From Streptomyces sp. LUP47B (lineage in GTDB: Bacteria; Actinomycetota; Actinomycetes; Streptomycetales; Streptomycetaceae), in contig NZ_MJAH01000003.1 of NCBI RefSeq assembly GCF_001746295.1, forward strand, positions 203,922 through 267,921: DNA of 64,000 nt. The letters run 5' to 3'. The notes below the pieces were generated by a model. It saw only the letters and a list, made by a program, of their open reading frames with translations, was not told where the DNA came from and made no database searches. The number at the start of each line of letters is the position of its first letter. The first letter of the stretch is position 1. This document shows, piece after piece, positions 1-64,000 of this stretch. The position numbers and the translations under genes are program-made.

Positions 1-66
1 GGCCGGTTCGGCCGATGGTGGAGTGTGGGTCGGCGGTAGGGTGGGCCGCACCGAGGGGCGAGGTGG

Positions 67-777
67 GTGGTGGCGGTGGAGTGGCGGGAATTCGCTGAGG
101 CGATGGCCCAGCTCGCGCGGACGTTGCTGGCGCAGGAGTCGGTGCAGGGGACACTGGACGAGATCGCGGCGTCGGCGGTGCGACTGGTGGACGGCTGTGA
201 CGCGGCCGGGATCCTGGCGGTCCGCAAGGGCCGGGCGGTCACGTTGTCCTCGTGCGGCGACGGGGTGGAAGCATCCGACCGCCTGCAGGGTGAGCTGGCG
301 GAGGGCCCGTGCTTCGATCTCGCCGCCCGGGCCACCGGCGGGGACGGGGAGCGGGTGTTCCGGATCGGGGACATCACCGAGCCGCAGCCTGCTTGGCCCC
401 GGTTCGCCGTGGCGGCCCGCGATCTGGGTATCGGCAGCATGACCGGCGTGCTGCTCTACACCCACGACGAGGACTTCGGCGCGCTGAACCTGTACTCCCG
501 CCGCCCGGGCGCCTTCGGCAAGGACATAGAGACCGCCGGCTGGATGCTGGCCTCGCACGCCGCCGTCGCCCTGGCCGACGCCCGCACCATCGACCAGCTC
601 GAGGACGCCATGAAGACCCGGCACGCCATCGGTGAGGCCATGGGCATCCTGATGGAACGCCACAAGCTGAGCGAGGACGAGGCCTTCAACGTGCTGCGCC
701 GCATCTCGCAGCAGCACAACATCAAGCTGCGCGACGTCGCCCAGCGGGTCCGCGGCAACCGCGCCGCCCAGGCCTGA
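67..777 (+). CDS. GAF-ANTAR domain regulator
   Basis: A cytosolic 236-residue protein. Residues about 15-165 form a GAF-type sensor domain. Residues about 180-232 form an ANTAR domain, seen in the run RHAIGEAMGILMERHKLS followed by EDEAFNVLRRIS. ANTAR domains bind paired RNA hairpins and act as transcription antiterminators, so an RNA-binding regulatory role responding to a small ligand or redox cue is likely; the ligand is unknown. GTG at 67 begins a cluster of possible starts (67, 70, 76) behind a G-rich Shine-Dalgarno-like stretch, so the N-terminus is uncertain by a few residues. The gene stands alone and converges on the methyltransferase gene. No partner kinase is visible. Confidence 0.88.
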   Translation: MVAVEWREFAEAMAQLARTLLAQESVQGTLDEIAASAVRLVDGCDAAGILAVRKGRAVTLSSCGDGVEASDRLQGELAEGPCFDLAARATGGDGERVFRIGDITEPQPAWPRFAVAARDLGIGSMTGVLLYTHDEDFGALNLYSRRPGAFGKDIETAGWMLASHAAVALADARTIDQLEDAMKTRHAIGEAMGILMERHKLSEDEAFNVLRRISQQHNIKLRDVAQRVRGNRAAQA

Positions 778-805
778 CCGCTCCCGCGTCCGCTCGCGGA
801 CGGTC
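776..805. terminator. hairpin between convergent genes
   Basis: GTCCGC (788-793) pairs with GCGGAC (796-801), and the outer GACCG (776-780) can pair with CGGTC (801-805). It sits exactly between two converging stop codons, so it probably serves both strands. There is no U tract, as is usual in high-GC actinobacteria. Confidence 0.45.
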
Positions 806-1574
806 AACGTCGGCGCGCGCTGACCAGCCAGGCGCGGGAGTCGAACCAGACGCCGTCGCCGGTGTCGTGCGCGTCGAGAGTCGCGCACAGCCGGTCGAGG
901 GCGCGTTCGGCGGACGCGGCATCCAGTTCGGCGACCCATTCCTTCGCCATGCGCAGCTGGAGTACGGCAGCACGCGCGCTGTCTGCATCCGGGCCGTATC
1001 GCACCGGCTCGCGTACGTCGACGACGTCCACCGCCGTGAAGCCGGCCGCGGTGAGAATCCCGGCCACGACGTCCGGGTCGGCCAGCGTGAAGGGGCCGTC
1101 GGCCGTCGAGGCGGACGACGTTGACGCGTGCCCGCCGGTCAGCGCCTCCCGGATCGCGGTATGCCATTCCTGGCGGTCGGCGGCCTGCCAGACCAGCTGC
1201 ACGAAGCGCGCACCCGGACGCAGGGCCCGCCCGATGTTGGCGAACGCGACCACCGGGTCGGAGAAGAACATCGTGCCGAACCGACTGACGCCCAGACTGA
1301 AGTACTCCGGCGGGAACGGATGGGCCTGGGCGTCGCCCTGCACGAAATCGACAGTGCGGAGCCCCTCCGTCTCGGTCTGCCGGCGGGCCCGCGCCAGCAT
1401 GGGACCCGACACGTCGATGCCGAGCGCGCTGCCGGGCGACGCCGCGCGGGCCGCGTCCCGGGTGGTCCGGCCGGTGCCGCAGCCGATGTCGAGGACACGA
1501 TCGCCGGGACGAATGCAGAGGGCTTCCAGCAGTCGCTCGTGATAGCGAGCGAGCTCCGAGTCGTAGTCGAACAA
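804..1574 (-). CDS. class I SAM-dependent methyltransferase
   Basis: A 256-residue protein with the canonical motif I VLDIGCGTGRTTRDAA and a following acidic residue in ALGIDVSG, then motif II/III-like segments (GDAQAHPFPPEYFSLGVSRF). This is the UbiE/Methyltransf_11-25 fold; the acceptor substrate cannot be predicted. I chose the TTG start at 1574 because GAGGAG lies nine bases upstream and the conserved domain begins right after it. An extension to a GTG at 1664 is open but has low-complexity residues. It is monocistronic and converges on the GAF-ANTAR gene. Confidence 0.82.
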   Translation of the reverse strand: MFDYDSELARYHERLLEALCIRPGDRVLDIGCGTGRTTRDAARAASPGSALGIDVSGPMLARARRQTETEGLRTVDFVQGDAQAHPFPPEYFSLGVSRFGTMFFSDPVVAFANIGRALRPGARFVQLVWQAADRQEWHTAIREALTGGHASTSSASTADGPFTLADPDVVAGILTAAGFTAVDVVDVREPVRYGPDADSARAAVLQLRMAKEWVAELDAASAERALDRLCATLDAHDTGDGVWFDSRAWLVSARRR

Positions 1575-1876
1575 GGTGACCGTCTCCTCACGCCGCGGGG
1601 CCGTCGCGGAGCGCCGGCAACCACCACCTTGCGCCCGCTCGCGCGTACGGTCCGGGATCGACACCGAGTGGCAGCTCTACGGCGATGTCGTACGAGGTCA
1701 TCCGGCCCTGGCGCGGTGCGGCGAGGGAGCCGACGACCTCGGCGCGCTGGTCAGGGCGATCGAGATGGGCCGGGAGGAGCCGTCGAGTCGTGCAGCACGG
1801 CGGACCGGCGCGGCGGTGCCCGGGAATCCGGCGGCCCGGACCGGCACGCCCGGCCGCTGAACGGTGCGGCCAGGGC
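1575..1876. other. intergenic stretch with possible gene remnant
   Basis: No intact gene is supported. The plus strand from about 1664 to 1800 reads without a stop and with protein-like composition (EWQLYGDVVRG, then DDLGALVRAIEMGREE), but it lacks a start and a ribosome binding site and ends in low-complexity sequence. It could be a decayed gene end or chance. The left part holds the methyltransferase ribosome binding site. Confidence 0.3.
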
Positions 1877-2560
1877 TCAGGCATCGGCCGCCGCAGCCAG
1901 CAGCCGGGCGAGTTCGACCGGCTTGGTGAACATCGGCCAGTGGCCCGAGTCGATGTCGACGAAGTCCAGATGCCTGGTGCGACCGGCCTCGGGCACGTCG
2001 CCGGCGTCGATCCACTCCCGGGCCTGGGCGGGGGTGAACTCGGGGCAGATGAGCAGCATCGGGACGTCGAACCTCCGCTCGTCCTTCAGCCGCACCGTAC
2101 CCTTGGCCACCCTCTCGGGCACGGGGATCGCCGCCGCGGCAATGCGACTGCGTGTCTCCTCGTCGAGGTCGGCGGAGTCCGGTCCTTCGAACGGGCCCCA
2201 GCCCGGGAAGGGCATCACGCCGTCCTCGGTCTCGAAGAGGTCGGCGTACGGCTGCCCGTCGGCGGACGGGAAGCCTCCGATGAGGGCCGCCTTGGCGACC
2301 CGCTCCGGCCGCGCGTCGGCGGCGAGCCAGGCCAGGGTGCAGGCGGCGGAGTGCCCGACCACCATGGGCCTGTCCGGCGCCGCGTCCACGGCGGCGAGCA
2401 CGGTCGCCACCTGGTCCTCCAGCGTGGCGGACTCAGCTCCGTCACCCTGACCGGGGAGGGTGAGCGCCACGGGGCGGTGGCCGAGTTCCTCGAGCGCGGG
2501 CACGACGTCGTCCCAGGCGGATCCGTCGAGCCACAGGCCGGCGATGAGCAGGATGTCCAT
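1877..2560 (-). CDS. alpha/beta hydrolase
   Basis: A 227-residue cytosolic hydrolase. The nucleophile elbow GHSAA places Ser71 at the expected position. The oxyanion-side glycine region (LLIAGLWLDGSAWDDV) is at the N-terminus, and the catalytic His207 is in DIDSGHWPMF. The usual acid lies on the loop near residue 170-180. It resembles small esterase/lactonase-type hydrolases of the RsbQ/salicylate esterase kind; the substrate is unknown. The start is ATG at 2560. It is divergent from the WYL regulator with a 107-bp gap that holds an inverted repeat, so it is a likely regulatory target of that protein. Confidence 0.85.
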   Translation of the reverse strand: MDILLIAGLWLDGSAWDDVVPALEELGHRPVALTLPGQGDGAESATLEDQVATVLAAVDAAPDRPMVVGHSAACTLAWLAADARPERVAKAALIGGFPSADGQPYADLFETEDGVMPFPGWGPFEGPDSADLDEETRSRIAAAAIPVPERVAKGTVRLKDERRFDVPMLLICPEFTPAQAREWIDAGDVPEAGRTRHLDFVDIDSGHWPMFTKPVELARLLAAAADA

Positions 2561-2586
2561 GGATCAGTTCTCTTTCCCGTGAAGCC

Positions 2587-2607
2587 CGTGAGGTCGGTGC
2601 CCTCACG
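2587..2607. promoter_or_regulatory. inverted repeat between hydrolase and WYL regulator
   Basis: Perfect 7-bp arms CGTGAGG and CCTCACG are separated by seven bases, in the divergent intergenic region. This is a plausible operator for the adjacent regulator. Function is inferred from position and symmetry only. Confidence 0.4.
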
Positions 2608-2667
2608 CTACGACCGGTTCCGGACAATCCACTTCCGGTATGTCTCGTGACCGCCTAATCTGCTCGG

Positions 2668-3639
2668 GTGCCGACCGAGCTCAGCCCCACCGCGCGAGCC
2701 CTGCGCACCCTCGAGATCCTCCAGTCCCGCACCGCGGGGGTGACGGCCGACGAGCTCGCCGCGTCCCTGGGTGTCACGGAACGGGCCGCGCGCCGGTACG
2801 TCGGAATCCTCCGCGAGGCAGGCATCCCCGTGCACTCGGCCCGGGGCCCCTACGGCGGCTACCGACTGGGGCGCGGGGCGCGGCTGCCTCCGGTCGTCTT
2901 CACGGAGCCCGAGGCGCTGGGCCTGGTCATGGCGGTCCTCGACGGTCAGCCGGCGGCCGCCGACCCCGGTGCCGACGACCTCGTCGGTGCCGCCCTGGGC
3001 AAGGTCATCCGGGCACTCCCGGAGAGCGTCGGCCGGCAGGCGGCCGCCCTGCGCGAGCACGCGTCGGCGGCGCCCGACCGGCACGCGTCCCGTCCGGATC
3101 CCGCCCTCACGAGCACGCTCGTCGCGGCGAGCGCGGTGCGACGCCGCGTGCTGGTCACCTACCGCAGCGAGTCCGGCAGCGAGTGGGAGGCCGAGGTGGA
3201 CCCCTGGGCGGTCGTCGTCCGCTACGGCCGCTGGTACCTCCTGTGCCACTCCCATCGCGCGGACGCGATCCGCACATACCGGATCGACCGGGTCCGCGCG
3301 GTCCGGCAGACCACCCACGGTTTCGAGGTGCCCGACGGCCTCGACCCGGTGGCGACGCTGGAGGAGAACCTGGGCACGGGGTGGGAGTTTCCCACCCGGG
3401 TGGTGTTCGACGCCCCGATGTCCGAGGTGCTGCCGTCGATCCGTCCGCCCATGGGACGGCTAGAACCCTCGGATGACGGGTGCGTGCTCGTCGGCAGCAC
3501 GAGGAACCCCACGATGTACGCGCAGGAGTGGCTGGCTCAGCTGCCGCTCGCCTTCCGTGTCGAGGGCGGGCAGGAACTGCGCGCGGCGGTGCAGGCACTC
3601 GCCGCGCGTTTCACCGCCGCCGTGACGGACGAGCCCTGA
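2668..3639 (+). CDS. WYL-domain transcriptional regulator
   Basis: A 323-residue regulator starting at GTG. Residues about 8-60 form a winged HTH_11 DNA-binding domain (TADELAASLGVTERAARRYV), followed by a PYGGYRLG wing. Residues about 145-215 form the WYL domain, including W189-Y190-L191 in RYGRWYLLCHS and the following arginine-rich strand. The remaining C-terminus fits the WCX extension. WYL proteins sense ligands, often nucleotides or single-stranded nucleic acid. In this YafY/DeoR-like class they usually control a neighbouring gene, here the divergent hydrolase. No downstream operon partner is present. Confidence 0.9.
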   Translation: MPTELSPTARALRTLEILQSRTAGVTADELAASLGVTERAARRYVGILREAGIPVHSARGPYGGYRLGRGARLPPVVFTEPEALGLVMAVLDGQPAAADPGADDLVGAALGKVIRALPESVGRQAAALREHASAAPDRHASRPDPALTSTLVAASAVRRRVLVTYRSESGSEWEAEVDPWAVVVRYGRWYLLCHSHRADAIRTYRIDRVRAVRQTTHGFEVPDGLDPVATLEENLGTGWEFPTRVVFDAPMSEVLPSIRPPMGRLEPSDDGCVLVGSTRNPTMYAQEWLAQLPLAFRVEGGQELRAAVQALAARFTAAVTDEP

Positions 3640-3844
3640 GCGTTCCTCGCGAACAAGTCCTCCTGCGAGGCCCGAAAACCAAGTCCTGGCCATGACTTGC
3701 TCTCCGTCAGTCCCGTCGTAATCAAACATTCAAGAAAGGGTTCTCCGTGACCGGCAAAAGGGTCTACCCGCATAGACGACTCGGATGCTGTCATGCTCAC
3801 GACCGCCCGGAACTCCTGCCGGGCACCCCTCCGGGAGACCCCCC

Positions 3845-4369
3845 ATGCCCCGAATATCCCGCTCCCTGGTCACCGCTCTCTCCTCCCTGGCCCTCGCCGC
3901 CGCCGGACTCACGGTCGCAGCCGGCACCGCGCACGCCCAGAGCTGCAGCCAGGACTACCTCCCCCTGCCCGACCCGAGTTGCCAGCCCGGCGACTTCAAC
4001 CCGGACGTCACCCAGTCCACCATCGGCTCCACCATCTGCGTCTCCGGGTGGACCGCGACCGTCCGGCCGTCCAGCTCCTACACCACCGCGCTGAAGAAGA
4101 CACAGATCGTCGAGTACGGCTACACGGACACCAGCACCTCGGACTACGAGGAGGACCACTTCGTCCCCCTGGAACTCGGCGGTTCTCCCAAGAGTGCGCT
4201 GAACCTCTGGCCCGAGCCGGAGTACGGCACCAAGACCGCCGCCAACAAGGACACCGTCGAGAACAAGCTCAAGAAGGCCGTCTGCGCCGGCACTGTCACC
4301 CTCGCCGACGCACAGGACGCGATCGTCACGGACTGGACGACCGCCCTGTCGGACCTCGGCCTGAGCTGA
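3845..4369 (+). CDS. secreted HNH-nuclease-like protein
   Basis: A 174-residue exported protein. Residues 1-31 are a Sec signal peptide ending in GTAHA-Q. The segment EEDHFVPLELGGSP (102-115), followed by N120-L-W-P, matches the beta-beta-alpha-metal (HNH/His-Me) core with Asp104-His105 and Asn120; two cysteine pairs may be disulphides. Such secreted proteins are common in Streptomyces, and a nuclease activity is plausible but unproven. ATG at 3845 is chosen because GGGAG precedes it and the signal peptide begins there; the frame is open further upstream to 3785. A hairpin follows the stop. Confidence 0.75.
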   Translation: MPRISRSLVTALSSLALAAAGLTVAAGTAHAQSCSQDYLPLPDPSCQPGDFNPDVTQSTIGSTICVSGWTATVRPSSSYTTALKKTQIVEYGYTDTSTSDYEEDHFVPLELGGSPKSALNLWPEPEYGTKTAANKDTVENKLKKAVCAGTVTLADAQDAIVTDWTTALSDLGLS

Positions 4370-4386
4370 TCCCGTCCGCTCGACGC

Positions 4387-4423
4387 AGGGGCCGGTCTCC
4401 TCCTCCGGGAGCAGCCGGCCCCT
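4387..4423 (+). terminator. terminator after HNH-like gene
   Basis: Arms AGGGGCCGG (4387-4395) and CCGGCCCCT (4415-4423) form a perfect 9-bp GC-rich stem. The loop has its own CTCC/GGAG pairing. It starts 18 bases after the stop codon. Confidence 0.6.
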
Positions 4424-4561
4424 CTCGGCGTGGCCCCTGTCGTGCCGGAGCCGTTTCGCACGGGGCGGCGACAGGGGTGGGACGGCGGGTGCGGGGTAAT
4501 CGCGTCTGTACGAAGGCCTTGTCGTGCAGGAGTTGTCGTCGACCTTCTCAGGAGGACAGTC

Positions 4562-4711
4562 GTGCCTGGCATGTTGGAGAAGATCAAGCAGTTCAGCAGG
4601 AGCCCGCAGGGACGCCGCGCCGCCGAGCAGGTGCGCCGTGCCTCGGCCGATCCGCGTCGCCGAGCCCAGGCCCGGCAGCTGCTCGGCAGGCTCCGGGGAC
4701 GGGGCCACTGA
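4562..4711 (+). CDS. small basic conserved-type protein
   Basis: A 49-residue microprotein starting with GTG and preceded by a perfect AGGAGG six bases upstream. It is very basic (many Arg/Lys) and helical in appearance, opening with MPGMLEKIKQFSRSPQGRR and continuing with a DPRRRAQARQLLGRLRG segment. There is no membrane segment. I recall similar short 'SPQGRR' proteins in Streptomyces genomes but no function. The strong ribosome binding site, the codon pattern and a hairpin right downstream support a real gene. Nucleic acid binding would fit the charge but is only a guess. Confidence 0.7.
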   Translation: MPGMLEKIKQFSRSPQGRRAAEQVRRASADPRRRAQARQLLGRLRGRGH

Positions 4712-4753
4712 ATCGACGTGCGGGGCCACGACCCGTACCGCGCCTCACCCCGA

Positions 4754-4780
4754 TGGGCCCCGCACACCATGCGGGGCCCA
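4754..4780. terminator. bidirectional terminator
   Basis: Arms TGGGCCCCGCA (4754-4764) and TGCGGGGCCCA (4770-4780) form a perfect 11-bp stem with a 5-base loop. It sits between the microprotein stop and the converging GH10-GH62 stop. Confidence 0.75.
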
Positions 4781-4785
4781 CACTT

Positions 4786-8485
<3,700 letters not shown>

Positions 8486-8577
8486 GTGTCGTTCTCTCTG
8501 CGAGGGAGCGCTGTGGGGGCGGGGCTGTCCTGCTCGTTCGAGAGTGCGAACGTCGACTGACGCGTCGAGCAACCAGG

Positions 8578-8605
8578 ATGATATGTGCCTGACACATCCC
8601 GTCAA
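8578..8605 (-). promoter_or_regulatory. GH43 promoter with palindrome in its spacer
   Basis: Reading the minus strand, a -35 TTGACG (8605-8600) and a -10 TATCAT (8583-8578) are 16 bp apart. The spacer holds an imperfect palindrome, ATGTG-N5-CACAT on the plus strand at 8583-8597. A protein bound there would exclude RNA polymerase. The predicted transcript leader is about 85 nt. Confidence 0.65.
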
Positions 8606-8633
8606 TGCCTCTCGCAGGATTCGCTGTTGAGGC

Positions 8634-8645
8634 CGAAAGGTTTCG
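8634..8645. promoter_or_regulatory. CGAAA-N2-TTTCG palindrome
   Basis: CGAAAGGTTTCG lies 149 bp upstream of the GH43 start, upstream of its -35. It resembles the CGAAA/TTTCG elements known near Streptomyces xylanase genes. The regulator is not encoded adjacent to it. Confidence 0.5.
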
Positions 8646-8699
8646 AGGATCTGGGCCCTCCGGGTACGCCGAGGTGAACGGGAGGCGGCCCGTCAGGTG

Positions 8700-8727
8700 T
8701 TGACATGCACGGGATCCTCCCTAGCAT
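8700..8727 (+). promoter_or_regulatory. GH27 promoter
   Basis: A -35 TTGACA (8700-8705) and a -10 TAGCAT (8722-8727) have a 16-bp spacer. It is oriented towards the alpha-galactosidase gene, with a leader of about 108 nt. Confidence 0.65.
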
Positions 8728-8755
8728 CCGTACAGCCGACGATCCGAAACTCGAC

Positions 8756-8765
8756 CGAAATTTCG
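8756..8765. promoter_or_regulatory. CGAAATTTCG palindrome downstream of the GH27 promoter
   Basis: A perfect 10-bp palindrome about 20 bp after the predicted transcription start. This is a repressor roadblock position. It is the second copy of the CGAAA/TTTCG type in this divergent region; a further half-site CGAAAC lies at 8745-8750. Confidence 0.5.
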
Positions 8766-8842
8766 AACTGCAGATGGATGTCATGTACCTGATATGAGAC
8801 CAGTCAGCGTGGTTTCATCCACTGTCTTGGAAGGAGTCACCG

Positions 8843-10489
8843 GTGCCCCGACCCTCAGGCAGACGACTGCTCCGCGTCCTCGCGGCCACCGCGCTGGCCG
8901 TCACCGCGTCCCTGACGGCTTCCGCCCACTCCACCGCTTCGGCCGCTCCCGGCAGCCCCGCACTCACCCCGCCCCTGGGCTGGAACAGCTGGAACAGCTT
9001 CGGGTGCGGGATCACCGAGGCACAGGTCCGCCAGGCCGCCGACGCGATGGTCTCCTCGGGCATGCGGGACGCCGGTTACCGGTACGTGGTGGTCGACGAC
9101 TGCTGGTTCGACCCGCAGCGTGACGCGGCAGGCAACCTGCGGGCCAGTCCGGCCAAGTTCCCGAGCGGGATGAAGGCGCTCGGGGACTACATCCACGGCA
9201 AGGGCCTGAAGTTCGGCATCTACCAGGTGCCGGGCGAGCGCACCTGCGCGCAGACCAGCGGCGCCTATCCGGGATCGACGGGCAGCAGGGGGCACGAGGC
9301 CCAGGACGCCGCGACGTTCGCCTCGTGGGGCGTCGACTACCTCAAGTACGACTGGTGCTCCTCCAGCGGCACCCGCGACGAGCAGGTCGCGCGCTTCTCG
9401 CTGATGCGTGACGCCCTGCGAGCCACCGGACGGCCGATCGTCTACAGCATCAACCCCAACAGCTTCCACGCCATCACCGGCGCCACGTACAACTGGGGAG
9501 AGGTCGCCGACCTGTGGCGGACGACCGAAGACCTGCTCGACATCTGGCAGAACGGCAACACCAACAGCTACCCGATGGGCGTCGGCAACGTCCTGGACAT
9601 CACCGCGCCGTTGGCGGCCCAGTCCGGCCCGGGACACTGGAACGACCCCGACATGCTGGTCGTGGGCCGCCCCGGCCTGTCGCTCACCGAGTCCCGCTCC
9701 CACTTCGCCCTGTGGGCGCTGCTGGCCGCACCGCTCATGGCCGGCAACGACATCCGCACCATGTCCGCCGACGTGAGCGCCATCCTGCGCAACCCGCGGC
9801 TGCTGGCGGTGAACCAGGATCCGCTGGGCGCCGGCGGGCGCAGGGTGCGCGACGACGGCAGCACCGAGGTGTTCGCCAAGCCCCTGTCCGACGGCTCGGT
9901 CGCCGTGGGCCTGTTCAATCGGGGAGGCGGCACCGCGAACATCACCACCACGGCCGCGCAAGTCGGGCTGTCCGGAGGGGCGTTCACCCTGACGGACCTG
10001 TGGACCGGCGGTACCGCCGGCACGTCCGGGCAGATCTCGGCGAGCGTCCCCGCGCACGGCGTGGCCGTGTTCCGGGTGACCGGTGGCAGCCCGGTGGCCG
10101 CCACCACCTCGCGACTGCGCGGCAACGCCTCCGCCCGCTGCCTGGACGTGGACAACGCCTCCACCGTGGCCGGAGCCACCGCACTGCTCTGGGACTGCCA
10201 CACGGCCGCCAACCAGCTGTGGACCACATGGGCCGGCGGCGAGATCCGTGTCTACGGCGACAAGTGCCTGGACGCCTACGACCAGGGCACCTCCAACGGC
10301 ACCCGTGTCATCACCTGGCCCTGCAACGGCCAGGACAACCAGAAGTGGACCATCGGCTCCGACGGGACGATCCGCAACGTCCACGCCGGGCTGTGCCTCG
10401 ACGCCGACCAGTCAGGCACCGCCAACGGAACGCCGCTGGTCCTGTGGACCTGCACCGGGCAGGCCGGCCAGAAGTGGACCCGCGCGTGA
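8843..10489 (+). CDS. GH27 alpha-galactosidase with CBM13
   Basis: A 548-residue secreted enzyme that removes terminal alpha-galactose, for example from galactomannan or raffinose-type sugars. Residues 1-35 are a signal peptide ending SASAA. The GH27 barrel (about 41-320) starts with the family hallmark PPLGWNSWN, has nucleophile Asp170 in YLKYDWC and the acid/base in WNDPDML (266-272, probably Asp270). A beta-sandwich domain (about 325-412) follows. Residues 422-548 form a ricin-type beta-trefoil (CBM13) with CLD and Q-W repeats. The GTG start is behind GGAAGGAG. It is 62 bp upstream of the esterase gene, so a two-gene operon is likely, controlled by the palindromes upstream. Confidence 0.94.
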   Translation: MPRPSGRRLLRVLAATALAVTASLTASAHSTASAAPGSPALTPPLGWNSWNSFGCGITEAQVRQAADAMVSSGMRDAGYRYVVVDDCWFDPQRDAAGNLRASPAKFPSGMKALGDYIHGKGLKFGIYQVPGERTCAQTSGAYPGSTGSRGHEAQDAATFASWGVDYLKYDWCSSSGTRDEQVARFSLMRDALRATGRPIVYSINPNSFHAITGATYNWGEVADLWRTTEDLLDIWQNGNTNSYPMGVGNVLDITAPLAAQSGPGHWNDPDMLVVGRPGLSLTESRSHFALWALLAAPLMAGNDIRTMSADVSAILRNPRLLAVNQDPLGAGGRRVRDDGSTEVFAKPLSDGSVAVGLFNRGGGTANITTTAAQVGLSGGAFTLTDLWTGGTAGTSGQISASVPAHGVAVFRVTGGSPVAATTSRLRGNASARCLDVDNASTVAGATALLWDCHTAANQLWTTWAGGEIRVYGDKCLDAYDQGTSNGTRVITWPCNGQDNQKWTIGSDGTIRNVHAGLCLDADQSGTANGTPLVLWTCTGQAGQKWTRA

Positions 10490-10551
10490 AGGGACGTCGC
10501 GCTCCTGTTCCACCACCAGGAAAGCACCGACCGGACAAGGGGAGTCGCACG

Positions 10552-11820
10552 ATGACAAGCGCACGGTTCCGCTTATGGCACGCCGTTGTGGCGGTGCTGC
10601 TCGTGCTGGCCACGGGAGGCTCGGCACTGGCCGCCGGCCGCGGCGAGAACGCCGCGCTCACCGCCTCCGCAACAGCCGCCCCGACCGCGGGATGCGGCAA
10701 GGCCCCCACGCTGACCAGCGGTACGTACACGATCCAGAGCGGCGGCAAGAACCGCAGCTTCATCCTGAAGATCCCGGACGGCTACGACCGCGATCACGCC
10801 TACCGGCTGGTCCTCGGATTCCACTGGCTGGGCGGCACCTCCACCGACGTCGCCACCGGCCGCACGGTGGAAACGGGCACCTGGGCCTACTACGGGCTGC
10901 AGCGACTGGCGAACAACAGCGCCGTCTTCGTGGCACCACAAGGCCTCAACAACGGCTGGGCCAACTCCGGCGGAGAGGACGTCGCCTTCGTCGACGACAT
11001 CCTCCGGCGGATCGAGGCGGACCTGTGCGTCGACACCACCCAGCGCTTCGCCCTCGGCTTCAGCTACGGCGCCGCCATGTCGTACGCCCTCGCATGCTCC
11101 CGCGCGACGGTCTTCCGCGCGGTCGCGGTGCAGAGCGGCGGGCAGCTCAGCGGATGCAGCGGCGGAACCCAGCCCATCGCCTACCTCGGAGTGCACGGCC
11201 TCAGGGACAACGTCCTCGCCATCTCCGGCGGACGGGCGATGCGGGACACGTTCGTCAGGAACAACGGCTGCACCCCCCAGAACCCGCCCGAACCCGCCCA
11301 GGGCAGCCTGACGCACCGGGTCACCACCTACTCGGGCTGCTCGACCGGACATCCGGTCGCCTGGGCCGTGTTCGACGAGGGACACATCGCCGCTCCACAG
11401 GACGGTGCCCCCGGTGACAGCGGCAGGACATGGGTGCCGGGAGAGGTGTGGAAGTTCTTCACGCAGTTCCAGACCTCCGACCCGTCACCGGGCACCGCCA
11501 CCTGCCGGGTCACCGACACCGTCAGCGCGTGGAACAGCGGCCTGACCTCGAACATCACCATCACCAACACCGGCACCACCGCGATCGACGGCTGGTCCCT
11601 GGTCTTCACCCTGCCCGGCGGCCAGGCCATCACCTCCGGCTGGAACGCGGACTACTCACCCGCCTCCGGCCAGGTCACGGCCAGGAACCTCTCCCACAAC
11701 GCCACCATCGCGCCGGGCGCCTCGGTCGGCATCGGCTTCCAGGCCGTCCACACCGGCGACACGGCCGCGCCGGGCTCCTACACCCTCAACGGCAACGCCT
11801 GCGCCGTAGTGGGGAGTTGA
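10552..11820 (+). CDS. secreted CE1/PHB-depolymerase-like esterase with CBM2
   Basis: A 422-residue exported esterase. Residues 1-28 are a signal peptide. Residues about 45-305 form a CE1/feruloyl-esterase or polyhydroxybutyrate-depolymerase-type alpha/beta hydrolase with Ser171 in GFSYGA, probable Asp219 (LRDN) and His278 (DEGHIA). Residues about 315-420 form a CBM2 cellulose/xylan-binding domain bracketed by Cys318 and Cys417 with the conserved WNSG and GWNADYSPASG segments. In this context, removal of feruloyl or acetyl groups from xylan is the likely role. ATG at 10552 has GGGGAG upstream. It is the second gene of the GH27 operon. Confidence 0.87.
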   Translation: MTSARFRLWHAVVAVLLVLATGGSALAAGRGENAALTASATAAPTAGCGKAPTLTSGTYTIQSGGKNRSFILKIPDGYDRDHAYRLVLGFHWLGGTSTDVATGRTVETGTWAYYGLQRLANNSAVFVAPQGLNNGWANSGGEDVAFVDDILRRIEADLCVDTTQRFALGFSYGAAMSYALACSRATVFRAVAVQSGGQLSGCSGGTQPIAYLGVHGLRDNVLAISGGRAMRDTFVRNNGCTPQNPPEPAQGSLTHRVTTYSGCSTGHPVAWAVFDEGHIAAPQDGAPGDSGRTWVPGEVWKFFTQFQTSDPSPGTATCRVTDTVSAWNSGLTSNITITNTGTTAIDGWSLVFTLPGGQAITSGWNADYSPASGQVTARNLSHNATIAPGASVGIGFQAVHTGDTAAPGSYTLNGNACAVVGS

Positions 11821-11841
11821 GGAACCGACCGCGGGGGGCGA

Positions 11842-14070
11842 CTACACCGCCGTGAAGGTCCACAGCAGGTTGGCGCTGCTGCCGTAGGTCCATTGCTTGG
11901 TGACGGAGCCCGAGGCGACGTCGCCGCCACCGTCGAGGACCAGACCGGTGGTGCGGTTGGCGATCGAATAGCGGTCGCCGCCCCGGTGGGTGATCGTCCA
12001 CTGCTGGTTGGTGCCGCCGTTCCAGGGAGCCTGCCGGGCCGGGGAGCCGTCCTCGGTGGCGCCCCATCCGTCGGCGACCATGCCGTTCGTGCGGTTGACC
12101 AGCCTGTAGTAGCCGTCTCCGACAGCCTCCGCATGCCACTGCAGGTTCGAACTGCCGTCCCAGGTCCACTGCTTGAGGTTGGAGCCGGAGGCCACGTCGC
12201 CACCGCTGTCCAGAGCGAGACCGTCGGTGGCGTTGACGATCCGGAAGTACGTCGTCGGGTTGAACTGGACCCTCACCGAGGTGATCCGGTCGTTGTTGCC
12301 GGTGACCCTCAGGTCGGGGTTGTCGGCCGTGAACGTCCACGCGGTTCCGGTGAAGTCGTCGCCGGAGTAGCCGATCACCTGGTAGCCGGAGGCCGGCCGG
12401 AGGGAGGAGACGGTGCCGGGCCCCACCCCGGCCGCGCTCAGGTCCGCCGCGGTGTAGTCGCCGACGGTGAGCACGGCGGCCTTGCCGGTGTAGCCGACGT
12501 CCGTGAAGACGACGGCGCCGGCGAGCGGCCGCAGCGGGGGGATCCCGCCGGAGAAGGCGAGCTTCAGCACGTAGGCGTCGGCGCTGTACGGCGCCGCGGA
12601 CGGCAGGGTGACGGTGAGGCCGGAGGCGTTCTGGGTCGGCGTGGGCAGGTCGATGTAGGTGCCGGCGGTGGCACCGAGGAGCTTGACCGAGGTCAGCGAC
12701 GACAGGTTGATCCGGTCCGAGCCGAGGGTCTTGATCGTCAGTGAGTTGCCGGGCCAGCCCAGGACGGTGGCGTACAGGACGTTGCCGGCCTTGTCGCGGG
12801 TGAAGCGGATGTCCTGCGCGGTGCCGGCGTGCGGGGTGGTGAACGAGCCACCGCCCATCTTCGTCGGGCCCTCGCCGTACGTCGTCCAGGCGCGGGTCGC
12901 GTACACCGACTCGCCGAAGCGCTTCAGGTGGTCTCCGATACCGAGCAGGATGTCCTTCTGCGCCTGGGGGATGGTGCCGTCGGCCATCGGCGCGATGTTG
13001 AGCAGCATGTTGCCGTTCTTGCTGATCCGGTCGAGGAGCGAGTGCAGCATCTGCTGGACGGTGTAGTAGCCGATGCCCTGGGTGTAGCACCAGCTGCTGC
13101 TGGAGATGCTGTCGTCGGTCAGCCAGTACGGCGTGGTGAGGTCGGCCGGGCCGCCGCGTTCGTAGTCGAAGACCTCGCCCTTGCCGTTCATGCCGTCCTT
13201 GTAGGTGGCGACGACCTCGCGGCCCCAGCTGTCGGCCTGGTTGTAGTAGTAGGAGAGGAAGTTCAGGCGCTGCGTCTCCGCGACGGCGTCGAGCTTGAAG
13301 TCCTGCCAGAGGATGTCGGGCTGGGCGCGGTCGATGACCTCCTTGAGCTTGTCGTACCAGAGTTGGTTCTCGGCGGTGGAACCCAGTTGCCCGTAGAACT
13401 TCTTGAGGCTGGGGTCCGTCTGCGCGGGGGCGAACTCGTAGAAGCCGTTGAAGTGGTACGCGTGGTGCATGGCCACCAGCAGCTTCAGGCCCTTGGCGCG
13501 GATCGCCGTGGAGAACAGCCGCAGGAGGTCGAGGCCCGGGCCCTTCTTCACCGAGTTCCACTCGTTGACCTGGCTGTCCCACATGGAAAAGCCGTCATGG
13601 TGCTCGGCGACGGGGCCGGCGAACCTGGCGCCGGCGTCGACGAACAACTGCACCCACTCGTCCGGGTCGAATTTCCCGCCGGCCGACTTCAGCTTCGGTG
13701 CGAACTGCACGGTGTGGTCCGCCAGGTCTCGCGCGCCGTTGATGAAGTTGTGGTAGGGCCAGGTCGCCGGCTGGCCGTAGGTCGCGATGTGATGCCGGTT
13801 GGCGTTGCTTCCGGCCTGGTACATGTTGCGCGGGTACCACTCGTTGTCGAAGGCGGGGACGCTGAAGACGCCCCAGTGGAAGTAGATGCCGAACTTCGCG
13901 TCCTGGAACCACTCCGGGGCCGGCGGGTGCTGGTCGACCGAGTTCCAGTCGGGCGTGTACGTGCTGGGCGCCGCCTGGGCGACACCGGCGCCGAACGTGC
14001 CTCCGGCGACGGCCGCCGCCACGCAGGTGGCACCGGCCAGCAAGTTGCGTCTGCTGATGGAACTCGACAT
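11842..14070 (-). CDS. GH29 alpha-L-fucosidase with crystallin-like and ricin domains
   Basis: A 742-residue exported enzyme. A Tat signal covers residues 1-34 (SRRNLLAG, then GVAQA). The GH29 barrel (about 38-390) carries the family segments FGIYFHWGVFS, EHHDGFSMWDS and PDILWQDFK, where Asp257 is the probable nucleophile. A beta-sandwich (about 395-505) follows. Residues about 519-603 read as a beta/gamma-crystallin fold (DYTAADLSAAGVG, TVSSLRPASGYQV, DDFTG, NDRITSVRV). Residues 607-742 are a ricin-B-like lectin domain with QW motifs. Fucose removal from xyloglucan or glycans is expected. ATG at 14070 is chosen over 14109 because it starts the Tat signal. It converges on the esterase gene with only 21 bp between them. 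Confidence 0.88.
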   Translation of the reverse strand: MSSSISRRNLLAGATCVAAAVAGGTFGAGVAQAAPSTYTPDWNSVDQHPPAPEWFQDAKFGIYFHWGVFSVPAFDNEWYPRNMYQAGSNANRHHIATYGQPATWPYHNFINGARDLADHTVQFAPKLKSAGGKFDPDEWVQLFVDAGARFAGPVAEHHDGFSMWDSQVNEWNSVKKGPGLDLLRLFSTAIRAKGLKLLVAMHHAYHFNGFYEFAPAQTDPSLKKFYGQLGSTAENQLWYDKLKEVIDRAQPDILWQDFKLDAVAETQRLNFLSYYYNQADSWGREVVATYKDGMNGKGEVFDYERGGPADLTTPYWLTDDSISSSSWCYTQGIGYYTVQQMLHSLLDRISKNGNMLLNIAPMADGTIPQAQKDILLGIGDHLKRFGESVYATRAWTTYGEGPTKMGGGSFTTPHAGTAQDIRFTRDKAGNVLYATVLGWPGNSLTIKTLGSDRINLSSLTSVKLLGATAGTYIDLPTPTQNASGLTVTLPSAAPYSADAYVLKLAFSGGIPPLRPLAGAVVFTDVGYTGKAAVLTVGDYTAADLSAAGVGPGTVSSLRPASGYQVIGYSGDDFTGTAWTFTADNPDLRVTGNNDRITSVRVQFNPTTYFRIVNATDGLALDSGGDVASGSNLKQWTWDGSSNLQWHAEAVGDGYYRLVNRTNGMVADGWGATEDGSPARQAPWNGGTNQQWTITHRGGDRYSIANRTTGLVLDGGGDVASGSVTKQWTYGSSANLLWTFTAV

Positions 14071-14391
14071 GGAGACATCCCTGGGGCGTGGGGGCCGCTT
14101 GTTAAGCATGACCGTCTGTCATGGCTCCCTGGGATGTCAATCGGTATGCAGGGATGAAAGCGGTTGCCAGGCAAGGCGAGTTGCCCTATTTATTGCGTTT
14201 TCCTTCGTGATTTACCCGGTCAGACATCGCATGTATTGCGGCGATCGCCGAGGTCTGTAAGACCCTCGGAACCAACTCCGCCTGCCGGCGCCGTCGCCTT
14301 TCGGTCATACGCACCCCAGTATCATCAGCGGCGCCTTTGGCATGCGGACTGCGGCACGGGTCGGGGCGCGACGTGGAGGAAGGGATGCGCG
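14071..14391. promoter_or_regulatory. divergent control region of GH29 and GntR genes
   Basis: About 320 bp without a gene, locally AT-richer around 14160-14240. It contains the palindrome ATGAC-N5-GTCAT at 14108-14122, within the likely GH29 leader or promoter, next to a minus-strand TTGACA at 14139-14134. The spacing and symmetry suit a FadR-type GntR dimer. Binding by the adjacent regulator is inferred. Confidence 0.4.
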
Positions 14392-15111
14392 GTGTCTCTG
14401 ACGGACAAGGCGATCGAGCAGATCCGTGAGCTGATCCGGACCGGAGCCCTGCCTCCAGGGTCCAAGCTCCCTCCGGAGCCGGACCTCGCCGCCCAGCTGG
14501 GCCTGTCCCGCAACCTCGCCCGCGAAGCGGTCAAGGCGCTGGCCGTCGCCAGGGTCCTGGAGGTCCGGCGGGGCGACGGCACCTATGTCACCAGTCTCCA
14601 GCCCAGCCTTCTCCTGGAGGGCCTCGGTGGTGCGGTGGAACTGCTGCAGGGCGACTCGGTCGCTCTCCAGGACCTCATGGAGGTACGGCGGCTCCTCGAG
14701 CCGGTCGCCACAGCCCTTGCCGCCACCCGCATCTCCGACGACCAACTGGCCGAAGTGAAAGGCCACTTGGATGCCATGCGGGAGGCGTGCGACGACGTCG
14801 AACGGCTCAACGCCCATGACGCGGCCTTCCATCGGGCAGTTGTCTCGGCCACGGGCAACGAGTCCCTGCTGGCGCTCCTGGAGGGCATTTCCGGCCGCAC
14901 ACTGCGTGCCCGGATCTGGCGCGGCCTGGTCGACACACGGGCGGCGGGCCGCACCCTCGCCGAGCACGAGGCGATCTTCGAGGCCCTGGCCGCACGGGAC
15001 GCGGCTCTCAGCCAGGCGGCGGCACTGCTGCACGTGAGCAACACCGAGCGGTGGCTGAAAGAGCACCTGCGCTCGGCCGAAGCGCTTCCCTCCGGTACGA
15101 CCGCGGGCTGA
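14392..15111 (+). CDS. GntR-family (FadR subfamily) regulator
   Basis: A 239-residue repressor-type protein starting with GTG after GGAGGAAGGGA. Residues about 1-68 are the GntR winged helix (AIEQIRELIRTGALPPGSKL, LGLSRNLAREAVKAL, RRGDGTYV). Residues about 95-225 are an all-helical FCD ligand domain with the metal-site pattern of Asp/His residues (NAHDAAFHRAVV, HEAIFEAL). FCD regulators respond to sugar acids or other carboxylates. It is divergent from the fucosidase, and a role in controlling that gene or the metallo-hydrolase 78 bp downstream is likely. Confidence 0.9.
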   Translation: MSLTDKAIEQIRELIRTGALPPGSKLPPEPDLAAQLGLSRNLAREAVKALAVARVLEVRRGDGTYVTSLQPSLLLEGLGGAVELLQGDSVALQDLMEVRRLLEPVATALAATRISDDQLAEVKGHLDAMREACDDVERLNAHDAAFHRAVVSATGNESLLALLEGISGRTLRARIWRGLVDTRAAGRTLAEHEAIFEALAARDAALSQAAALLHVSNTERWLKEHLRSAEALPSGTTAG

Positions 15112-15189
15112 CGGGGGAGCGGCGCCCGCGCCGTCCTCATCGCCCCGGTGACCGTTCGTCCGACACACCCTTCGCCCGAGGAGTCCCCG

Positions 15190-15753
15190 ATGACCGCCGC
15201 CTTCCACGTCCTGACCACCGGATACGCCGACGAGCGGGTGGCCGGCACCGTCACCCTGCTCGTCGACGGTGCGACGGTCGCGGTAGTCGATCCGGGCATG
15301 GTGGCGGACCGCCGACTCATCCTCGATCCGCTCACGCACCACGGACTGCGCCCGGAAGACGTCACCGACGTGATCTTCAGCCACCACCACCCGGACCACA
15401 CGCTGAACGCGGCCCTGTTCCCCGAAGCCCGCTTCCACGACCACATGGCGGTCTACCGCGACGACATCTGGGAGGACCGCGACGCCGACGGATTCCGGCT
15501 CTCGCCGTCGATCACGCTCATGACGACACCCGGCCACACCGAGCAGGACGTCAGCACCCTGGTCACGGCCGCCCAGGGGCTGGTCGTCCTGACCCATCTG
15601 TGGTGGACCGCCGAGGGACCGGCCGACGACCCCTTCGCCCCCGACCGCGAGCAGCTGCGGGCGGCCAGGGAGAAGGTCCTTGCCCTCGGCCCTGCCCTGA
15701 TCGTGCCCGGACACGGAGAGCCCTTCGTGCCCTCCTCGTCCACGCCCCTCTGA
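15190..15753 (+). CDS. MBL-fold metallo-hydrolase
   Basis: A 187-residue protein with the zinc motif SHHHPDH (His65, His67, Asp69, His70), His116 in TPGHTEQD and His175 in PGHGEP. The bridging aspartate usually found after the fifth strand is replaced in VVLTHLWW, as in some MBLAC1-like members, so the metal site may differ from glyoxalase II. A hydrolytic role on a thioester, lactone or phosphoester is possible; the substrate is unknown. ATG at 15190 follows GAGGAGTCCCCG. It is probably transcribed with the GntR gene upstream and converges on the permease gene. Confidence 0.82.
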   Translation: MTAAFHVLTTGYADERVAGTVTLLVDGATVAVVDPGMVADRRLILDPLTHHGLRPEDVTDVIFSHHHPDHTLNAALFPEARFHDHMAVYRDDIWEDRDADGFRLSPSITLMTTPGHTEQDVSTLVTAAQGLVVLTHLWWTAEGPADDPFAPDREQLRAAREKVLALGPALIVPGHGEPFVPSSSTPL

Positions 15754-15769
15754 ACCCGGGTCGGCGAGG

Positions 15770-17224
15770 TCACGCGCCGGTCGGCTCCGCCGGTGCCGTC
15801 TCGGGCGTCGGGTAGTCCTCCGTGATCTCCTTCGGGCCGAACGGCCACACCTTCTCGAAGCGCGCCCAGAGCACGTACGCCACACAGCCGAGAGCCAGCC
15901 ACGCCAGTGACCACTCGATGGGGTGGCGGCCCGGCGAGTTCTTGTCCGCGTAGCCGTAGATCACGCACCAGCCGGCGAAGGCGATGATGCTCGGCACCGG
16001 GTAGAGCCACATCCGGTACGGCCTCCTCATCGTCGGCCGGCGCCTGCGCAGCACGCTCAGCGCCACGATCTGGGCCAGCGCCTGGACGATGACCATCACC
16101 GTCGTGAGCAGCTGGATCAGGGTCGCCAGGTCGGTGTGGCGGCCGATCAGGAAGCCGATCGCCGTGATCACGCCCATCGTCGCGAGGCCGAGGGTCGGGA
16201 AACGGTGCCGGGGGTGCAGCCTGGCGTAGGGCCGGAAGAAGACCCGGTCGCGGGCCGCGTCGTAGGGCACGCGTGAGCCGCCCAGCAGACCGGTGAAGAC
16301 GGAGGCGAAGGCCGTGATCAGGATCAGGACGGTGACCGTGTCGGCGGCACCCTTGCCCCAGGTCTCCTCCAGCACCGCCGAGGCCACCGAGGTGGAGGCG
16401 ATGTCCTTGGCGTCCGTCATGCGGTGCCAGTCGATCACGCCCAGGGTGCCGATCTGCAGGAGCAGGTAGATCGTCATGATGCCGAGGATGGAGAAGACGA
16501 TCGAACGGGGCAGGTTGCGGCCCGGGTCCTTGATCTCGGCGCCCATGTAGGCCGTGGTGTTGTAGCCGAGGTAGTCGTAGATACCGATGGTCAGTCCGCC
16601 CGCGAACCCGATCCAGAAGCTGTTGCTGCCCAGGTCGAAGGCGTGTGCCGGGTAGGTGAACGCGAGATGGGCGCTGAAGTCGGTCGCCGCGGCCAGGATG
16701 ACCAGCAGTACCGAGACGATCATGACCGCCCACATCACGGCCGTGATGCGGGCGATGTGTTCGATGCCCCGCCACAGCAGGATCACGACCAGGGCGATGA
16801 CGCCCAGGCCGATCAGGTCGCCGGAGGTCCGTCCCAGGTCGGGGGCGAGGTAGCCCAGATACTGGACGAAGCCGACCACGCCGGTGGACATGATCAGCGG
16901 GATGAAGAGCATCGCCGTCCAGACGAACAGGAACGGCATCAGGCGGCCGGTGCGGTACTGGAAGGCTTGGCGCAGATAGACGTAACTGCCCCCGGAGCCG
17001 GGCATGGCCGCGCCCAGTTCGGCCCACACCAGCCCGTCCGCGAGCGCGAGGACCGCGCCCGCGACGAATCCGACCACCGCCTGCGGGCCGCCGAACGCGG
17101 CGACCATCAGCGGGATCGTGACGAACGGGCCGATGCCGCACATCTGGCTCATGTTGATGGCCGTGGCCTGGAACAGGCCGACACGACGCACGAAACCACC
17201 GTTGGGTGGTGGGCTACCGGACAT
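15770..17224 (-). CDS. APC-family amino acid permease
   Basis: A 484-residue inner-membrane transporter with about 12 hydrophobic segments. The first helix carries the APC signature region (ATAINMSQMCGIGPFVTIPL), and helix 3 has GSGGSYVYLRQAF. Later loops include GYNTTAYMGAEIKDPGRNLPR, typical of this superfamily. It imports amino acids or amines by cation symport or exchange; specificity is unknown. ATG at 17224 has AGGAG upstream. It is divergent from the ROK regulator, with a palindrome in the 118-bp gap, so ROK control is plausible. It does not look like a sugar carrier despite its neighbours. Confidence 0.9.
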   Translation of the reverse strand: MSGSPPPNGGFVRRVGLFQATAINMSQMCGIGPFVTIPLMVAAFGGPQAVVGFVAGAVLALADGLVWAELGAAMPGSGGSYVYLRQAFQYRTGRLMPFLFVWTAMLFIPLIMSTGVVGFVQYLGYLAPDLGRTSGDLIGLGVIALVVILLWRGIEHIARITAVMWAVMIVSVLLVILAAATDFSAHLAFTYPAHAFDLGSNSFWIGFAGGLTIGIYDYLGYNTTAYMGAEIKDPGRNLPRSIVFSILGIMTIYLLLQIGTLGVIDWHRMTDAKDIASTSVASAVLEETWGKGAADTVTVLILITAFASVFTGLLGGSRVPYDAARDRVFFRPYARLHPRHRFPTLGLATMGVITAIGFLIGRHTDLATLIQLLTTVMVIVQALAQIVALSVLRRRRPTMRRPYRMWLYPVPSIIAFAGWCVIYGYADKNSPGRHPIEWSLAWLALGCVAYVLWARFEKVWPFGPKEITEDYPTPETAPAEPTGA

Positions 17225-17300
17225 GGGGGCTCCTGGGGGTGAGGCGCGAAGGGTGTGAGACGCGGCGTGCGGGCCGGTATCCGGTGTCTGTTGGCCGATA

Positions 17301-17319
17301 AAGTTAAGGAGCCTTACTT
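17301..17319. promoter_or_regulatory. palindrome between permease and ROK genes
   Basis: The core TAAGG-AG-CCTTA (17305-17316) is flanked by AAG and CTT, giving a 19-bp near-perfect dyad. Its position 24 bp upstream of the ROK start, in a divergent promoter, suggests an autoregulatory operator. Confidence 0.55.
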
Positions 17320-17342
17320 GATGCGTCAAGAGGGGGCTTGCT

Positions 17343-18545
17343 GTGCGTGAGAATGGTGTGATGGCCGCCGGTGACGTCGTAGAGCAGCACGAGCAGCCCT
17401 GGAACCGGCAGCGGCTGCGCAGTACCAACGAGCGGTTGCTGCTGGAGCGGCTGCGCGCGTCCGGCCCCGCGTCCCGGGCACAGCTCGCCCGTGAGAGCGG
17501 CCTGTCCAAGCCGACCGTCTCCAGCGCCCTCGCGGCACTGGAGTCGGCCGGACTCGTCCGCGAGGTGGGCACCCACGTACCCGAGCGCGGCCGTACGGCG
17601 GTGCTGTACGCGCCCGATCCGGCGGCCGGTCACGTCCTCGGCATCGACGTCGGCCGCAGCTGGCTGCGGGTCGCCGTGGCCGACCTGGACGGTTCCGTCG
17701 TCGCCCGCAGCGACGTACGCAACCAGGCCCGCAGCTCGGGTGCGATGGCCGACCTGGTGGTGTCGACGGCCCGGCAGGTGGTCGCCGGTTCGGGCATGGC
17801 GGCGGACGAGGTGGTGCACGCGGTGGTGGGCACGCCCGGTGTGTACGACGAGGAGCACCGCCGGGTGCGGTACGCGATGCACTTGCCGGGCTGGGGGCGT
17901 GCCGGGCTCTTCGACCGGATGCGTGAGGAACTGGGCGTCCCGCTGGAGGTGCACAACGACGCCAACCTCGCCGCGCTCGGTGAGTACACGTACGGCGTCG
18001 GGGCGGGCAGCCGGCTGTTCGCGTACATCCTCATCGGCACCGGGCTCGGCATGGGAGTGGTGAGCGACGGGCGGTTGTTCACGGGGGCGCACGGTCTCGC
18101 CGGGGAGATCGGGTTCCTGCCGTGGCCCGGGCAGCAGAAGCCGGAGCGGCTGGAGGACGCGGTGTCGGGCGTGGCGGTCGTGGAGGCGGCGCGCCGGTTC
18201 GGCATGCGGGGACAGCTCACCGCGAAGGCCGTGTTCGACGCGGCCCGGCACGGAGACGACGCCGCGGTCCAGGCGGTCCGGCTGGAGGGCGAGCGCATCG
18301 CCCACACGGTGGCCGTGGCGGCGGCCGTGCTCGACCCGGATCTCGTGGTCCTCGGCGGGGGAGTCGGCCACAGCGTGGACCTTCTTCTGAAGCCGGTGCG
18401 CGACAACCTCAAAGCCCTGACCCCGCTGCGCCCCAGGCTCGCCCCGAGTCGGCTGGGCGAGGACGCGGTCCTCCTCGGCGCGGTGGCGACAGCGCTCGGG
18501 ACGGCCCGGGAAGTGGTGTTCGAGCGACGAACGGCCGCGTCCTGA
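17343..18545 (+). CDS. ROK-family transcriptional regulator
   Basis: A 400-residue regulator. Residues about 20-85 are a MarR/XylR-type winged HTH (RAQLARESGLSKPTVSSALAAL). Residues about 95-390 are the ROK sugar-kinase-like domain (GIDVGRSWLRVAVADLDG, NDANLAALGEY, IGTGLGMGVV, GLAGEIGFLP). The cysteine cluster that binds zinc in many ROK proteins is absent: the segment after GEIGFLP has WPGQQKPER instead. GTG at 17343 is preceded by GAGGGGG; ATG at 17361 is possible. Such proteins sense sugars or act independently of them. Likely targets are the divergent permease and perhaps the GH35 gene downstream. Confidence 0.9.
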   Translation: MRENGVMAAGDVVEQHEQPWNRQRLRSTNERLLLERLRASGPASRAQLARESGLSKPTVSSALAALESAGLVREVGTHVPERGRTAVLYAPDPAAGHVLGIDVGRSWLRVAVADLDGSVVARSDVRNQARSSGAMADLVVSTARQVVAGSGMAADEVVHAVVGTPGVYDEEHRRVRYAMHLPGWGRAGLFDRMREELGVPLEVHNDANLAALGEYTYGVGAGSRLFAYILIGTGLGMGVVSDGRLFTGAHGLAGEIGFLPWPGQQKPERLEDAVSGVAVVEAARRFGMRGQLTAKAVFDAARHGDDAAVQAVRLEGERIAHTVAVAAAVLDPDLVVLGGGVGHSVDLLLKPVRDNLKALTPLRPRLAPSRLGEDAVLLGAVATALGTAREVVFERRTAAS

Positions 18546-18808
18546 GCGGCCGGGCCGACCCCGCGAGACCATCGCGCGGCCCGCACGCGTCAAGCCCCGC
18601 GCCGTTACGGCGGCTTGCTCCGCACTTGCCGCGCCGGACAGCCGCCCGGCAGTCAACCGCCTTCGTCGGACGGCCCCCGGCGTGTCACTCGCCCCCACCG
18701 CCCCGTCCGACTTCTCCCGCCCCATTGTGCTGAGCCAACTGCCCCCCTACTGTTCGACTTTGCCTGAGTCTGTTTGATGCTGATCGCTCAGGCGAGAGGG
18801 AGGCCGCA

Positions 18809-21800
18809 GTGCGAGCGAACCGGACCGATTCAGAGACCGCGAGACCCGGTCGCCGCGGGTGGTGGAGGGCGATCCTCGCGACGGCCGCGACCCTCGCCCT
18901 GGCCGTGGGCATGACCGCGCCCGCCGCGGCACGGGTGACCGGCGGGCCGCCGCCCGCCGCCGCTCCCACCGCCGACGCGCAGGCGCACACGGTCACTCTC
19001 GACGGCTACTCGTTCCTCGTCGACGGCAAGCGCACCTACCTGTGGTCCGGCGAGTTCCACTACTTCCGGCTCCCGAGCCCGGACCTGTGGCGGGACATCT
19101 TCCAGAAGATGAAGGCCGCCGGCTTCAACTCCACCTCCCTGTACTTCGACTGGGGTTACCACTCGCCCAAGCCGGGCGTGTACGACTTCACCGGGGTGCG
19201 CGACGTCGACAAGCTCCTCGACATGGCCGAGGAAGCCGGTCTCTACGTCATCGCACGCCCCGCGCCGTACATCAACGCGGAGGTCGACAGCGGCGGCCTG
19301 CCCGGCTGGCTGACCACCAAGGCGGAGAACAACCGCAGTGACGACCCGCGGTTCCTGAAGTACGCGGACGAGTGGCTGACGCAGATCGACCGGATCATCG
19401 CCCGGCATCAACTCACCAACGGCACCGGTTCCGTCATCGCCTACCAGGTCGAGAACGAGTACTACAACGGCTCCGCCTCCGCCCGCTCCTACATGCAGCA
19501 CCTGGAGGACAAGGCCCGCGCCGACGGCATCACCGTGCCGCTGACCGGCAACAACAACGGCACCTTCAACTCCGGTGCCGGCGCCCTGGACGTGGACGGC
19601 CCGGACTCCTACCCGCAGGGCTTCGACTGCTCCAACCCCACGAAGTGGAACGGCGTCCCCGACATCAGCTACGACCACCCGGCCGGCAAGCCCCTGTACT
19701 CACCCGAGTTCCAGGGCGGCGCCTTCGACCCCTGGGGCGGCCCGGGTTACGACAAGTGCGCCCAGCTGATCAACGACCAGTTCGCGAACGTCTTCTACAA
19801 GCAGAACATCGCCGTGGGCGCGACCGCGCAGAGCTTCTACATGACCTATGGCGGCACCAACTGGGGCTGGCTCAGCATGCCCCAGAACTACACGTCGTAC
19901 GACTACGGAGCCGCGATCCGCGAGACCCGGCAGCTCGATCCGAAGTACGACGAGGACAAGCTGATCGGGTACTTCACCCAGTCGGTGGCCCCGCTGACCA
20001 AGACCGACGCGATCAGGACCACGCCACCGGACGACTCCGCGGTCGTCGACACCGCCCGGATGAACCCGGACACCAAGACGCAGTTCCACGTGCTGCGGCA
20101 CGGGAACTCCACGTCCACGGCGGTCGACAAGGCCCACATCTCGCTGGACTTCAACGCCCAGCCGGCCGGGGACACCAGCTACACCTGGGACGACCCCGAC
20201 TCCGCGCTCCAGTACGCCGGTTCGTGGTCGCACGTGGCCAACCAGAGCTATACCGGCGGCGACTACAAGAAGACCGAGTCGTTCTCCAACAAGGCCGGTG
20301 ACTCGGTCACCGTCCCCTTCGACGGCACCGCGATCCGCTGGATCGGCTCGAAGACCAACAACCACGGCAACGCCGACGTCTACCTCGACGGCACCAAGGT
20401 GGCGACGGTCGACGACTCCGGCGCCGAGAACCAGGCGGTCGTCTTCCAGAAGACCGGCCTGCCGGCAGGCGCGCACACGCTGAAGATCGTCGTAGCCGGG
20501 AACCACGGCTCGGGATCGACCGACAACTATGTGGCCGTCGACGCCATCGACGTGCCGACGGGCACCGCGGCCTCGGAGCCGACCTACCCGGTCGTGCCCC
20601 AGCAGCCGGGCACCGCGATCACGCTCGACGGACGCGACTCCCACGTGATCGTGGCGAACTACCGCCTCGGGGAATCCCAGTTGCAGTACTCGACCTCCGA
20701 GATCATGACCGGCGCGACCATCGGCGACCGGGACGTGGCCGTGCTCTACGGCGACCCGGACAGCGACGGCGAGACCGTCCTGCGCTACGCCTCGAAGCCG
20801 ACCGTGACCGCCACCGGCGGTGCGGTCACGACCACTTGGGATCCGGCCACCGGCGACCTGCGGCTGAACTACACCCACAAGGGCCTGATCCGGATCAGTG
20901 TCAGCGGCGGCGGACAGCGCCCGCTGTTGCTGCTCGTGGGCGACAAGGCAACCGCGAAGACGTTCTGGCGGCAGGACACCGCGACCGGCCCGGTCCTGGT
21001 GCGCGGCACGCACCTGGTGCGGACGGCGACCAGCCTGGACGGTGGCCGCACCGTGGCGCTCACCGGCGACAACGCCGACGACAAGAACATCGAGGTGTTC
21101 ACCTCCGCGGCCCGGGTCACCTGGAACGGCCAGAAGGTGGCCACCCGGGCCACCGACACCCGAAGCCTCACCGGCGGCATCCCGACGGCCGCCGCGATAC
21201 ACCTGCCCACGCTGTCCAACTGGAAGCACGCACAGGAGTCCCCAGAAGCCGCCTCCGGCTTCGACGACACCGGCTGGCAGGTGGCCGACAGGACGACGAC
21301 CAACAGCGTCTCCGGCATCAACAAACTGCCGGTGCTCTACGCCGACGACTACGGCTTCCACACCGGCAACACCTGGTACCGCGGCCGCTTCCGCGCCACC
21401 GGCAAGGAAACGGGCATCAACCTGGTCTCGGACTCCGGCGGTGGCGCACAGGCGTTCTCCGCCTGGCTCAACGGCACCTTCCTGGGCAGCTCCACCACGG
21501 GCAGCGCCGACTTCACCTTCCCGGCCGGTTCGGTCAAGTCCAAGGGCGACAACGTGCTCTCCGTGCTCACCGTGAACATGGGCCACGAGGAGGACTACAA
21601 CTCGACCAACGGCAACAAGACCGCGCGCGGTCTGACCAGCGCCTCCCTCGTCGGAGCGCCGCTGACCTCGGTCACCTGGCGCCTTCAGGGCGTACGCGGT
21701 GGCGAGGACCTGCAGGACACGGTGCGCGGCCCGCTCTCGACGGGCGGCCTCTACGGCGAGCGGGCGGGATGGTCCCTCCCCGGTTACCCGGACGGCAAGT

Positions 21801-22984
21801 GGGGCCGGGTAACCCTGCCGACGACCGACACCAGCCCCGGGGTGTCCTGGTACCGCACAGATGCCACTCTGGACCTGCCGCACGGCCAGGACACCTCACT
21901 CGGCCTGACGTTCACCGACGACCCGGCACGCAAGTATCGTGCCACGATCTTCGTGAACGGCTGGCAGGTCGGCAACTACGTCAACTACCTGGGCCCGCAG
22001 CACACTTTCCCCGTTCCCAACGGCATCCTCGATCCGAACGGCCGCAACAGCATCGCCATCGCCGTGTGGAACCTGGACGGCAGCACCGGCGGCCTCGGCA
22101 AGGTCTCGCTCACCGACTACGGCAGCTACGCCTCGTCCCTGCGCGTCGCGCAGAACGACAGCCCCCGCTACGACTCCCGGAAGTACGCGATGCCGAAGCG
22201 TCCGGGCGCGGAGGTCACCCTGGACGTGCCCGACACCGCTCAGCCGGGAGAGACCTTCACGGCCCGGACGACCGTACGGGTGCCGAAGGGCGGAGCGTCC
22301 GCGTCCTCGCTGACTGCCGCGCTGTCCGCCCCCGACGGCTGGAACGTGAGCGCCACGGGCCCGCTGTCCCTCAACCGCCTGCAGCCGGGCGGATCGGCCA
22401 CCTTCACCTGGAAGGTCCAGCCACCGGCCGGGGACCTGCCCTCCGCCTCGGCACTCACCACCACGGTGCACTACGTACAGAACGGCCGGCAGGCCACCGG
22501 TACCGACGAGCGGATCATCGGCGGGATACCTCCGGCTCCGCCGACGGGGAAGAGTGCGGTGAGCGACCTGCCGTTCCTGTCCTCCACCAACGGGTGGGGT
22601 CCGGTCGAACGCGACAGCAGCGTCGGTGAGCAGGCGGCCGGGGACGGCCGTGCGATCACTATCGGCGGAGTGGGTTACGCCAAGGGCCTCGGCACCAACG
22701 CCCTCAGCGACATCCAGCTCTACCTCGCCGGCAACTGCTCGCGGTTGACGGCGCAGGTAGGGGTCGACGACGAGACGGGCGGCGCGGGTACGGTCACGTT
22801 CTCCGTGATCGCCGACGGCAAAACGCTGGTCACCACGCCGACGATCAGTGGCCGACAGGCCGCCGTCCCCGTCGACGTCGACGTCAGCGGCGCCCAGGTG
22901 GTCGACCTCAAGGTCGGTGACGGCGGTGACGGCAACGGCAACGACCACGGCGACTGGGCGGTGCCGACACTGACGTGCGGCTGA
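18809..22984 (+). CDS. large secreted GH35 beta-galactosidase
   Basis: A 1391-residue exported enzyme starting with GTG after GAGGGAGG. Residues 1-42 are a signal peptide. GH35 barrel residues about 55-390 include SGEFHYFRLP, acid/base Glu217 in QVENEYYNG and nucleophile Glu300 in SPEFQGG. A jelly-roll module with a carbohydrate-binding look (about 455-590) lies before the standard accessory beta domains. Two galactose-binding-like domains (about 790-1110) follow, then a NEW3 domain (about 1135-1230) and a C-terminal NPCBM (about 1250-1391, GVGYAKGLGTNA). This is long for the family. Terminal beta-galactose from galactan or xyloglucan is the expected substrate. No partner gene follows; it converges on the oxidase-fold gene. 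Confidence 0.92.
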   Translation: MRANRTDSETARPGRRGWWRAILATAATLALAVGMTAPAAARVTGGPPPAAAPTADAQAHTVTLDGYSFLVDGKRTYLWSGEFHYFRLPSPDLWRDIFQKMKAAGFNSTSLYFDWGYHSPKPGVYDFTGVRDVDKLLDMAEEAGLYVIARPAPYINAEVDSGGLPGWLTTKAENNRSDDPRFLKYADEWLTQIDRIIARHQLTNGTGSVIAYQVENEYYNGSASARSYMQHLEDKARADGITVPLTGNNNGTFNSGAGALDVDGPDSYPQGFDCSNPTKWNGVPDISYDHPAGKPLYSPEFQGGAFDPWGGPGYDKCAQLINDQFANVFYKQNIAVGATAQSFYMTYGGTNWGWLSMPQNYTSYDYGAAIRETRQLDPKYDEDKLIGYFTQSVAPLTKTDAIRTTPPDDSAVVDTARMNPDTKTQFHVLRHGNSTSTAVDKAHISLDFNAQPAGDTSYTWDDPDSALQYAGSWSHVANQSYTGGDYKKTESFSNKAGDSVTVPFDGTAIRWIGSKTNNHGNADVYLDGTKVATVDDSGAENQAVVFQKTGLPAGAHTLKIVVAGNHGSGSTDNYVAVDAIDVPTGTAASEPTYPVVPQQPGTAITLDGRDSHVIVANYRLGESQLQYSTSEIMTGATIGDRDVAVLYGDPDSDGETVLRYASKPTVTATGGAVTTTWDPATGDLRLNYTHKGLIRISVSGGGQRPLLLLVGDKATAKTFWRQDTATGPVLVRGTHLVRTATSLDGGRTVALTGDNADDKNIEVFTSAARVTWNGQKVATRATDTRSLTGGIPTAAAIHLPTLSNWKHAQESPEAASGFDDTGWQVADRTTTNSVSGINKLPVLYADDYGFHTGNTWYRGRFRATGKETGINLVSDSGGGAQAFSAWLNGTFLGSSTTGSADFTFPAGSVKSKGDNVLSVLTVNMGHEEDYNSTNGNKTARGLTSASLVGAPLTSVTWRLQGVRGGEDLQDTVRGPLSTGGLYGERAGWSLPGYPDGKWGRVTLPTTDTSPGVSWYRTDATLDLPHGQDTSLGLTFTDDPARKYRATIFVNGWQVGNYVNYLGPQHTFPVPNGILDPNGRNSIAIAVWNLDGSTGGLGKVSLTDYGSYASSLRVAQNDSPRYDSRKYAMPKRPGAEVTLDVPDTAQPGETFTARTTVRVPKGGASASSLTAALSAPDGWNVSATGPLSLNRLQPGGSATFTWKVQPPAGDLPSASALTTTVHYVQNGRQATGTDERIIGGIPPAPPTGKSAVSDLPFLSSTNGWGPVERDSSVGEQAAGDGRAITIGGVGYAKGLGTNALSDIQLYLAGNCSRLTAQVGVDDETGGAGTVTFSVIADGKTLVTTPTISGRQAAVPVDVDVSGAQVVDLKVGDGGDGNGNDHGDWAVPTLTCG

Positions 22985-23002
22985 CGGCCGTATGGAGGTG
23001 GG

Positions 23003-23503
23003 TCACGCGCGCTGACGCTCCTCCCGCTGCCGGACCAGTTCCTCGACCGCGCTCGGCAGCGTCGTCTCGAAGTCGATCAATTTGGCCCAGGTCGGGGTCA
23101 CGACGATCCTGACCATGCCGTCGTGGTAGAGCGAACGCACCTCCGCCTCCCAGTCGACCCGTTGCTCGGGGGTCATCTCGTAGCTGCTGGTCGGCTGGAG
23201 GTACTCGTCCGGGATGCCATCGACGAAGTCCAGCTCGGCCCGGCCCCGGATGAGCAGAATCCGGGGCGGGTGCACCTCGGTGTCGATCGTCAGGGCGACC
23301 GCCGGGTTCTCGCGCAGGGCGGGGAGCTTCGGTGCGTTCTTCGTAGTGCACATGATGATCTGCGAGCCGTTCGAGACGAACGCGATCGGTACGTTGCGGG
23401 GTGTGCCGTCCTTCGCGACGTAGGCCAGGCGGGTCACGTCACGGGCCAGCAGCTCCTGGCTGATCGGTCGGTTCAGGACCTCGGTGATCTCGTTCGTCTG
23501 CAT
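23003..23503 (-). CDS. pyridoxamine-phosphate-oxidase-fold flavin/F420 protein
   Basis: A 166-residue split-barrel protein with the typical opening, RLAYVAKDGTPRNVPIAFV, followed by NPAVALTIDTE and RILLIRGRAEL. Members bind FMN or F420 and reduce quinones or other substrates, or remain uncharacterised. ATG at 23503 is preceded by GGAGGAG six bases upstream; the longer frame to 23536 lacks one. It lies 85 bp downstream of the symporter gene on the same strand and may be cotranscribed, although no functional link is evident. Confidence 0.8.
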   Translation of the reverse strand: MQTNEITEVLNRPISQELLARDVTRLAYVAKDGTPRNVPIAFVSNGSQIIMCTTKNAPKLPALRENPAVALTIDTEVHPPRILLIRGRAELDFVDGIPDEYLQPTSSYEMTPEQRVDWEAEVRSLYHDGMVRIVVTPTWAKLIDFETTLPSAVEELVRQREERQRA

Positions 23504-23588
23504 GGTCGCTCCTCCGTTGTCGTCGGCGTCGGTCACACCTGGGACGGAGTCGGTGCCAGCTTCTCGACACCCGGCAACACATCGAGTT

Positions 23589-25217
23589 CTAGTCGTTGTC
23601 GCTCCAGCTCGGGTGGCGCTGCGGAGGTCCGGCCAGAATCAGCTGCTCGATGCCGGCGTACCGTTCGCGGGCACGACGGGCGCTGCGACGGCCGCTCAGG
23701 ATGGTGGCCAGCCAGCCGCAGGCGAAGCCCACAGGTACGGAGACCAGGGCGGTCGTCGTGAAGGGAAACCAGTTCAGGTCGGCCTCCGGGAAGGCCGATG
23801 CCGGGGAGCCGGAGACGAGCCGGGTGCCCGACATCAGGACCAGGACGGCAGCCGATCCGCCGATCAGCGTGCCGAGCAGCCCGGCCTTGCCGAAGCGCCG
23901 CCAGAACAGCGAGTAGAGCAGCGCGGGCGCGATGGCGGAGGCGCCCATGCAGAAGGACAGGGTGGCCAGCGGCTGCAGGCTGCGGTGCTGGGCCAGGGCC
24001 GCCAGCAGCACCACCGGTATGCCGACGACCAGCGCGCCGGCCCTCGCCAGGGTCATCTCCCGCAGGGCCGGCATTCCCGTGCGCCGGGAGGCGGCGACGT
24101 CGTGCGCCAGGGAGTTGGCGCAGGCGAGTGTCATCCCGGCGACGGACGCCAGCAGGGTCAGGAAGACCGCCGTGGTGACGGTGCTGAACACCAGGCTCTC
24201 GGTGCGGGAGACGTCGGGGCCGAACGCGGCGCGGGCGCCGAGCAGGTAGGCGGTGCTGCCGTGCGGGTCGGCGGCCGTGATCCGCTCGCGGCCGACCAGT
24301 GCCGTGGCACCGAGGCCGATGACGGTGATCACCAGCATGAACAGGGCGACCGTGGACACCGCCCAGGACATCGTGCGCCGTACCTGGCGGGCGTTGCCCG
24401 CGGTGTACATCCGCATGGTGACGTGCGGCAGACAGGCACCGCCGAGCACGATGGCGACCTGCGTGCTGACCATGTCCAGCCCGGGGTGCGGCCCGTCCGC
24501 GAACTGCAGGCCGTACCGAAGGAACGCCTGGCCTGTCCCACTGCGCTGCGCGGCGGTGTCGACCAGCGTGCCCGGGTGCCAGCCGAAAGTGGCGAGGACG
24601 AGTACGGCGACCACGAGGCCGGACCCGAGGAGCATCACCGTCTTGATGATCTGGATCAGCGCGGTCCCCCTCATCCCGCCCAGGGCGGCGTAACTGATCA
24701 TCAGGATGCCGGCGCCGGCTATGCAGCCGGTCTGCGTGGCACGGTCGGAGAAGCCCAGGATGAACGCCAGCAGCTGTCCCACGCCCGCCAGTTGCACGAT
24801 CATCATCGGGATCAGCGACAGCAGGGTCACCACGCACGCGGTGATGCGCACGGCCCGGCCGGGAACACGTCGGCTCAGTGCGTCACCCATGGTGAACCGG
24901 CCGGTGTTGTGCAGGGGTTCGGCGAGCAGGAACATCAGCAGGAGCAGGGACAGCAGCGTGCTCAGGGCCAGGACGACTCCGTCGTAGCCGCACAGGGCGA
25001 TGACCCCGCCGATGGTGAGTACGGTCGCGGCGGAGATGTAGTCGCCGGCGACCGCCAGACCGTTGCGCAGCGGGGAGAGTGTCCGGTAGCCGGTGTAGAA
25101 CTCCTCCAGGTCGTCGCGGTCGGGGCCGGTCAGTACGCACAGCAGGAGCGTGAGGGTGACGACGCTGCAGAACGCGACCAGGGACCAGGACTGCGCGGAG
25201 CCGCCGAGGTCGGTCAT
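23589..25217 (-). CDS. sodium:solute symporter, acetate/monocarboxylate type
   Basis: A 542-residue SSS-family transporter with about 13 membrane segments. The N-terminal FYTGYRTLSPLRNGLAVAGDYISAATVL and the later GGMRGTALIQIIKTVMLL match the ActP/MctC subgroup that takes up acetate, propionate or pyruvate with sodium. ATG at 25217 overlaps the stop of the DUF485 gene by four bases (ATGA), so the two are translationally coupled. The substrate assignment follows from the family and the DUF485 partner; a different short-chain acid is possible. Confidence 0.88.
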   Translation of the reverse strand: MTDLGGSAQSWSLVAFCSVVTLTLLLCVLTGPDRDDLEEFYTGYRTLSPLRNGLAVAGDYISAATVLTIGGVIALCGYDGVVLALSTLLSLLLLMFLLAEPLHNTGRFTMGDALSRRVPGRAVRITACVVTLLSLIPMMIVQLAGVGQLLAFILGFSDRATQTGCIAGAGILMISYAALGGMRGTALIQIIKTVMLLGSGLVVAVLVLATFGWHPGTLVDTAAQRSGTGQAFLRYGLQFADGPHPGLDMVSTQVAIVLGGACLPHVTMRMYTAGNARQVRRTMSWAVSTVALFMLVITVIGLGATALVGRERITAADPHGSTAYLLGARAAFGPDVSRTESLVFSTVTTAVFLTLLASVAGMTLACANSLAHDVAASRRTGMPALREMTLARAGALVVGIPVVLLAALAQHRSLQPLATLSFCMGASAIAPALLYSLFWRRFGKAGLLGTLIGGSAAVLVLMSGTRLVSGSPASAFPEADLNWFPFTTTALVSVPVGFACGWLATILSGRRSARRARERYAGIEQLILAGPPQRHPSWSDND

Positions 25218-25657
25218 GCCTGTGCCCGTCCGTCGCCGTCGGCCGGTGGCGCGTACCGGCTGACTCTGCGGGCCAGGGGATCGACGAACCGCCGTGCCGC
25301 GTACTCGAACAGCAGGACGGCCAGCCAGGTGACGGGGATCTGTACGACGGCGAGCATCAGGCCGGTGGGGAGCCCGCCGAGGGCCGGGCGGGCCATGAAG
25401 GCGGGGGCCTTGACGGTGAGGGTGAGGAAGACGGCGAAGTAACCGAGGGCGGCGAGGGTGGCGACGCGTCGCTGCCACCGGCAGGCGCGGCGCAGGACGC
25501 GCAGGGCGCGGTGGTAGCTGGACCACGAACGCTGACGGGCCCCGCTTCCCGGACGCGTTCCGGCCGACGCGAGTGACGGCGGCCGGTGTGCGGTGGGGGA
25601 GGGGACCCGTCCGTTGTGCCGGTGCGACAGGGATAATTCCGAGCGGTCGTAGGACAT
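25214..25657 (-). CDS. DUF485-like membrane protein
   Basis: A 147-residue protein with a Ser/Arg-rich cytosolic N-terminus of about 70 residues and two hydrophobic segments (about 68-88 and 98-118) separated by a short loop. The domain resembles DUF485, small proteins that almost always precede acetate-type symporters as here. The extended N-terminus is longer than in the usual ~100-residue form. ATG at 25657 has GGAG seven bases upstream. It is the first gene of the symporter operon. Confidence 0.75.
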   Translation of the reverse strand: MSYDRSELSLSHRHNGRVPSPTAHRPPSLASAGTRPGSGARQRSWSSYHRALRVLRRACRWQRRVATLAALGYFAVFLTLTVKAPAFMARPALGGLPTGLMLAVVQIPVTWLAVLLFEYAARRFVDPLARRVSRYAPPADGDGRAQA

Positions 25658-26044
25658 CCCAAAACTCCAAGCGCAGTGGGGGGCGCGGTTCGGGTCACCG
25701 CACGTTATGCGGGTGGCCGGGAGGTGGATGTGTGTTCCGTTGAACTTTCTGACGGGAGTCCGGAAGGCATGCGAGCCGCGGCTGAGGTCCGTGGTGATGG
25801 TGTGGCCGGAGTGCCAGGGGCGTCTCCTGTGGTCCCTCCCCTTCGAATTCGGTCGCACGTACGTCGTACATCAGTCCCATCGGCATCGATCGCTCCGACG
25901 GGAGTGAACCGGTCGGCGGGGTGATGAGTGGTACGTCGAATGCCGCAGTGGCGTGCCGTCCATCGAGGGGGTGGTACTCCTGGCATATGCCTGGCGACTA
26001 TCGCGCTGCCTCAACGTGCCCCGGTGCACGACCTCACATGGCTG
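25658..26044. other. intergenic region without a supported gene
   Basis: I see the upstream region of the DUF485 operon and no coding potential I would defend. A minus-strand frame from 25886 begins MPMGLMYDVRATEF but soon turns to low complexity. Base composition is slightly lower in GC than in the neighbours. Confidence 0.4.
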
Positions 26045-26460
26045 CCAGGGCACTTCCCCGTTTTCGTCCTGGAAGGTTCCTGTCGGGCCGTCCGCGTCGA
26101 GAGTGGCCAGGCGCACGACGACCTTGGCGCTCTCCTCCGGCGTCCTCCCGACTCCGAACGCAGCGGTGAGGTCGGTTGCGGTGGTCCCGGGCTCGACTGC
26201 GTGAACTTGATACCCGGCTGGGATTTGGCGTACTGGACCGTGAGCATGGTGGCCGCGGACTTGGACGCGGAGTAGTGCGTCAACGGCAGGTTGAACTCCG
26301 GCCGGTCGGGATCGGTCACCGCCCAGAAGGATCCGGCGCTGCTGGAAACGTTGACCACGGTGGGGTTCGAGGTGGACCACGGGGGCCCTGGGTACGGCTG
26401 ACCTGCGAGAGCCGAAGCCTGGGCCACCCAGGTCACTCTGCTGATCCCGGAGACCGAGCC
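26045..26460 (-). pseudogene. frameshifted, truncated short-chain dehydrogenase
   Basis: Two minus-strand frames together spell the C-terminal part of an SDR. The first (from about 26436) contains VVNVSSSAGSF and the catalytic HYSASKSAATML. About position 26200 the match jumps frame to VEPGTTATDLTAAFG and ends TFQDENGEVPW near 26045. The Rossmann N-terminus with TGxxxGIG is absent upstream. So the gene has lost its cofactor-binding half and carries a frameshift, unless the shift is a sequencing error, which would not explain the missing N-terminus. Confidence 0.75.
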
Positions 26461-26623
26461 GGCTGGGCTCCCGGCTGCCGTGACCTCGCCCTCGCCGGCG
26501 TATGAGACCCGTCAAAGGTGCGGGCGCCGCCGTAAGGGAGGCGTCAACGACCACGGAATCGGGCCAGAAGGGCGGTTACCTCTAATCGTCCGTTCCACCC
26601 GAACCTCACTCCAGGAGTTCGCG

Positions 26624-26707
26624 ATGGCCGATCTGGCCTTCGTCGTCACCACAGTCGCGGTGTTCGCGCTGGTGGCCCTCGTCGCCAAGGGGGTGACGAA
26701 GCTGTGA
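26624..26707 (+). CDS. 27-residue membrane microprotein of the kdp operon
   Basis: The sequence [20 protein letters not shown] followed by AKGVTKL is a single transmembrane helix with a short basic tail. CCAGGAG precedes the ATG. Its stop overlaps the kdpF GTG start (GTGA), so translation is coupled. It is as long as KdpF and is oriented in the same way by its basic C-terminus, which suggests a second KdpF-like stabilising peptide or a regulator of the pump. It is short enough to be missed by automatic annotation. The function is inferred from position only. Confidence 0.7.
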
Positions 26708-26793
26708 GCGTCGAAAACGTCGTCGGCCTGATCGTGGCCGTCGCCCTGCTGGGCTATCTCGTCCTCGCGCTGATCTTCCCCGAGAGGTTCTGA
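26704..26793 (+). CDS. kdpF: KdpF, small subunit of the K+ pump
   Basis: A 29-residue single-helix peptide, [20 protein letters not shown] then LALIFPERF, matching KdpF in size and in the C-terminal FPE-R-F ending. It stabilises the KdpABC complex in the membrane. The GTG start overlaps the stop of the upstream microprotein, and kdpA begins eight bases after its stop. Confidence 0.92.
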
Positions 26794-26801
26794 GACACAG
26801 C

Positions 26802-28481
26802 ATGGGTCCCGTACTCGCCGGCGCGCTCCAGCTGCTCGCGCTCATAGCGGCGCTGGCTCTCGCCTATGTCCCCCTCGGCACCTACATGGCCAAGGTCTAC
26901 TCCTCCGACAAGCACTGGCGCGTCGAGAAGTGGATCTACAAGGGCATCGGTGCCAATCCGAACACCGAGATGCGCTGGCCGGCCTACCTGCGCGGCGTCC
27001 TCGCCTTCTCGGCCGTGAGCGTCGTCTTCCTCTACCTGCTCCAGCGGCTCCAGGGCCACCTGCCCGGCTCTCTCGGCTTCAAGTCGATCGACCCCGACCA
27101 GGCGTTCAACACGGCCGCCTCCTTCGTCACCAACACCAACTGGCAGTCGTACTACGGCGAGCAGGCCATGGGCCACGTCGTGCAGACGGCGGGTCTGGCG
27201 GTGCAGAACTTCGTCTCGGCGGCCGTCGGCATCGCGGTCGCGGTGGCGCTCGTCCGCGGATTCGCGCGCTCCCGGACTGGTGAGCTGGGCAACTTCTGGT
27301 CGGACCTGGTGCGCGGTGTGACCCGCATCCTGCTGCCGCTGTCCGTCGTCGCCGCGATCGTCCTGGTCGCCTGCGGTGCCATCCAGAACTTCTCCGGTAT
27401 CCACGAGGTCGGGCAATTCTTTAATGGGCACAGCATGGGTGGGCACCAGCAGTGGAACGGCGGCGCGGTCGCCTCGCAGGAGGCCATCAAGGAGGTCGGC
27501 ACCAACGGCGGCGGCTACTTCAACGCCAACTCCGCCCACCCCTTCGAGAACCCGACCCCCTTCACCAACCTCTTCGAGATCTTCCTGCTGCTCGTCATCC
27601 CCTTCGCGCTGACCCGCACCTTCGGCATCATGGTCGGCTCCATCAAACAGGGCTACGCGATCCTCGCCACCATGGCCACCATCTGGGTCGGCTTCGTCGC
27701 CCTGATGATGTGGACCGAGTTCGCCCACCACGGCCCGGCGCTGCAGATCGCGGGCGGCGCGATGGAGGGCAAGGAGACCCGGTTCGGAGTCGGCGCCTCG
27801 TCGATCTTCGCGGTCTCGACCACGCTCACCTCGACCGGAGCGGTGGACTCCTTCCACTCCTCCTTCACCGGACTCGGCGGCGGCATCACCATGCTGGGCA
27901 TTCAGCTGGGCGAGATCGCACCCGGCGGCACCGGCTCCGGCCTCTACGGAATGCTGATCATGGCGATCATCGCGGTGTTCATCGCCGGGCTGATGGTCGG
28001 CCGCACCCCCGAGTACCTGGGGAAGAAGATCGGCACCCGTGAGATCAAGTTCGCGGCCTGCTACATCCTCATCACCCCGGCGCTGGTGCTCGTCTTCACC
28101 GCCGCGGCGATGGCCCTGCCCACCCCGGGCAACTCGATGACCAACAGCGGGGCGCACGGATTCTCCGAGATCCTGTACGCCTATACGTCCGGCGCCAACA
28201 ACAACGGCTCGGCCTTCGCCGGTCTCAACGCGGACACGCATTGGTTCAACACCACGATCGGCCTCGCGATGATTCTCGGGCGCTTCCTGCCGATGGTGTT
28301 CGTGCTGGCGCTGGCCGGTTCGCTCGCCGAGCAGAAGCCGGTGCCGGCGACCGCGGGCACACTCCGCACCGAGAAGCCGCTGTTCACCGGCCTGCTGGTG
28401 GGCGCGATCCTGATCATCACCGGTCTGACCTACTTCCCGGCGCTCGCGCTGGGCCCGCTCGCCGAGGGGCTGGCGTCATGA
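26802..28481 (+). CDS. kdpA: KdpA, K+-translocating subunit
   Basis: A 559-residue membrane protein of the K+ transporter superfamily, with the four selectivity-filter-like repeats visible as [45 protein letters not shown] and [13 protein letters not shown]. It provides the channel-like path through which K+ enters before release driven by KdpB. Its length equals that of the E. coli protein. The ATG follows the kdpF stop closely, and its stop overlaps the kdpB ATG (ATGA). Confidence 0.97.
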
Positions 28482-30601
28482 CGACCGACACGCAGAAGCA
28501 AGGGGACTCGATGTCCACAGCCACCCCGGCCCGGGCACCCCACCAGGACGTCCCGACCGGTCACACGGAGAGCCGTGTCGGCGCGGGCCTCTTCGACCCC
28601 AGGCAACTGGTGAAGTCGCTGCCGGACGCCTGCCGCAAACTGGATCCGCGGGTGATGGTCAAGTCGCCCGTGATGTTCGTGGTGTGGATCGGCTCGGTGC
28701 TGACCACCGTGTTCTCGTTCAAGGACCCGGGCGACTGGTTCGGCTGGACCATCAGCGCCTGGCTGTGGCTGACCGTCGTTTTCGCCAACCTGGCCGAGGC
28801 GGTCGCCGAGGGGCGCGGCAAGGCGCAGGCGGACACCCTGCGCAAGGCCAAGACCGACACGGTGGCGCGGCGGCTCGTGGGGGAGTCCGAGGAGCAGGCG
28901 CCCGGTACCGAGTTGCGGATCGGTGATCTGGTCGTCTGCGAGGCCGGCGACATCATCCCGGGCGACGGTGACGTCGTCGAGGGCGTCGCGAGCGTCGACG
29001 AGTCGGCGATCACCGGCGAGTCGGCGCCGGTCATCCGGGAGTCCGGCGGCGACCGTTCCGCGGTGACCGGCGGCACGAAGGTCCTCTCCGACCGCATCGT
29101 CATCAGGATCACGACGAAGCCGGGCGAGACCTTCATCGACCGGATGATCAACCTGGTCGAGGGCGCGGCCCGGCAGAAGACGCCGAACGAGATCGCGCTG
29201 AACATCCTGCTCGCCTCGCTGACGATCGTGTTCCTGCTGGCGGTGGCGACCCTGCCGCCGTTCGCGGACTACGCGGGCACCCACCTCACGATGGTCGTGC
29301 TGGTGGCCCTGTTGGTCTGCCTCATCCCCACCACCATCGGGGCGTTGCTGTCCGCGATCGGCATCGCGGGCATGGACCGGCTGGTGCAGCGCAATGTGCT
29401 GGCCATGTCCGGCCGGGCGGTCGAGGCGGCCGGTGATGTCTCGACGCTTCTGCTCGACAAGACCGGCACCATCACTCTGGGCAACCGGCAGGCGTCCGAG
29501 TTCGTGCCGGTGAGCGGGACGACGGAGGCCGATCTCGCCGACGCCGCCCAGCTGTCGTCGCTGGCCGACGAGACACCCGAGGGCCGCTCCATCGTCGTAC
29601 TGGCGAAGGAGAAGTACGGCCTGCGCGAGCGCCACCAAGGCGAACTCACCGGCGCCGAGTGGATCGCGTTCACCGCGCAGACCCGGATGTCGGGGGTGGA
29701 CGTAGACGGTCGAAAGATTCGCAAGGGAGCGGCCGGTTCGGTCGTCGCCTGGGTCCGGGAGCAGAGCGGCGAGGTGTCCGAGGACGCCGGCGTGCTCACC
29801 GATCGGATCTCCGAGGCGGGCGGCACACCTCTGCTCGTCGCGGTCCAGGACACCGACGGGGCACGGGTGTTGGGCGTCATCCACCTCAAGGACGTCGTCA
29901 AGGAGGGCATGCGGGAGCGGTTCGACGAGCTGCGGCGGATGGGCATCAAGACCGTCATGATCACGGGCGACAACCCGCTGACGGCGAAGGCCATCGCCGA
30001 GGAGGCCGGCGTCGACGACTTCCTCGCGGAGGCCACCCCCGAGGACAAGATGGCGCTGATCAAGCGGGAGCAGGCCGGCGGCAAGCTCGTCGCGATGACC
30101 GGCGACGGCACCAACGACGCACCGGCCCTCGCACAGGCGGACGTGGGCGTCGCGATGAACACGGGTACGTCGGCCGCGAAGGAGGCCGGCAACATGGTCG
30201 ACCTCGACTCCAACCCGACCAAGCTCATCGAGATCGTCGAGATCGGCAAGCAACTCCTCATCACCCGGGGCGCGTTGACCACGTTCTCCATAGCCAACGA
30301 CGTGGCGAAGTACTTCGCGATCATCCCGGCGCTGTTCGCGGCGGTCTACCCGGGCCTGGACAAGCTCAACATCATGGGCCTGGCCTCGCCGGACTCCGCG
30401 ATCCTGTCCGCGGTCATCTTCAACGCGCTGATCATCATCGCGCTGGTCCCGCTGTCTCTGAAGGGTGTGCAGTACCGGCCCGTCAGCGCGGACAAAATGC
30501 TCCGCCGCAACCTCACGATCTACGGTATCGGCGGCCTGGTCGCCCCCTTCGTCGGCATCAAGCTCATCGACCTGCTCATCTCCCTGATCCCCGGGCTGTA
30601 A
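28478..30601 (+). CDS. kdpB: KdpB, P-type ATPase subunit
   Basis: A 707-residue P-type ATPase that hydrolyses ATP to drive K+ uptake. It contains ITGESAPV in the actuator domain, the phosphorylation motif DKTGT with Asp327, [14 protein letters not shown] and the hinge [19 protein letters not shown] at 28478 is coupled to kdpA; ATG at 28511 is an alternative that would shorten the polar N-terminus. The protein is complete and has no missing motif. Confidence 0.97.
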
Positions 30602-30625
30602 TTCCTTGAAAGCGTGCTGATCCCC

Positions 30626-31294
30626 ATGAACAACTCGGTATCCAACACTGCCCGGTTGCTCTGGGCGGGCCTGCGTGCCCTCCTCGTGCTGACCCTGGTG
30701 ACCGGCGTCATCTACCCGCTGGTGGTGACCGGTATCGCCCAGGGACTGTTCAGCGACCGGGCCAACGGCAGCGAGATCAAGGCGGACGGCAAGGTCGTCG
30801 GCTCGTCCCTCATCGGCCAGGCGTACAACCTGCCGCTGAAGAAGGGCCAGGAGACCCCGGAACCCGACCTGAAATGGTTCCAGGGCCGTCCGCAGAACGG
30901 CCTCGGCAGCAACAGCGTCAACACCCAGTACAAGCTGATCCTCTCCGGCGCCACCAACCGGTCCGCCGACAACAAGGAGCTGATCGACTGGGTGACCGCC
31001 GCCAAGGCCGCCGTTGTCAAGGACAACTCGGTGAACGGCTACACGGTCAGGCCCTCCGACGTACCCGCCGACGCGGTGACCTCCTCCGGGTCCGGCCTCG
31101 ACCCGGACATCTCCCCGCAGTACGCGGACATCCAGGTCCACCGGATCGCGGAGAGGAACGGCCTCTCCGTGGCCCAGGTGCGGGAGGTGGTCGACGACCA
31201 CACCGAGCGCCGCACCCTCGGCTTCATCGGCGAGCCCCGGGTGAACGTCCTCGAACTCAACATCGCGCTCAAGGAACTCGTTTCGAAGAGCTGA
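30626..31294 (+). CDS. kdpC: KdpC, K+ pump accessory subunit
   Basis: A 222-residue protein with one N-terminal membrane helix (about 10-35, LLVLTLVTGVIYPLVVTGIAQ) and an extracytoplasmic domain with the conserved GSSLIGQ, W-F-QGRP, SG-SGLDPDISP and HTERRTLGFIGEPRVNVLELN segments. It bridges KdpA and KdpB in the complex. ATG at 30626 fits the family start; a GTG twelve bases earlier is possible. It lies 24 bp after kdpB. Confidence 0.96.
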   Translation: MNNSVSNTARLLWAGLRALLVLTLVTGVIYPLVVTGIAQGLFSDRANGSEIKADGKVVGSSLIGQAYNLPLKKGQETPEPDLKWFQGRPQNGLGSNSVNTQYKLILSGATNRSADNKELIDWVTAAKAAVVKDNSVNGYTVRPSDVPADAVTSSGSGLDPDISPQYADIQVHRIAERNGLSVAQVREVVDDHTERRTLGFIGEPRVNVLELNIALKELVSKS

Positions 31295-31426
31295 TGGAGT
31301 TACGCGATCCACAGGGGAGTTGGCGGGTCCGGGGAGAACCGGGTTCCGCCGACTCCCGCCGCCATAAGGCCGACCGCACGGCCTCCGCTGCTCATGGTCC
31401 GACGTACGACAGGAAGGCGCACGCCC

Positions 31427-32110
31427 ATGACACGGGTGCTGGTGGTGGAGGACGACCCACAGCTCGTACGAGCCCTCGTCATCAATCTCCAGGCACGCCG
31501 GTACGGGGTCGACGTGGCCCCCGACGGCACCACCGCGCTCCGGCTCGCAGCCGCCCGTCAGCCCGACGTGGTGCTGCTCGATCTCGGGCTGCCCGACATG
31601 GACGGGGTCGACGTCATCAAGGGACTGCGGGGCTGGACCAGGGTGCCGATCCTCGTCCTGTCCGCGCGGCAGGCGTCCGAGGAGAAGGTCGCCGCGCTGG
31701 ACGCCGGCGCCGACGACTACGTCACCAAGCCGTTCAGCATGAACGAACTGCTCGCCCGGCTGCGGGCCGCCGTCCGCCGCACCGAGGACCTGCCGCTCGC
31801 GCCGGGGGCGACCCTGGTGGAGACGGCTGATTTCACCATCGACCTGCTCGCCAAGAAGGCCGTACGGGGCGATCGCGACGTACGCCTCACGCCCACCGAG
31901 TGGCACCTGCTGGAGATCCTGGTCACCAGCCCAGGGCGCCTGATCACACAGAAACACCTGCTCCAGGAGGTCTGGGGCGTCTCCCAGAGCAACAAGACCA
32001 ACTACCTGCGCGTCTACATGGCCCAGCTGCGGCGCAAACTGGAGACGGACCCTTCCCACCCCCGCTATCTCATCACCGAGCCAGGCATGGGCTACCGCTT
32101 CGAAGGGTGA
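31427..32110 (+). CDS. kdpE: KdpE-type response regulator
   Basis: A 227-residue OmpR-class regulator. The receiver domain (about 1-115) has the acidic pair EDD, the phospho-acceptor aspartate in DVVLLDLGLPD and the conserved lysine in DYVTKPFS. The winged helix (about 130-225) includes TPTEWHLLEIL and the KdpE-like end, PRYLITEPGMGYRF. It would activate kdp transcription. It follows kdpC by 132 bp, where other actinobacteria usually place the sensor kinase kdpD. No kinase gene or fragment is present in the window, so its phospho-donor is unknown. AGGAAGG precedes the ATG. Confidence 0.92.
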   Translation: MTRVLVVEDDPQLVRALVINLQARRYGVDVAPDGTTALRLAAARQPDVVLLDLGLPDMDGVDVIKGLRGWTRVPILVLSARQASEEKVAALDAGADDYVTKPFSMNELLARLRAAVRRTEDLPLAPGATLVETADFTIDLLAKKAVRGDRDVRLTPTEWHLLEILVTSPGRLITQKHLLQEVWGVSQSNKTNYLRVYMAQLRRKLETDPSHPRYLITEPGMGYRFEG

Positions 32111-32202
32111 ACATGGCCCGCGGCGAGCTCCGGCGGTGCGCCTCGGACAGCATGGCGCGCGTGAGGACTGGCGGGACGAGCTGTCGAAGGCAGTTCGCAT
32201 GG

Positions 32203-33021
32203 TCACTTCGGGTCGCGGTCGAACACCGCCTTCGACCAGCGGTAGCCGAGCGCCGCGAGGCCCAGGCACCAGACGATGGTGATCCACCAGTTGTCGCCGA
32301 TCTCAGTGCCGAGCAGCAGCCCGCGCAGGGTCTCGATGGCGGGAGTGAACGGCTGGTACTCGGCGATCGGCTGGAACCAGCCCGGCATCGCGTCGACCGG
32401 CACGAAGGCGCTGGAGATGAGCGGCAGGAAGACCAGCGGCAGCGCGTTGTTGCTGGCTGCCTCGGCGCTGGGGCTGACCATGCCCATCCCGACCGCGATC
32501 CAGGTGAACGCCAGGGCGAAGAGCGTGAGCAGCCCGAATGCCGCCAGCCACTCCAGGACCGTGGCGTCCGTGGAGCGGAAGCCGATGGCCACGCCGACGG
32601 CGCCGACGAGGACCACGCTGATGAGCGACTGCAGCACGCTGCCGATGACGTGTCCGATGAGCACGGAGCCGCGGTGGATCGCCATCGTGCGGAAGCGGGC
32701 GGTGATGCCCTCGGTCATGTCCATCGAGACGGACACCGCTGTGCCGACCAGAGTGCCGCCGATGGTCATCAGCAGGATCCCCGGGACGAGATACGCGATG
32801 TACTCCGAGCGATCGGCGCCGCCACCGCCGATGCCCGCGCTCATCACGTCACCGAAGACATAGACGAACAGCAGCAGCAGGACGATCGGCGTCAGCAGCA
32901 GGTTCAGGGTCAGGGACGGGTAGCGCCGGGCGTGCAGGAGGTTGCGGCGCAGCATCGTGGTCGAGTCGCGTACGGCGAGCGGGATCCGGGTCGGGCGGGC
33001 GGGAGCCAGGGCGGAGCTCAT
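32203..33021 (-). CDS. DrrB-like ABC-2 exporter permease
   Basis: A 272-residue membrane protein with about six hydrophobic segments, of the ABC-2 type (DrrB) family: LNLLLTPIVLLLLFVYVFG near the N-terminus and YLVPGILLMTIGGT, with the typical AEYQPFTPAIETLRGLLLG near the end. It pairs with the ATPase encoded immediately upstream, with a four-base overlap (33018-33021). Together they should export a lipophilic compound or peptide. It converges on kdpE. Confidence 0.92.
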   Translation of the reverse strand: MSSALAPARPTRIPLAVRDSTTMLRRNLLHARRYPSLTLNLLLTPIVLLLLFVYVFGDVMSAGIGGGGADRSEYIAYLVPGILLMTIGGTLVGTAVSVSMDMTEGITARFRTMAIHRGSVLIGHVIGSVLQSLISVVLVGAVGVAIGFRSTDATVLEWLAAFGLLTLFALAFTWIAVGMGMVSPSAEAASNNALPLVFLPLISSAFVPVDAMPGWFQPIAEYQPFTPAIETLRGLLLGTEIGDNWWITIVWCLGLAALGYRWSKAVFDRDPK

Positions 33022-34019
33022 CGGACAGCCTCACCTTTCTTGTCGGTTCGGTCGTTGCCGCCTGTCAGGGCGAAGAACACGTCGTCGAGGTCGGGGGAGT
33101 GCATGGTCAGCTCGTCGGCCTCGACACCGGCGGAGTCCAGCCAGTCGAGGAGGGAGCGCAACTCGCGCTGGCTGCCGTCGCTGGGGATCTGCAGCGCGAG
33201 TGCCTCGTCGTCCCGGGTGGCCTCGCGCAGTGCGGAGGCGGCGGACTGGTAGGCGTCCGGGTCGGTGAAGCGGAGCCGGATGTGACCGCCGGGGATCAGC
33301 CGCTTCAGCTCGTCGGCGGTGCCCTCGGCGGCGATCCTGCCTTCGTGCAACACCGCGATGCGGTCGGCGAGTTCGTCGGCCTCTTCCAGGTACTGGGTGG
33401 TGAGGAAGACGGTCACGCCGTCGGAGACGAGCTCGCGGATGATCTGCCACATGTTGTGGCGGGATCGCGGGTCGAGGCCGGTGGTGGGCTCGTCCAGGAA
33501 GATGATCCTGGGCTTGCCGACCAGGGTCATGGCGATGTCGAGTCGGCGCTTCATACCGCCGGAGTAGGTGGAGGCGGGCTTCTTCGCGGCCTCGGTGAGG
33601 TCGAACCGTTCCAGCAGTTCGGCGGTGACCCGCCGCCCCTCGTGCTTGGGCAGGTGGTGCAGGTCCGCCATCAGGAGCATGTTCTCCTCGCCGGTGATCA
33701 GTCCGTCGACGGCGGAGAACTGTCCGGTGACACCGACCGCGGCACGCACGCCGTCCGGTGACGTGGCGACATCGTGGCCCGCGACCTGGGCCTGTCCGCC
33801 GTCGGCGGTGACGAGCGTGGAAAGGATCTTCACGGCGGTGGTCTTACCGGCACCGTTCGGCCCGAGCAGCGCGAACACGGACCCGGCCGGGATACGCAGA
33901 TCGATGCCGTCGAGGACGGTCTTGTCGCCGTACGACTTGCGCAGACCGACGGTGGAGACGGCGGCGGGCGACCGCGGATCGTCGCTCCTTCTGGGCGTGG
34001 GCATGACAGATGAAGGCAT
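33018..34019 (-). CDS. DrrA-like ABC exporter ATPase
   Basis: A 333-residue daunorubicin-resistance-type ATPase. Walker A is GPNGAGKTT, the signature is YSGGMKRRLDIA, Walker B is IIFLDEPTTGLD, and the H-loop aspartate/threonine region is TVFLTTQYLEEAD. The C-terminal extension (about 235-333) is typical of DrrA. ATG at 34019 has GGAGG upstream, giving about 25 residues before the domain. It lies downstream of the DUF4097 gene in the same operon. Confidence 0.94.
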   Translation of the reverse strand: MPSSVMPTPRRSDDPRSPAAVSTVGLRKSYGDKTVLDGIDLRIPAGSVFALLGPNGAGKTTAVKILSTLVTADGGQAQVAGHDVATSPDGVRAAVGVTGQFSAVDGLITGEENMLLMADLHHLPKHEGRRVTAELLERFDLTEAAKKPASTYSGGMKRRLDIAMTLVGKPRIIFLDEPTTGLDPRSRHNMWQIIRELVSDGVTVFLTTQYLEEADELADRIAVLHEGRIAAEGTADELKRLIPGGHIRLRFTDPDAYQSAASALREATRDDEALALQIPSDGSQRELRSLLDWLDSAGVEADELTMHSPDLDDVFFALTGGNDRTDKKGEAVR

Positions 34020-34079
34020 GGGGCCCTCCGGTCGAAGGCTGAAGTGGGTGGGGGCCGGAGCTGGTTGAGGATGTAGTGC

Positions 34080-34928
34080 TCAGGCCCTGGCGCGGCGGAC
34101 GTCGATGTTGCCGTACTTGGTACGGGCGCGGACCTTGACCGTGTCCTCGGTCCGCTCCGGGCTCTCGGACGCGGTGAGCGTGTTGCGCACCTGGCCGGAG
34201 CCCGAGCTGACGTCGAGCCAGGCGGCCGTGCCCACGCGGACGCCGATGTCGATGGCGCCGTAATTGGTCTCCAACTGGACGGTTCCGCGGGCAACTTCGC
34301 CCACCCGCAGGGTGCCGTGGGCGGTGGTGGCGGTGACCGAGTCCTCGGCCCGCCGGATCTCGATGTCGCCGTTGGCGCCGCTCACCCGCAGCTCGCCGGT
34401 CGCGGCGTCGACCGTAGTGGTGCCGTGGGAGTTCTTCAGGACGGCGGGGCCGTCGAGGATGCCTACGCGCAGGCTGCCGGAGCTGGTGGTGATCTCGGCC
34501 CGGCCCTCGACCCGGTCCACGGTGATCGAGCCGTGCGACGCGGTCAGCTGGAGCGGACCCGTCGTGTCGAGGCGGACATCGCCGGAGGAGGTCTTCACGT
34601 TGACCTCACCGAGGCGGCCCTCGCCCAGCACCTGGGCCCAGGCACCCGTCATCTCGATGCGGGAGTCCGTGGGCAGTTCGACCGTCACGTCGACCGTGCC
34701 GGTGCGGCCGAGCCCGAGCAGATTGCCCTTGGGTGTCCTGACGGTCAGTGCGCCGCCCGTGTACGTGACGTCGGTCTGCTCGGCCGCCCGTACGTCCACG
34801 TCCTTCTTCGGGTCGCGGGGCCGCACATCGACGACCGTGTCGAGGCGGTCGCCCGCGGTGAACTGGATGGAACCGGCCTCCACGCGCGCCGTGACCGAGA
34901 TCGCTTCAGGAGTGTCGAAAGAAGGCAT
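34080..34928 (-). CDS. DUF4097 beta-repeat protein
   Basis: A 282-residue protein made almost entirely of short beta-strand repeats of the form SGSLRVG, SHGSITVDRV, ANGDIEIRRA and NYGAIDIGV, typical of DUF4097/bactofilin-like beta-solenoid proteins. There is no signal peptide or membrane helix, so it is probably cytosolic. Related proteins take part in envelope stress systems in Firmicutes, but the actinobacterial role is unknown. ATG at 34928. It sits between the HicB-like gene and the exporter genes. Confidence 0.85.
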   Translation of the reverse strand: MPSFDTPEAISVTARVEAGSIQFTAGDRLDTVVDVRPRDPKKDVDVRAAEQTDVTYTGGALTVRTPKGNLLGLGRTGTVDVTVELPTDSRIEMTGAWAQVLGEGRLGEVNVKTSSGDVRLDTTGPLQLTASHGSITVDRVEGRAEITTSSGSLRVGILDGPAVLKNSHGTTTVDAATGELRVSGANGDIEIRRAEDSVTATTAHGTLRVGEVARGTVQLETNYGAIDIGVRVGTAAWLDVSSGSGQVRNTLTASESPERTEDTVKVRARTKYGNIDVRRARA

Positions 34929-35010
34929 GGCTGTCCCGTCCTCTTGAGTCTTTGGATCGTCCCCGCTGGTGGGACGCGGTGTGGGTGAAGTGGTGTGGAG
35001 GGGGGTGCGA

Positions 35011-35529
35011 CTAGCGCACCCAGCCCGTGAAACTCTGCCCGACGGTCTGGGCCTTCTCCGTCGTACGCGGCCGGGTCCCGCCGTCGACCGCGGCCGACAC
35101 GGCGCGCACCAGCCAGGCGTTGACCGACAGGCCCTCGCGGGTCGCGGCCTCCTCGGCGCGAGTCTTGAGGTGGGCCGGCAGACGCAGGTTGACGCGGGCG
35201 GTGCCCCCGTCGTCGCCGTCGGCCGGGACCGGGGCCCTGAACGGCTCGGCGGGCGCGACCGGCTCGGCGGGGGCGCCGCCATAGGTGGGCGGCGGTGTCA
35301 CCACGAAGTCTGGGTCGAGCCCGCGCAGCCGTACGTCGACCGAGCCGGGGGCGAGTTCACGGGTGATCTCGTCCATCGCGGCGGAGAGCATGTTGAGCAT
35401 GGTCAGACGGGTGGCCGACTCCAGGGGAGCGGTGAGCCTCTCGGCCAGCTCGCGGGCTTCTTCGCCGCCGGCTTCGGCGGCCACCGCGAGTTCACGGCGG
35501 AGGGAGTCGACATACGGGGTGAGGTCCAT
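35011..35529 (-). CDS. HicB/RHH-type DNA-binding protein
   Basis: A 172-residue protein. Residues 1-60 are helical, residues 60-105 are a Pro/Ala-rich linker, and residues about 110-150 form a ribbon-helix-helix/HicB-like domain (ARVNLRLPAHLKTRAEEAATREGLSVNAWLVRAV). No toxin partner is next to it, so it is probably the operon's transcriptional regulator, not an antitoxin. ATG at 35529. It leads the operon with DUF4097 and the DrrAB exporter and faces a repeat-rich promoter region. Confidence 0.85.
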   Translation of the reverse strand: MDLTPYVDSLRRELAVAAEAGGEEARELAERLTAPLESATRLTMLNMLSAAMDEITRELAPGSVDVRLRGLDPDFVVTPPPTYGGAPAEPVAPAEPFRAPVPADGDDGGTARVNLRLPAHLKTRAEEAATREGLSVNAWLVRAVSAAVDGGTRPRTTEKAQTVGQSFTGWVR

Positions 35530-35539
35530 GACGCCATGA

Positions 35540-35727
35540 TGGCACCAATGCAGTGCCACATGCAACCCCGAGTGGTGCCTCCATGTGGTGGGACCGTGTT
35601 CTCTGGTGCGCGAAATGGCGTCAGTGACCTCTTCCGGTGCCATCTGGAGCCTTTCGGTGCGCTGCGGCGTCCCTACTGGGGCGCCAATTTGGGCTCGTAG
35701 TGGCGCCACGTGTGTGCCATAGTGGCA
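35540..35727. promoter_or_regulatory. cluster of TGGCAC/GTGCCA repeats
   Basis: In the divergent region between the HicB-like and GtrA-like genes I see TGGCAC (35540-35545) facing GTGCCA (35553-35558), GGTGCCAT near 35636, TGGCGCCA (35701-35708) and TGCCA-TAG-TGGCA (35715-35727). Repeated half-sites of this kind suit an RHH protein that binds cooperatively, so autoregulation is likely. Confidence 0.5.
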
Positions 35728-35804
35728 TCACTAACCGCGCACTCCCGGTCTCGCAGGCGAGGGGCGCGCGTTTTCGCTGAGTGAGCCATCGAAGGGGTCG
35801 GACC

Positions 35805-36326
35805 ATGGAGTCAGCGCACAGCCAGGAGCAGACGGCGCCCGCTGCCTTCGCCGCCTTCGCCCGCTTCGTGCTCTTCGGCGGTGGGGTAGGGGTCGCCTCA
35901 AGCCTCGCCGTGGCGGCCCTGGCCTCCTGGATTCCATGGGCTGTGGCCAACGCCCTGATCACCGTGGTCTCCACGCTCCTCGCCACCGAGTTGCACGGCC
36001 GGTTCACCTTCGGGGGCGGGCGCGCGACCTGGCGCCAGCATGCGCAGTCGGCCGGGTCCGCAGCGATCGCCTACGCGGTCACCTGTGCGGCAATGCTGCT
36101 CCTGCAGCAGCTGGTGGCGGCGCCGGGTGCGGTCCTCGAGCAGGTCGTCTACCTCTCGGCCTCAGCATTCGCCGGTGTCGCGCGATTCACGTTGCTGCGT
36201 CTCGTCGTCTTCGCGAGGAGCCGCTCGCAGGCCGCGCCCACCGGTGGCACCGCCCTTGGCGTGCAGGCGACCGTGGCCCGCACCGCGGCCCCGGCCGGCC
36301 CCGCAGTCCTCTGCCACGCCGCCTGA
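35805..36326 (+). CDS. GtrA-like membrane protein
   Basis: A 173-residue protein with four hydrophobic segments within residues 13-145, opening with FARFVLFGGGVGVASSLAV and containing LLATELHGRFTFG and FTLLRLVVFAR, the GtrA pattern. GtrA proteins are thought to flip lipid-linked sugars. The C-terminal 30 residues are low complexity. ATG at 35805. It is divergent from the HicB-like operon and stands alone; a strong hairpin lies downstream. Confidence 0.75.
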   Translation: MESAHSQEQTAPAAFAAFARFVLFGGGVGVASSLAVAALASWIPWAVANALITVVSTLLATELHGRFTFGGGRATWRQHAQSAGSAAIAYAVTCAAMLLLQQLVAAPGAVLEQVVYLSASAFAGVARFTLLRLVVFARSRSQAAPTGGTALGVQATVARTAAPAGPAVLCHAA

Positions 36327-36419
36327 GCCTTCCGCCGCGCGGGAGGCCACCGGACCGAACCAGACCGGACACCCACCTGCCCGGACCGCACTGACCACCT
36401 CAGCGGGACGGCAGTGCAC

Positions 36420-36459
36420 ATCCGGACGCCGAGGTCGACCTCGACCTCGGCGTCCGGAT
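36420..36459. terminator. long perfect bidirectional hairpin
   Basis: A 19-bp perfect inverted repeat (36420-36438 with 36441-36459) with a 2-base centre, starting ATCCGGACGCC. It lies between the GtrA-like gene and the converging hydroxyacyl-CoA dehydrogenase gene, whose stop is six bases away. Confidence 0.75.
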
Positions 36460-36464
36460 CTTGT

Positions 36465-37325
36465 TCAGCTGTCGTAGGTGTGAAAACCGCGGCCGCTCTT
36501 GCGGCCGAGGTGACCCGCGGCGACCATCCGGCGCAGGAGAGCGGGCGGTGCGTACAGCGGCTCCTTGTACTCCTCGTACATCGACTCGGCCACGGCCTGG
36601 GCGGTGTCGAGGCCGATGAGGTCGAGCAGGCGCAACGGCCCCATGGGGTGCGCGCACCCGAGTTCCATGCCCCGGTCGATGTCGTCCGGCCGCGCGGAGC
36701 CCGACTCCACCATCCGTACCGCGCTGAGCAGGTAGGGCACGAGGAGGGCGTTGACGACGAAGCCGGAACGGTCGGGCGCCTGGATGGCCTGTTTGCCCAG
36801 CTGCTCGGCGAAGCCGCGGGTCCGCCGCACCGTGTCCGCGCCGGTGACGAGGGAGGGAATGACCTCGACCAGCTGCTGCACGGGGACGGGGTTGAAGAAG
36901 TGCAGACCGATGACCCGCTCGGGCCGCTCGGTGACGACGGCGAGATCGACGACGGGGATCGAGGAGGTGTTGGTGGCCAGGACCGCCGTAGGGTCTTCGA
37001 TCGCCTTGTCCAGGTCGCGCAGGACACCGGTCTTGATGTCGCGGTTCTCGGCGACGGCCTCGACGACGAACTGGCGGTCGGCCATGTCACCGAGGTCACG
37101 GGTGAAGGAGAGCCGGCCGAGGGTCTGGTCTCGTTGTTCCTCGCTGAGCTTGCCACGCCGCAGGCCCCGGTCGAGGGAGGCGGTGAGCCGGCGGCGGCCT
37201 GCCTCGACCGCGTCATGCGTGGCCTCGGCGACACGGACGTCGATGCCGCTACGGGCGGCGACTTCGGCGATGCCGGAGCCCATGAGGCCGCATCCGACGA
37301 CGCCGAGACGGGTGACGGGATCCAT
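36465..37325 (-). CDS. 3-hydroxyacyl/3-hydroxybutyryl-CoA dehydrogenase
   Basis: A 286-residue NAD-dependent dehydrogenase that oxidises 3-hydroxyacyl-CoA to the 3-oxo form. The Rossmann motif GCGLMGSGIAEVAA is at the N-terminus, the catalytic His is in GLHFFNPVP, and the C-terminal domain has DRSGFVVNALLVPYL and ESGSARPDDIDRGMELG-type segments, ending GRKSGRGFHTY. It is the last gene of a five-gene minus-strand operon starting at 41758. Its product would feed the thiolase encoded two genes upstream. Confidence 0.94.
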   Translation of the reverse strand: MDPVTRLGVVGCGLMGSGIAEVAARSGIDVRVAEATHDAVEAGRRRLTASLDRGLRRGKLSEEQRDQTLGRLSFTRDLGDMADRQFVVEAVAENRDIKTGVLRDLDKAIEDPTAVLATNTSSIPVVDLAVVTERPERVIGLHFFNPVPVQQLVEVIPSLVTGADTVRRTRGFAEQLGKQAIQAPDRSGFVVNALLVPYLLSAVRMVESGSARPDDIDRGMELGCAHPMGPLRLLDLIGLDTAQAVAESMYEEYKEPLYAPPALLRRMVAAGHLGRKSGRGFHTYDS

Positions 37326-37378
37326 CCGGGGTCCGTCCTTTCTGGTGAGCGGGTCTGGTGAGCGGGAAGTGATCGGCG

Positions 37379-38347
37379 TCAGAGATCGAGGACGAGACGA
37401 GGCCCGCACGAGCGGGAGACGCAGATGAGCATGGTGTCGCCGGCGGCTCGTTCGTCCTCGGTCAACAGCGAGTCGCGGTGGTCGGGTGTGCCGTCCAGTA
37501 CGTCGGTCTCGCAGGTGCCGCACGTGCCTTCCCGGCAGGAGAAGTCGACCGTGACGCCGGCCCCCTCCACGGTTTCGAGCACCGAACGGTCCGGCGGCAC
37601 GGTGAGGGTGAGGCCGGAACGGGCGAGCTCCAGCTCGAAGGCCGTGGCCGCGCCGGTCCCGGTCGTCGCGACCGGGGTGAACCGTTCGACGCCCAGCGTG
37701 CCGGGCGGCCAGTCCGCGCACTGCTCCTGCACCGCCCGCAGCAGGGGCTCGGGACCGCAGGCGTGCACCAGGGTGCCCTCCTTGGGCACGTCGAGGTGGG
37801 CGGCGAGGTCCAGGAGGCCGTACTCGTCCTGCGGGCGGACGAGTACCCGGTCGCCGTGCGGGACGAGGCGGTCCAGGAATGCCATGGAGGTCCGGGTGCG
37901 GCCGCCGTACAGCAGACGCCAGTCGGCCCCGGCGGCCTCGGCGGCCTCGACCATGGGAAGGATGGGCGTGATGCCGACGCCGCCTGCGACGAACAGCTGG
38001 CGGGTGGCCGGCCGCAGCGGGAAGTTGTTCCGCGGTCCGCGGACCCGCACGGTGGAGCCTTCACGCAGGTGGTCGTGGACGTACGCGGAACCGCCGCGGC
38101 CCTCCGGTTCGCGGAGCACGGCGATCTGCCAGGCCTCGCGTTCGGCCGGGTGTCCGCACAGGGAGTACTGACGGACCAGGCCGTCGGCGTCACCGTCCAG
38201 GAGCACGTCGATGTGGGCGCCGGGCGCCCAGACGGGGAGCATGCCGCCGTCGGGGCGGCGCAGGGTCAGGGAGACGACGCCGTCGGCGGCGAGGGCGCGG
38301 GCGGCCACCGTGAGGGTGGTCGGGACCGAGGGCAGTTGGTCGTTCAT
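37379..38347 (-). CDS. PDR/VanB-family oxidoreductase (reductase component)
   Basis: A 322-residue iron-sulfur flavoprotein. The N-terminal flavin domain has RQYSLCG, the NAD-binding domain has FVAGGVGITPILPM, and the C-terminal plant-type ferredoxin domain has CREGTCGTCETDVLDG with the fourth Cys in ICVSRSCG. This layout is that of phthalate/vanillate oxygenase reductases, which pass electrons from NAD(P)H to a Rieske oxygenase. It is the likely electron donor of one of the two Rieske enzymes encoded to the right, although it is carried in the CoA-enzyme operon. Confidence 0.93.
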   Translation of the reverse strand: MNDQLPSVPTTLTVAARALAADGVVSLTLRRPDGGMLPVWAPGAHIDVLLDGDADGLVRQYSLCGHPAEREAWQIAVLREPEGRGGSAYVHDHLREGSTVRVRGPRNNFPLRPATRQLFVAGGVGITPILPMVEAAEAAGADWRLLYGGRTRTSMAFLDRLVPHGDRVLVRPQDEYGLLDLAAHLDVPKEGTLVHACGPEPLLRAVQEQCADWPPGTLGVERFTPVATTGTGAATAFELELARSGLTLTVPPDRSVLETVEGAGVTVDFSCREGTCGTCETDVLDGTPDHRDSLLTEDERAAGDTMLICVSRSCGPRLVLDL

Positions 38348-38366
38348 GCTGGTTCGGCTCCCGGTC

Positions 38367-39557
38367 TCAGGCCTGCGTCGGTACATGCAGCAACAGCGCG
38401 TCACCCTGACCGCCGCCCCCGCACAGGGCCGCCGCTCCGACGCCGCCTCCGCGCCGGCGCAGTTCCGTCGCCAGGGTCAGCACCAGCCGGGCTCCGGTCA
38501 TGCCGACCGGGTGACCGAGCGCGATGGCTCCGCCGTTGACGTTCACCTTGTCCAGTGGGATGTCCAGTTCGCGTACGGAAGCCAGGGCCACTCCGGCGAA
38601 CGCCTCGTTGATCTCGAACAGATCCAGGTCGGCGGCCTTCAGCCGGCCGTCCCGCTCCAGGGCGTCGCGGACGGCGCCGGCCGGCTGGACGAGCAGTGAG
38701 GGGTCGGGGCCGGCGACCGTGCCGTAGGCGCCGATCTCGGCGAGCGGCGTCAGGCCCTCCCGCCGGGCGCGCTCCGCGCTCATCACGACGACGGCCGCGG
38801 CGCCGTCGGAGAGCTGCGAGGAGTTGCCGGCGGTGATGGTGCCCGTGCCGGAGAAGGCCGGCCGCAGGCGGCCCAGGGTCTCGGCGGTGCTTCCCGGCCG
38901 TACGCCCTCGTCGGTGTCCACCACCGTCTCGCCTCGGTGTCCGGCCACCGTGACGGGGGCGATCTCCTCGGACCACGCGCCCGACTGCTGGGCGTGGGCG
39001 GCCCGTTGATGGGAGAGCGCGCTGTACTCGTCCTGTTCCTGCCGGGTCAGGGCGAACGGCTGCTGGTAGCGCTCGGTGGCCGCGCCCATGGAGACGCCGT
39101 CGAAGGCGCATACGAGGGCGTCCCGGTCGAGGGCGTCCTCGACCGCGTTCGAGCCGTACTTCCAGCCGGCGCGTGATCCGCGCAGCAGGTGCGGGGCGCC
39201 GGACATGGACTCCATGCCGCCCGCGACGACCACCTCGTGACGGCCGGAGGCGATCATGAGGTCGGCCAGGGCGATGGCGTGCAGGCCGGACGGACAGAGC
39301 TTGTTGACGGTGCTCGCCGGTACGGAGAAGGGGATGCCGGCGAGGACCGCGGCCTGCCGGGCCGGGTTGGGGCCGGCGCCGGCCTGCACCACATGCCCCA
39401 TGACGACGGCCTGCACGGCCCGCGGGTCCAGAGGGACGGCGGCCAGAGCCGCGCGGATGGCGTGGGCGCCGAGATCGACCGCGGACAGCGGGCTGAGGGC
39501 GCCCAGCAGTTTGCCGATGGGCGTCCTTGCTCCGGCGACGATGACGGATCCGGGCAT
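38367..39557 (-). CDS. thiolase (acetyl-CoA acyltransferase)
   Basis: A 396-residue degradative-type thiolase with the acylation Cys in NKLCPSGLHA, the His of ALGHPVGMTGAR and the second Cys in LCGGGGQGDA all present, so it is probably active. It cleaves 3-oxoacyl-CoA with CoA. The spacing to its neighbours is 19 bp downstream to the reductase gene and 28 bp upstream to the phosphatase gene. It is encoded in the same operon as the hydroxyacyl-CoA dehydrogenase. Confidence 0.94.
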   Translation of the reverse strand: MPGSVIVAGARTPIGKLLGALSPLSAVDLGAHAIRAALAAVPLDPRAVQAVVMGHVVQAGAGPNPARQAAVLAGIPFSVPASTVNKLCPSGLHAIALADLMIASGRHEVVVAGGMESMSGAPHLLRGSRAGWKYGSNAVEDALDRDALVCAFDGVSMGAATERYQQPFALTRQEQDEYSALSHQRAAHAQQSGAWSEEIAPVTVAGHRGETVVDTDEGVRPGSTAETLGRLRPAFSGTGTITAGNSSQLSDGAAAVVVMSAERARREGLTPLAEIGAYGTVAGPDPSLLVQPAGAVRDALERDGRLKAADLDLFEINEAFAGVALASVRELDIPLDKVNVNGGAIALGHPVGMTGARLVLTLATELRRRGGGVGAAALCGGGGQGDALLLHVPTQA

Positions 39558-39585
39558 GGCCGGGACCTCCTGGGGTGTGGGACGG

Positions 39586-40191
39586 TCAGACGACGGGGTC
39601 GACGGCGCGTTCGGCGATCATGTGGGCGGTCTCGTTCACCGAGTGCAGAACGACTCGTCCGCCGGGCATGCGCCGCACCCGGCTGACCGAGGTGTAGCCG
39701 GGGTGGAACCAGAACATCGTCGGCAGACCGAGCACTGTCGCGAGATAGGTGTTGGTGATGCCGCCGTGGCACACGGCGGCGACCCGTCCGCCGGGATGGG
39801 CGTCGAGGATGGTGTCCATGGCGCGCACGGCCCGCCCGCGGAAGGCGTCCCAGTCCAGGTCGGGCACGAAGTCCTCGAAGCGTCCCTCGGCGAGCGCCGC
39901 CGCCCGGGGGTCACCCGTGCCGATCTGCTCCGGTGGGGTGTAGGGCTGGGACACGTCCGTGTCCCACTCGCGCAGGTCGTCGAGGACGGTGGCCGTCAGG
40001 CCGGTGAGCCGTTCCAGGGGCGCCATGGTCTCGCGGGCCCGCTGGAACGGGCTGACGTAGAGGGCGTCGAGTTTTTCGTGTGCCAGCCAGTCGGCGAGGC
40101 GTTCGGCCTGGGCGGTGCCCTCCGGCGACAGACCCGGGTCGAACACGCCCGCCACGGGGAGGCCGTGCCGGACGAGAAGGAGTTCGGTCAT
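39586..40191 (-). CDS. histidine phosphatase family protein
   Basis: A 201-residue protein with the phosphohistidine motif LLVRHGLP and a second His in AAVCHGGITN, plus SPFQRARETM, as in phosphoglycerate-mutase-like phosphatases. It could remove a phosphate from a pathway intermediate. That is interesting because a phosphotransferase-like protein is encoded further right (53564-55300), but the link is a guess. It is the second gene of the ligase operon. Confidence 0.87.
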   Translation of the reverse strand: MTELLLVRHGLPVAGVFDPGLSPEGTAQAERLADWLAHEKLDALYVSPFQRARETMAPLERLTGLTATVLDDLREWDTDVSQPYTPPEQIGTGDPRAAALAEGRFEDFVPDLDWDAFRGRAVRAMDTILDAHPGGRVAAVCHGGITNTYLATVLGLPTMFWFHPGYTSVSRVRRMPGGRVVLHSVNETAHMIAERAVDPVV

Positions 40192-40219
40192 GGATGATCC
40201 TTAGGTATGTGGGAGCGGC

Positions 40220-41758
40220 TCAGCCGGCGATGGTGCGTTCCGAGCCCCAGTAGGGGCGGCGCATCGCGCGCTTGTCGAGCTTGCCCATGGCGTTGCGCAG
40301 CAGCTCGGGAACGACCTCGTACGACTTCGGGCACTTGTAGGCGGCGAGGCGCTCGCGGCAGAAGGCCTCCAGCTCGCCGGCGGGCGGCTCGTCCCCGGCG
40401 ACCACGACCAGCGCCCGCAGCGACTCGCCGAAGTCCGGGTCGGGCACGCCGATCACGGCGACCTCGACGACCGCGGGGTGCCGGCGCAGGACCGCCTCGC
40501 TCTCGGCCGGGTACAGGTTCACGCCGCCGGAGACCACGACGTCCGCAGCCCGGTCGGTGATGAAGATGTAGCCGTCGGCGTCGATGTAGCCGATGTCGCC
40601 GAGCGTGAAGACGCCGGGGGAGAGATAGGCGGCCTTGGTCTTGTCGGGGTCCGCGTGGTAGCGGACACCTTGGTCGTCGGGCGCCCGGAAGGCCAGCAAC
40701 CCGCGTTCCCCGGAGGGTAGTTGCCCGCCCTCGTCGTCCGTGACGAGCACCTCGAACGGGGGGTGTACCCGCCCGACCGAGCCCGGGTGCGCCAGCCACT
40801 CGGTGCTGCTGATGCGGGCCACGGTTCCCGCTTCGCTGGCGCCGTACGACTCGGTGAGCACCGGACCGAACCAGTCGATCATGGCGCGCTTGACGTCCGG
40901 CGGGCACGCGGAGCCGGTGTGGGAGACCTGCCGCAGGCTGGAGACGTCGTACCGGGCGCGGACGTCCTCCGGGAGGGCGAGCAGTCGTTGGAAGTGGGTG
41001 GGCACCATCACCGTCGAGGAGACCCGCCACTTCTGCACCCGGCTGAGGAACGACTCCGCGTCGTATCTGCCGAGGACGACCACCGGCTGACCGGCCGCCA
41101 GGTGCCGCAGCGAGGTCAGTGGCGCGTTGTGCTGCAGCGGACCGCACACCAGGTGGGGTCCCGGCGGGAATCCCGGTCGGGCGGACATCGCGGCGAGGTA
41201 GGCGGAGCTGTCGGCGACCGGGCCGCTCACCCAGCGCACCTCGGTGCCGCGTGCTCGTCCGGTGGTTCCCGAGGTGTACACGAGCGGAGGCCGGGCGGGC
41301 CGGTCCGTCGGGAGGGTGTGTCCGGCGGGCGCGGCGGCCAGCCACTTGTCCCAGTCGAAGGCGTGCCCGGCCAACGGGGTTCCGTGCGTCACGATCGGCA
41401 GACCCAGTTCCCGGGCCGCGTCGAGGGCGGCGCCCGCGCCGGCCGGTCCCGCGACGATGCCGGTCACACCCGCGTCGGTGATCTGGTCGACGAGCTCGCC
41501 CGAGGTGAGGTTCCGGGAGGTGGCCACGGTCCCCACTCCGGCTCGCAGGCCCGCCAGATGGGCCACCAGCGTCGGAATCGCGTTGTCGCCGAGGACGGCG
41601 ATCCGGTCGCCGGGGCCGGGCGCGAACTCCAGCAGCCGGGCCGCCGCCCGGGCCACCTGGTCGGCGAGGCCGGACCAGGACAGCACTCCGAAGTCGTCCG
41701 CCAGGGCGGGTTCCTCGGGTGTCTCCTGGGCGCGACGGTCGAGTGGCAGCAGCGACAT
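40220..41758 (-). CDS. acyl-CoA synthetase (AMP-forming ligase)
   Basis: A 512-residue ANL-family enzyme that activates a carboxylic acid to its CoA thioester. It has the P-loop VYTSGTTGRARG, the YGASEAGTV adenine-binding segment, the hinge region DIGYIDADGYIFITDRAADVV and the C-terminal catalytic lysine in AMGKLDKRAM. ATG at 41758 begins right after a GGAGGAGCC. It is first in the operon with phosphatase, thiolase, reductase and dehydrogenase genes, and divergent from the acyl-CoA dehydrogenase operon. The acid substrate is not predictable. Confidence 0.93.
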   Translation of the reverse strand: MSLLPLDRRAQETPEEPALADDFGVLSWSGLADQVARAAARLLEFAPGPGDRIAVLGDNAIPTLVAHLAGLRAGVGTVATSRNLTSGELVDQITDAGVTGIVAGPAGAGAALDAARELGLPIVTHGTPLAGHAFDWDKWLAAAPAGHTLPTDRPARPPLVYTSGTTGRARGTEVRWVSGPVADSSAYLAAMSARPGFPPGPHLVCGPLQHNAPLTSLRHLAAGQPVVVLGRYDAESFLSRVQKWRVSSTVMVPTHFQRLLALPEDVRARYDVSSLRQVSHTGSACPPDVKRAMIDWFGPVLTESYGASEAGTVARISSTEWLAHPGSVGRVHPPFEVLVTDDEGGQLPSGERGLLAFRAPDDQGVRYHADPDKTKAAYLSPGVFTLGDIGYIDADGYIFITDRAADVVVSGGVNLYPAESEAVLRRHPAVVEVAVIGVPDPDFGESLRALVVVAGDEPPAGELEAFCRERLAAYKCPKSYEVVPELLRNAMGKLDKRAMRRPYWGSERTIAG

Positions 41759-41956
41759 GGCTCCTCCGGCGGCTCCGCGGTCCTCTCCCGATGTCGACGG
41801 GAGAGAGGGAATGCGGAGACTGTAGCGTTTATCAAGAAAGTACGGAACACTCTGACCTCAGACGAAGCCGTTCCCGCATGTTCCAGCGGTGCAAGAGATC
41901 CACGGCCCACTCACCGTTACTCAAACTGTCGTCTGGTAAGTACCCGAGGAGGAGCC
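41759..41956. promoter_or_regulatory. divergent promoter of ligase and acyl-CoA dehydrogenase operons
   Basis: 198 bp without a gene. On the minus strand a TTCCGT/TACAGT pair with a 17-bp spacer could drive the ligase operon. On the plus strand a GGAACA (41844-41849) faces TGTTCC (41879-41884), and GTTACT (41916-41921) resembles the half-site seen in the AcoABC-like promoter. Confidence 0.4.
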
Positions 41957-43195
41957 ATGTCCCAGCCCGATCCGGACGCATGGCGCCAGCAGGTCCGGCA
42001 GTGGCTGGCCACGGTGCTCGAACCGGCGCCGGCGCCGGAGTCCACCACCCAGGCCGCCGACCTCGCCGTGTTCCACAACCTTCCGGAGGACGAGGAACGC
42101 CTCCTGCTGGATCGCTGCCGCGCCTATCAGCGGGCCCGCTTCGACGCCGGCTACCAGGCGCTGACACTCCCCGAGGACAAGGGCGGCGCGGGCCTGAGCG
42201 CCGCGCACGTGGCGGTCTTCGCCCAGGAGGAGTCCGCGTTCGAGGTGCCGCCGTCCACCGAGCTGATCAGTGTCACGGTGCGCCTGGTCGCGATGGCCGT
42301 CTCCCTGTTCGGAACGGACGAGCAACGACGCGACCACGCCCGCGCGTTCCTGCGCACCGACCTGCTGGCCTGCCAGCTCTTCAGCGAACCCGGCGCCGGC
42401 TCCGACCTCGCGGCCCTGCGCACCCGCGCCCGGCAGGACCGCGAGGAGTGGGTGATCGACGGCCAGAAGGTGTGGACGTCGGGCGCCCAGTTCGCCGACT
42501 ACGGTCTGCTGCTCGCCCGGACCGACCCGGACGTCGTCAAACAGGCAGGCATCACCGCCTTCCTGGTCCCGATGGACGCACCCGGAGTGGAGGCGCGCCC
42601 CATCCGGCAGATGAGCGGCGGCGCCTCCTTCAACGAGGTCTTCCTCAGCGGCGTACGCGTCCCGGACCGGCTCCGGATCGGGCGACCGGGCCAGGGCTGG
42701 GAGGTCGCCAACGCCACCCTCGCCTTCGAGCGGACCGCATCCGGCAGCGGCAACCGCCGCAAGGGCGGCACCTTCCCCGACGTCCTCGCGCTCGCCCGCT
42801 CCCTCGGCCGGACCGGGGACCCACTCGTCCGCCAGCGCCTGGCCGACCTTTACGTCCGCGCCGCCCTGCGTACGGCCACCGTCGACCGCGTCGCCAGGAC
42901 GAGCGCCGCCGGCGGCCGGCCGGGTCCGGAGGCCTCGTTGACCAAGCTCATGGCCTCCGAACTGCTCACCCGCACCGGCCAGGTCGCCGCCGAGCTGATG
43001 GGAGCGCGGATCAGCGCCGACACCGGGGAACCGGGCACCTTCGCCTGGACCCAGCATCTGCTCGGCGCCCCCGGCTACCGGCTGGCCGGAGGCACCGACC
43101 AGATCCAGCGCAACCTGATCGGCGAACGGGTCCTCAAGCTGCCGCCGGAACCCCGGGTGGACCGGGCGCCCTTCTCGGAGCTTCCCGGCGACTAA
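41957..43195 (+). CDS. acyl-CoA dehydrogenase
   Basis: A 412-residue FAD-dependent dehydrogenase introducing a double bond next to the CoA ester. It shows SEPGAGSDLAALRTRA, VWTSGAQFADYGLLLART and GGTDQIQRNLIGERVL, the flavin and substrate-binding landmarks. The catalytic base position cannot be fixed by eye. ATG at 41957 has GAGGAGG upstream. It leads a three-gene operon with an SDR and a ThuA-like protein, and faces the ligase operon. Confidence 0.94.
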   Translation: MSQPDPDAWRQQVRQWLATVLEPAPAPESTTQAADLAVFHNLPEDEERLLLDRCRAYQRARFDAGYQALTLPEDKGGAGLSAAHVAVFAQEESAFEVPPSTELISVTVRLVAMAVSLFGTDEQRRDHARAFLRTDLLACQLFSEPGAGSDLAALRTRARQDREEWVIDGQKVWTSGAQFADYGLLLARTDPDVVKQAGITAFLVPMDAPGVEARPIRQMSGGASFNEVFLSGVRVPDRLRIGRPGQGWEVANATLAFERTASGSGNRRKGGTFPDVLALARSLGRTGDPLVRQRLADLYVRAALRTATVDRVARTSAAGGRPGPEASLTKLMASELLTRTGQVAAELMGARISADTGEPGTFAWTQHLLGAPGYRLAGGTDQIQRNLIGERVLKLPPEPRVDRAPFSELPGD

Positions 43196-43234
43196 AAGGC
43201 TTCCAAGCGGCTTTCTCACAAAGGAGTGACATCG

Positions 43235-43999
43235 ATGGAACTGGGACTGACAGGCGCGAAGGCGCTGGTGACCGGTGCGAGCCGGGGTATCGGCCGGGCG
43301 ATCGCCGAGACCCTGGCCGCCGAGGGCTGTGCACTGGCCCTGTGCGCCCGGGGCGAGGAAGGGCTGGCCAAGGCGGCCGCCGAACTGCGGGGCGAAGGGG
43401 CCACCGTCTTCGCGGAACCGGTCGACGTCACCGACCCGGCCGCCCTCGCGGGCTTCGTGGAGCGGGCGGCCGGTGAACTCGGCGGACTGGACCTGCTGGT
43501 GTCCAACGTCTCGGCGGGCAACGTCAAAGGGCCCGAGTCGTGGGAGGCCAGCCTGCGCGGCGACCTGATCCCGTTCGCCGGCCTCGTCGAGGCGGCTCTT
43601 CCCCATCTGGAGGCATCCGACCGGGCCGCCGTCGTGGCCATCGGCACCACCAACGCCTCCGACACCGCCCGCCCGGCGGGCGCCAACTCCTACTCCGCGC
43701 TGAAGGCCGCCGTCGTCCAGCACGCCTCGGCCCTCGCCCATGCCCTCGCACCGAAGGGCATCCGCGTCAACACCGTCTCGCCCGGCCCGATCGACTTCCC
43801 CGGCGGCGCGTGGGAGACCATCCGCACCAGCCGCCCGGAGGTCTACGAGGAGGTGCTCGCCAAGCTGCCGATCGGCCGCTACGGCACCGCCGAGGACGTG
43901 GCCGCCGCGGTGGCGTTCCTGCTCGGCCGGACGGGCTCCTTCTGCGTCGGAGTCAACCTCGTGGTGGACGGCGGGCTGCTGACCCGCGTCCAGTACTGA
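43235..43999 (+). CDS. SDR-family oxidoreductase
   Basis: A 254-residue classical short-chain dehydrogenase with TGASRGIGRAIAE for NAD(P) binding, the catalytic YSALK pair, and the structural SPGPI loop after it. The usual NNAG is VSNVSAG here. It probably oxidises a hydroxyl on a pathway intermediate. ATG at 43235 is chosen because AAGGAG lies eight bases upstream; a GTG at 43226 overlaps that site. It is 39 bp after the acyl-CoA dehydrogenase gene. Confidence 0.9.
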   Translation: MELGLTGAKALVTGASRGIGRAIAETLAAEGCALALCARGEEGLAKAAAELRGEGATVFAEPVDVTDPAALAGFVERAAGELGGLDLLVSNVSAGNVKGPESWEASLRGDLIPFAGLVEAALPHLEASDRAAVVAIGTTNASDTARPAGANSYSALKAAVVQHASALAHALAPKGIRVNTVSPGPIDFPGGAWETIRTSRPEVYEEVLAKLPIGRYGTAEDVAAAVAFLLGRTGSFCVGVNLVVDGGLLTRVQY

Positions 44000-44002
44000 G
44001 CC

Positions 44003-44800
44003 GTGGCGGGCCCGGCAGGCCGCCTGGACGCCGTACTGGTCTGCGGCGGCAGATGGCACGACTTCGACCACGCGCGGCTCAGGCTGCTGGAAATGCTGGG
44101 CGCCCACCCCCGGGTCCGCACCAGGGTCTATCAGGACTACGACTGCCTCCCCGCGCTGGAGCAGGCTGATCTGCTGATCAGCTACACCTGCGATGTGCGG
44201 CCCCGCCCGGCGCAGCGGGACGCGCTGGCACGCTTCACCGCGCGGGGCGGGCGCTGGCTCGCCCTGCACGGCACCAACGCGGTGATCGAGGCACCCGCCC
44301 CCGGCGGCCCCCGGACGTTCTCCACCCCCCGGCTGCTCGGGCAGCTGGCCGAGGTGCTCGGCAGCCAGTTCCTGGCGCACCCGCCCATCGAGCCGTACGA
44401 GGTGCGCGTGACCCGGCCCGACCATCCGCTGGTCGCCGGGATCGAACCGTTCACCGTCACCGACGAGCTGTACGTGTGCGAGCTGCACGGTGAGCTGGAA
44501 GTGCTGCTGCACGCCGAGTACACCGGGCCCTGCCGCGGCTTCGAGGAGGGCGACACGGCAGCGCTGGACGCCGCGGCCCGCCCCGTCCTCTATCTGAAAC
44601 GGCACGGTCTCGGCGAGGTCTGCTACTTCACCCTCGGCCACTGCCGGGGCCGGTACGACATGCAGGACCTCGGCGTGGCCGACACCGGGCGCGTGGACCG
44701 GGGCCCCTGGGAGACACCGGAGTTCCTGACGGTGCTCGGGCGGTGTCTGGAGCGGGTGGTGGGCGCCGAGCGTCCGGTCACCGCACCGGCGTCGGCCTGA
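44003..44800 (+). CDS. ThuA-domain protein
   Basis: A 265-residue cytosolic protein with a class I glutamine-amidotransferase-like fold of the ThuA family: VLVCGGRWHDFDHARL at the start, the ARGGRWLALHGTNAV elbow and the C-terminal GEVCYFTLGHCRGRYD. ThuA-like proteins act in handling of (3-keto-)glycosides in other bacteria, so a sugar-containing substrate is possible. GTG start three bases after the SDR stop. A strong hairpin follows. Confidence 0.85.
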   Translation: MAGPAGRLDAVLVCGGRWHDFDHARLRLLEMLGAHPRVRTRVYQDYDCLPALEQADLLISYTCDVRPRPAQRDALARFTARGGRWLALHGTNAVIEAPAPGGPRTFSTPRLLGQLAEVLGSQFLAHPPIEPYEVRVTRPDHPLVAGIEPFTVTDELYVCELHGELEVLLHAEYTGPCRGFEEGDTAALDAAARPVLYLKRHGLGEVCYFTLGHCRGRYDMQDLGVADTGRVDRGPWETPEFLTVLGRCLERVVGAERPVTAPASA

Positions 44801-44844
44801 CGTGTCTGGGCCCGAGTCCCTGCGGGGGCCCGGGCCCAGACACG
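44801..44844. terminator. bidirectional terminator
   Basis: Arms CGTGTCTGGGCCCG (44801-44814) and CGGGCCCAGACACG (44831-44844) make a perfect 14-bp stem. It separates the ThuA gene from the converging alcohol dehydrogenase gene. Confidence 0.75.
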
Positions 44845-44854
44845 CACGCGTGGC

Positions 44855-45898
44855 TCAGCCGTGCGGCAGCACGACCGCGCGCCCGCCCACCTCCCCGGCG
44901 TGCAGGCGCTCGTACGCCCGGGGCGCGTCCTCGATCGAGTAGGTCTCGATGTGGGAGGAGACGAGCCCCTGCCTCGCCAGTTCGAGGACCTCGATCAGCT
45001 CGCGGCGGCTGCCCCAATAGGGAGCGCAGACGGACACCTCGAACGGCAGACCGCCGCCGAAGCCGACCGCGAGAGTGCCACCCCCGATGCCGACGACGGT
45101 GACATCGCCCGCCACCGCCACCGAAGCGGCGGCCAAGGCCAGGGTCGCCTCGGCCCCCACGAAGTCCAGCACCACCTCGGCCCCGATGCCGTCGGTCAGC
45201 TCCCGCACCCGGGCCGCCGCCTCGCCGTCGGAGAGCAGCGTCTCGTGGGCGCCGACCGCGCGGGCCAGTTCCAGCTTCTCCTTGCCGACATCGAGGGCGA
45301 CCACCCGGGCAGGGGTCAACGCCCGCAGCAGTTGTACGGCGATGTGGCCCAGACCGCCGACGCCGACCACCACCGCGGTGCTGCCGGGCACGAGCTTGGG
45401 CAGGGACGCGCGGATCGCGTGGTACGGCGTCAGGCCGGCGTCCGTCAGGGGCGCGGCCTGCGCCGGGTCCAGCCCCTTCAGTGGCACCAGATGGCGCGGC
45501 GAGTCCACCACCATGTACTCCGCGAGCGCACCCGGCCGACCGAGCCCGGGCGGCATGATGCCGAGCCCGGCAGCGTGCGGGCAGGAGTTCTCTCTGCCCT
45601 CCGCGCACGCCCGGCACAGACCACACCCCCACGGGCCGTACACCGCCACCTCGTCGCCCTCGGCCACTCCCCTGACCCCGCTGCCCAGCCCCGCGACGGT
45701 GCCGACGCCCTCGTGGCCCAGCGTCATCGGCAGGGGATAGGGGAACTGCTCCTGCGGCCAGCTCATGACCGCCAGGTCCGAGTGGCACAGCCCCGCGGCC
45801 GTCACCTTCAGCAGCACCTGACCCGGGCCCGGCTCGGGCACGGGAACCTCGACGACCTCGGGCGCGCTGCCCACCGTCCGGTACTGAACCGCCTTCAT
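44855..45898 (-). CDS. zinc-dependent alcohol dehydrogenase
   Basis: A 347-residue medium-chain dehydrogenase. The catalytic zinc ligands are in GLCHSDLAV, GHEGVG and a later residue; the structural zinc Cys set is CGLCRACAEGRENSC; the NAD motif is GVGGLGHIAVQLL. It would oxidise a primary or secondary alcohol to a carbonyl. ATG overlaps the permease stop by four bases (45895-45898), so it is translationally coupled to the importer and probably acts on the imported compound. Confidence 0.94.
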   Translation of the reverse strand: MKAVQYRTVGSAPEVVEVPVPEPGPGQVLLKVTAAGLCHSDLAVMSWPQEQFPYPLPMTLGHEGVGTVAGLGSGVRGVAEGDEVAVYGPWGCGLCRACAEGRENSCPHAAGLGIMPPGLGRPGALAEYMVVDSPRHLVPLKGLDPAQAAPLTDAGLTPYHAIRASLPKLVPGSTAVVVGVGGLGHIAVQLLRALTPARVVALDVGKEKLELARAVGAHETLLSDGEAAARVRELTDGIGAEVVLDFVGAEATLALAAASVAVAGDVTVVGIGGGTLAVGFGGGLPFEVSVCAPYWGSRRELIEVLELARQGLVSSHIETYSIEDAPRAYERLHAGEVGGRAVVLPHG

Positions 45899-47019
45899 CC
45901 TGAGAACTCCTCGTCCGGGGCGGACACGTCGTCGGTCTCGGCGACCGTGGGCGCCTTGTGGCGGCGCAGGACCGCCGGCAGGGTGATCCGCCCACCCGTG
46001 AGAACGAGCGCGACGATGAGGACGGAACCGGTGAACAGGCTCGCGGCCCACTGCGCGCTGGTGGCGAGTCCGAGCCCGGTGATGCCGGTGCCGAGCAGCA
46101 GCACAGCGATCACCGTCCCCCAGGCGTTGAACCGGCCCGCACGCAACTGGGTCGCCCCGACGAAGGCCGCCGCGTAGGCCGACAGCAGATACGGGGTGCC
46201 CGCGCTCGGCGATCCGGACCCCACAGAGGACGCGAAGACGACTCCCGCGAAGCCCGCGAGCAGCGCGGACGTCACCAGGGTCAGAAAGCGCAGCCGGTTG
46301 GTGCGCACTCCCTGCAGGCGTGCCGCGTCGGCGTTGAAGCCGGTCGCGTACAACCGGCGCCCGGTCGCGGTGTGCTCCAGCAGGAACCAGATGGCCGTCG
46401 CGGCGAGCAGCAGATACAGCACCGGCAGGGTGATGCCACCGACGTCCAGCTGGGCGATGTTGGCGAACGGCTTGGCCAGCAGCTTCACCCCGGTGATGGA
46501 GCTGTCGTTGGTGACCATGGTGATCAGGGACTGGATCAGCGCTCCGGTGGCCAGGGTGGCGATGAACGAGTCGACCCGCAGCACCACCACCACGACCCCG
46601 TTGACCAACCCGATCAGCAGGGCGGCGGTCATCGCCAGGGCGATCGCGGTGCCGGGGCCGAGCCCTTTGGTGACCATGAAGTAGGCGGTCAGCACACTGG
46701 TGAGGGACATGGTGTAGGCGACCGACAGATCGAAGACGCGTGCGGTCAGCGGGAGTACGACGCTGAGCGCCACCAGTCCGGCCACCGCGTTGCCGTTCAG
46801 GACCTGCTTGACCGTGGTGACGGTCGGGAACGTGTCCGGCGCCCACACGGAGAAGAGGACGATGATCAGCAGCCACACGTAGACGGCGCCGATGGTGCGG
46901 AACGACAGGGCTGCCACCGCCCGTCGGCTCAGCGTGCCCAGGGTCCGTGCGCCGGACACCGTGGGCACCTCCGTTCCGCTCGGCCGGAGCTCGGCGGTCC
47001 GGGTCGGGGTGGATGTCAT
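45895..47019 (-). CDS. sugar-type ABC importer permease (RbsC class)
   Basis: A 374-residue membrane protein with about 9-10 helices of the BPD_transp_2 family: YVWLLIIVLFSVWAPDTF, ALSVVLPLTARVFDLSVAYT, GLVNGVVVVVLRVDSFIATLATG. Members transport ribose, galactose, autoinducer-2 or other small polar compounds. The N-terminal 40 residues are polar. It is third in the operon after the binding protein and ATPase genes, one base from the latter. Confidence 0.92.
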   Translation of the reverse strand: MTSTPTRTAELRPSGTEVPTVSGARTLGTLSRRAVAALSFRTIGAVYVWLLIIVLFSVWAPDTFPTVTTVKQVLNGNAVAGLVALSVVLPLTARVFDLSVAYTMSLTSVLTAYFMVTKGLGPGTAIALAMTAALLIGLVNGVVVVVLRVDSFIATLATGALIQSLITMVTNDSSITGVKLLAKPFANIAQLDVGGITLPVLYLLLAATAIWFLLEHTATGRRLYATGFNADAARLQGVRTNRLRFLTLVTSALLAGFAGVVFASSVGSGSPSAGTPYLLSAYAAAFVGATQLRAGRFNAWGTVIAVLLLGTGITGLGLATSAQWAASLFTGSVLIVALVLTGGRITLPAVLRRHKAPTVAETDDVSAPDEEFSG

Positions 47020-47020
47020 G

Positions 47021-48574
47021 TCACTCGGTTCCTTCCATGGCGTGGACCAGCGCGGGCTCGGTGATGTCCCGGCCGCTGATCTCCCGTACGATCCGGCCGT
47101 CCCGTACCACCAGGACCCGGGTGCACAGGGCGAGCAGGTCCTCGGTGTCGGACGAGGACACGATCACGCCCATCCCGTGGTCGGCCTGACGCTCTATCAG
47201 GTCGTACAGCTGCAGACGGGTCGCGATGTCGACGCCCGCCGTGGGTTCGCACAGCACCAGTACCGGCGGCTGCTGGGCCAGGCAGCGGGCCACCACGACC
47301 TTCTGCTGGTTGCCGCCGCTCAGCGTGGTGATCCGGGCGCCGCGGCCGGCGGTGCGCACCCCGACCCGCCGGATCCATTCCTCGGCGAGTGAGGATTCGC
47401 GGCGCCGGTGCAGCCGCCCGGCCCCGGCGCGGAGCCGGTCGAGCAGCGGGAGGGTGAGGTTCTCGCCGACCGAGAAGTCACCGATCACGCCCTCGCCGGC
47501 CCGGTCCGCGGGAACGAGAGGAATACCGAGCCGCCCCGCGTCCTTCGCCTCGCCCCAGCGCGGGGAGCGCTCCGGTACCCGCACCTGGCCGCGCACGGGT
47601 CCGCCGTACGCCCCGCACACCGCGTACGGCACCACCTCGTGGCCCGAGCCGACCAGGCCGGTGATGCCCAGCCGCTCGCCCCGGGCCACGGTGAAGTCGA
47701 CGCCGTGCAGCGGACCGGCCGACAACCCGCGCACCTCCAGCACCGCCTCGGCGCCATCGGCAACGGGCCGCGGCCGGTGCTCGGTCTCCGTCTCCTCGCC
47801 CGCCATCAGCTCCGCCAGCGACCGGGGAGTGAGCTCGTCGACCCGGCGGGTGGCGATCCGGCGACCGCCGCGGATCACGGTGACCCGGTCGGCGAGCGCG
47901 AAGATCTCGTCCATCCGGTGCGAGACGTACAGGACGCTGGCACCGGAGTCGCGGATCTCCCGCACGATGTCGAAGAGCCGGGCCACCTCCCCGGGCGGCA
48001 GCACCGCGGTCGGCTCGTCGAGCACGAGGACGCCACGGCGGCCCTCCCAGCCCTGCAGGGCGGCGGCGATGGCCACCACCGCGCGCTGGACGGGGGTGGC
48101 GGTCGACAGGGGACGGCGTACGTCGATGCCGAGGCCGAAACGTTCGACCAGGGCGGTCGTACGGCGTTCCATCTCCGGCCAGCGGATGTTGCCCAGGGCC
48201 GTACGGGCGAAGCCGCGGCTGAGGGCGAGGTTGTCCGTGGCGCTCAACTCGCCCACCAGGCCCAGCTCCTGGTGGACGAAGCGGAGCCGGTCGTGCCGGG
48301 AGCCGGTGACCTGGCCCAGGTCGAACGGCTCGCCGTCGAGTTCGGCGGCCGCTCCCGGGGCTGCGTGGTGATACCCGGCGAGGATCTTGATGAGGGTCGA
48401 CTTGCCGGAGCCGTTGGGCCCGATCAGCGCATGGATCTCGCCGTGGGCGATGTCGAGGTCGACGTCCTGGAGTGCCTGGGTCGCGCCGAATCGCTTCGAC
48501 AGCCCGGACACCCGCAGCACGGGCCGGTCGGTCTCCTGCGTCCCGGCCGACCCGAGCGACGTTTCAGCGTGCAC
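47021..48574 (-). CDS. sugar-type ABC importer ATPase (RbsA class)
   Basis: A 517-residue protein with two fused nucleotide-binding domains. The first has GPNGSGKSTLIKILAGY and DEPTAVLPPGEV. The second starts about residue 265, has a degenerate Walker A (GLVGSGHEVV) and a clear LSGGNQQKVVVARCL with CEPTAGVD. This asymmetry is normal for RbsA/MglA proteins. The start is GTG at 48574, behind GGAAGGAG. Confidence 0.94.
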   Translation of the reverse strand: MHAETSLGSAGTQETDRPVLRVSGLSKRFGATQALQDVDLDIAHGEIHALIGPNGSGKSTLIKILAGYHHAAPGAAAELDGEPFDLGQVTGSRHDRLRFVHQELGLVGELSATDNLALSRGFARTALGNIRWPEMERRTTALVERFGLGIDVRRPLSTATPVQRAVVAIAAALQGWEGRRGVLVLDEPTAVLPPGEVARLFDIVREIRDSGASVLYVSHRMDEIFALADRVTVIRGGRRIATRRVDELTPRSLAELMAGEETETEHRPRPVADGAEAVLEVRGLSAGPLHGVDFTVARGERLGITGLVGSGHEVVPYAVCGAYGGPVRGQVRVPERSPRWGEAKDAGRLGIPLVPADRAGEGVIGDFSVGENLTLPLLDRLRAGAGRLHRRRESSLAEEWIRRVGVRTAGRGARITTLSGGNQQKVVVARCLAQQPPVLVLCEPTAGVDIATRLQLYDLIERQADHGMGVIVSSSDTEDLLALCTRVLVVRDGRIVREISGRDITEPALVHAMEGTE

Positions 48575-48592
48575 CGTTGCTCCTTCCGGCGC

Positions 48593-49738
48593 TCAGCTCA
48601 GACCCCAGAGCGCCTTGAACTGCGCCTGGTAGTCCTCGACGAGCGGGAAGTCGCCGTCTGCGGACGGGAGGTTGTCCTTGCCTGTGATCAGCATGTTGGG
48701 CAGCACCGCCTTCTGATCCACCGCCATGGACTGGCCGGTGAAGTGGCGGGCCAGCGCGTCGACCTGGAGCCAGGCGGCCTCGTGGGAGTTGAGAGCCATG
48801 GCGGCGTCGCTGAGACCGCCCTCGATGTACTGGTAGTTCTGCGCGTCGCCGACGTTCACCGCGATGTGCTTGCCGGTGATGCCGGCGGTCTTCAGTGCGG
48901 CCGGCACGCCCACGTTGAGCAGGCCCAGCGAGAAGACGATGTGGGTCACCTTCGGGTGCGAGCGGACGTAGGAGACCACGCGGTCCGGCATGTCCTTGCC
49001 GATCGCGGTGATCGGTACGTCGACGGTGTCCAGCCCGCAGCCCGCGCACCACTGCTGGTACTTGGCCGCGAACGTGTCCTTGACGGGCTTCAGGATGGTG
49101 TACGCGGGCAGGTCGAAGTAGACGGTGTCGGCGTTGGCGCCGCTGTCCGACACCACCCACGAGGCGAGCATCTCGCCCTGGACGGCGACGTCCTTCGGCC
49201 CGTTCTTCAGCAGGGAGATGCCGTCGCCGGCCACGTCGTCGGCGTTCGACTGGATGACCGGGATCCCCGCCTGCTTCAGTTGCGCCAGCTGCTTGGCGTA
49301 CACCGCGCGCGGGAACCCGGAGGCTACGACGGCGTCCGGCTTGTCGCGCAGTGCCTGCTCGTAGGCGGCCTGGACGGACTCCGGTGTGCCCTGCGTGGCG
49401 ATCTGCTTGACGTCCCAGCCGAGTTCCTTGGCCCCGGCGGTGAAGAAGTCGGCCAGATCCTTGCAGGACTGCACGCCGCAGAGGATGAAGTCGACCTTCT
49501 TGCCCGCGGGGATCTTCTTGCCCACCGGTGCGGTGACGGGGATCTTGTCCGGGCGCGCCGAGTACTTCGTCATGGCCGCACGGGCCGCGCTCAGCCCGGC
49601 GGGGTCGGCGCCCGCGGCCTTGGCGGAGTCGGCGGCCGGAGTGGTGTCGGTGCCGCACGCCGCCAGGGTGAGCAGGGCGGTGACGGGGACGATCGCGGTG
49701 AGCGCGCGACGGAGCGCGCGTCCGGGTCTGGGACTCAT
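48593..49738 (-). CDS. lipoprotein substrate-binding protein of ABC importer
   Basis: A 381-residue exported lipoprotein with lipobox LLTLAAC (Cys28) and a periplasmic-binding-protein type 1 fold: KKVDFILCGVQSCKDLADFFTAG, DAVVASGFPRAVYAKQLAQLKQ, GIPVIQSNADDV. A CAGCG pair in the middle may form a disulphide. The ligand is unknown. It is the first gene of the importer operon, 18 bp before the ATPase gene, with ADH last. Confidence 0.92.
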   Translation of the reverse strand: MSPRPGRALRRALTAIVPVTALLTLAACGTDTTPAADSAKAAGADPAGLSAARAAMTKYSARPDKIPVTAPVGKKIPAGKKVDFILCGVQSCKDLADFFTAGAKELGWDVKQIATQGTPESVQAAYEQALRDKPDAVVASGFPRAVYAKQLAQLKQAGIPVIQSNADDVAGDGISLLKNGPKDVAVQGEMLASWVVSDSGANADTVYFDLPAYTILKPVKDTFAAKYQQWCAGCGLDTVDVPITAIGKDMPDRVVSYVRSHPKVTHIVFSLGLLNVGVPAALKTAGITGKHIAVNVGDAQNYQYIEGGLSDAAMALNSHEAAWLQVDALARHFTGQSMAVDQKAVLPNMLITGKDNLPSADGDFPLVEDYQAQFKALWGLS

Positions 49739-50143
49739 CGTTGAGTACTCCCGTGGTGTGGGCCTGCGCTGCGGCGGCCCGCGTCGCTTGTGCGTCCGCG
49801 GCGGCCGGCTCTGTCAGGCGGGATCCGTTGCCGCCCGGTCCGGGACGGCACGCATGGGTGATCGAAAGCTGCGTGGATCGCCGTCGTGGGGTACGGCGCG
49901 GGCCGTCGGGATGACCGGGCGGCGCTGTGGCCGAGACGGGCGGAACGCCACCTCTGGCCGTGGAGAAACTTTTGAGGCTCTACAGCCTCGGATGCGACGG
50001 AGTGTGACACGCCCCGACCGGCTTGGGGAGGGGTTGGTCCTCACTAATTCAAGGTGAACGTCGCGTCGGTGATTCAGTGAGTGTTGCTCCTGACCGCGAT
50101 CGATAACTACACTCACTCTAAAGTTTCTGTCGGAGGAGCGAAG
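49739..50143. promoter_or_regulatory. divergent control region of importer and Rieske operons
   Basis: About 405 bp. A 9-bp inverted repeat, AGTGAGTGT (50076-50084) facing ACACTCACT (50109-50117) with a 24-base spacer, lies just upstream of the Rieske start. A GAGGCT-N4-AGCCTC hairpin is at 49974-49989. The sequence AAAGTTTCT occurs in opposite orientations at 50120-50128 and 49972-49964, so both promoters may share a regulator. The remainder shows no coding signal. Confidence 0.5.
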
Positions 50144-51550
50144 ATGGACGATACGTCGGAGACGGGCCCGGCGCGGTGCCCCGGACCCAGCGTCCAGGAC
50201 TATCTCGACCGGGACAGCCGGCCGGTCCCCAAGGCGCTGAGGTTCGACCACAACGACCACATCGGCAGCGAGGACGTCGACGCCGCCCGCTTCACCTCCC
50301 GCGCCTGGGCCGAACGCGAGATGGAACAGGTCTGGCGGCGCGTGTGGCAGTTCGCCTGCCTGGAGAGCGAGATCCCCGAGGTCGGCGACCACGAGATCTA
50401 CGAGATCGGTGACGACTCACTGATCGTGGTGCGCACGGCCCCCGAGGAGATCCGCGCGTACGTCAACGTCTGCCTGCACCGCGGCCGCAAGCTGCGCACC
50501 AGCGGCGGCAACGTCGGCGAGTTCCGCTGCCCCTTCCACGGCTTCGCCTGGAACCTCGACGGCAGCATGCAGAGTCCGCCCTGCGCCTGGGACTTCCCGC
50601 ACGTCAGCCCCGAGAAGTTCTCGCTGCCCGAGGCCCAGGTGGCCACCTGGCGCGGCTTCGTCTTCATCAACATGGACCCGTACGCCGAGTCCTTCGAGAG
50701 CTACCGCGGCACCTTCGACGACTACTACATCTGGCCGCTGGAGAACCGCTACAAGTCGCTGCACATCGCCAAGGTGCTGCCCTGTAACTGGAAGGTCGCC
50801 CAGGACGCGTTCATCGAGTCCTTCCATGTGATCGCCACGCACCCGCAGATGCTGCCGTGGCTGGCCGACGCCAACTCCCAGTACGACGTGATGGCGGACC
50901 AGCCGAACTGGAACCGGATGATCAACATCCAGGGCGCCCCGAGCCCGCACGTGGCCGACTCCGTCACGGAGGAGGACGTCCTGGAGACCTTCTACGACTC
51001 CCGTGCCTTCTACGCGGCGGCCCAGGGCCGGGATCTGGTGATCCAGGAAGGCGACGAACTGCCGTCGATCCCGCCCGGCGGCACCGCCCGCCAGGTCCTC
51101 GCCCAGCGGATGCGCGACCAGCTGGCAGCCACCTCGCATCAGGACTTCTCGCAGACTGCGGACACCGAACTGCTGGACGCCATCAACTACCTGCTGTTCC
51201 CCAACTTCAATCCCTGGGGCGGCGCCAAGTCCAACATCATCTACCGGTTCCGGCCGCACGGGCTCGACCCCGACTCCTGCACCGCGGAGATCATCTTCAT
51301 GTCGGCCCCGAAGAAGCCCGGCGAGATGCCGCCCCCGGTCAAGATCCGCTGGGTGCCGGACGACATGCTCTTCGCGGACATCCCCGAACTCGGCGTGCTC
51401 GGGCCGGTCTTCGACCAGGACTGCGAGAACCTGCCCTACGTCCAGCAGGGCCTGAAGGCGATGCGCAAGCCGGGCATCACGCTGTCCAACTACCAGGAGA
51501 GCCGCATCCGCCACTTCAACCAGACGCTCGACCAGTGGATGAACAAGTGA
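50144..51550 (+). CDS. Rieske non-heme iron oxygenase, large subunit
   Basis: A 468-residue oxygenase. The Rieske [2Fe-2S] ligands are C110-L-H112 and C129-PF-H132 (CLHRGRKL, CPFHGFAW). The mononuclear iron site is in the segment around 215-233 (NWKVAQDAFIESFHVIATHP, His228 and His233). It should hydroxylate or dihydroxylate an aromatic or alicyclic substrate. The length and the ending fit the family, and no small beta subunit is nearby. ATG at 50144 has CGGAGGAG upstream. It is first in an operon with a ferredoxin, a 72-residue protein and an MDR reductase. Confidence 0.94.
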   Translation: MDDTSETGPARCPGPSVQDYLDRDSRPVPKALRFDHNDHIGSEDVDAARFTSRAWAEREMEQVWRRVWQFACLESEIPEVGDHEIYEIGDDSLIVVRTAPEEIRAYVNVCLHRGRKLRTSGGNVGEFRCPFHGFAWNLDGSMQSPPCAWDFPHVSPEKFSLPEAQVATWRGFVFINMDPYAESFESYRGTFDDYYIWPLENRYKSLHIAKVLPCNWKVAQDAFIESFHVIATHPQMLPWLADANSQYDVMADQPNWNRMINIQGAPSPHVADSVTEEDVLETFYDSRAFYAAAQGRDLVIQEGDELPSIPPGGTARQVLAQRMRDQLAATSHQDFSQTADTELLDAINYLLFPNFNPWGGAKSNIIYRFRPHGLDPDSCTAEIIFMSAPKKPGEMPPPVKIRWVPDDMLFADIPELGVLGPVFDQDCENLPYVQQGLKAMRKPGITLSNYQESRIRHFNQTLDQWMNK

Positions 51551-51861
51551 CCCACACGGTGGCGGTCAGGCCCTCGGACGTCGAGATCGAAGTCCGCGAC
51601 GGTGAGGACCTGTTCAGTGCCGCCCAGCGGCTCGGCTACCGCTGGCCCACCGTCTGCGGCGGCAAGGGCACCTGCCGCACCTGCTTCGTCCAGGTCGAGG
51701 AGGGCGTGGAGAACTGTTCTCCCGTGGGCCCGCTGGAGCGCGAGGGCATCGAGGCCCTGCGCAGGCCGGTGGACGGCCTGACCCGGCTCGCCTGCCGGCT
51801 CCGGGTCGAGGGCCCGGTGACCGTGACCAAACGCGGCGTACGCCGCCGACCGCAGGAGTGA
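51547..51861 (+). CDS. [2Fe-2S] ferredoxin
   Basis: A 104-residue plant-type ferredoxin with CGGKGTCRTCFV and a later Cys in RLACRLR. The second Cys of the usual CxxxxC pair may be offset, so the cluster should be checked. It would carry electrons to the Rieske protein. The GTG start overlaps the upstream stop by four bases (GTGA). Confidence 0.9.
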   Translation: MTHTVAVRPSDVEIEVRDGEDLFSAAQRLGYRWPTVCGGKGTCRTCFVQVEEGVENCSPVGPLEREGIEALRRPVDGLTRLACRLRVEGPVTVTKRGVRRRPQE

Positions 51862-51864
51862 GCC

Positions 51865-52083
51865 GTGAGCCGCAAGCAAGTGACCCATCCGCTGACCGGG
51901 CAGGTGTACCGGCTCACCGAGGACGGGCTGGTCGAGGTGACCGACCCCAGAACCGGAGCCAGTGGCATCTTCGACTTCCAGGCTCGCTGGCAGTCGGGCG
52001 AACTGCGCCACGCCGACCTCCAGATGGCCGGCTGGGTGGGCCGTCTCGCCCAGCGGCGCGGCGCCACGCCGCCGGAGGCGTGA
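51865..52083 (+). CDS. 72-residue uncharacterised protein
   Basis: A small protein of 72 residues with no recognised domain. It begins MSRKQVTHPLTGQVYRLTED, followed by a GLVEVTDPRTGASGIFDF segment and a helical end, LQMAGWVGRLAQRRG. It is cytosolic, with no Cys or His metal site. Its position between the ferredoxin and MDR genes (3 and 4 bases away), with a good ribosome binding site, suggests an auxiliary subunit or assembly factor of the Rieske system. The function is unknown. Confidence 0.7.
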   Translation: MSRKQVTHPLTGQVYRLTEDGLVEVTDPRTGASGIFDFQARWQSGELRHADLQMAGWVGRLAQRRGATPPEA

Positions 52084-52087
52084 GCCG

Positions 52088-53131
52088 GTGCCGCCCCGCA
52101 CCACCCGCGTGGTCTGCCTGGTGCGCCGGCCCGACGGGGAACCGGCCCTCGGGGACTTCGCCGTCGAACAGCGCCCGCTTCCGCCCCTGAGCGAGGGGCG
52201 GTTGCTCGTCCGCAACCTCTACATGAGCGTCGACCCGTCGATGCGCGGGCGCCTGGAGAGCACCGAGAAGCACTACACGCACAACTTCACGCCCGGCTCA
52301 CCGCTGGACGGCCGCGCCCTCGGCGTCGTGGTGGAGAGCCGCTGTCCGTCAGTGCCGCCGGGCACCTTCGTACGCCATCAGCTCGGCTGGCGGGAGTGGG
52401 CCGTGCTCGACCTCGCGGAAACCGATGCCGCGGGCCGTATCGACCCGCAACTCGCTCCGCTGCCCACGTGGTTGGGGCTGCTGGGACAGACCGGTTTCAC
52501 CGCCTACGTCGGGCTCACGCGGATCGCCGAGGTGCGCCCCGGCGACACCGTCTTCGTGTCGGCGGCGGCCGGGGCAGTGGGCAGCGCGGCCGGCCAGCTC
52601 GCCAGGCTGTTGGGCGCTGAGCGGGTCATCGGGACCGCCGGAGGGCCGGACAAGTGCGCCCTGCTGGTCAAGGAGTTCGGCTACGACGCCGCCGCGGACT
52701 ATCGCGCCGAGCCGGTACGCGACGCGCTCGCGCGGCTGGCGCCCGACGGCATCGACGTCTACTTCGACAACGTCGGCGGGGAGCAACTCGCCGCCGCCCT
52801 CCACGCGTTGCGGACCGGGGGCCGGGTCGCCCTGTGCGGCATGATGTCGCAGTTCGGCGGCGCGTCGCGCTCCGCCGACATCAACCAGTTGATCCAGGCG
52901 GTCCTCAAGCGGCTCACCCTGTGCGGCTTCATCGTCCGCGACCACGACGACCTGCGGCCGGAGTTCGAGAGCCGCGTCGCCGACTGGCTCCGCTCGGGCC
53001 GCATCACCGCCCGTGAGACCGTGACGGACGGCCTCGACAGCGCGGCCGGCGCCCTGCTGACGCTGCTGGACGGTGGCAACGTCGGCAAGATGCTGGTCCG
53101 GTTGGCCGACGATCCGTACCACCGCGCATAG
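52088..53131 (+). CDS. zinc-independent MDR-family NADP reductase
   Basis: A 347-residue medium-chain reductase of the leukotriene-B4 dehydrogenase/curcumin-reductase class: NLYMSVDPSMRGRL, GQTGFTAYVGL, and the nucleotide motif SAAAGAVGSAAGQLARLLGA, followed by YFDNVGGEQL and GGRVALCGMMSQF. It reduces the alpha,beta double bond of an enone. Start GTG at 52088. It is the last gene of the Rieske operon. Confidence 0.92.
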   Translation: MPPRTTRVVCLVRRPDGEPALGDFAVEQRPLPPLSEGRLLVRNLYMSVDPSMRGRLESTEKHYTHNFTPGSPLDGRALGVVVESRCPSVPPGTFVRHQLGWREWAVLDLAETDAAGRIDPQLAPLPTWLGLLGQTGFTAYVGLTRIAEVRPGDTVFVSAAAGAVGSAAGQLARLLGAERVIGTAGGPDKCALLVKEFGYDAAADYRAEPVRDALARLAPDGIDVYFDNVGGEQLAAALHALRTGGRVALCGMMSQFGGASRSADINQLIQAVLKRLTLCGFIVRDHDDLRPEFESRVADWLRSGRITARETVTDGLDSAAGALLTLLDGGNVGKMLVRLADDPYHRA

Positions 53132-53135
53132 TTCA

Positions 53136-53161
53136 GGGGGCGTGGGCCGGCCCACGCCCCC
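53136..53161. terminator. perfect 26-bp palindrome, bidirectional terminator
   Basis: Two 13-base arms GGGGGCGTGGGCC and GGCCCACGCCCCC abut without a spacer, right after the MDR stop. It also serves the converging ABM gene. Confidence 0.75.
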
Positions 53162-53175
53162 GGCATGCCCTGTGC

Positions 53176-53490
53176 CTATCGCATGGAGCGACTCGCCCCG
53201 ATGGTCAAGACCTCCAGGAACACACCCACCCGCGTCAGCCCGGTCGTGGCCGCGCGGAAGTCCTTGATGTGCGCCGTGGTGAAGTGCTCGTCCAGGGCCT
53301 GCTGGGACGCCCACCGTTCGTACACCCGGATCCGGCGCTCGTCGGACGGGTCCGCCGTCATGGCGTAGTCCAGACAGCCGGGCTCCTGTTCACGAGTGTG
53401 CTTTCCGGCCTCGACGAGGTGGCCCAGCATCGTGTCGCGGTCCGCGGGCTCGTAGTCCATCCAGCCGGCGACGATGACTTCCTCAGTCAC
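53176..53490 (-). CDS. ABM-domain (antibiotic biosynthesis monooxygenase-like) protein
   Basis: A 104-residue dimeric alpha-beta barrel protein: MDYEPADRDTMLGHLVEAGK, then EPGCLDYAMTADPSD and YERWASQQALDEHF. Members are cofactor-free monooxygenases or quinol-handling proteins. The start is GTG at 53490. It is the last gene of the operon that starts with the second Rieske gene, 73 bp after the phosphotransferase-like gene. Confidence 0.88.
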   Translation of the reverse strand: MTEEVIVAGWMDYEPADRDTMLGHLVEAGKHTREQEPGCLDYAMTADPSDERRIRVYERWASQQALDEHFTTAHIKDFRAATTGLTRVGVFLEVLTIGASRSMR

Positions 53491-53563
53491 GGTGGTCCTT
53501 TCGTACTCATGCCCTCGGGCCCGCCGCCCTCTGTCAGGAAGGAACGACGGGCCCGTGGGCCGT

Positions 53564-55300
53564 TCAGATGGCGAGCGCTGCCGGGACGCCGTCCACGGTG
53601 ACCGTGCCCCTGGTGCCGTCGACCGTGATCACCATGCCGTCCCGCAGCCGCCGGGTACCGCCCTCGACGGAGATGACGGCCGGGATGCCCAGCTCCCGGC
53701 AGACCACGACGGCGTGGCTGTTGAGCGCGCCCACGTCCACCACGGCGGCCCCGGCGACCAGGAACAGCGGTGTCCAGGCCGCGTCGGTGATCGGCGCCAC
53801 CAGCACCTCGCCCGGCTCGAGCGCCTCGCACGACGCGGGGTCGGTGACCACCCGCACCCGGCCGGTGTAGGTGCCCTGGCTGCCTCCCACGCCCTTCAGC
53901 ACATCGCCTTCACCGGCGGTCGCGATCCCGTCCTCGCTGCGCCGCGGCCAGGTGTCGATCGCCGTCTGGGCGTCCTGGGCGACGAAGAACGGCGGTTCCA
54001 GCTCCCGCAGTCCGGCGTACTCCCGAAGCCGCTGCGCGATGACGGGGCCGAAGCGGCCCGGATCGGCGACGTAGTCGTCGAGCTCGCTCTCCAGCAGCAT
54101 CATCACGTCCTCGGGCTCGGCGAAGAGCCCCGCCCCGACCCCGCGGCGGCCCAGTTCCCGTACCGCCATCCGGATCTCGTTGATGACGGTCACGCAGTTC
54201 GCCTTGGTCCGCTCGCGGGCCGGGATCCACACCTGGGAGGCGTGCACTCCGGCGTCGAACACCGGCTGGACGTCCTCGGGGAGGGCCTCCCGGATCTCCT
54301 TCGCGAGCCGTTCGCGGCGCTCGGTCAGCCGCCGGTGACGCTCGGCCGGGGAGTCGTCGTCCGGGCTGTGCCGGATGCGGTCGACGAGAGCCAGGGCCTG
54401 GACCGGTGCCGCCTCCCAGGACAGCGCGTGGATGTCCCACTCGTTGGGGCCCCGGTCCCCGGACGCGGCCAGGAACTCCTCGAAGGCGTCCCGGAACGCC
54501 TTCACGTCGCCGCTCGCCCCGTCGAGCGCCCGCTCCACCGCCGCCGGACCCCGGTCGAACAGCGCGGTCAGCTCGGCCGAGGCCACCACCTGGCGGGACA
54601 GTGCCCACAGGCCGGTGGAGGGGGAGGCCGAGTCGACGTCACCGAGACCGCCGATGAGGTCCAGCATGGCGCCGGGCCGGTCCAGACCCGCGCACAGCGG
54701 ACCGAGGATGGCCGGTCCGACGGACGCCGGCAGCGACGACTCGACGTGCCGCTGGAAGGTGGTCTCCACCTCGCCGAGGAGCGAGCGGGCGTGGGTCACG
54801 AGTTCCGCCGCGGACAACTGCGTCAGGTCGGGCCGCTCGCGCCGGATCCGGCGCAGCCGCTCCTGGTCGGCGTCGGCCTCGGGGAAGCCGGGCTGTCCCA
54901 GCATCCGCTGCACCGTCGCCCCGGCTTTGGCCGTCAGCTCCGCGTCCTCGTCCTCCGGATGCGCCACGTACACCGGGGTGTCGGAGCGCTGCCCGACGAA
55001 GGCGGTGTCGATCTGGTCCGCCGTCTGTCCCATACGGATGCCGAACAGCCGCATGTGCGACAGGTTGAGGTAGAAGTACCCGCCGAACATTCCGGCGAAC
55101 GGCGGCCAGGGGCCGGTCACTTCCTCCTCGTGGTAGATGCCGAAGCCGACGAAGCCGCGGCGCCAGCCCTGCAGCCCACGTCCCCACACCAGGGTCCAGC
55201 CCAGTGGGCTGGCGGGCTCCGGCAGGGTCTCGCCCGCGTTGGCGCGGGTGTAGTGGGGCAGCCGCTCACTGCGGCGCCCGTCCGTGATCCAGCTCTTCAT
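53564..55300 (-). CDS. PEP-utilizing-enzyme-like phosphotransferase lacking the ATP-grasp domain
   Basis: A 578-residue protein. The C-terminal swivelling domain (about 465-575) keeps the phosphorylatable histidine, His529, in the run ALNSHAVVVCRELGIPAV. The preceding 460 residues are mainly helical and resemble the central part of PEP-synthase-like proteins. No ATP-grasp nucleotide-binding domain is present. This layout recalls one subunit of phenylphosphate synthase and truncated rifampicin-phosphotransferase-like proteins. A separate ATP-binding partner would be expected but none is in the window. It would act on a phenol or alcohol in the pathway. The function is inferred. ATG at 55300. 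Confidence 0.8.
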   Translation of the reverse strand: MKSWITDGRRSERLPHYTRANAGETLPEPASPLGWTLVWGRGLQGWRRGFVGFGIYHEEEVTGPWPPFAGMFGGYFYLNLSHMRLFGIRMGQTADQIDTAFVGQRSDTPVYVAHPEDEDAELTAKAGATVQRMLGQPGFPEADADQERLRRIRRERPDLTQLSAAELVTHARSLLGEVETTFQRHVESSLPASVGPAILGPLCAGLDRPGAMLDLIGGLGDVDSASPSTGLWALSRQVVASAELTALFDRGPAAVERALDGASGDVKAFRDAFEEFLAASGDRGPNEWDIHALSWEAAPVQALALVDRIRHSPDDDSPAERHRRLTERRERLAKEIREALPEDVQPVFDAGVHASQVWIPARERTKANCVTVINEIRMAVRELGRRGVGAGLFAEPEDVMMLLESELDDYVADPGRFGPVIAQRLREYAGLRELEPPFFVAQDAQTAIDTWPRRSEDGIATAGEGDVLKGVGGSQGTYTGRVRVVTDPASCEALEPGEVLVAPITDAAWTPLFLVAGAAVVDVGALNSHAVVVCRELGIPAVISVEGGTRRLRDGMVITVDGTRGTVTVDGVPAALAI

Positions 55301-55337
55301 GCCGAGGATCTCCTGCTGTCCGTGTCGGTGCCGGTCT

Positions 55338-56129
55338 CTACCATTGCGCCGTTCCGCCGTCCACGCTGATCAGCGTGCCCGTGATGCCCGCGCCGGCGTC
55401 GCTCGCGAGGAGCGAGGCGACCGCGGCCACCTGCTCCACGGTGGTGATCTGCTTGGTGGCGGCGTGCTCGGCGAAGCGGCCCAGCCATTCCTCGTACGAG
55501 ATCCCCTCGGCCTCGGCCGCGGCAGGACCGGCGGCCCGCATCAGATCGGTGTCGACGGCGCCGGGGCAGATGGCGTTGCAGGTGATGCCCTGCGTGCCGT
55601 ACTCGAAGGCGGTCGCCTTGGTCAGGCCGTGGATGGCGTGCTTGTTGGTGATGTAGTGGCTGATCGCGGGCTTGTTGGCCTGCTTGCCCTCGACGGAGGA
55701 GATGTTGATGACGCGTCCCCAGCCGCCCGCCAGCATGGTCGGCAGTGCGCGGCGGGTGCCGTAGAAGTAGGCGTTGAGGTTCAGGTTGAGGGCGTCGTGC
55801 CAGGCCTCGTCGCTGAGCTGGTGGACCGGAGCGAAGCCCGAGGTCCCGCCGACGTTGTTGACCCAGATGTCGAGCCGGCCGAAGCGCTCGGCGGTGAAGT
55901 CGGCCAGGGCCTCGATGTCCGCCTGGCTGTTGGCGTCGCAGGGGTGGAAGACCGCCTTGTCCCCGGCGTCCAGCTCCTCCAGCGCCTGCTTGCCCTTGAG
56001 TTCGCTGCGGCCGCTGATGACGACCGTCGCGCCGTGGGCCAGGAAGGCCTCGGCGATGGCGCGGCCGATACTGCGTGTGCTGCCCGTGATCACCGCGACA
56101 CGTCCGTCGAGGCTGCCCGTAGCCACCAT
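55338..56129 (-). CDS. SDR-family oxidoreductase
   Basis: A 263-residue classical SDR with TGSTRSIGRAIAEAFL, VNNVGGTSGF, NISSVEG and the catalytic YITNK pair. It also contains the typical CPGAVDTDLM segment and an ending, SVDGGTAQW. It could oxidise a diol or hydroxy intermediate produced by the Rieske enzyme encoded upstream. ATG at 56129 has CAGGAG upstream. It is the second gene of the operon. Confidence 0.92.
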   Translation of the reverse strand: MVATGSLDGRVAVITGSTRSIGRAIAEAFLAHGATVVISGRSELKGKQALEELDAGDKAVFHPCDANSQADIEALADFTAERFGRLDIWVNNVGGTSGFAPVHQLSDEAWHDALNLNLNAYFYGTRRALPTMLAGGWGRVINISSVEGKQANKPAISHYITNKHAIHGLTKATAFEYGTQGITCNAICPGAVDTDLMRAAGPAAAEAEGISYEEWLGRFAEHAATKQITTVEQVAAVASLLASDAGAGITGTLISVDGGTAQW

Positions 56130-56158
56130 GTTGTTCTCCTGCGAGGGTTGTCGGTGCG

Positions 56159-57427
56159 TCACCTGGCGGCTCTGCTGTCCAGGTGTTCGTGAACGGTGCG
56201 GTGGAAGTGCTGGAGTCCGGGCTCGTTGCGTCCGAAGACGAAGTCGGTCCCGTTGAGGGCGGCAAGCCCCTGCTGGACTCCGTAGGTGGTCGCGTAGTCC
56301 TCGTCGCGGACCACCTCGTAGAACCACTCGCCGAACGTGTCGGCGACGCGGCGTTCCTCCTCGGTGACCGCCGGTTCGCGCAGCAGGATGATCTGCTGGG
56401 TGACCGACTCGGTGGCCGTCCGGGGAAGCACCAGGGAGACGGCGATCTTGTTGCGCCAGCCTCCGGCTATGGCGAGACCGGGATAGAGCCAGTAGATGGC
56501 TCCGACGCACTCTCCGGGGTCGCGCTGCTCCGGAGGCAGCTCGACCGCCTGCGCGATGGGGCGCAGGGCCGGTGCGATGCGCTGGTGGGGACCCCAGGTG
56601 TCATGGGCCATCATGTTGGAGAGGTTCGTCTCGAACACCGTCTTCGGGTGCAGCGAGGCGAAGTGGTACGTCTCCAGGTAGCCGTCGAGCGTGACCTTCC
56701 AGTTGGGGCTGGTCAGCTCCTTGGTCGAGTAGTGGTGGCAGTCCGCGAGACGCAGCCCCTCGAGGAGCGGCTGCAGATCCCCGAGCCAGGCGTCGAGGTC
56801 CGGCTCGGCCGCGGTGTCCAGTGAGACGAAGACGATGCCGGCGCGCTCGCCGGCCGGGAGCCGTACCAGACCGCGCCCGGTGCGGGGCACGTCGCCGAAG
56901 GTCTTCTCGGCGTACACGCCCCGCAGTTCACCGGCCAGGTCGTAGGACCAGGAGTGGTAGGGGCAGGTCAGCCGCTTGGAGACCCCGCAACCCGGCTCGA
57001 TCAGTTTGGCCCCGCGGTGCCGGCAGGCGTTGATCATCGCGTGCACGGCGCCCTGCCGGTCCCGGGTGATCAGTACCGGCACACCGAGCACGTCGAGTGC
57101 CTTGTAGGTGTTCGGTCCGGGGAGTTCGGCGGACATGGCGAGCGGCAGTGGGACGGTCCGGTGGACGGCGTCCATCTCCCGTTGCCAGCGGTCGGCGTCG
57201 AGGTAGTTGGCGACGGGTTCCGTCCACTGGCCGTCCGCCTCGTGCGTCGTGTTGTTGCGGTAGTGCTCCAGCACGCGCTCGACGAGCTCGGCGGCTTCCT
57301 GCCGCATCGCCACGGCGGCGGCGTCGGTGGACCGGTCGCGGCTGATCCACGAGGAGTACTCGGGTGCCGGGGGCGGCCGGTGATCGGCACCTGTCTCCCG
57401 GAGTTCCGGCGAACTGGTCTGGACCAC
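56159..57427 (-). CDS. second Rieske non-heme iron oxygenase
   Basis: A 422-residue oxygenase with Rieske ligands C135-R-H137 and C155-PY-H158 (CRHRGAKL, CPYHSWSY). The mononuclear iron site is D248, H255 and H260 in DGYLETYHFASLHP. It belongs to a different subgroup from the 50144 protein, with low similarity between them outside motifs, and probably acts on a different intermediate. It has no dedicated ferredoxin gene in its operon. Start GTG at 57427, first gene of a four-gene operon. Confidence 0.93.
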   Translation of the reverse strand: MVQTSSPELRETGADHRPPPAPEYSSWISRDRSTDAAAVAMRQEAAELVERVLEHYRNNTTHEADGQWTEPVANYLDADRWQREMDAVHRTVPLPLAMSAELPGPNTYKALDVLGVPVLITRDRQGAVHAMINACRHRGAKLIEPGCGVSKRLTCPYHSWSYDLAGELRGVYAEKTFGDVPRTGRGLVRLPAGERAGIVFVSLDTAAEPDLDAWLGDLQPLLEGLRLADCHHYSTKELTSPNWKVTLDGYLETYHFASLHPKTVFETNLSNMMAHDTWGPHQRIAPALRPIAQAVELPPEQRDPGECVGAIYWLYPGLAIAGGWRNKIAVSLVLPRTATESVTQQIILLREPAVTEEERRVADTFGEWFYEVVRDEDYATTYGVQQGLAALNGTDFVFGRNEPGLQHFHRTVHEHLDSRAAR

Positions 57428-57961
57428 GATGTCCTCACAATCCTCTCGGCCGCGAACCGGCGAGGGGCTTCAGATGCGGCGGCCGGGCTGTGAGCGACAC
57501 GACAACAGGGGTAAGTGTTGTCTGTCAATAGAAAGTCCGGAACTCGCCGCACGGTATACCGCAGGTCACATCACCTTCAGTCGGGGCAAATGGCTACAGA
57601 ACATGTTCGATCTTTCTGGGGAGCGGCTCCAGTCGCTCGCGCGTGACGGGCCGTTGGCTCCCACTTCCCGGGCTCCATCGAAAATCCCGGCCGCCCAGGG
57701 TGGTGAACTGCTGATCGTCCGGCCCCGCCGTGTGCACGGTCGGCCGTGCCGCCGGCCGCCCGCCGGGTCGGTTTCCGGGCCGAACCGGAAGGTGATGCGC
57801 TCGAGTCGGGCGACGGGCCCGGAGGTGATCCGGAGCCTGGTCGGACCGAAGCGTAGTAATTAGAGAACCTCTCCAGTAACGTGCCCGCTGCTGGTTACTG
57901 TAGACCGGTACAACAAAGTCCGATTGCTGGAAACACCTCGCTCGGGGCGAAGGGGCGGACG
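57428..57961. promoter_or_regulatory. divergent control region of second Rieske and AcoABC-like operons
   Basis: About 534 bp. Near the left end, GACAACA (57501-57507) faces TGTTGTC (57516-57522) with an 8-base spacer. It lies directly next to a minus-strand -35 TTGACA (57528-57523). Near the right end, CCAGTAAC (57873-57880) faces GTTACTG (57894-57900). Between them (57540-57850) I see no gene I would support. Confidence 0.5.
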
Positions 57962-58972
57962 ATGGCTCAAAGGGCATCGAAGAAGTCGGCCGGTCCGGCC
58001 GCGAACCACACATCCGCGCAGGTCGTCAGGGATCTGCATGAGCGCATGGTGCGCATCCGGCTGTTCGAGACCGAGGCCGGAAAGCTCATGGAGGCCGGCA
58101 AACTGCCGGGCTTCCTGCATCTCTACGTCGGTCAGGAAGCCGTGGCCGCGGGCGTGATGGCGGCCCTGCGCGACGACGACCAGATCACCTCCACGCACCG
58201 CGGGCACGGGCATGCCGTGGCCAAGGGTGTCAGTTTCAAGCACATGTACGCAGAGCTCTACGGCCGCGTCACCGGCGCCTGCCTCGGCCGCGGTGGAAGC
58301 ATGCACATCAACGACGTCTCCCTCGGCATGCTCGGCGCCAACGGCATCGTCGGTGCCGGCGTCCCGATCGCCGTGGGCGCCGCCTTCGCCGCCCAGTACC
58401 GGGGCGAGGACAACATCGCCGTCACCTTCTTCGGTGACGGCGCCACCAACATCGGCAGCTTCCACGAGGGCGCCAACATGGCCGCGATCCTGCGGCTGCC
58501 GGTCCTGTTCATCTGCGAGAACAACGGCTACGCCGAGTTCACCCCGCAGTCGAAGCACATGCTGATCACCGACGTCGCCGAGCGGGCCGCGTCCTACGGC
58601 ATGCCCAGCGTGATCGTCGACGGCATGGACGCGCTCGCCGTCCACCAGGCCACCGTCGAAGCCGTCGAACGCGCCCGGGCCGGCGAGGGCCCCATGTTCA
58701 TCGAGGCCAAGACCTACCGCTACTACGACCACCAAGGCGTCAAGGGACTGCGGCACCCCTACCGCTCGGACGCGGAGGTCGAGGAGTGGAAGGCCCGCGA
58801 CGCCATCGACCTCATCGAGGCCCGTGCCCTCTCCGACGGCACCGCCACCCGCGCCGAGCTGGACGAGACCTGGCGGCGCACCCGCGACGAGATCGCCGAG
58901 GCCATCGCGTACGCCGAGGCCAGCCCGCTGCCCGACACCGCCGACCTGCTGCTCAACGTCTACTCGGGATGA
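57962..58972 (+). CDS. AcoA-like dehydrogenase E1 alpha subunit
   Basis: A 336-residue thiamine-diphosphate-dependent E1 alpha. The cofactor motif runs from GDG (158-160) to ENN (186-188). It also has HRGHGHAVAKG, GRGGSMH and RYYDHQGVKG, typical of acetoin or branched/pyruvate-type dehydrogenases. Substrates could be acetoin or a short 2-oxo acid. ATG at 57962. It is first of three overlapping genes. Confidence 0.93.
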   Translation: MAQRASKKSAGPAANHTSAQVVRDLHERMVRIRLFETEAGKLMEAGKLPGFLHLYVGQEAVAAGVMAALRDDDQITSTHRGHGHAVAKGVSFKHMYAELYGRVTGACLGRGGSMHINDVSLGMLGANGIVGAGVPIAVGAAFAAQYRGEDNIAVTFFGDGATNIGSFHEGANMAAILRLPVLFICENNGYAEFTPQSKHMLITDVAERAASYGMPSVIVDGMDALAVHQATVEAVERARAGEGPMFIEAKTYRYYDHQGVKGLRHPYRSDAEVEEWKARDAIDLIEARALSDGTATRAELDETWRRTRDEIAEAIAYAEASPLPDTADLLLNVYSG

Positions 58973-60003
58973 CCGCCATGACCACGATCACCGAAGCACC
59001 GGCCCTCGCTCCGGGCGGCACGGCCCGCAAGCTCAGCTACGTCAAGGCCTTCAACGAAGGACTCGCCCAGGCGATGCGCGAGGACGAGAACGTCTTCGTC
59101 GCCGGCGAGGACGTGGCCGGCTACGGCGGCGTCTTCCGCATGTTCGACAACCTGCTCGACGAGTTCGGGCCCCGCCGCATGATCGACACCCCGATCTCCG
59201 AGGCCGCACTCGTCGGCCTGGGCGTGGGCGCCGCCGCCCGGGGACTTCGCCCTGTCGTCGACCTGATGTTCATGGACTTCATCGGCGTCTGCCTGGACCA
59301 GATCGTCAACCAGGCCGCCAAGATGAAGTACATGTTCGGTGGCTCCGTCTCGGTGCCGCTCACCATCACCACCGCCTCCGGCGCGGGCCTCGGCGCCGCC
59401 GCCCAGCACAGCCAGAGCCTGGAGGCCTGGCTCGCGCATGTCCCCGGGCTCAAGGTCGTCATGCCGAGCGACGCGTACACGGCCAAGGGCCTGACCGTGT
59501 CGGCGATCCGGGACGACAACCCGGTCGTCGTGATGCTCAACAAGGTGCTCCTCGGCAGTACGAGCGACGTGCCCGAGCAGATCTACGGCATTCCGCTGGG
59601 GCAGGCGCACACCGCACGGCACGGCTCCGACGTCACCGTCATCGCCCTGGGCCGCATGGTGGGCGAGGCCCTCGCGGCGGCGGATGAACTGGCCGCCGAT
59701 GGCATCGAGGTCGAGGTCATCGACCCGCGTACCGTGCAGCCGCTGGACACCGAGACCATGTTCGCCTCCGTGCGCCGCACCAACCGGGTTCTCGTGGTGC
59801 ACGAGGCCGTGACCTTCGGAGGGCTCGGCGGGGAGATCGCCGCCCAGATCCAGGACGCGGCCTTCGACTACCTGGACGCTCCGGTGCTGCGCATCGGCGC
59901 GCCCTTCTCCCCGGTGCCGTTCTCCCCGGTGCTGGAGAAGGCCTATGTGCCCGACCAGGCCCGCATCGTGCAGGGCTGCCGTCGTCTCCTCGAAAGGTCG
60001 TGA
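58969..60003 (+). CDS. AcoB-like dehydrogenase E1 beta subunit
   Basis: A 344-residue E1 beta, with VFVAGEDVAGYGGVFRMF, DTPISEAALVGLGVGAA and LGRMVGEALAAADELAADG, ending in the usual FSPVLEKAYVPD. It completes the thiamine active site with E1 alpha. ATG at 58969 overlaps the E1 alpha stop (ATGA); a second ATG at 58978 is nearly as good. Confidence 0.93.
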   Translation: MTAMTTITEAPALAPGGTARKLSYVKAFNEGLAQAMREDENVFVAGEDVAGYGGVFRMFDNLLDEFGPRRMIDTPISEAALVGLGVGAAARGLRPVVDLMFMDFIGVCLDQIVNQAAKMKYMFGGSVSVPLTITTASGAGLGAAAQHSQSLEAWLAHVPGLKVVMPSDAYTAKGLTVSAIRDDNPVVVMLNKVLLGSTSDVPEQIYGIPLGQAHTARHGSDVTVIALGRMVGEALAAADELAADGIEVEVIDPRTVQPLDTETMFASVRRTNRVLVVHEAVTFGGLGGEIAAQIQDAAFDYLDAPVLRIGAPFSPVPFSPVLEKAYVPDQARIVQGCRRLLERS

Positions 60004-61415
60004 CCGAAGTGGCGGTCGAGGTTCTGCTGCCGAAGATCGGCCTGACCATGCAGGAAGGCACGATCGACGAGTGGCTCGTGCCGACCGGTGGCGCGGTCTC
60101 GGAAGGTGACGCACTGCTGCGGCTGGCCACCGACAAGGTCGACGTGGACGTCGAGGCGGAGGCCGGAGGCCTGTTCCACCCCGTGGTCCAGGCCGGGGCG
60201 ACCCTTCCGGCAGGGGCGCTGATCGGCTGGCTGCTGGCCGAAGGGGAGGCGCTGCCGGTATCCGGCGGGCCTGTGCCCACCGAACCGGTGGACGCCGGCA
60301 CGGCGGACGCGGTGTCGGCCGCCGCAGGAGTTCCCCCCGTGGCGGCATCCCTCAACGGGAGCGGTGGGCTCAACGGCTCGGGGGGCCGGCTCCTGGCTTC
60401 CCCGAACGCCCGGCGGGTGGCCGCCGAGACCGGAGTCGACCTGGCCGCCCTGCGCGGCACCGGGCCCGGTGGCCGGATCGTCTCCGAGGACGTGGAGGAG
60501 TACCTGCTCGCCTTGCCGGCGCAGCCGCCCGTCGTCCTCTCGGCGGACCCGGTGACCCCCACCTCCCCCCTGGTCCGCCGGCTGGCGAAGGAACGGGGCA
60601 TCGACCTCGCGGACGTACGGCCCACCGGTGCGGGCGGGCGGATCAGACGGGCCGACCTCGACGCCGTCACCCCGGCGGCCGCACCGACTCCGGCGCCGGC
60701 CGGCCGGGCCACCGCGTCGCCACAGCCAGGGGACGTCATCCCGCTGACCGGCATGCGCGGCATCATCGCCGGCCGGATGCACGCCAGCCTCCAGGAGATG
60801 GCCCAGCTGACACACGGCTACGAAGTGCGGATGGACGCCGTCGTGGCCCTGCGGGAGCAACTCAAGCAGGAGTGGGCCGACAGCGACCTGCCGGTGCCCA
60901 GTCTCAACGACTTCCTGATGAAGGCCGCCGCGCTGGCCCTGCGGGACCATCCGCTGCTCAACGCCGGAGTGCTCGAGGACGGCATCCACCTGTTCGAGGA
61001 CATCCACCTCGGGTTCGCGGTCGCGGTGCCCAACGGCCTGCTCGTTCCCGTCATCCAGGACGCGGCGGACCTGCCGCTGCCCGAAATGGCGCGCTGTTCC
61101 CGGAAGTTGGCCGAGAACGCCCGTGCCGGGCGGATCTCCCCGGCGCAGTTGGAGGGCGCCACCTTCACCGTCACCTCACTGGGTGGCTACGGCGTGGACT
61201 TCTTCACTCCCGTGGTCAATCCCGGCAACGTGGCCATCCTCGGCGTGGGCAGGCTCAGGGACGGCGTCGAGTGGGTCGACGACCAGCCGCGGCGGACGCG
61301 GGTGCTCACCCTGAGCCTCACCTTCGACCACCGTGCCGTCGACGGGGCTCCGGCGGCCGAGTACCTGCGCACGGTCGGTGAACTGCTGCGCAGGCCGTTG
61401 CGGTTGCTGGTCTGA
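60000..61415 (+). CDS. E2 dihydrolipoamide acyltransferase with two PSBDs
   Basis: A 471-residue E2. The lipoyl domain has Lys46 in ATDKVDVD. Two subunit-binding domains follow: the first at 131-169 (LASPNARRVAAETGVDL) and the second at 187-224 (TSPLVRRLAKERGIDL). The catalytic core (about 245-471) has DHRAVDG with His444. Having two binding domains is unusual; one is the rule for most E2 proteins. It may have a denser E1/E3 shell. No E3 (lipoamide dehydrogenase) gene is in the window, so it must borrow one. GTG overlaps the E1 beta stop (GTGA). Confidence 0.93.
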   Translation: MTEVAVEVLLPKIGLTMQEGTIDEWLVPTGGAVSEGDALLRLATDKVDVDVEAEAGGLFHPVVQAGATLPAGALIGWLLAEGEALPVSGGPVPTEPVDAGTADAVSAAAGVPPVAASLNGSGGLNGSGGRLLASPNARRVAAETGVDLAALRGTGPGGRIVSEDVEEYLLALPAQPPVVLSADPVTPTSPLVRRLAKERGIDLADVRPTGAGGRIRRADLDAVTPAAAPTPAPAGRATASPQPGDVIPLTGMRGIIAGRMHASLQEMAQLTHGYEVRMDAVVALREQLKQEWADSDLPVPSLNDFLMKAAALALRDHPLLNAGVLEDGIHLFEDIHLGFAVAVPNGLLVPVIQDAADLPLPEMARCSRKLAENARAGRISPAQLEGATFTVTSLGGYGVDFFTPVVNPGNVAILGVGRLRDGVEWVDDQPRRTRVLTLSLTFDHRAVDGAPAAEYLRTVGELLRRPLRLLV

Positions 61416-61457
61416 CGTCGTCTCCGGCGCCCGCGTCCCGTTCTTCCGGCGGAGTGC

Positions 61458-62069
61458 TCAGCCCTTCGTCACCGGATCGGCGATCCGCTCCGCGAGGCGG
61501 CCCACCTCGCGGAGAAAGGAGCGGTGCCCCAGGGAGCGGTACGCCTCGTCCCCCCGCGCCTGTGAGATCGCCGCGGTCTCCAGCAGCGCCAGCACACCCA
61601 GGCCGATCACCGCCGCCTCCGCGTCCGTGACCGGCCCGCCGGCCTTGCGGACCAGCCGCACCAAGTCCTCCAGCAGCTGCGTGCGGACCTCGTGCCGCAG
61701 CGCCTCCGCCTCCTGGCTCATACCGGCCGAGGACACGAAGAAGACGGTGGCGGCGGAGCGGTGTTCGCCCAGCCAGGCCACCAGCGCCGTGATGGCGGGA
61801 CCGATGTCCGTGGCCGGGGTGTGGGTCTCCGCGAGCGTCTCCACCTGCTCACGCAGCGCCGCGGCGAACACCCGCATGCCCTCCACGAGCACCTGGTCCT
61901 TGGAGGAGAAGTGGTAGTACACCGCGGCTGACGTCATCTCCGCCCGCGCGGCGATGTCGGCCACCGTCACCTCGTCCGGAGGCTGGGTCGCGAACAGCTC
62001 CGTGGCCGCCTCGATCACCCACTGCCTGCGCGAGGGGCGGTGAGCGGCGCGGGTTCCGGATGTAGTCAT
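61458..62069 (-). CDS. TetR-family regulator
   Basis: A 203-residue regulator. Residues about 12-60 are the TetR HTH (VTVADIAARAEMTSAAVYYHFSSK); the rest is a helical ligand domain. It is divergent from a second, related TetR gene (62190) with a 120-bp gap and resembles it in the N-terminal HRPSRRQ, so they may be paralogues. It lies 42 bp after the E2 gene, in the opposite direction. Confidence 0.92.
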   Translation of the reverse strand: MTTSGTRAAHRPSRRQWVIEAATELFATQPPDEVTVADIAARAEMTSAAVYYHFSSKDQVLVEGMRVFAAALREQVETLAETHTPATDIGPAITALVAWLGEHRSAATVFFVSSAGMSQEAEALRHEVRTQLLEDLVRLVRKAGGPVTDAEAAVIGLGVLALLETAAISQARGDEAYRSLGHRSFLREVGRLAERIADPVTKG

Positions 62070-62143
62070 GGTGTCAAGTATGCCGGGATCTTTCTGCGCC
62101 CGTACCGCACGGGCACCAGGAATTACGGTCCCGACCAGGCAGA

Positions 62144-62151
62144 GTTACTGG
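62144..62151. promoter_or_regulatory. GTTACTGG half-site
   Basis: GTTACTGG lies 38 bases upstream of the 62190 TetR start. It is the reverse complement of CCAGTAAC in the AcoABC-like promoter (57873-57880). This suggests a common TetR operator, but the second half-site here is degenerate. Confidence 0.4.
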
Positions 62152-62189
62152 ATAGCATGGCGAGTACCGTCGGGCGTACAGGGAGCAGC

Positions 62190-62843
62190 ATGGCCACGAA
62201 GCAGAACGGCAAGCAACCGGCCCACCGTCCTTCGCGGCGGCAGCACATCATCGCGGCCGCGGTCAGGGTGTTCGGGCGCAACGGGTTCGCCGAGACCAGC
62301 GTGCAGGACATCGCGGACGAGGCCGAGGTGGTGCCCACGGCCGTCTACTACCACTTCGCCGGCAAGGAGGAGCTGCTCGAACTGTCCATGCGGCGGGTCT
62401 TCGACCAGCTGAACGCGGTCGTGGAGGCGGCCCGGCCGGAGTCCGAGCCGGGTGACGCCGAAGGCCTGGTGCGGGTCATCGACGCCGTGTGGGACTGGGT
62501 GGAGAAGAACCCGGACGAGGCCCGGCTCTACCAGGTCCAGGTCGCCTCGGCCAACGGCAACCTCAAGGCGCTGCGCGACGAGTTCGAGCAGCGGCACATC
62601 CAGCGGGCGTACGACTATCTGCCGGACGGCACCACCCGCAACCCGCGGGCGGCCAAGACGCGGCATGCGTCGCAGGCGCTCGCCGTGCGCACGCTGATCA
62701 GTACGACCATCCTCGTCACCGCGCTGCGGGCGGAGGGCGGGCCGCTGTCGGAACTGCCGTCACGGTCCGTGCAGGAGGCCGTCAGGGCGTTGGCGCTGCG
62801 CATCGTCGCCGCCGACCGGGGGAGCGCGGCCGCCCCGGCCTGA
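62190..62843 (+). CDS. TetR-family regulator
   Basis: A 217-residue regulator with the TetR HTH at about 22-65 (FAETSVQDIADEAEVVPTAVYYHFAGKE) and a longer helical ligand domain. The start ATG at 62190 has GGGAG upstream; the frame is open further upstream but lacks support. A candidate for control of the AcoABC-like operon through the shared half-site. Confidence 0.92.
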   Translation: MATKQNGKQPAHRPSRRQHIIAAAVRVFGRNGFAETSVQDIADEAEVVPTAVYYHFAGKEELLELSMRRVFDQLNAVVEAARPESEPGDAEGLVRVIDAVWDWVEKNPDEARLYQVQVASANGNLKALRDEFEQRHIQRAYDYLPDGTTRNPRAAKTRHASQALAVRTLISTTILVTALRAEGGPLSELPSRSVQEAVRALALRIVAADRGSAAAPA

Positions 62844-62907
62844 GACCGCCCTCGGGCACGTTCAGCGGAGCCGGTCAGTCACCAGGGCGGCGGAAGGCAG
62901 ACCTGGC

Positions 62908-63612
62908 TCACCAGGGCAGTGGCTCGCGGCCGGCGAACAGCCCGCCCGTCGTCTCGTCGCCGTCAGGGAGGGTCGCCAGCCAGACGGGCGTGTCCGCGCC
63001 CTCCTCCGGGCCGCGCGGCGCGGACGGACCGCCCATGCCGCTGCGGGTCCACCCGGGGTCGGCCGCGTTGACCAGGACGCCAGTGCCGGACAGCTCGCCG
63101 GCGAGCATCCGGGTGAAGGCGTTGAGCGCGGTCTTGGAGACGCGGTAGGCCGGGTGCCGGCCGGAGTCCATCAGCGCCAGGGAGCCGTACGAGCTGGTGA
63201 GGTTGACCACGCGTCCGTAGCCGCCCCGCACCATGCCCGGGACGACGGCCTCGGCCACCCGCCAGGCGCCCACGAGATTGATGTCCAGGGTGGCACGCAG
63301 GATCTCCTCGTCGACGTACGGAGGCCGCAGCTCGCCGTCCAGGGACACTCCCGCGTTGTTCACCAGCACGTCCACCCCGCCGCCGGTCAGCTCCGCGGCC
63401 TCCCGCACCGCTTCGGTGACGCTCTTCGGGGAACTCACGTCCAGGGCCAGCGGCAGCGCCCCCTGGCCGATGGTGCGGCACGCCTCCTCGGCGGCCTCCA
63501 GCTGCCGTGCCGCGACCAGTACCCGCAGCCCCCGCTCCGCGAGTTGTCGGCAGATCTCCACGCCGATCCCGCGAGCGCCGCCGGTGACCAGGGCGGTTCT
63601 GTTCTCGCTCAT
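62908..63612 (-). CDS. SDR-family oxidoreductase
   Basis: A 234-residue SDR with TGGARGIGVEI, NNAGVSLDG and the catalytic pair YRVSK, followed by NAADPGWTRSGMGG. It is the carbonyl reductase/SDR type with short C-terminus. ATG at 63612. It lies 21 bp after the thiolase-like gene at the window edge and is probably cotranscribed. Confidence 0.92.
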   Translation of the reverse strand: MSENRTALVTGGARGIGVEICRQLAERGLRVLVAARQLEAAEEACRTIGQGALPLALDVSSPKSVTEAVREAAELTGGGVDVLVNNAGVSLDGELRPPYVDEEILRATLDINLVGAWRVAEAVVPGMVRGGYGRVVNLTSSYGSLALMDSGRHPAYRVSKTALNAFTRMLAGELSGTGVLVNAADPGWTRSGMGGPSAPRGPEEGADTPVWLATLPDGDETTGGLFAGREPLPW

Positions 63613-63633
63613 GGTGATTCCCTTCGACTGCGG

Positions 63634-64000
63634 TCAGACCGTCAGTACCGCGCAGGCACTGATCCCGGGCGCCCCGTACACATGGGTGAAGCCCACCCGG
63701 GGACCACCGGGCACCTGCACCCCCGGCGCGCGGCCCTGCAACTGCCGTACGACCTCGTGGAACTGGCGCAGACCGGAAGCGCCCACCGGCTCACCACCGG
63801 CCAGGCAGCCGCCGTCGGTGTTGACCGGGATCCGGCCGGTGGGGTCGGTGGCACCCGAGGCCAGCAGTTCCGGCTGCTCGCCGTGCCCGCACAGCCCGGT
63901 CTCCGCCAGGTGGATCAGCTCGGAACCGCTGTCGGTGTCCTGCAACTGCGCGATCTGGACGTCCGAGGGCCTCAGACCCGCGCCGCGGAACACGGCCTCG
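63634..64000 (-). CDS. thiolase-family/SCP-x-like protein, C-terminal part
   Basis: The 5' end lies beyond the window; about 122 C-terminal residues are seen. The segment GGCLAGGEPVGASGLRQFHEV replaces the usual GHP of degradative thiolases with GEP, as in lipid-transfer/SCP-x and Ltp2-like aldolase subunits. It ends GISACAVLTV. A role in retro-aldol or thiolytic cleavage is possible. The partner DUF35 protein gene is not visible and may lie outside. Confidence 0.78.
   Translation of the reverse strand, partial: EAVFRGAGLRPSDVQIAQLQDTDSGSELIHLAETGLCGHGEQPELLASGATDPTGRIPVNTDGGCLAGGEPVGASGLRQFHEVVRQLQGRAPGVQVPGGPRVGFTHVYGAPGISACAVLTV

What the first reader, a model, noticed from the sequence alone, without database searches (positions are those of the whole stretch)
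53564..55300. Swivelling-histidine protein without an ATP-grasp domain in a Rieske operon
The protein keeps His529 in the PEP-utilising mobile-domain motif but lacks the nucleotide-binding domain. Phenylphosphate synthase separates these functions in two subunits, but that system is anaerobic. Here the gene lies with a Rieske oxygenase, an SDR and an ABM protein, suggesting phosphorylation as an activation or tagging step in an aerobic pathway. A histidine phosphatase gene (39586-40191) is in a nearby operon.
Basis: partly seen in the sequence, partly recalled or inferred. Interest (0 to 1): 0.6.

Follow-up and report, generated by a model that had tools for sequence, protein, structure and literature searches.

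The report
Split phosphotransferase with a half-dikinase donor
A Streptomyces gene cluster for breaking down an unknown compound pairs a protein that looks able to attach phosphate to a small molecule but cannot use ATP with a damaged dikinase that looks able to draw phosphate from PEP but not from ATP, suggesting that the two together make one phosphorylating system.

Summary
In detail: the 578-aa protein (SWIV) has a swivel domain with His529 and the acceptor half of rifampin phosphotransferase, and no ATP-grasp domain. 'Anaerobic only' is wrong: CreHI and HpeHI are aerobic two-component kinases. But SWIV is a separate clade, and 18 of 23 orthologue genomes have no free-standing PPDK_N gene.

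Another candidate donor is conserved. About 11 kb away in the same cluster lies a PPDK-like gene (PPDKL): in 35 of 35 distinct sequences the PEP site and catalytic His are intact and six ATP-site residues are changed. It is in 22 of 23 and 35 of 37 genomes of two overlapping SWIV sets; in 5 of 9 distant genomes it lies near 36-44% SWIV homologues. Elsewhere SWIV relatives accompany the opposite half: short PPDKs with an ATP site and no PEP barrel, the VadK type. Most loci of both kinds carry one small gene (X212), fused to a swivel protein in Rhodococcus opacus B4.

Best reading: SWIV takes phosphate from a half-PPDK (PEP-type here) and gives it to a hydroxyl compound. SWIV as phosphotransferase is well supported; the donor link is genomic inference; the substrate is unknown. 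I saw no acceptor named for VadK, so this is testable.

The parts
53564..55300 (-). SWIV: RPH-type acceptor-binding domain plus phosphohistidine swivel (His529), no ATP-grasp
55338..56130 (-). SDR oxidoreductase, same operon (start approximate)
56159..57427 (-). Rieske oxygenase 2 (alpha subunit type), same operon
53176..53490 (-). ABM-domain protein, same operon
50081..51550 (+). Rieske oxygenase 1
51550..51861 (+). 2Fe-2S ferredoxin
52070..53131 (+). medium-chain reductase (curcumin-reductase type; start approximate)
57953..58972 (+). 2-oxoacid dehydrogenase E1 alpha
58969..60003 (+). 2-oxoacid dehydrogenase E1 beta
60000..61415 (+). 2-oxoacid dehydrogenase E2
61458..62069 (-). TetR-type regulator (assigned by eye, not by a family search), conserved in the cluster
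62908..63612 (-). SDR 2; followed upstream on the same strand by a thiolase/lipid-transfer protein (63634 to past the window end), ChsH2-like OB-fold protein, acyl-CoA dehydrogenase, then PPDKL and X212, which lie outside the window (G000:C23:270321-272933 and 272894-273532, window-relative 66400-69012 and 68973-69611)
39586..40191 (-). histidine phosphatase (branch 1); 85-88% orthologue in the three Lentzea clusters, homologues in five distant SWIV clusters
40220..41758 (-). acyl-CoA synthetase (FadD type) of the same cluster, 86-87% orthologue in Lentzea
38367..39557 (-). acetyl-CoA acyltransferase of the same cluster, orthologue at the end of two Lentzea loci
37379..38404 (-). FNR-type reductase with C-terminal ferredoxin, candidate electron donor for the Rieske enzymes (inference)
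43226..43999 (+). SDR oxidoreductase, 98% in Lentzea, homologues in distant clusters and in Rhodococcus ZPP

Best explanation
SWIV is the acceptor half of a split small-molecule phosphotransferase. It binds a hydroxyl compound of the catabolic pathway and passes a phosphoryl group to it from phospho-His529, as the RIF-binding and swivel domains of rifampin phosphotransferase and HpeH do. It does not use a PpsB/HpeI-like ATP-grasp subunit. Its phosphate comes from a half-PPDK encoded in the same cluster (PPDKL), which has lost its ATP site but kept its PEP site and catalytic His. PEP would phosphorylate the PPDKL His, and the phosphoryl group would reach His529 or the substrate directly. The small protein X212 would hold donor and acceptor together. 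A histidine phosphatase would later remove the phosphate. In Rhodococcus and other bacteria the donor is instead the ATP half of PPDK (the VadK type). Shown here: domain make-up, residue loss and retention, gene conservation and neighbourhood, and a fusion of X212 with a swivel protein. Inferred: every transfer step, the partner contact, the direction, the role of X212 and the phosphatase, and the substrate class.
For: (1) SWIV aligns with RPH over the acceptor domain and swivel. R362, E363 and K366 fall on RPH R666, E667 and K670. R362 and H529 are invariant in 24 family members, E363 and K366 at least 90%. RPH R666A and E667A lose drug inactivation (PMC4844700, passages). (2) PPDKL scores 693 bits to TIGR01828 (cut-off 843), keeps PF02896 at 239 bits and has no PF01326 match at E up to 1. 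In 35 of 35 distinct sequences six ATP-site positions are changed, while His and six PEP-site residues are kept. (3) PPDKL is in 22 of 23 SWIV-orthologue genomes and 35 of 37 named ones (the sets overlap). In a 199-genome sample of the genus 10 carry it and all 10 are SWIV carriers. (4) Of 9 genomes outside the genus with PPDKL at 41-59%, 5 have a 36-44% SWIV homologue within about 16 kb of it; all 5 have His phosphatase, X212 and Rieske homologues there, 4 of 5 also E1/E2. (5) Of 15 ATP-type half-PPDK plasmid loci read, 12 have an acceptor-swivel gene on the same plasmid, 8 within 15 kb; intact full-length PPDK loci 0 of 3. (6) X212 is at 36 of 37 PEP-type loci, 13 of 16 ATP-type loci and 0 of 16 ordinary PPDK loci. 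It is fused to a swivel protein in R. opacus B4. VadK was made more soluble by its operon partner Rv1126c (PMC13400623), possibly an X212 homologue. (7) A standalone ATP-grasp gene is absent from 18 of 23 orthologue genomes.
Against: No biochemistry exists. Co-occurrence shows cluster membership, not contact. SWIV and PPDKL each have a swivel, so each may act elsewhere; VadK was co-precipitated with PrpC and PrpD and proposed as a regulator (PMC13400623). The window SWIV departs from the T/SXXGGXXXH motif of HpeH (it has VDVGALNSH). In the Streptomyces cluster PPDKL is 11 kb away, not adjacent. Four of 9 distant PPDKL genomes show no SWIV on the stretches read, one of them over its whole 38.7-kb contig. 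Three ATP-type half-PPDK loci (two Skermanella, one Methylibium with a decayed PEP barrel) have neither X212 nor an acceptor swivel in the stretch read, and the Methylibium locus still has His phosphatase and Rieske genes, so these are not tied to SWIV alone. In R. opacus VOC-14 the two genes lie about 745 kb apart on one plasmid. Five of 23 orthologue genomes do have standalone ATP-grasp genes, in 4 of them with an adjacent swivel gene. PEP-type and ATP-type half-PPDKs do not group together in the tree. The AF2 model failed (pLDDT 42).
Confidence: 0.6

Rival explanations
1. SWIV works like HpeH with an ATP-grasp subunit encoded elsewhere in the genome, too divergent to be seen, or borrows the ATP-grasp domain of the housekeeping PPDK or PEP synthase.
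For: HpeHI, CreHI and PpsAB all use a separate ATP-grasp subunit (PMC12167813). PF01326 matches of the PPDK kind are in this genome and in all 23 genomes.
Against: No standalone PF01326 match at E up to 10 in this genome. At standalone ATP-grasp loci read in the same genus, an adjacent swivel gene was seen at 5 of 7, and those swivel proteins form another clade.
Confidence: 0.15
2. PPDKL is a regulatory or metabolic protein (a VadK-like protein kinase or PEP/pyruvate sensor acting on pathway enzymes such as E1/E2) and does not feed SWIV. SWIV moves phosphate between small molecules, as HpeH alone does from 4-phosphoacetophenone to acetovanillone.
For: VadK was co-precipitated with PrpC and PrpD and alters flux (PMC13400623). 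HpeH alone catalyses transphosphorylation (PMC12167813).
Against: The recurrent SWIV, X212 and half-PPDK neighbourhood in Beta- and Actinobacteria and the X212-swivel fusion tie the donor to the acceptor rather than to one pathway enzyme.
Confidence: 0.17
3. SWIV has lost phosphotransfer and uses the acceptor pocket and swivel for another reaction or for binding.
For: The loop before His529 departs from the HpeH motif (GA instead of GG, no T/S); no ATP-grasp.
Against: His529 and R362 are invariant and E363 and K366 nearly so across the family; phosphatase genes recur in the clusters.
Confidence: 0.08

Closest known systems
HpeHI, CreHI, PpsAB two-component small-molecule dikinases
   Same: Acceptor-binding plus swivel domains on one chain, RPH-like; phosphate donor on another chain; aerobic for HpeHI and CreHI (PMC12167813)
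   Different: Their donor is a bare ATP-grasp subunit without a swivel; here none is found, the candidate donor is a half-PPDK with its own swivel, and SWIV is a separate clade from HpeH-like proteins
VadK (Rv1127c), truncated PPDK histidine kinase
   Same: Half-PPDK with intact swivel His and an operon partner (Rv1126c) that helps its solubility; the ATP-type relatives of this system have the same make-up
   Different: VadK has the ATP half and no PEP barrel; PPDKL has the PEP barrel and a changed ATP site. No small-molecule acceptor is named for VadK in the text I read (PMC13400623, parts 1-3 of 12 and passages)
Rifampin phosphotransferase (RPH)
   Same: Fused relative of SWIV; acceptor-site R666, E667 and K670 correspond to R362, E363 and K366
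   Different: RPH carries its own ATP-grasp domain and phosphorylates a drug
Enzyme I of the PTS (and the PEP-driven dihydroxyacetone kinase, recalled)
   Same: PEP-dependent His phosphorylation passed on; B. subtilis EI alone phosphorylates rifampicin in vitro, though not detectably in vivo (PMC13099321, abstract only)
   Different: PPDKL is PPDK-derived, full length, with a remnant ATP-grasp domain; I saw no HPr or EII gene among the cluster genes assigned

Membership tests
HpeHI/CreHI/PpsAB two-component dikinase | RPH-type acceptor domain plus swivel on one chain without ATP-grasp | tested here: met
HpeHI/CreHI/PpsAB two-component dikinase | separate PF01326 ATP-grasp subunit in the genome | tested here: not met
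   absent in this genome and in 18 of 23 orthologue genomes (judged by open-frame length outside this genome)
HpeHI/CreHI/PpsAB two-component dikinase | T/SXXGGXXXH motif around the catalytic His | tested here: not met
   window has V-D-V-G-A-L-N-S-H; His itself invariant
HpeHI/CreHI/PpsAB two-component dikinase | same clade as HpeH-like proteins that sit beside ATP-grasp genes | tested here: not met
   SWIV clade 100/99 apart from five HpeH-like rows 100/100; authentic HpeH, CreH and PpsA sequences were not at hand; long branches
RPH-type small-molecule phosphotransferase (mechanism) | acceptor-site Arg, Glu and Lys (R666, E667, K670) | tested here: met
   R362 invariant in 24, E363 and K366 at least 90%
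RPH-type small-molecule phosphotransferase (mechanism) | phosphohistidine intermediate and phosphorylation of a small molecule | not testable with these tools
   needs biochemistry
Pyruvate phosphate dikinase (for PPDKL) | PEP-binding barrel and catalytic His | tested here: met
   seven residues kept in 35 of 35; residue numbers recalled
Pyruvate phosphate dikinase (for PPDKL) | functional ATP-grasp residues | tested here: not met
   all six positions differ from ordinary PPDK in 35 of 35; the E323 position is Asp in 34
VadK-type half-PPDK (for PPDKL) | ATP site kept, PEP barrel absent | tested here: not met
   opposite halves kept and lost

The most novel reading that the evidence does not exclude
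Bacteria have built a cytosolic phosphorelay for small molecules out of dikinase halves: a half-PPDK charges its swivel His from PEP or, in other lineages, from ATP, X212 couples it to an RPH-like acceptor protein with a second swivel His, and phosphate passes from one swivel to the other and on to the substrate. The window cluster is the PEP-driven version, a PTS-like pathway in aerobic catabolism. The same kind of acceptor would then be what VadK-type kinases serve.
Probability: 0.4. Interest if true: 0.85.

Novelty: new variant of a known kind. Interest (0 to 1): 0.72.

Why it matters
In the annotated plasmids that I read, half-PPDKs are called pyruvate phosphate dikinase and the acceptor proteins PEP-utilizing enzyme, so neither function is visible from the names. 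VadK, an ATP-type half-PPDK needed for virulence, autophosphorylates, but in the parts of the paper I read its phosphate acceptor is not identified. A conserved acceptor family and a shared neighbour gene make the question directly testable in harmless bacteria. A PEP-driven member would show that the phosphate donor of a small-molecule kinase can be exchanged by swapping dikinase halves.

Tried and rejected
PpsB/HpeI-like partner: searched with PF01326 in the own genome at E 0.001 and E 10 and in 23 related genomes; not found near SWIV. Outside the own genome I judged 'free-standing' by open frames under 600 aa with a match over nearly the whole profile; longer frames were taken as fusions without checking each. 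Weak partial PF01326 frames in G396 (300 aa) and G400 (250 aa) were not counted. Donor swap between SWIV and the standalone ATP-grasp gene of G166 was considered after and dropped, because that gene has its own swivel neighbour and G166 has a short PPDK with X212 and a His phosphatase. CreD- or HpeD-type phosphatase: HpeD is NagD-like by the paper's passages, so the histidine phosphatase is no HpeD orthologue; CreD was not found in the texts. LsrG reading of the ABM protein: 20.5 bits against a cut-off of 135, rejected. Structure prediction of SWIV from 21 close orthologues gave pLDDT 42 and was not used; no fold search was run. The tree of PPDK halves does not join PEP-type and ATP-type into one clade; the PEP branch is long, so common origin is open.

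A control that changed on checking: I first took the Methylibium PPDK (843 aa) as a full-length control; its PEP-site residues are gone, so it is counted as an ATP-type half without acceptor or X212. That lowers the ATP-type counts to 12 of 15 and 13 of 16 and leaves three intact full-length plasmid controls.

Coverage and dropped rows: of the 26 plasmid records, I read 18 loci (H13-H23, H26-H29, H31, H36, H37); H24, H25, H30, H32-H35 and H38 were not read. Seven of the read loci were chosen later as controls. L116 of the 38 named loci was not put into. L190 and L192 were left out of the residue tables (partial or stopped reads), and three duplicate rows of 38 were merged. Duplicate or overlapping rows (two L225 copies, L209) and L175 were left out of the 24-row SWIV alignment. 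The X212 model was trained on some of the loci later counted as having it; R. opacus B4 and the ordinary PPDK loci were not in the training set, and one training row (L237) was a longer fused protein. PPDK residue numbers (K22 and so on) are recalled, not from a call.

Paper searches for a link between half-PPDKs and PEP-utilizing swivel proteins: (listings only); none seen. The library holds open-licence papers only.
Full report
OBSERVATION. The ORF at 53564-55300 (-) encodes 578 aa. Pfam finds only the phosphohistidine swivel domain PF00391 at 495-565 (E 4.4e-20). The His is residue 529. Against solved structures the best match is rifampin phosphotransferase (5fbs, residues 569-864 against 270-568, E 6e-27). 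The protein, called SWIV here, is therefore the acceptor-binding part plus swivel of an RPH-type dikinase without the ATP-grasp domain, the architecture reported for HpeH (PMC12167813, text parts 1-4 of 6).

That paper states that CreHI initiates aerobic 4-methylphenol catabolism and HpeHI the catabolism of hydroxyphenylethanones, so split dikinases in aerobic pathways are known. HpeH and its partner HpeI (a bare ATP-grasp protein) are both needed with ATP. The own genome (56 contigs, rated 100% complete) has PF01326 matches in three proteins only; each also carries a swivel domain in the same frame, and none is free-standing, at E up to 10. In other genomes I counted free-standing PF01326 genes by open frame under 600 aa with a match over nearly the whole profile. 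They occur in 5 of the 23 genomes with an orthologue of at least 83% identity (G132, G201, G272, G278, G373); 18 of 23 have none. I read six such loci in those five genomes and one in G166: an adjacent swivel gene was seen at 5 of 7. The expected partner is thus missing for SWIV.

CONSERVED CLUSTER. SWIV orthologues were found in 22 further genomes of 392 searched and in 38 named genomes, including 3 Lentzea; the two sets overlap. The core Rieske2-SDR-SWIV-ABM, MDR-ferredoxin-Rieske1 and E1a-E1b-E2 is kept in Streptomyces and Lentzea with few gaps. In the three Lentzea loci the acyl-CoA synthetase and histidine phosphatase of window 39586-41758 stand in the same cluster at 85-88%, and the thiolase begins at the end of two of them.

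A HALF-PPDK IN THE CLUSTER. One of the six PF00391 proteins of this genome lies at G000:C23:270321-272933, 11 kb from SWIV and 2.4 kb past the window edge, in a minus-strand series with an acyl-CoA dehydrogenase, a ChsH2-like protein, a lipid-transfer-type thiolase and SDR2. By TIGR01828 it matches nearly the whole PPDK profile (693 bits, cut-off 843), with PEP-binding domain PF02896 (239 bits), but has no PF01326 match at E up to 1. Alignment with maize PPDK and with two ordinary PPDKs of the same genome shows why. Over 35 distinct PPDKL sequences, the six positions corresponding to K22, R92, D321, E323, Q335 and R337 (numbering recalled) are changed in all 35, E323 to Asp in 34. The catalytic His and the PEP-site R561, R617, E745, N768, D769 and C831 are kept in 35 of 35. 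PPDKL should be able to take phosphate from PEP but not from ATP.

CO-OCCURRENCE. PPDKL at 75% or more is in 22 of 23 SWIV-orthologue genomes. The exception, G396, is fragmented; in G400 the two genes lie on different contigs. It is in 35 of 37 named genomes, once in two pieces; the misses are a metagenome bin and one draft. In a sample of 199 genomes of the genus, 10 carry it, all 10 of them SWIV carriers. This shows membership in the cluster. A stronger test is distance. Among 394 genomes of the class, 9 outside the genus have PPDKL at 41-59%; the 9 weaker hits (30-34%) have intact ordinary PPDK motifs. Of the 9, 5 have SWIV homologues at 36-44% within about 16 kb of PPDKL, with His phosphatase, X212 and Rieske homologues in 5 of 5 and E1/E2 in 4 of 5; in G608 I saw no E1/E2 on the stretches read. 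In G505, G608 and G678 SWIV, Rieske, His phosphatase, X212 and PPDKL lie on one strand. In the other 4 no SWIV was seen: G773 (6-kb contig), G590 (20 kb), G460 (26 kb) and G694 (the whole 38.7-kb contig, which does hold Rieske and His phosphatase homologues).

THE OPPOSITE HALF. SWIV homologues (36-41%, E up to 1e-30) are on 5 of 72,556 plasmid records, all Rhodococcus. All 5 also carry a short PPDK. Nine of nine short PPDKs tabulated keep the six ATP residues and lack the PEP barrel. I read 18 of the 26 records. Fifteen hold an ATP-type half (H13-H23, H28, H29, H31, and H37, whose PEP barrel is decayed). Twelve of the 15 have an acceptor-swivel gene on the same plasmid, 8 of them within 15 kb; two Skermanella loci and the Methylibium locus have none in the stretch read. 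In Diaphorobacter the order is acceptor, X212, short PPDK, beside Rieske genes. Of three plasmids with intact full-length PPDK (H26, H27, H36), none has such a gene within 15 kb. The Rhodococcus ZPP plasmid has homologues of much of the window pathway (Rieske1, SDR, E1a, E1b, thiolase, ChsH2-like, acyl-CoA synthetase, His phosphatase) with an ATP-type half-PPDK. The Streptomyces G166, with three SWIV paralogues of 39-40%, has a short PPDK beside X212, a His phosphatase and E1 genes, on another contig.

X212. A 212-aa gene without Pfam or NCBIfam match stands directly upstream of PPDKL. Its relatives occur at 36 of 37 PEP-type loci and 12 of 12 ATP-type loci; with four ATP-type loci read later the count is 13 of 16. 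At ordinary PPDK loci it was seen at 0 of 13 (within about 1.5 kb) and 0 of 3 (within 15 kb). In R. pyridinivorans it lies beside SWIV, not beside the PPDK. In R. opacus B4 it is fused to a swivel protein of 809 aa (swivel at 44-140, X212 at 618-808). The VadK paper reports that the operon partner Rv1126c improved VadK solubility and was separated with 2 M NaCl (PMC13400623, passages). That Rv1126c is an X212 homologue is my inference from its position; its sequence was not at hand.

MECHANISM. SWIV keeps the residues that RPH needs for the second transfer: R362 and E363 on R666 and E667, K366 on K670, and H529 on H825. RPH R666A and E667A lost drug inactivation (PMC4844700, passages). B. subtilis EI can phosphorylate rifampicin in vitro, though this was not detected in vivo (PMC13099321, abstract), a precedent for PEP-driven transfer to an RPH-type substrate. 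VadK autophosphorylates at His422 with ATP and Mg (PMC13400623, parts 1-3 of 12 and passages); the word acceptor does not occur in its main text. The simplest joint reading is PEP to PPDKL-His, to SWIV His529, to a substrate hydroxyl, with X212 as coupler. In the tree SWIV proteins form a clade (100/99) apart from HpeH-like proteins (100/100) and from five further plasmid acceptors (100/100), with long branches.

LIMITS. The donor-acceptor link is genomic. A shared cluster gives shared conservation in any case; the argument rests on complementary loss of halves, on neighbourhood in distant genomes, and on the fusion. Three ATP-type halves without X212 or acceptor show that half-PPDKs also have other uses. 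The substrate is unknown.

Noticed in passing
L243:14890-16596 and L248:14890-16596 (Skermanella plasmids): Short ATP-type half-PPDK overlapping a pyruvate kinase gene in a glyoxylate cluster, without X212 or acceptor swivel in the stretch read; perhaps a PPDK activity split over two proteins.
   Followed up: partly
L246:14902-17433 (Methylibium petroleiphilum PM1 plasmid): An 843-aa PPDK with intact ATP site but lost PEP-site residues, beside Rieske, His phosphatase and tyrosine-phosphatase genes; its C-terminal third is an unassigned, decayed or replaced domain.
   Followed up: partly
L177:7278-14449 and L181:7339-14474: HpeHI-like pairs followed by biotin carboxylase-like and HAD-like genes (by eye) in Streptomyces, resembling the Hpe pathway.
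   Followed up: no
L236:5246-6816 (R. oxybenzonivorans pRB98): A 125-aa swivel domain encoded alone, followed by a separate 398-aa gene: the acceptor protein seems split further.
   Followed up: no
L212/L192 (G688:C23:258989-260134): PPDKL of this genome has one in-frame stop in the fetched sequence; damaged gene or sequencing error.
   Followed up: no
G278:C1:662411-664144 and 10876684-10878417: SWIV and PPDKL present twice at opposite chromosome ends, perhaps within terminal inverted repeats.
   Followed up: no
L237:12731-14992 (Rhodococcus LW-XY12): Acyl-CoA synthetase domain and X212 in one open frame.
   Followed up: partly
L223, L224, L234, L236, L238, L244 neighbourhoods (for example L224:18463-19488): Genes annotated as phosphotransferase (APH type where scanned) recur near the SWIV or half-PPDK genes on these plasmids.
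   Followed up: no
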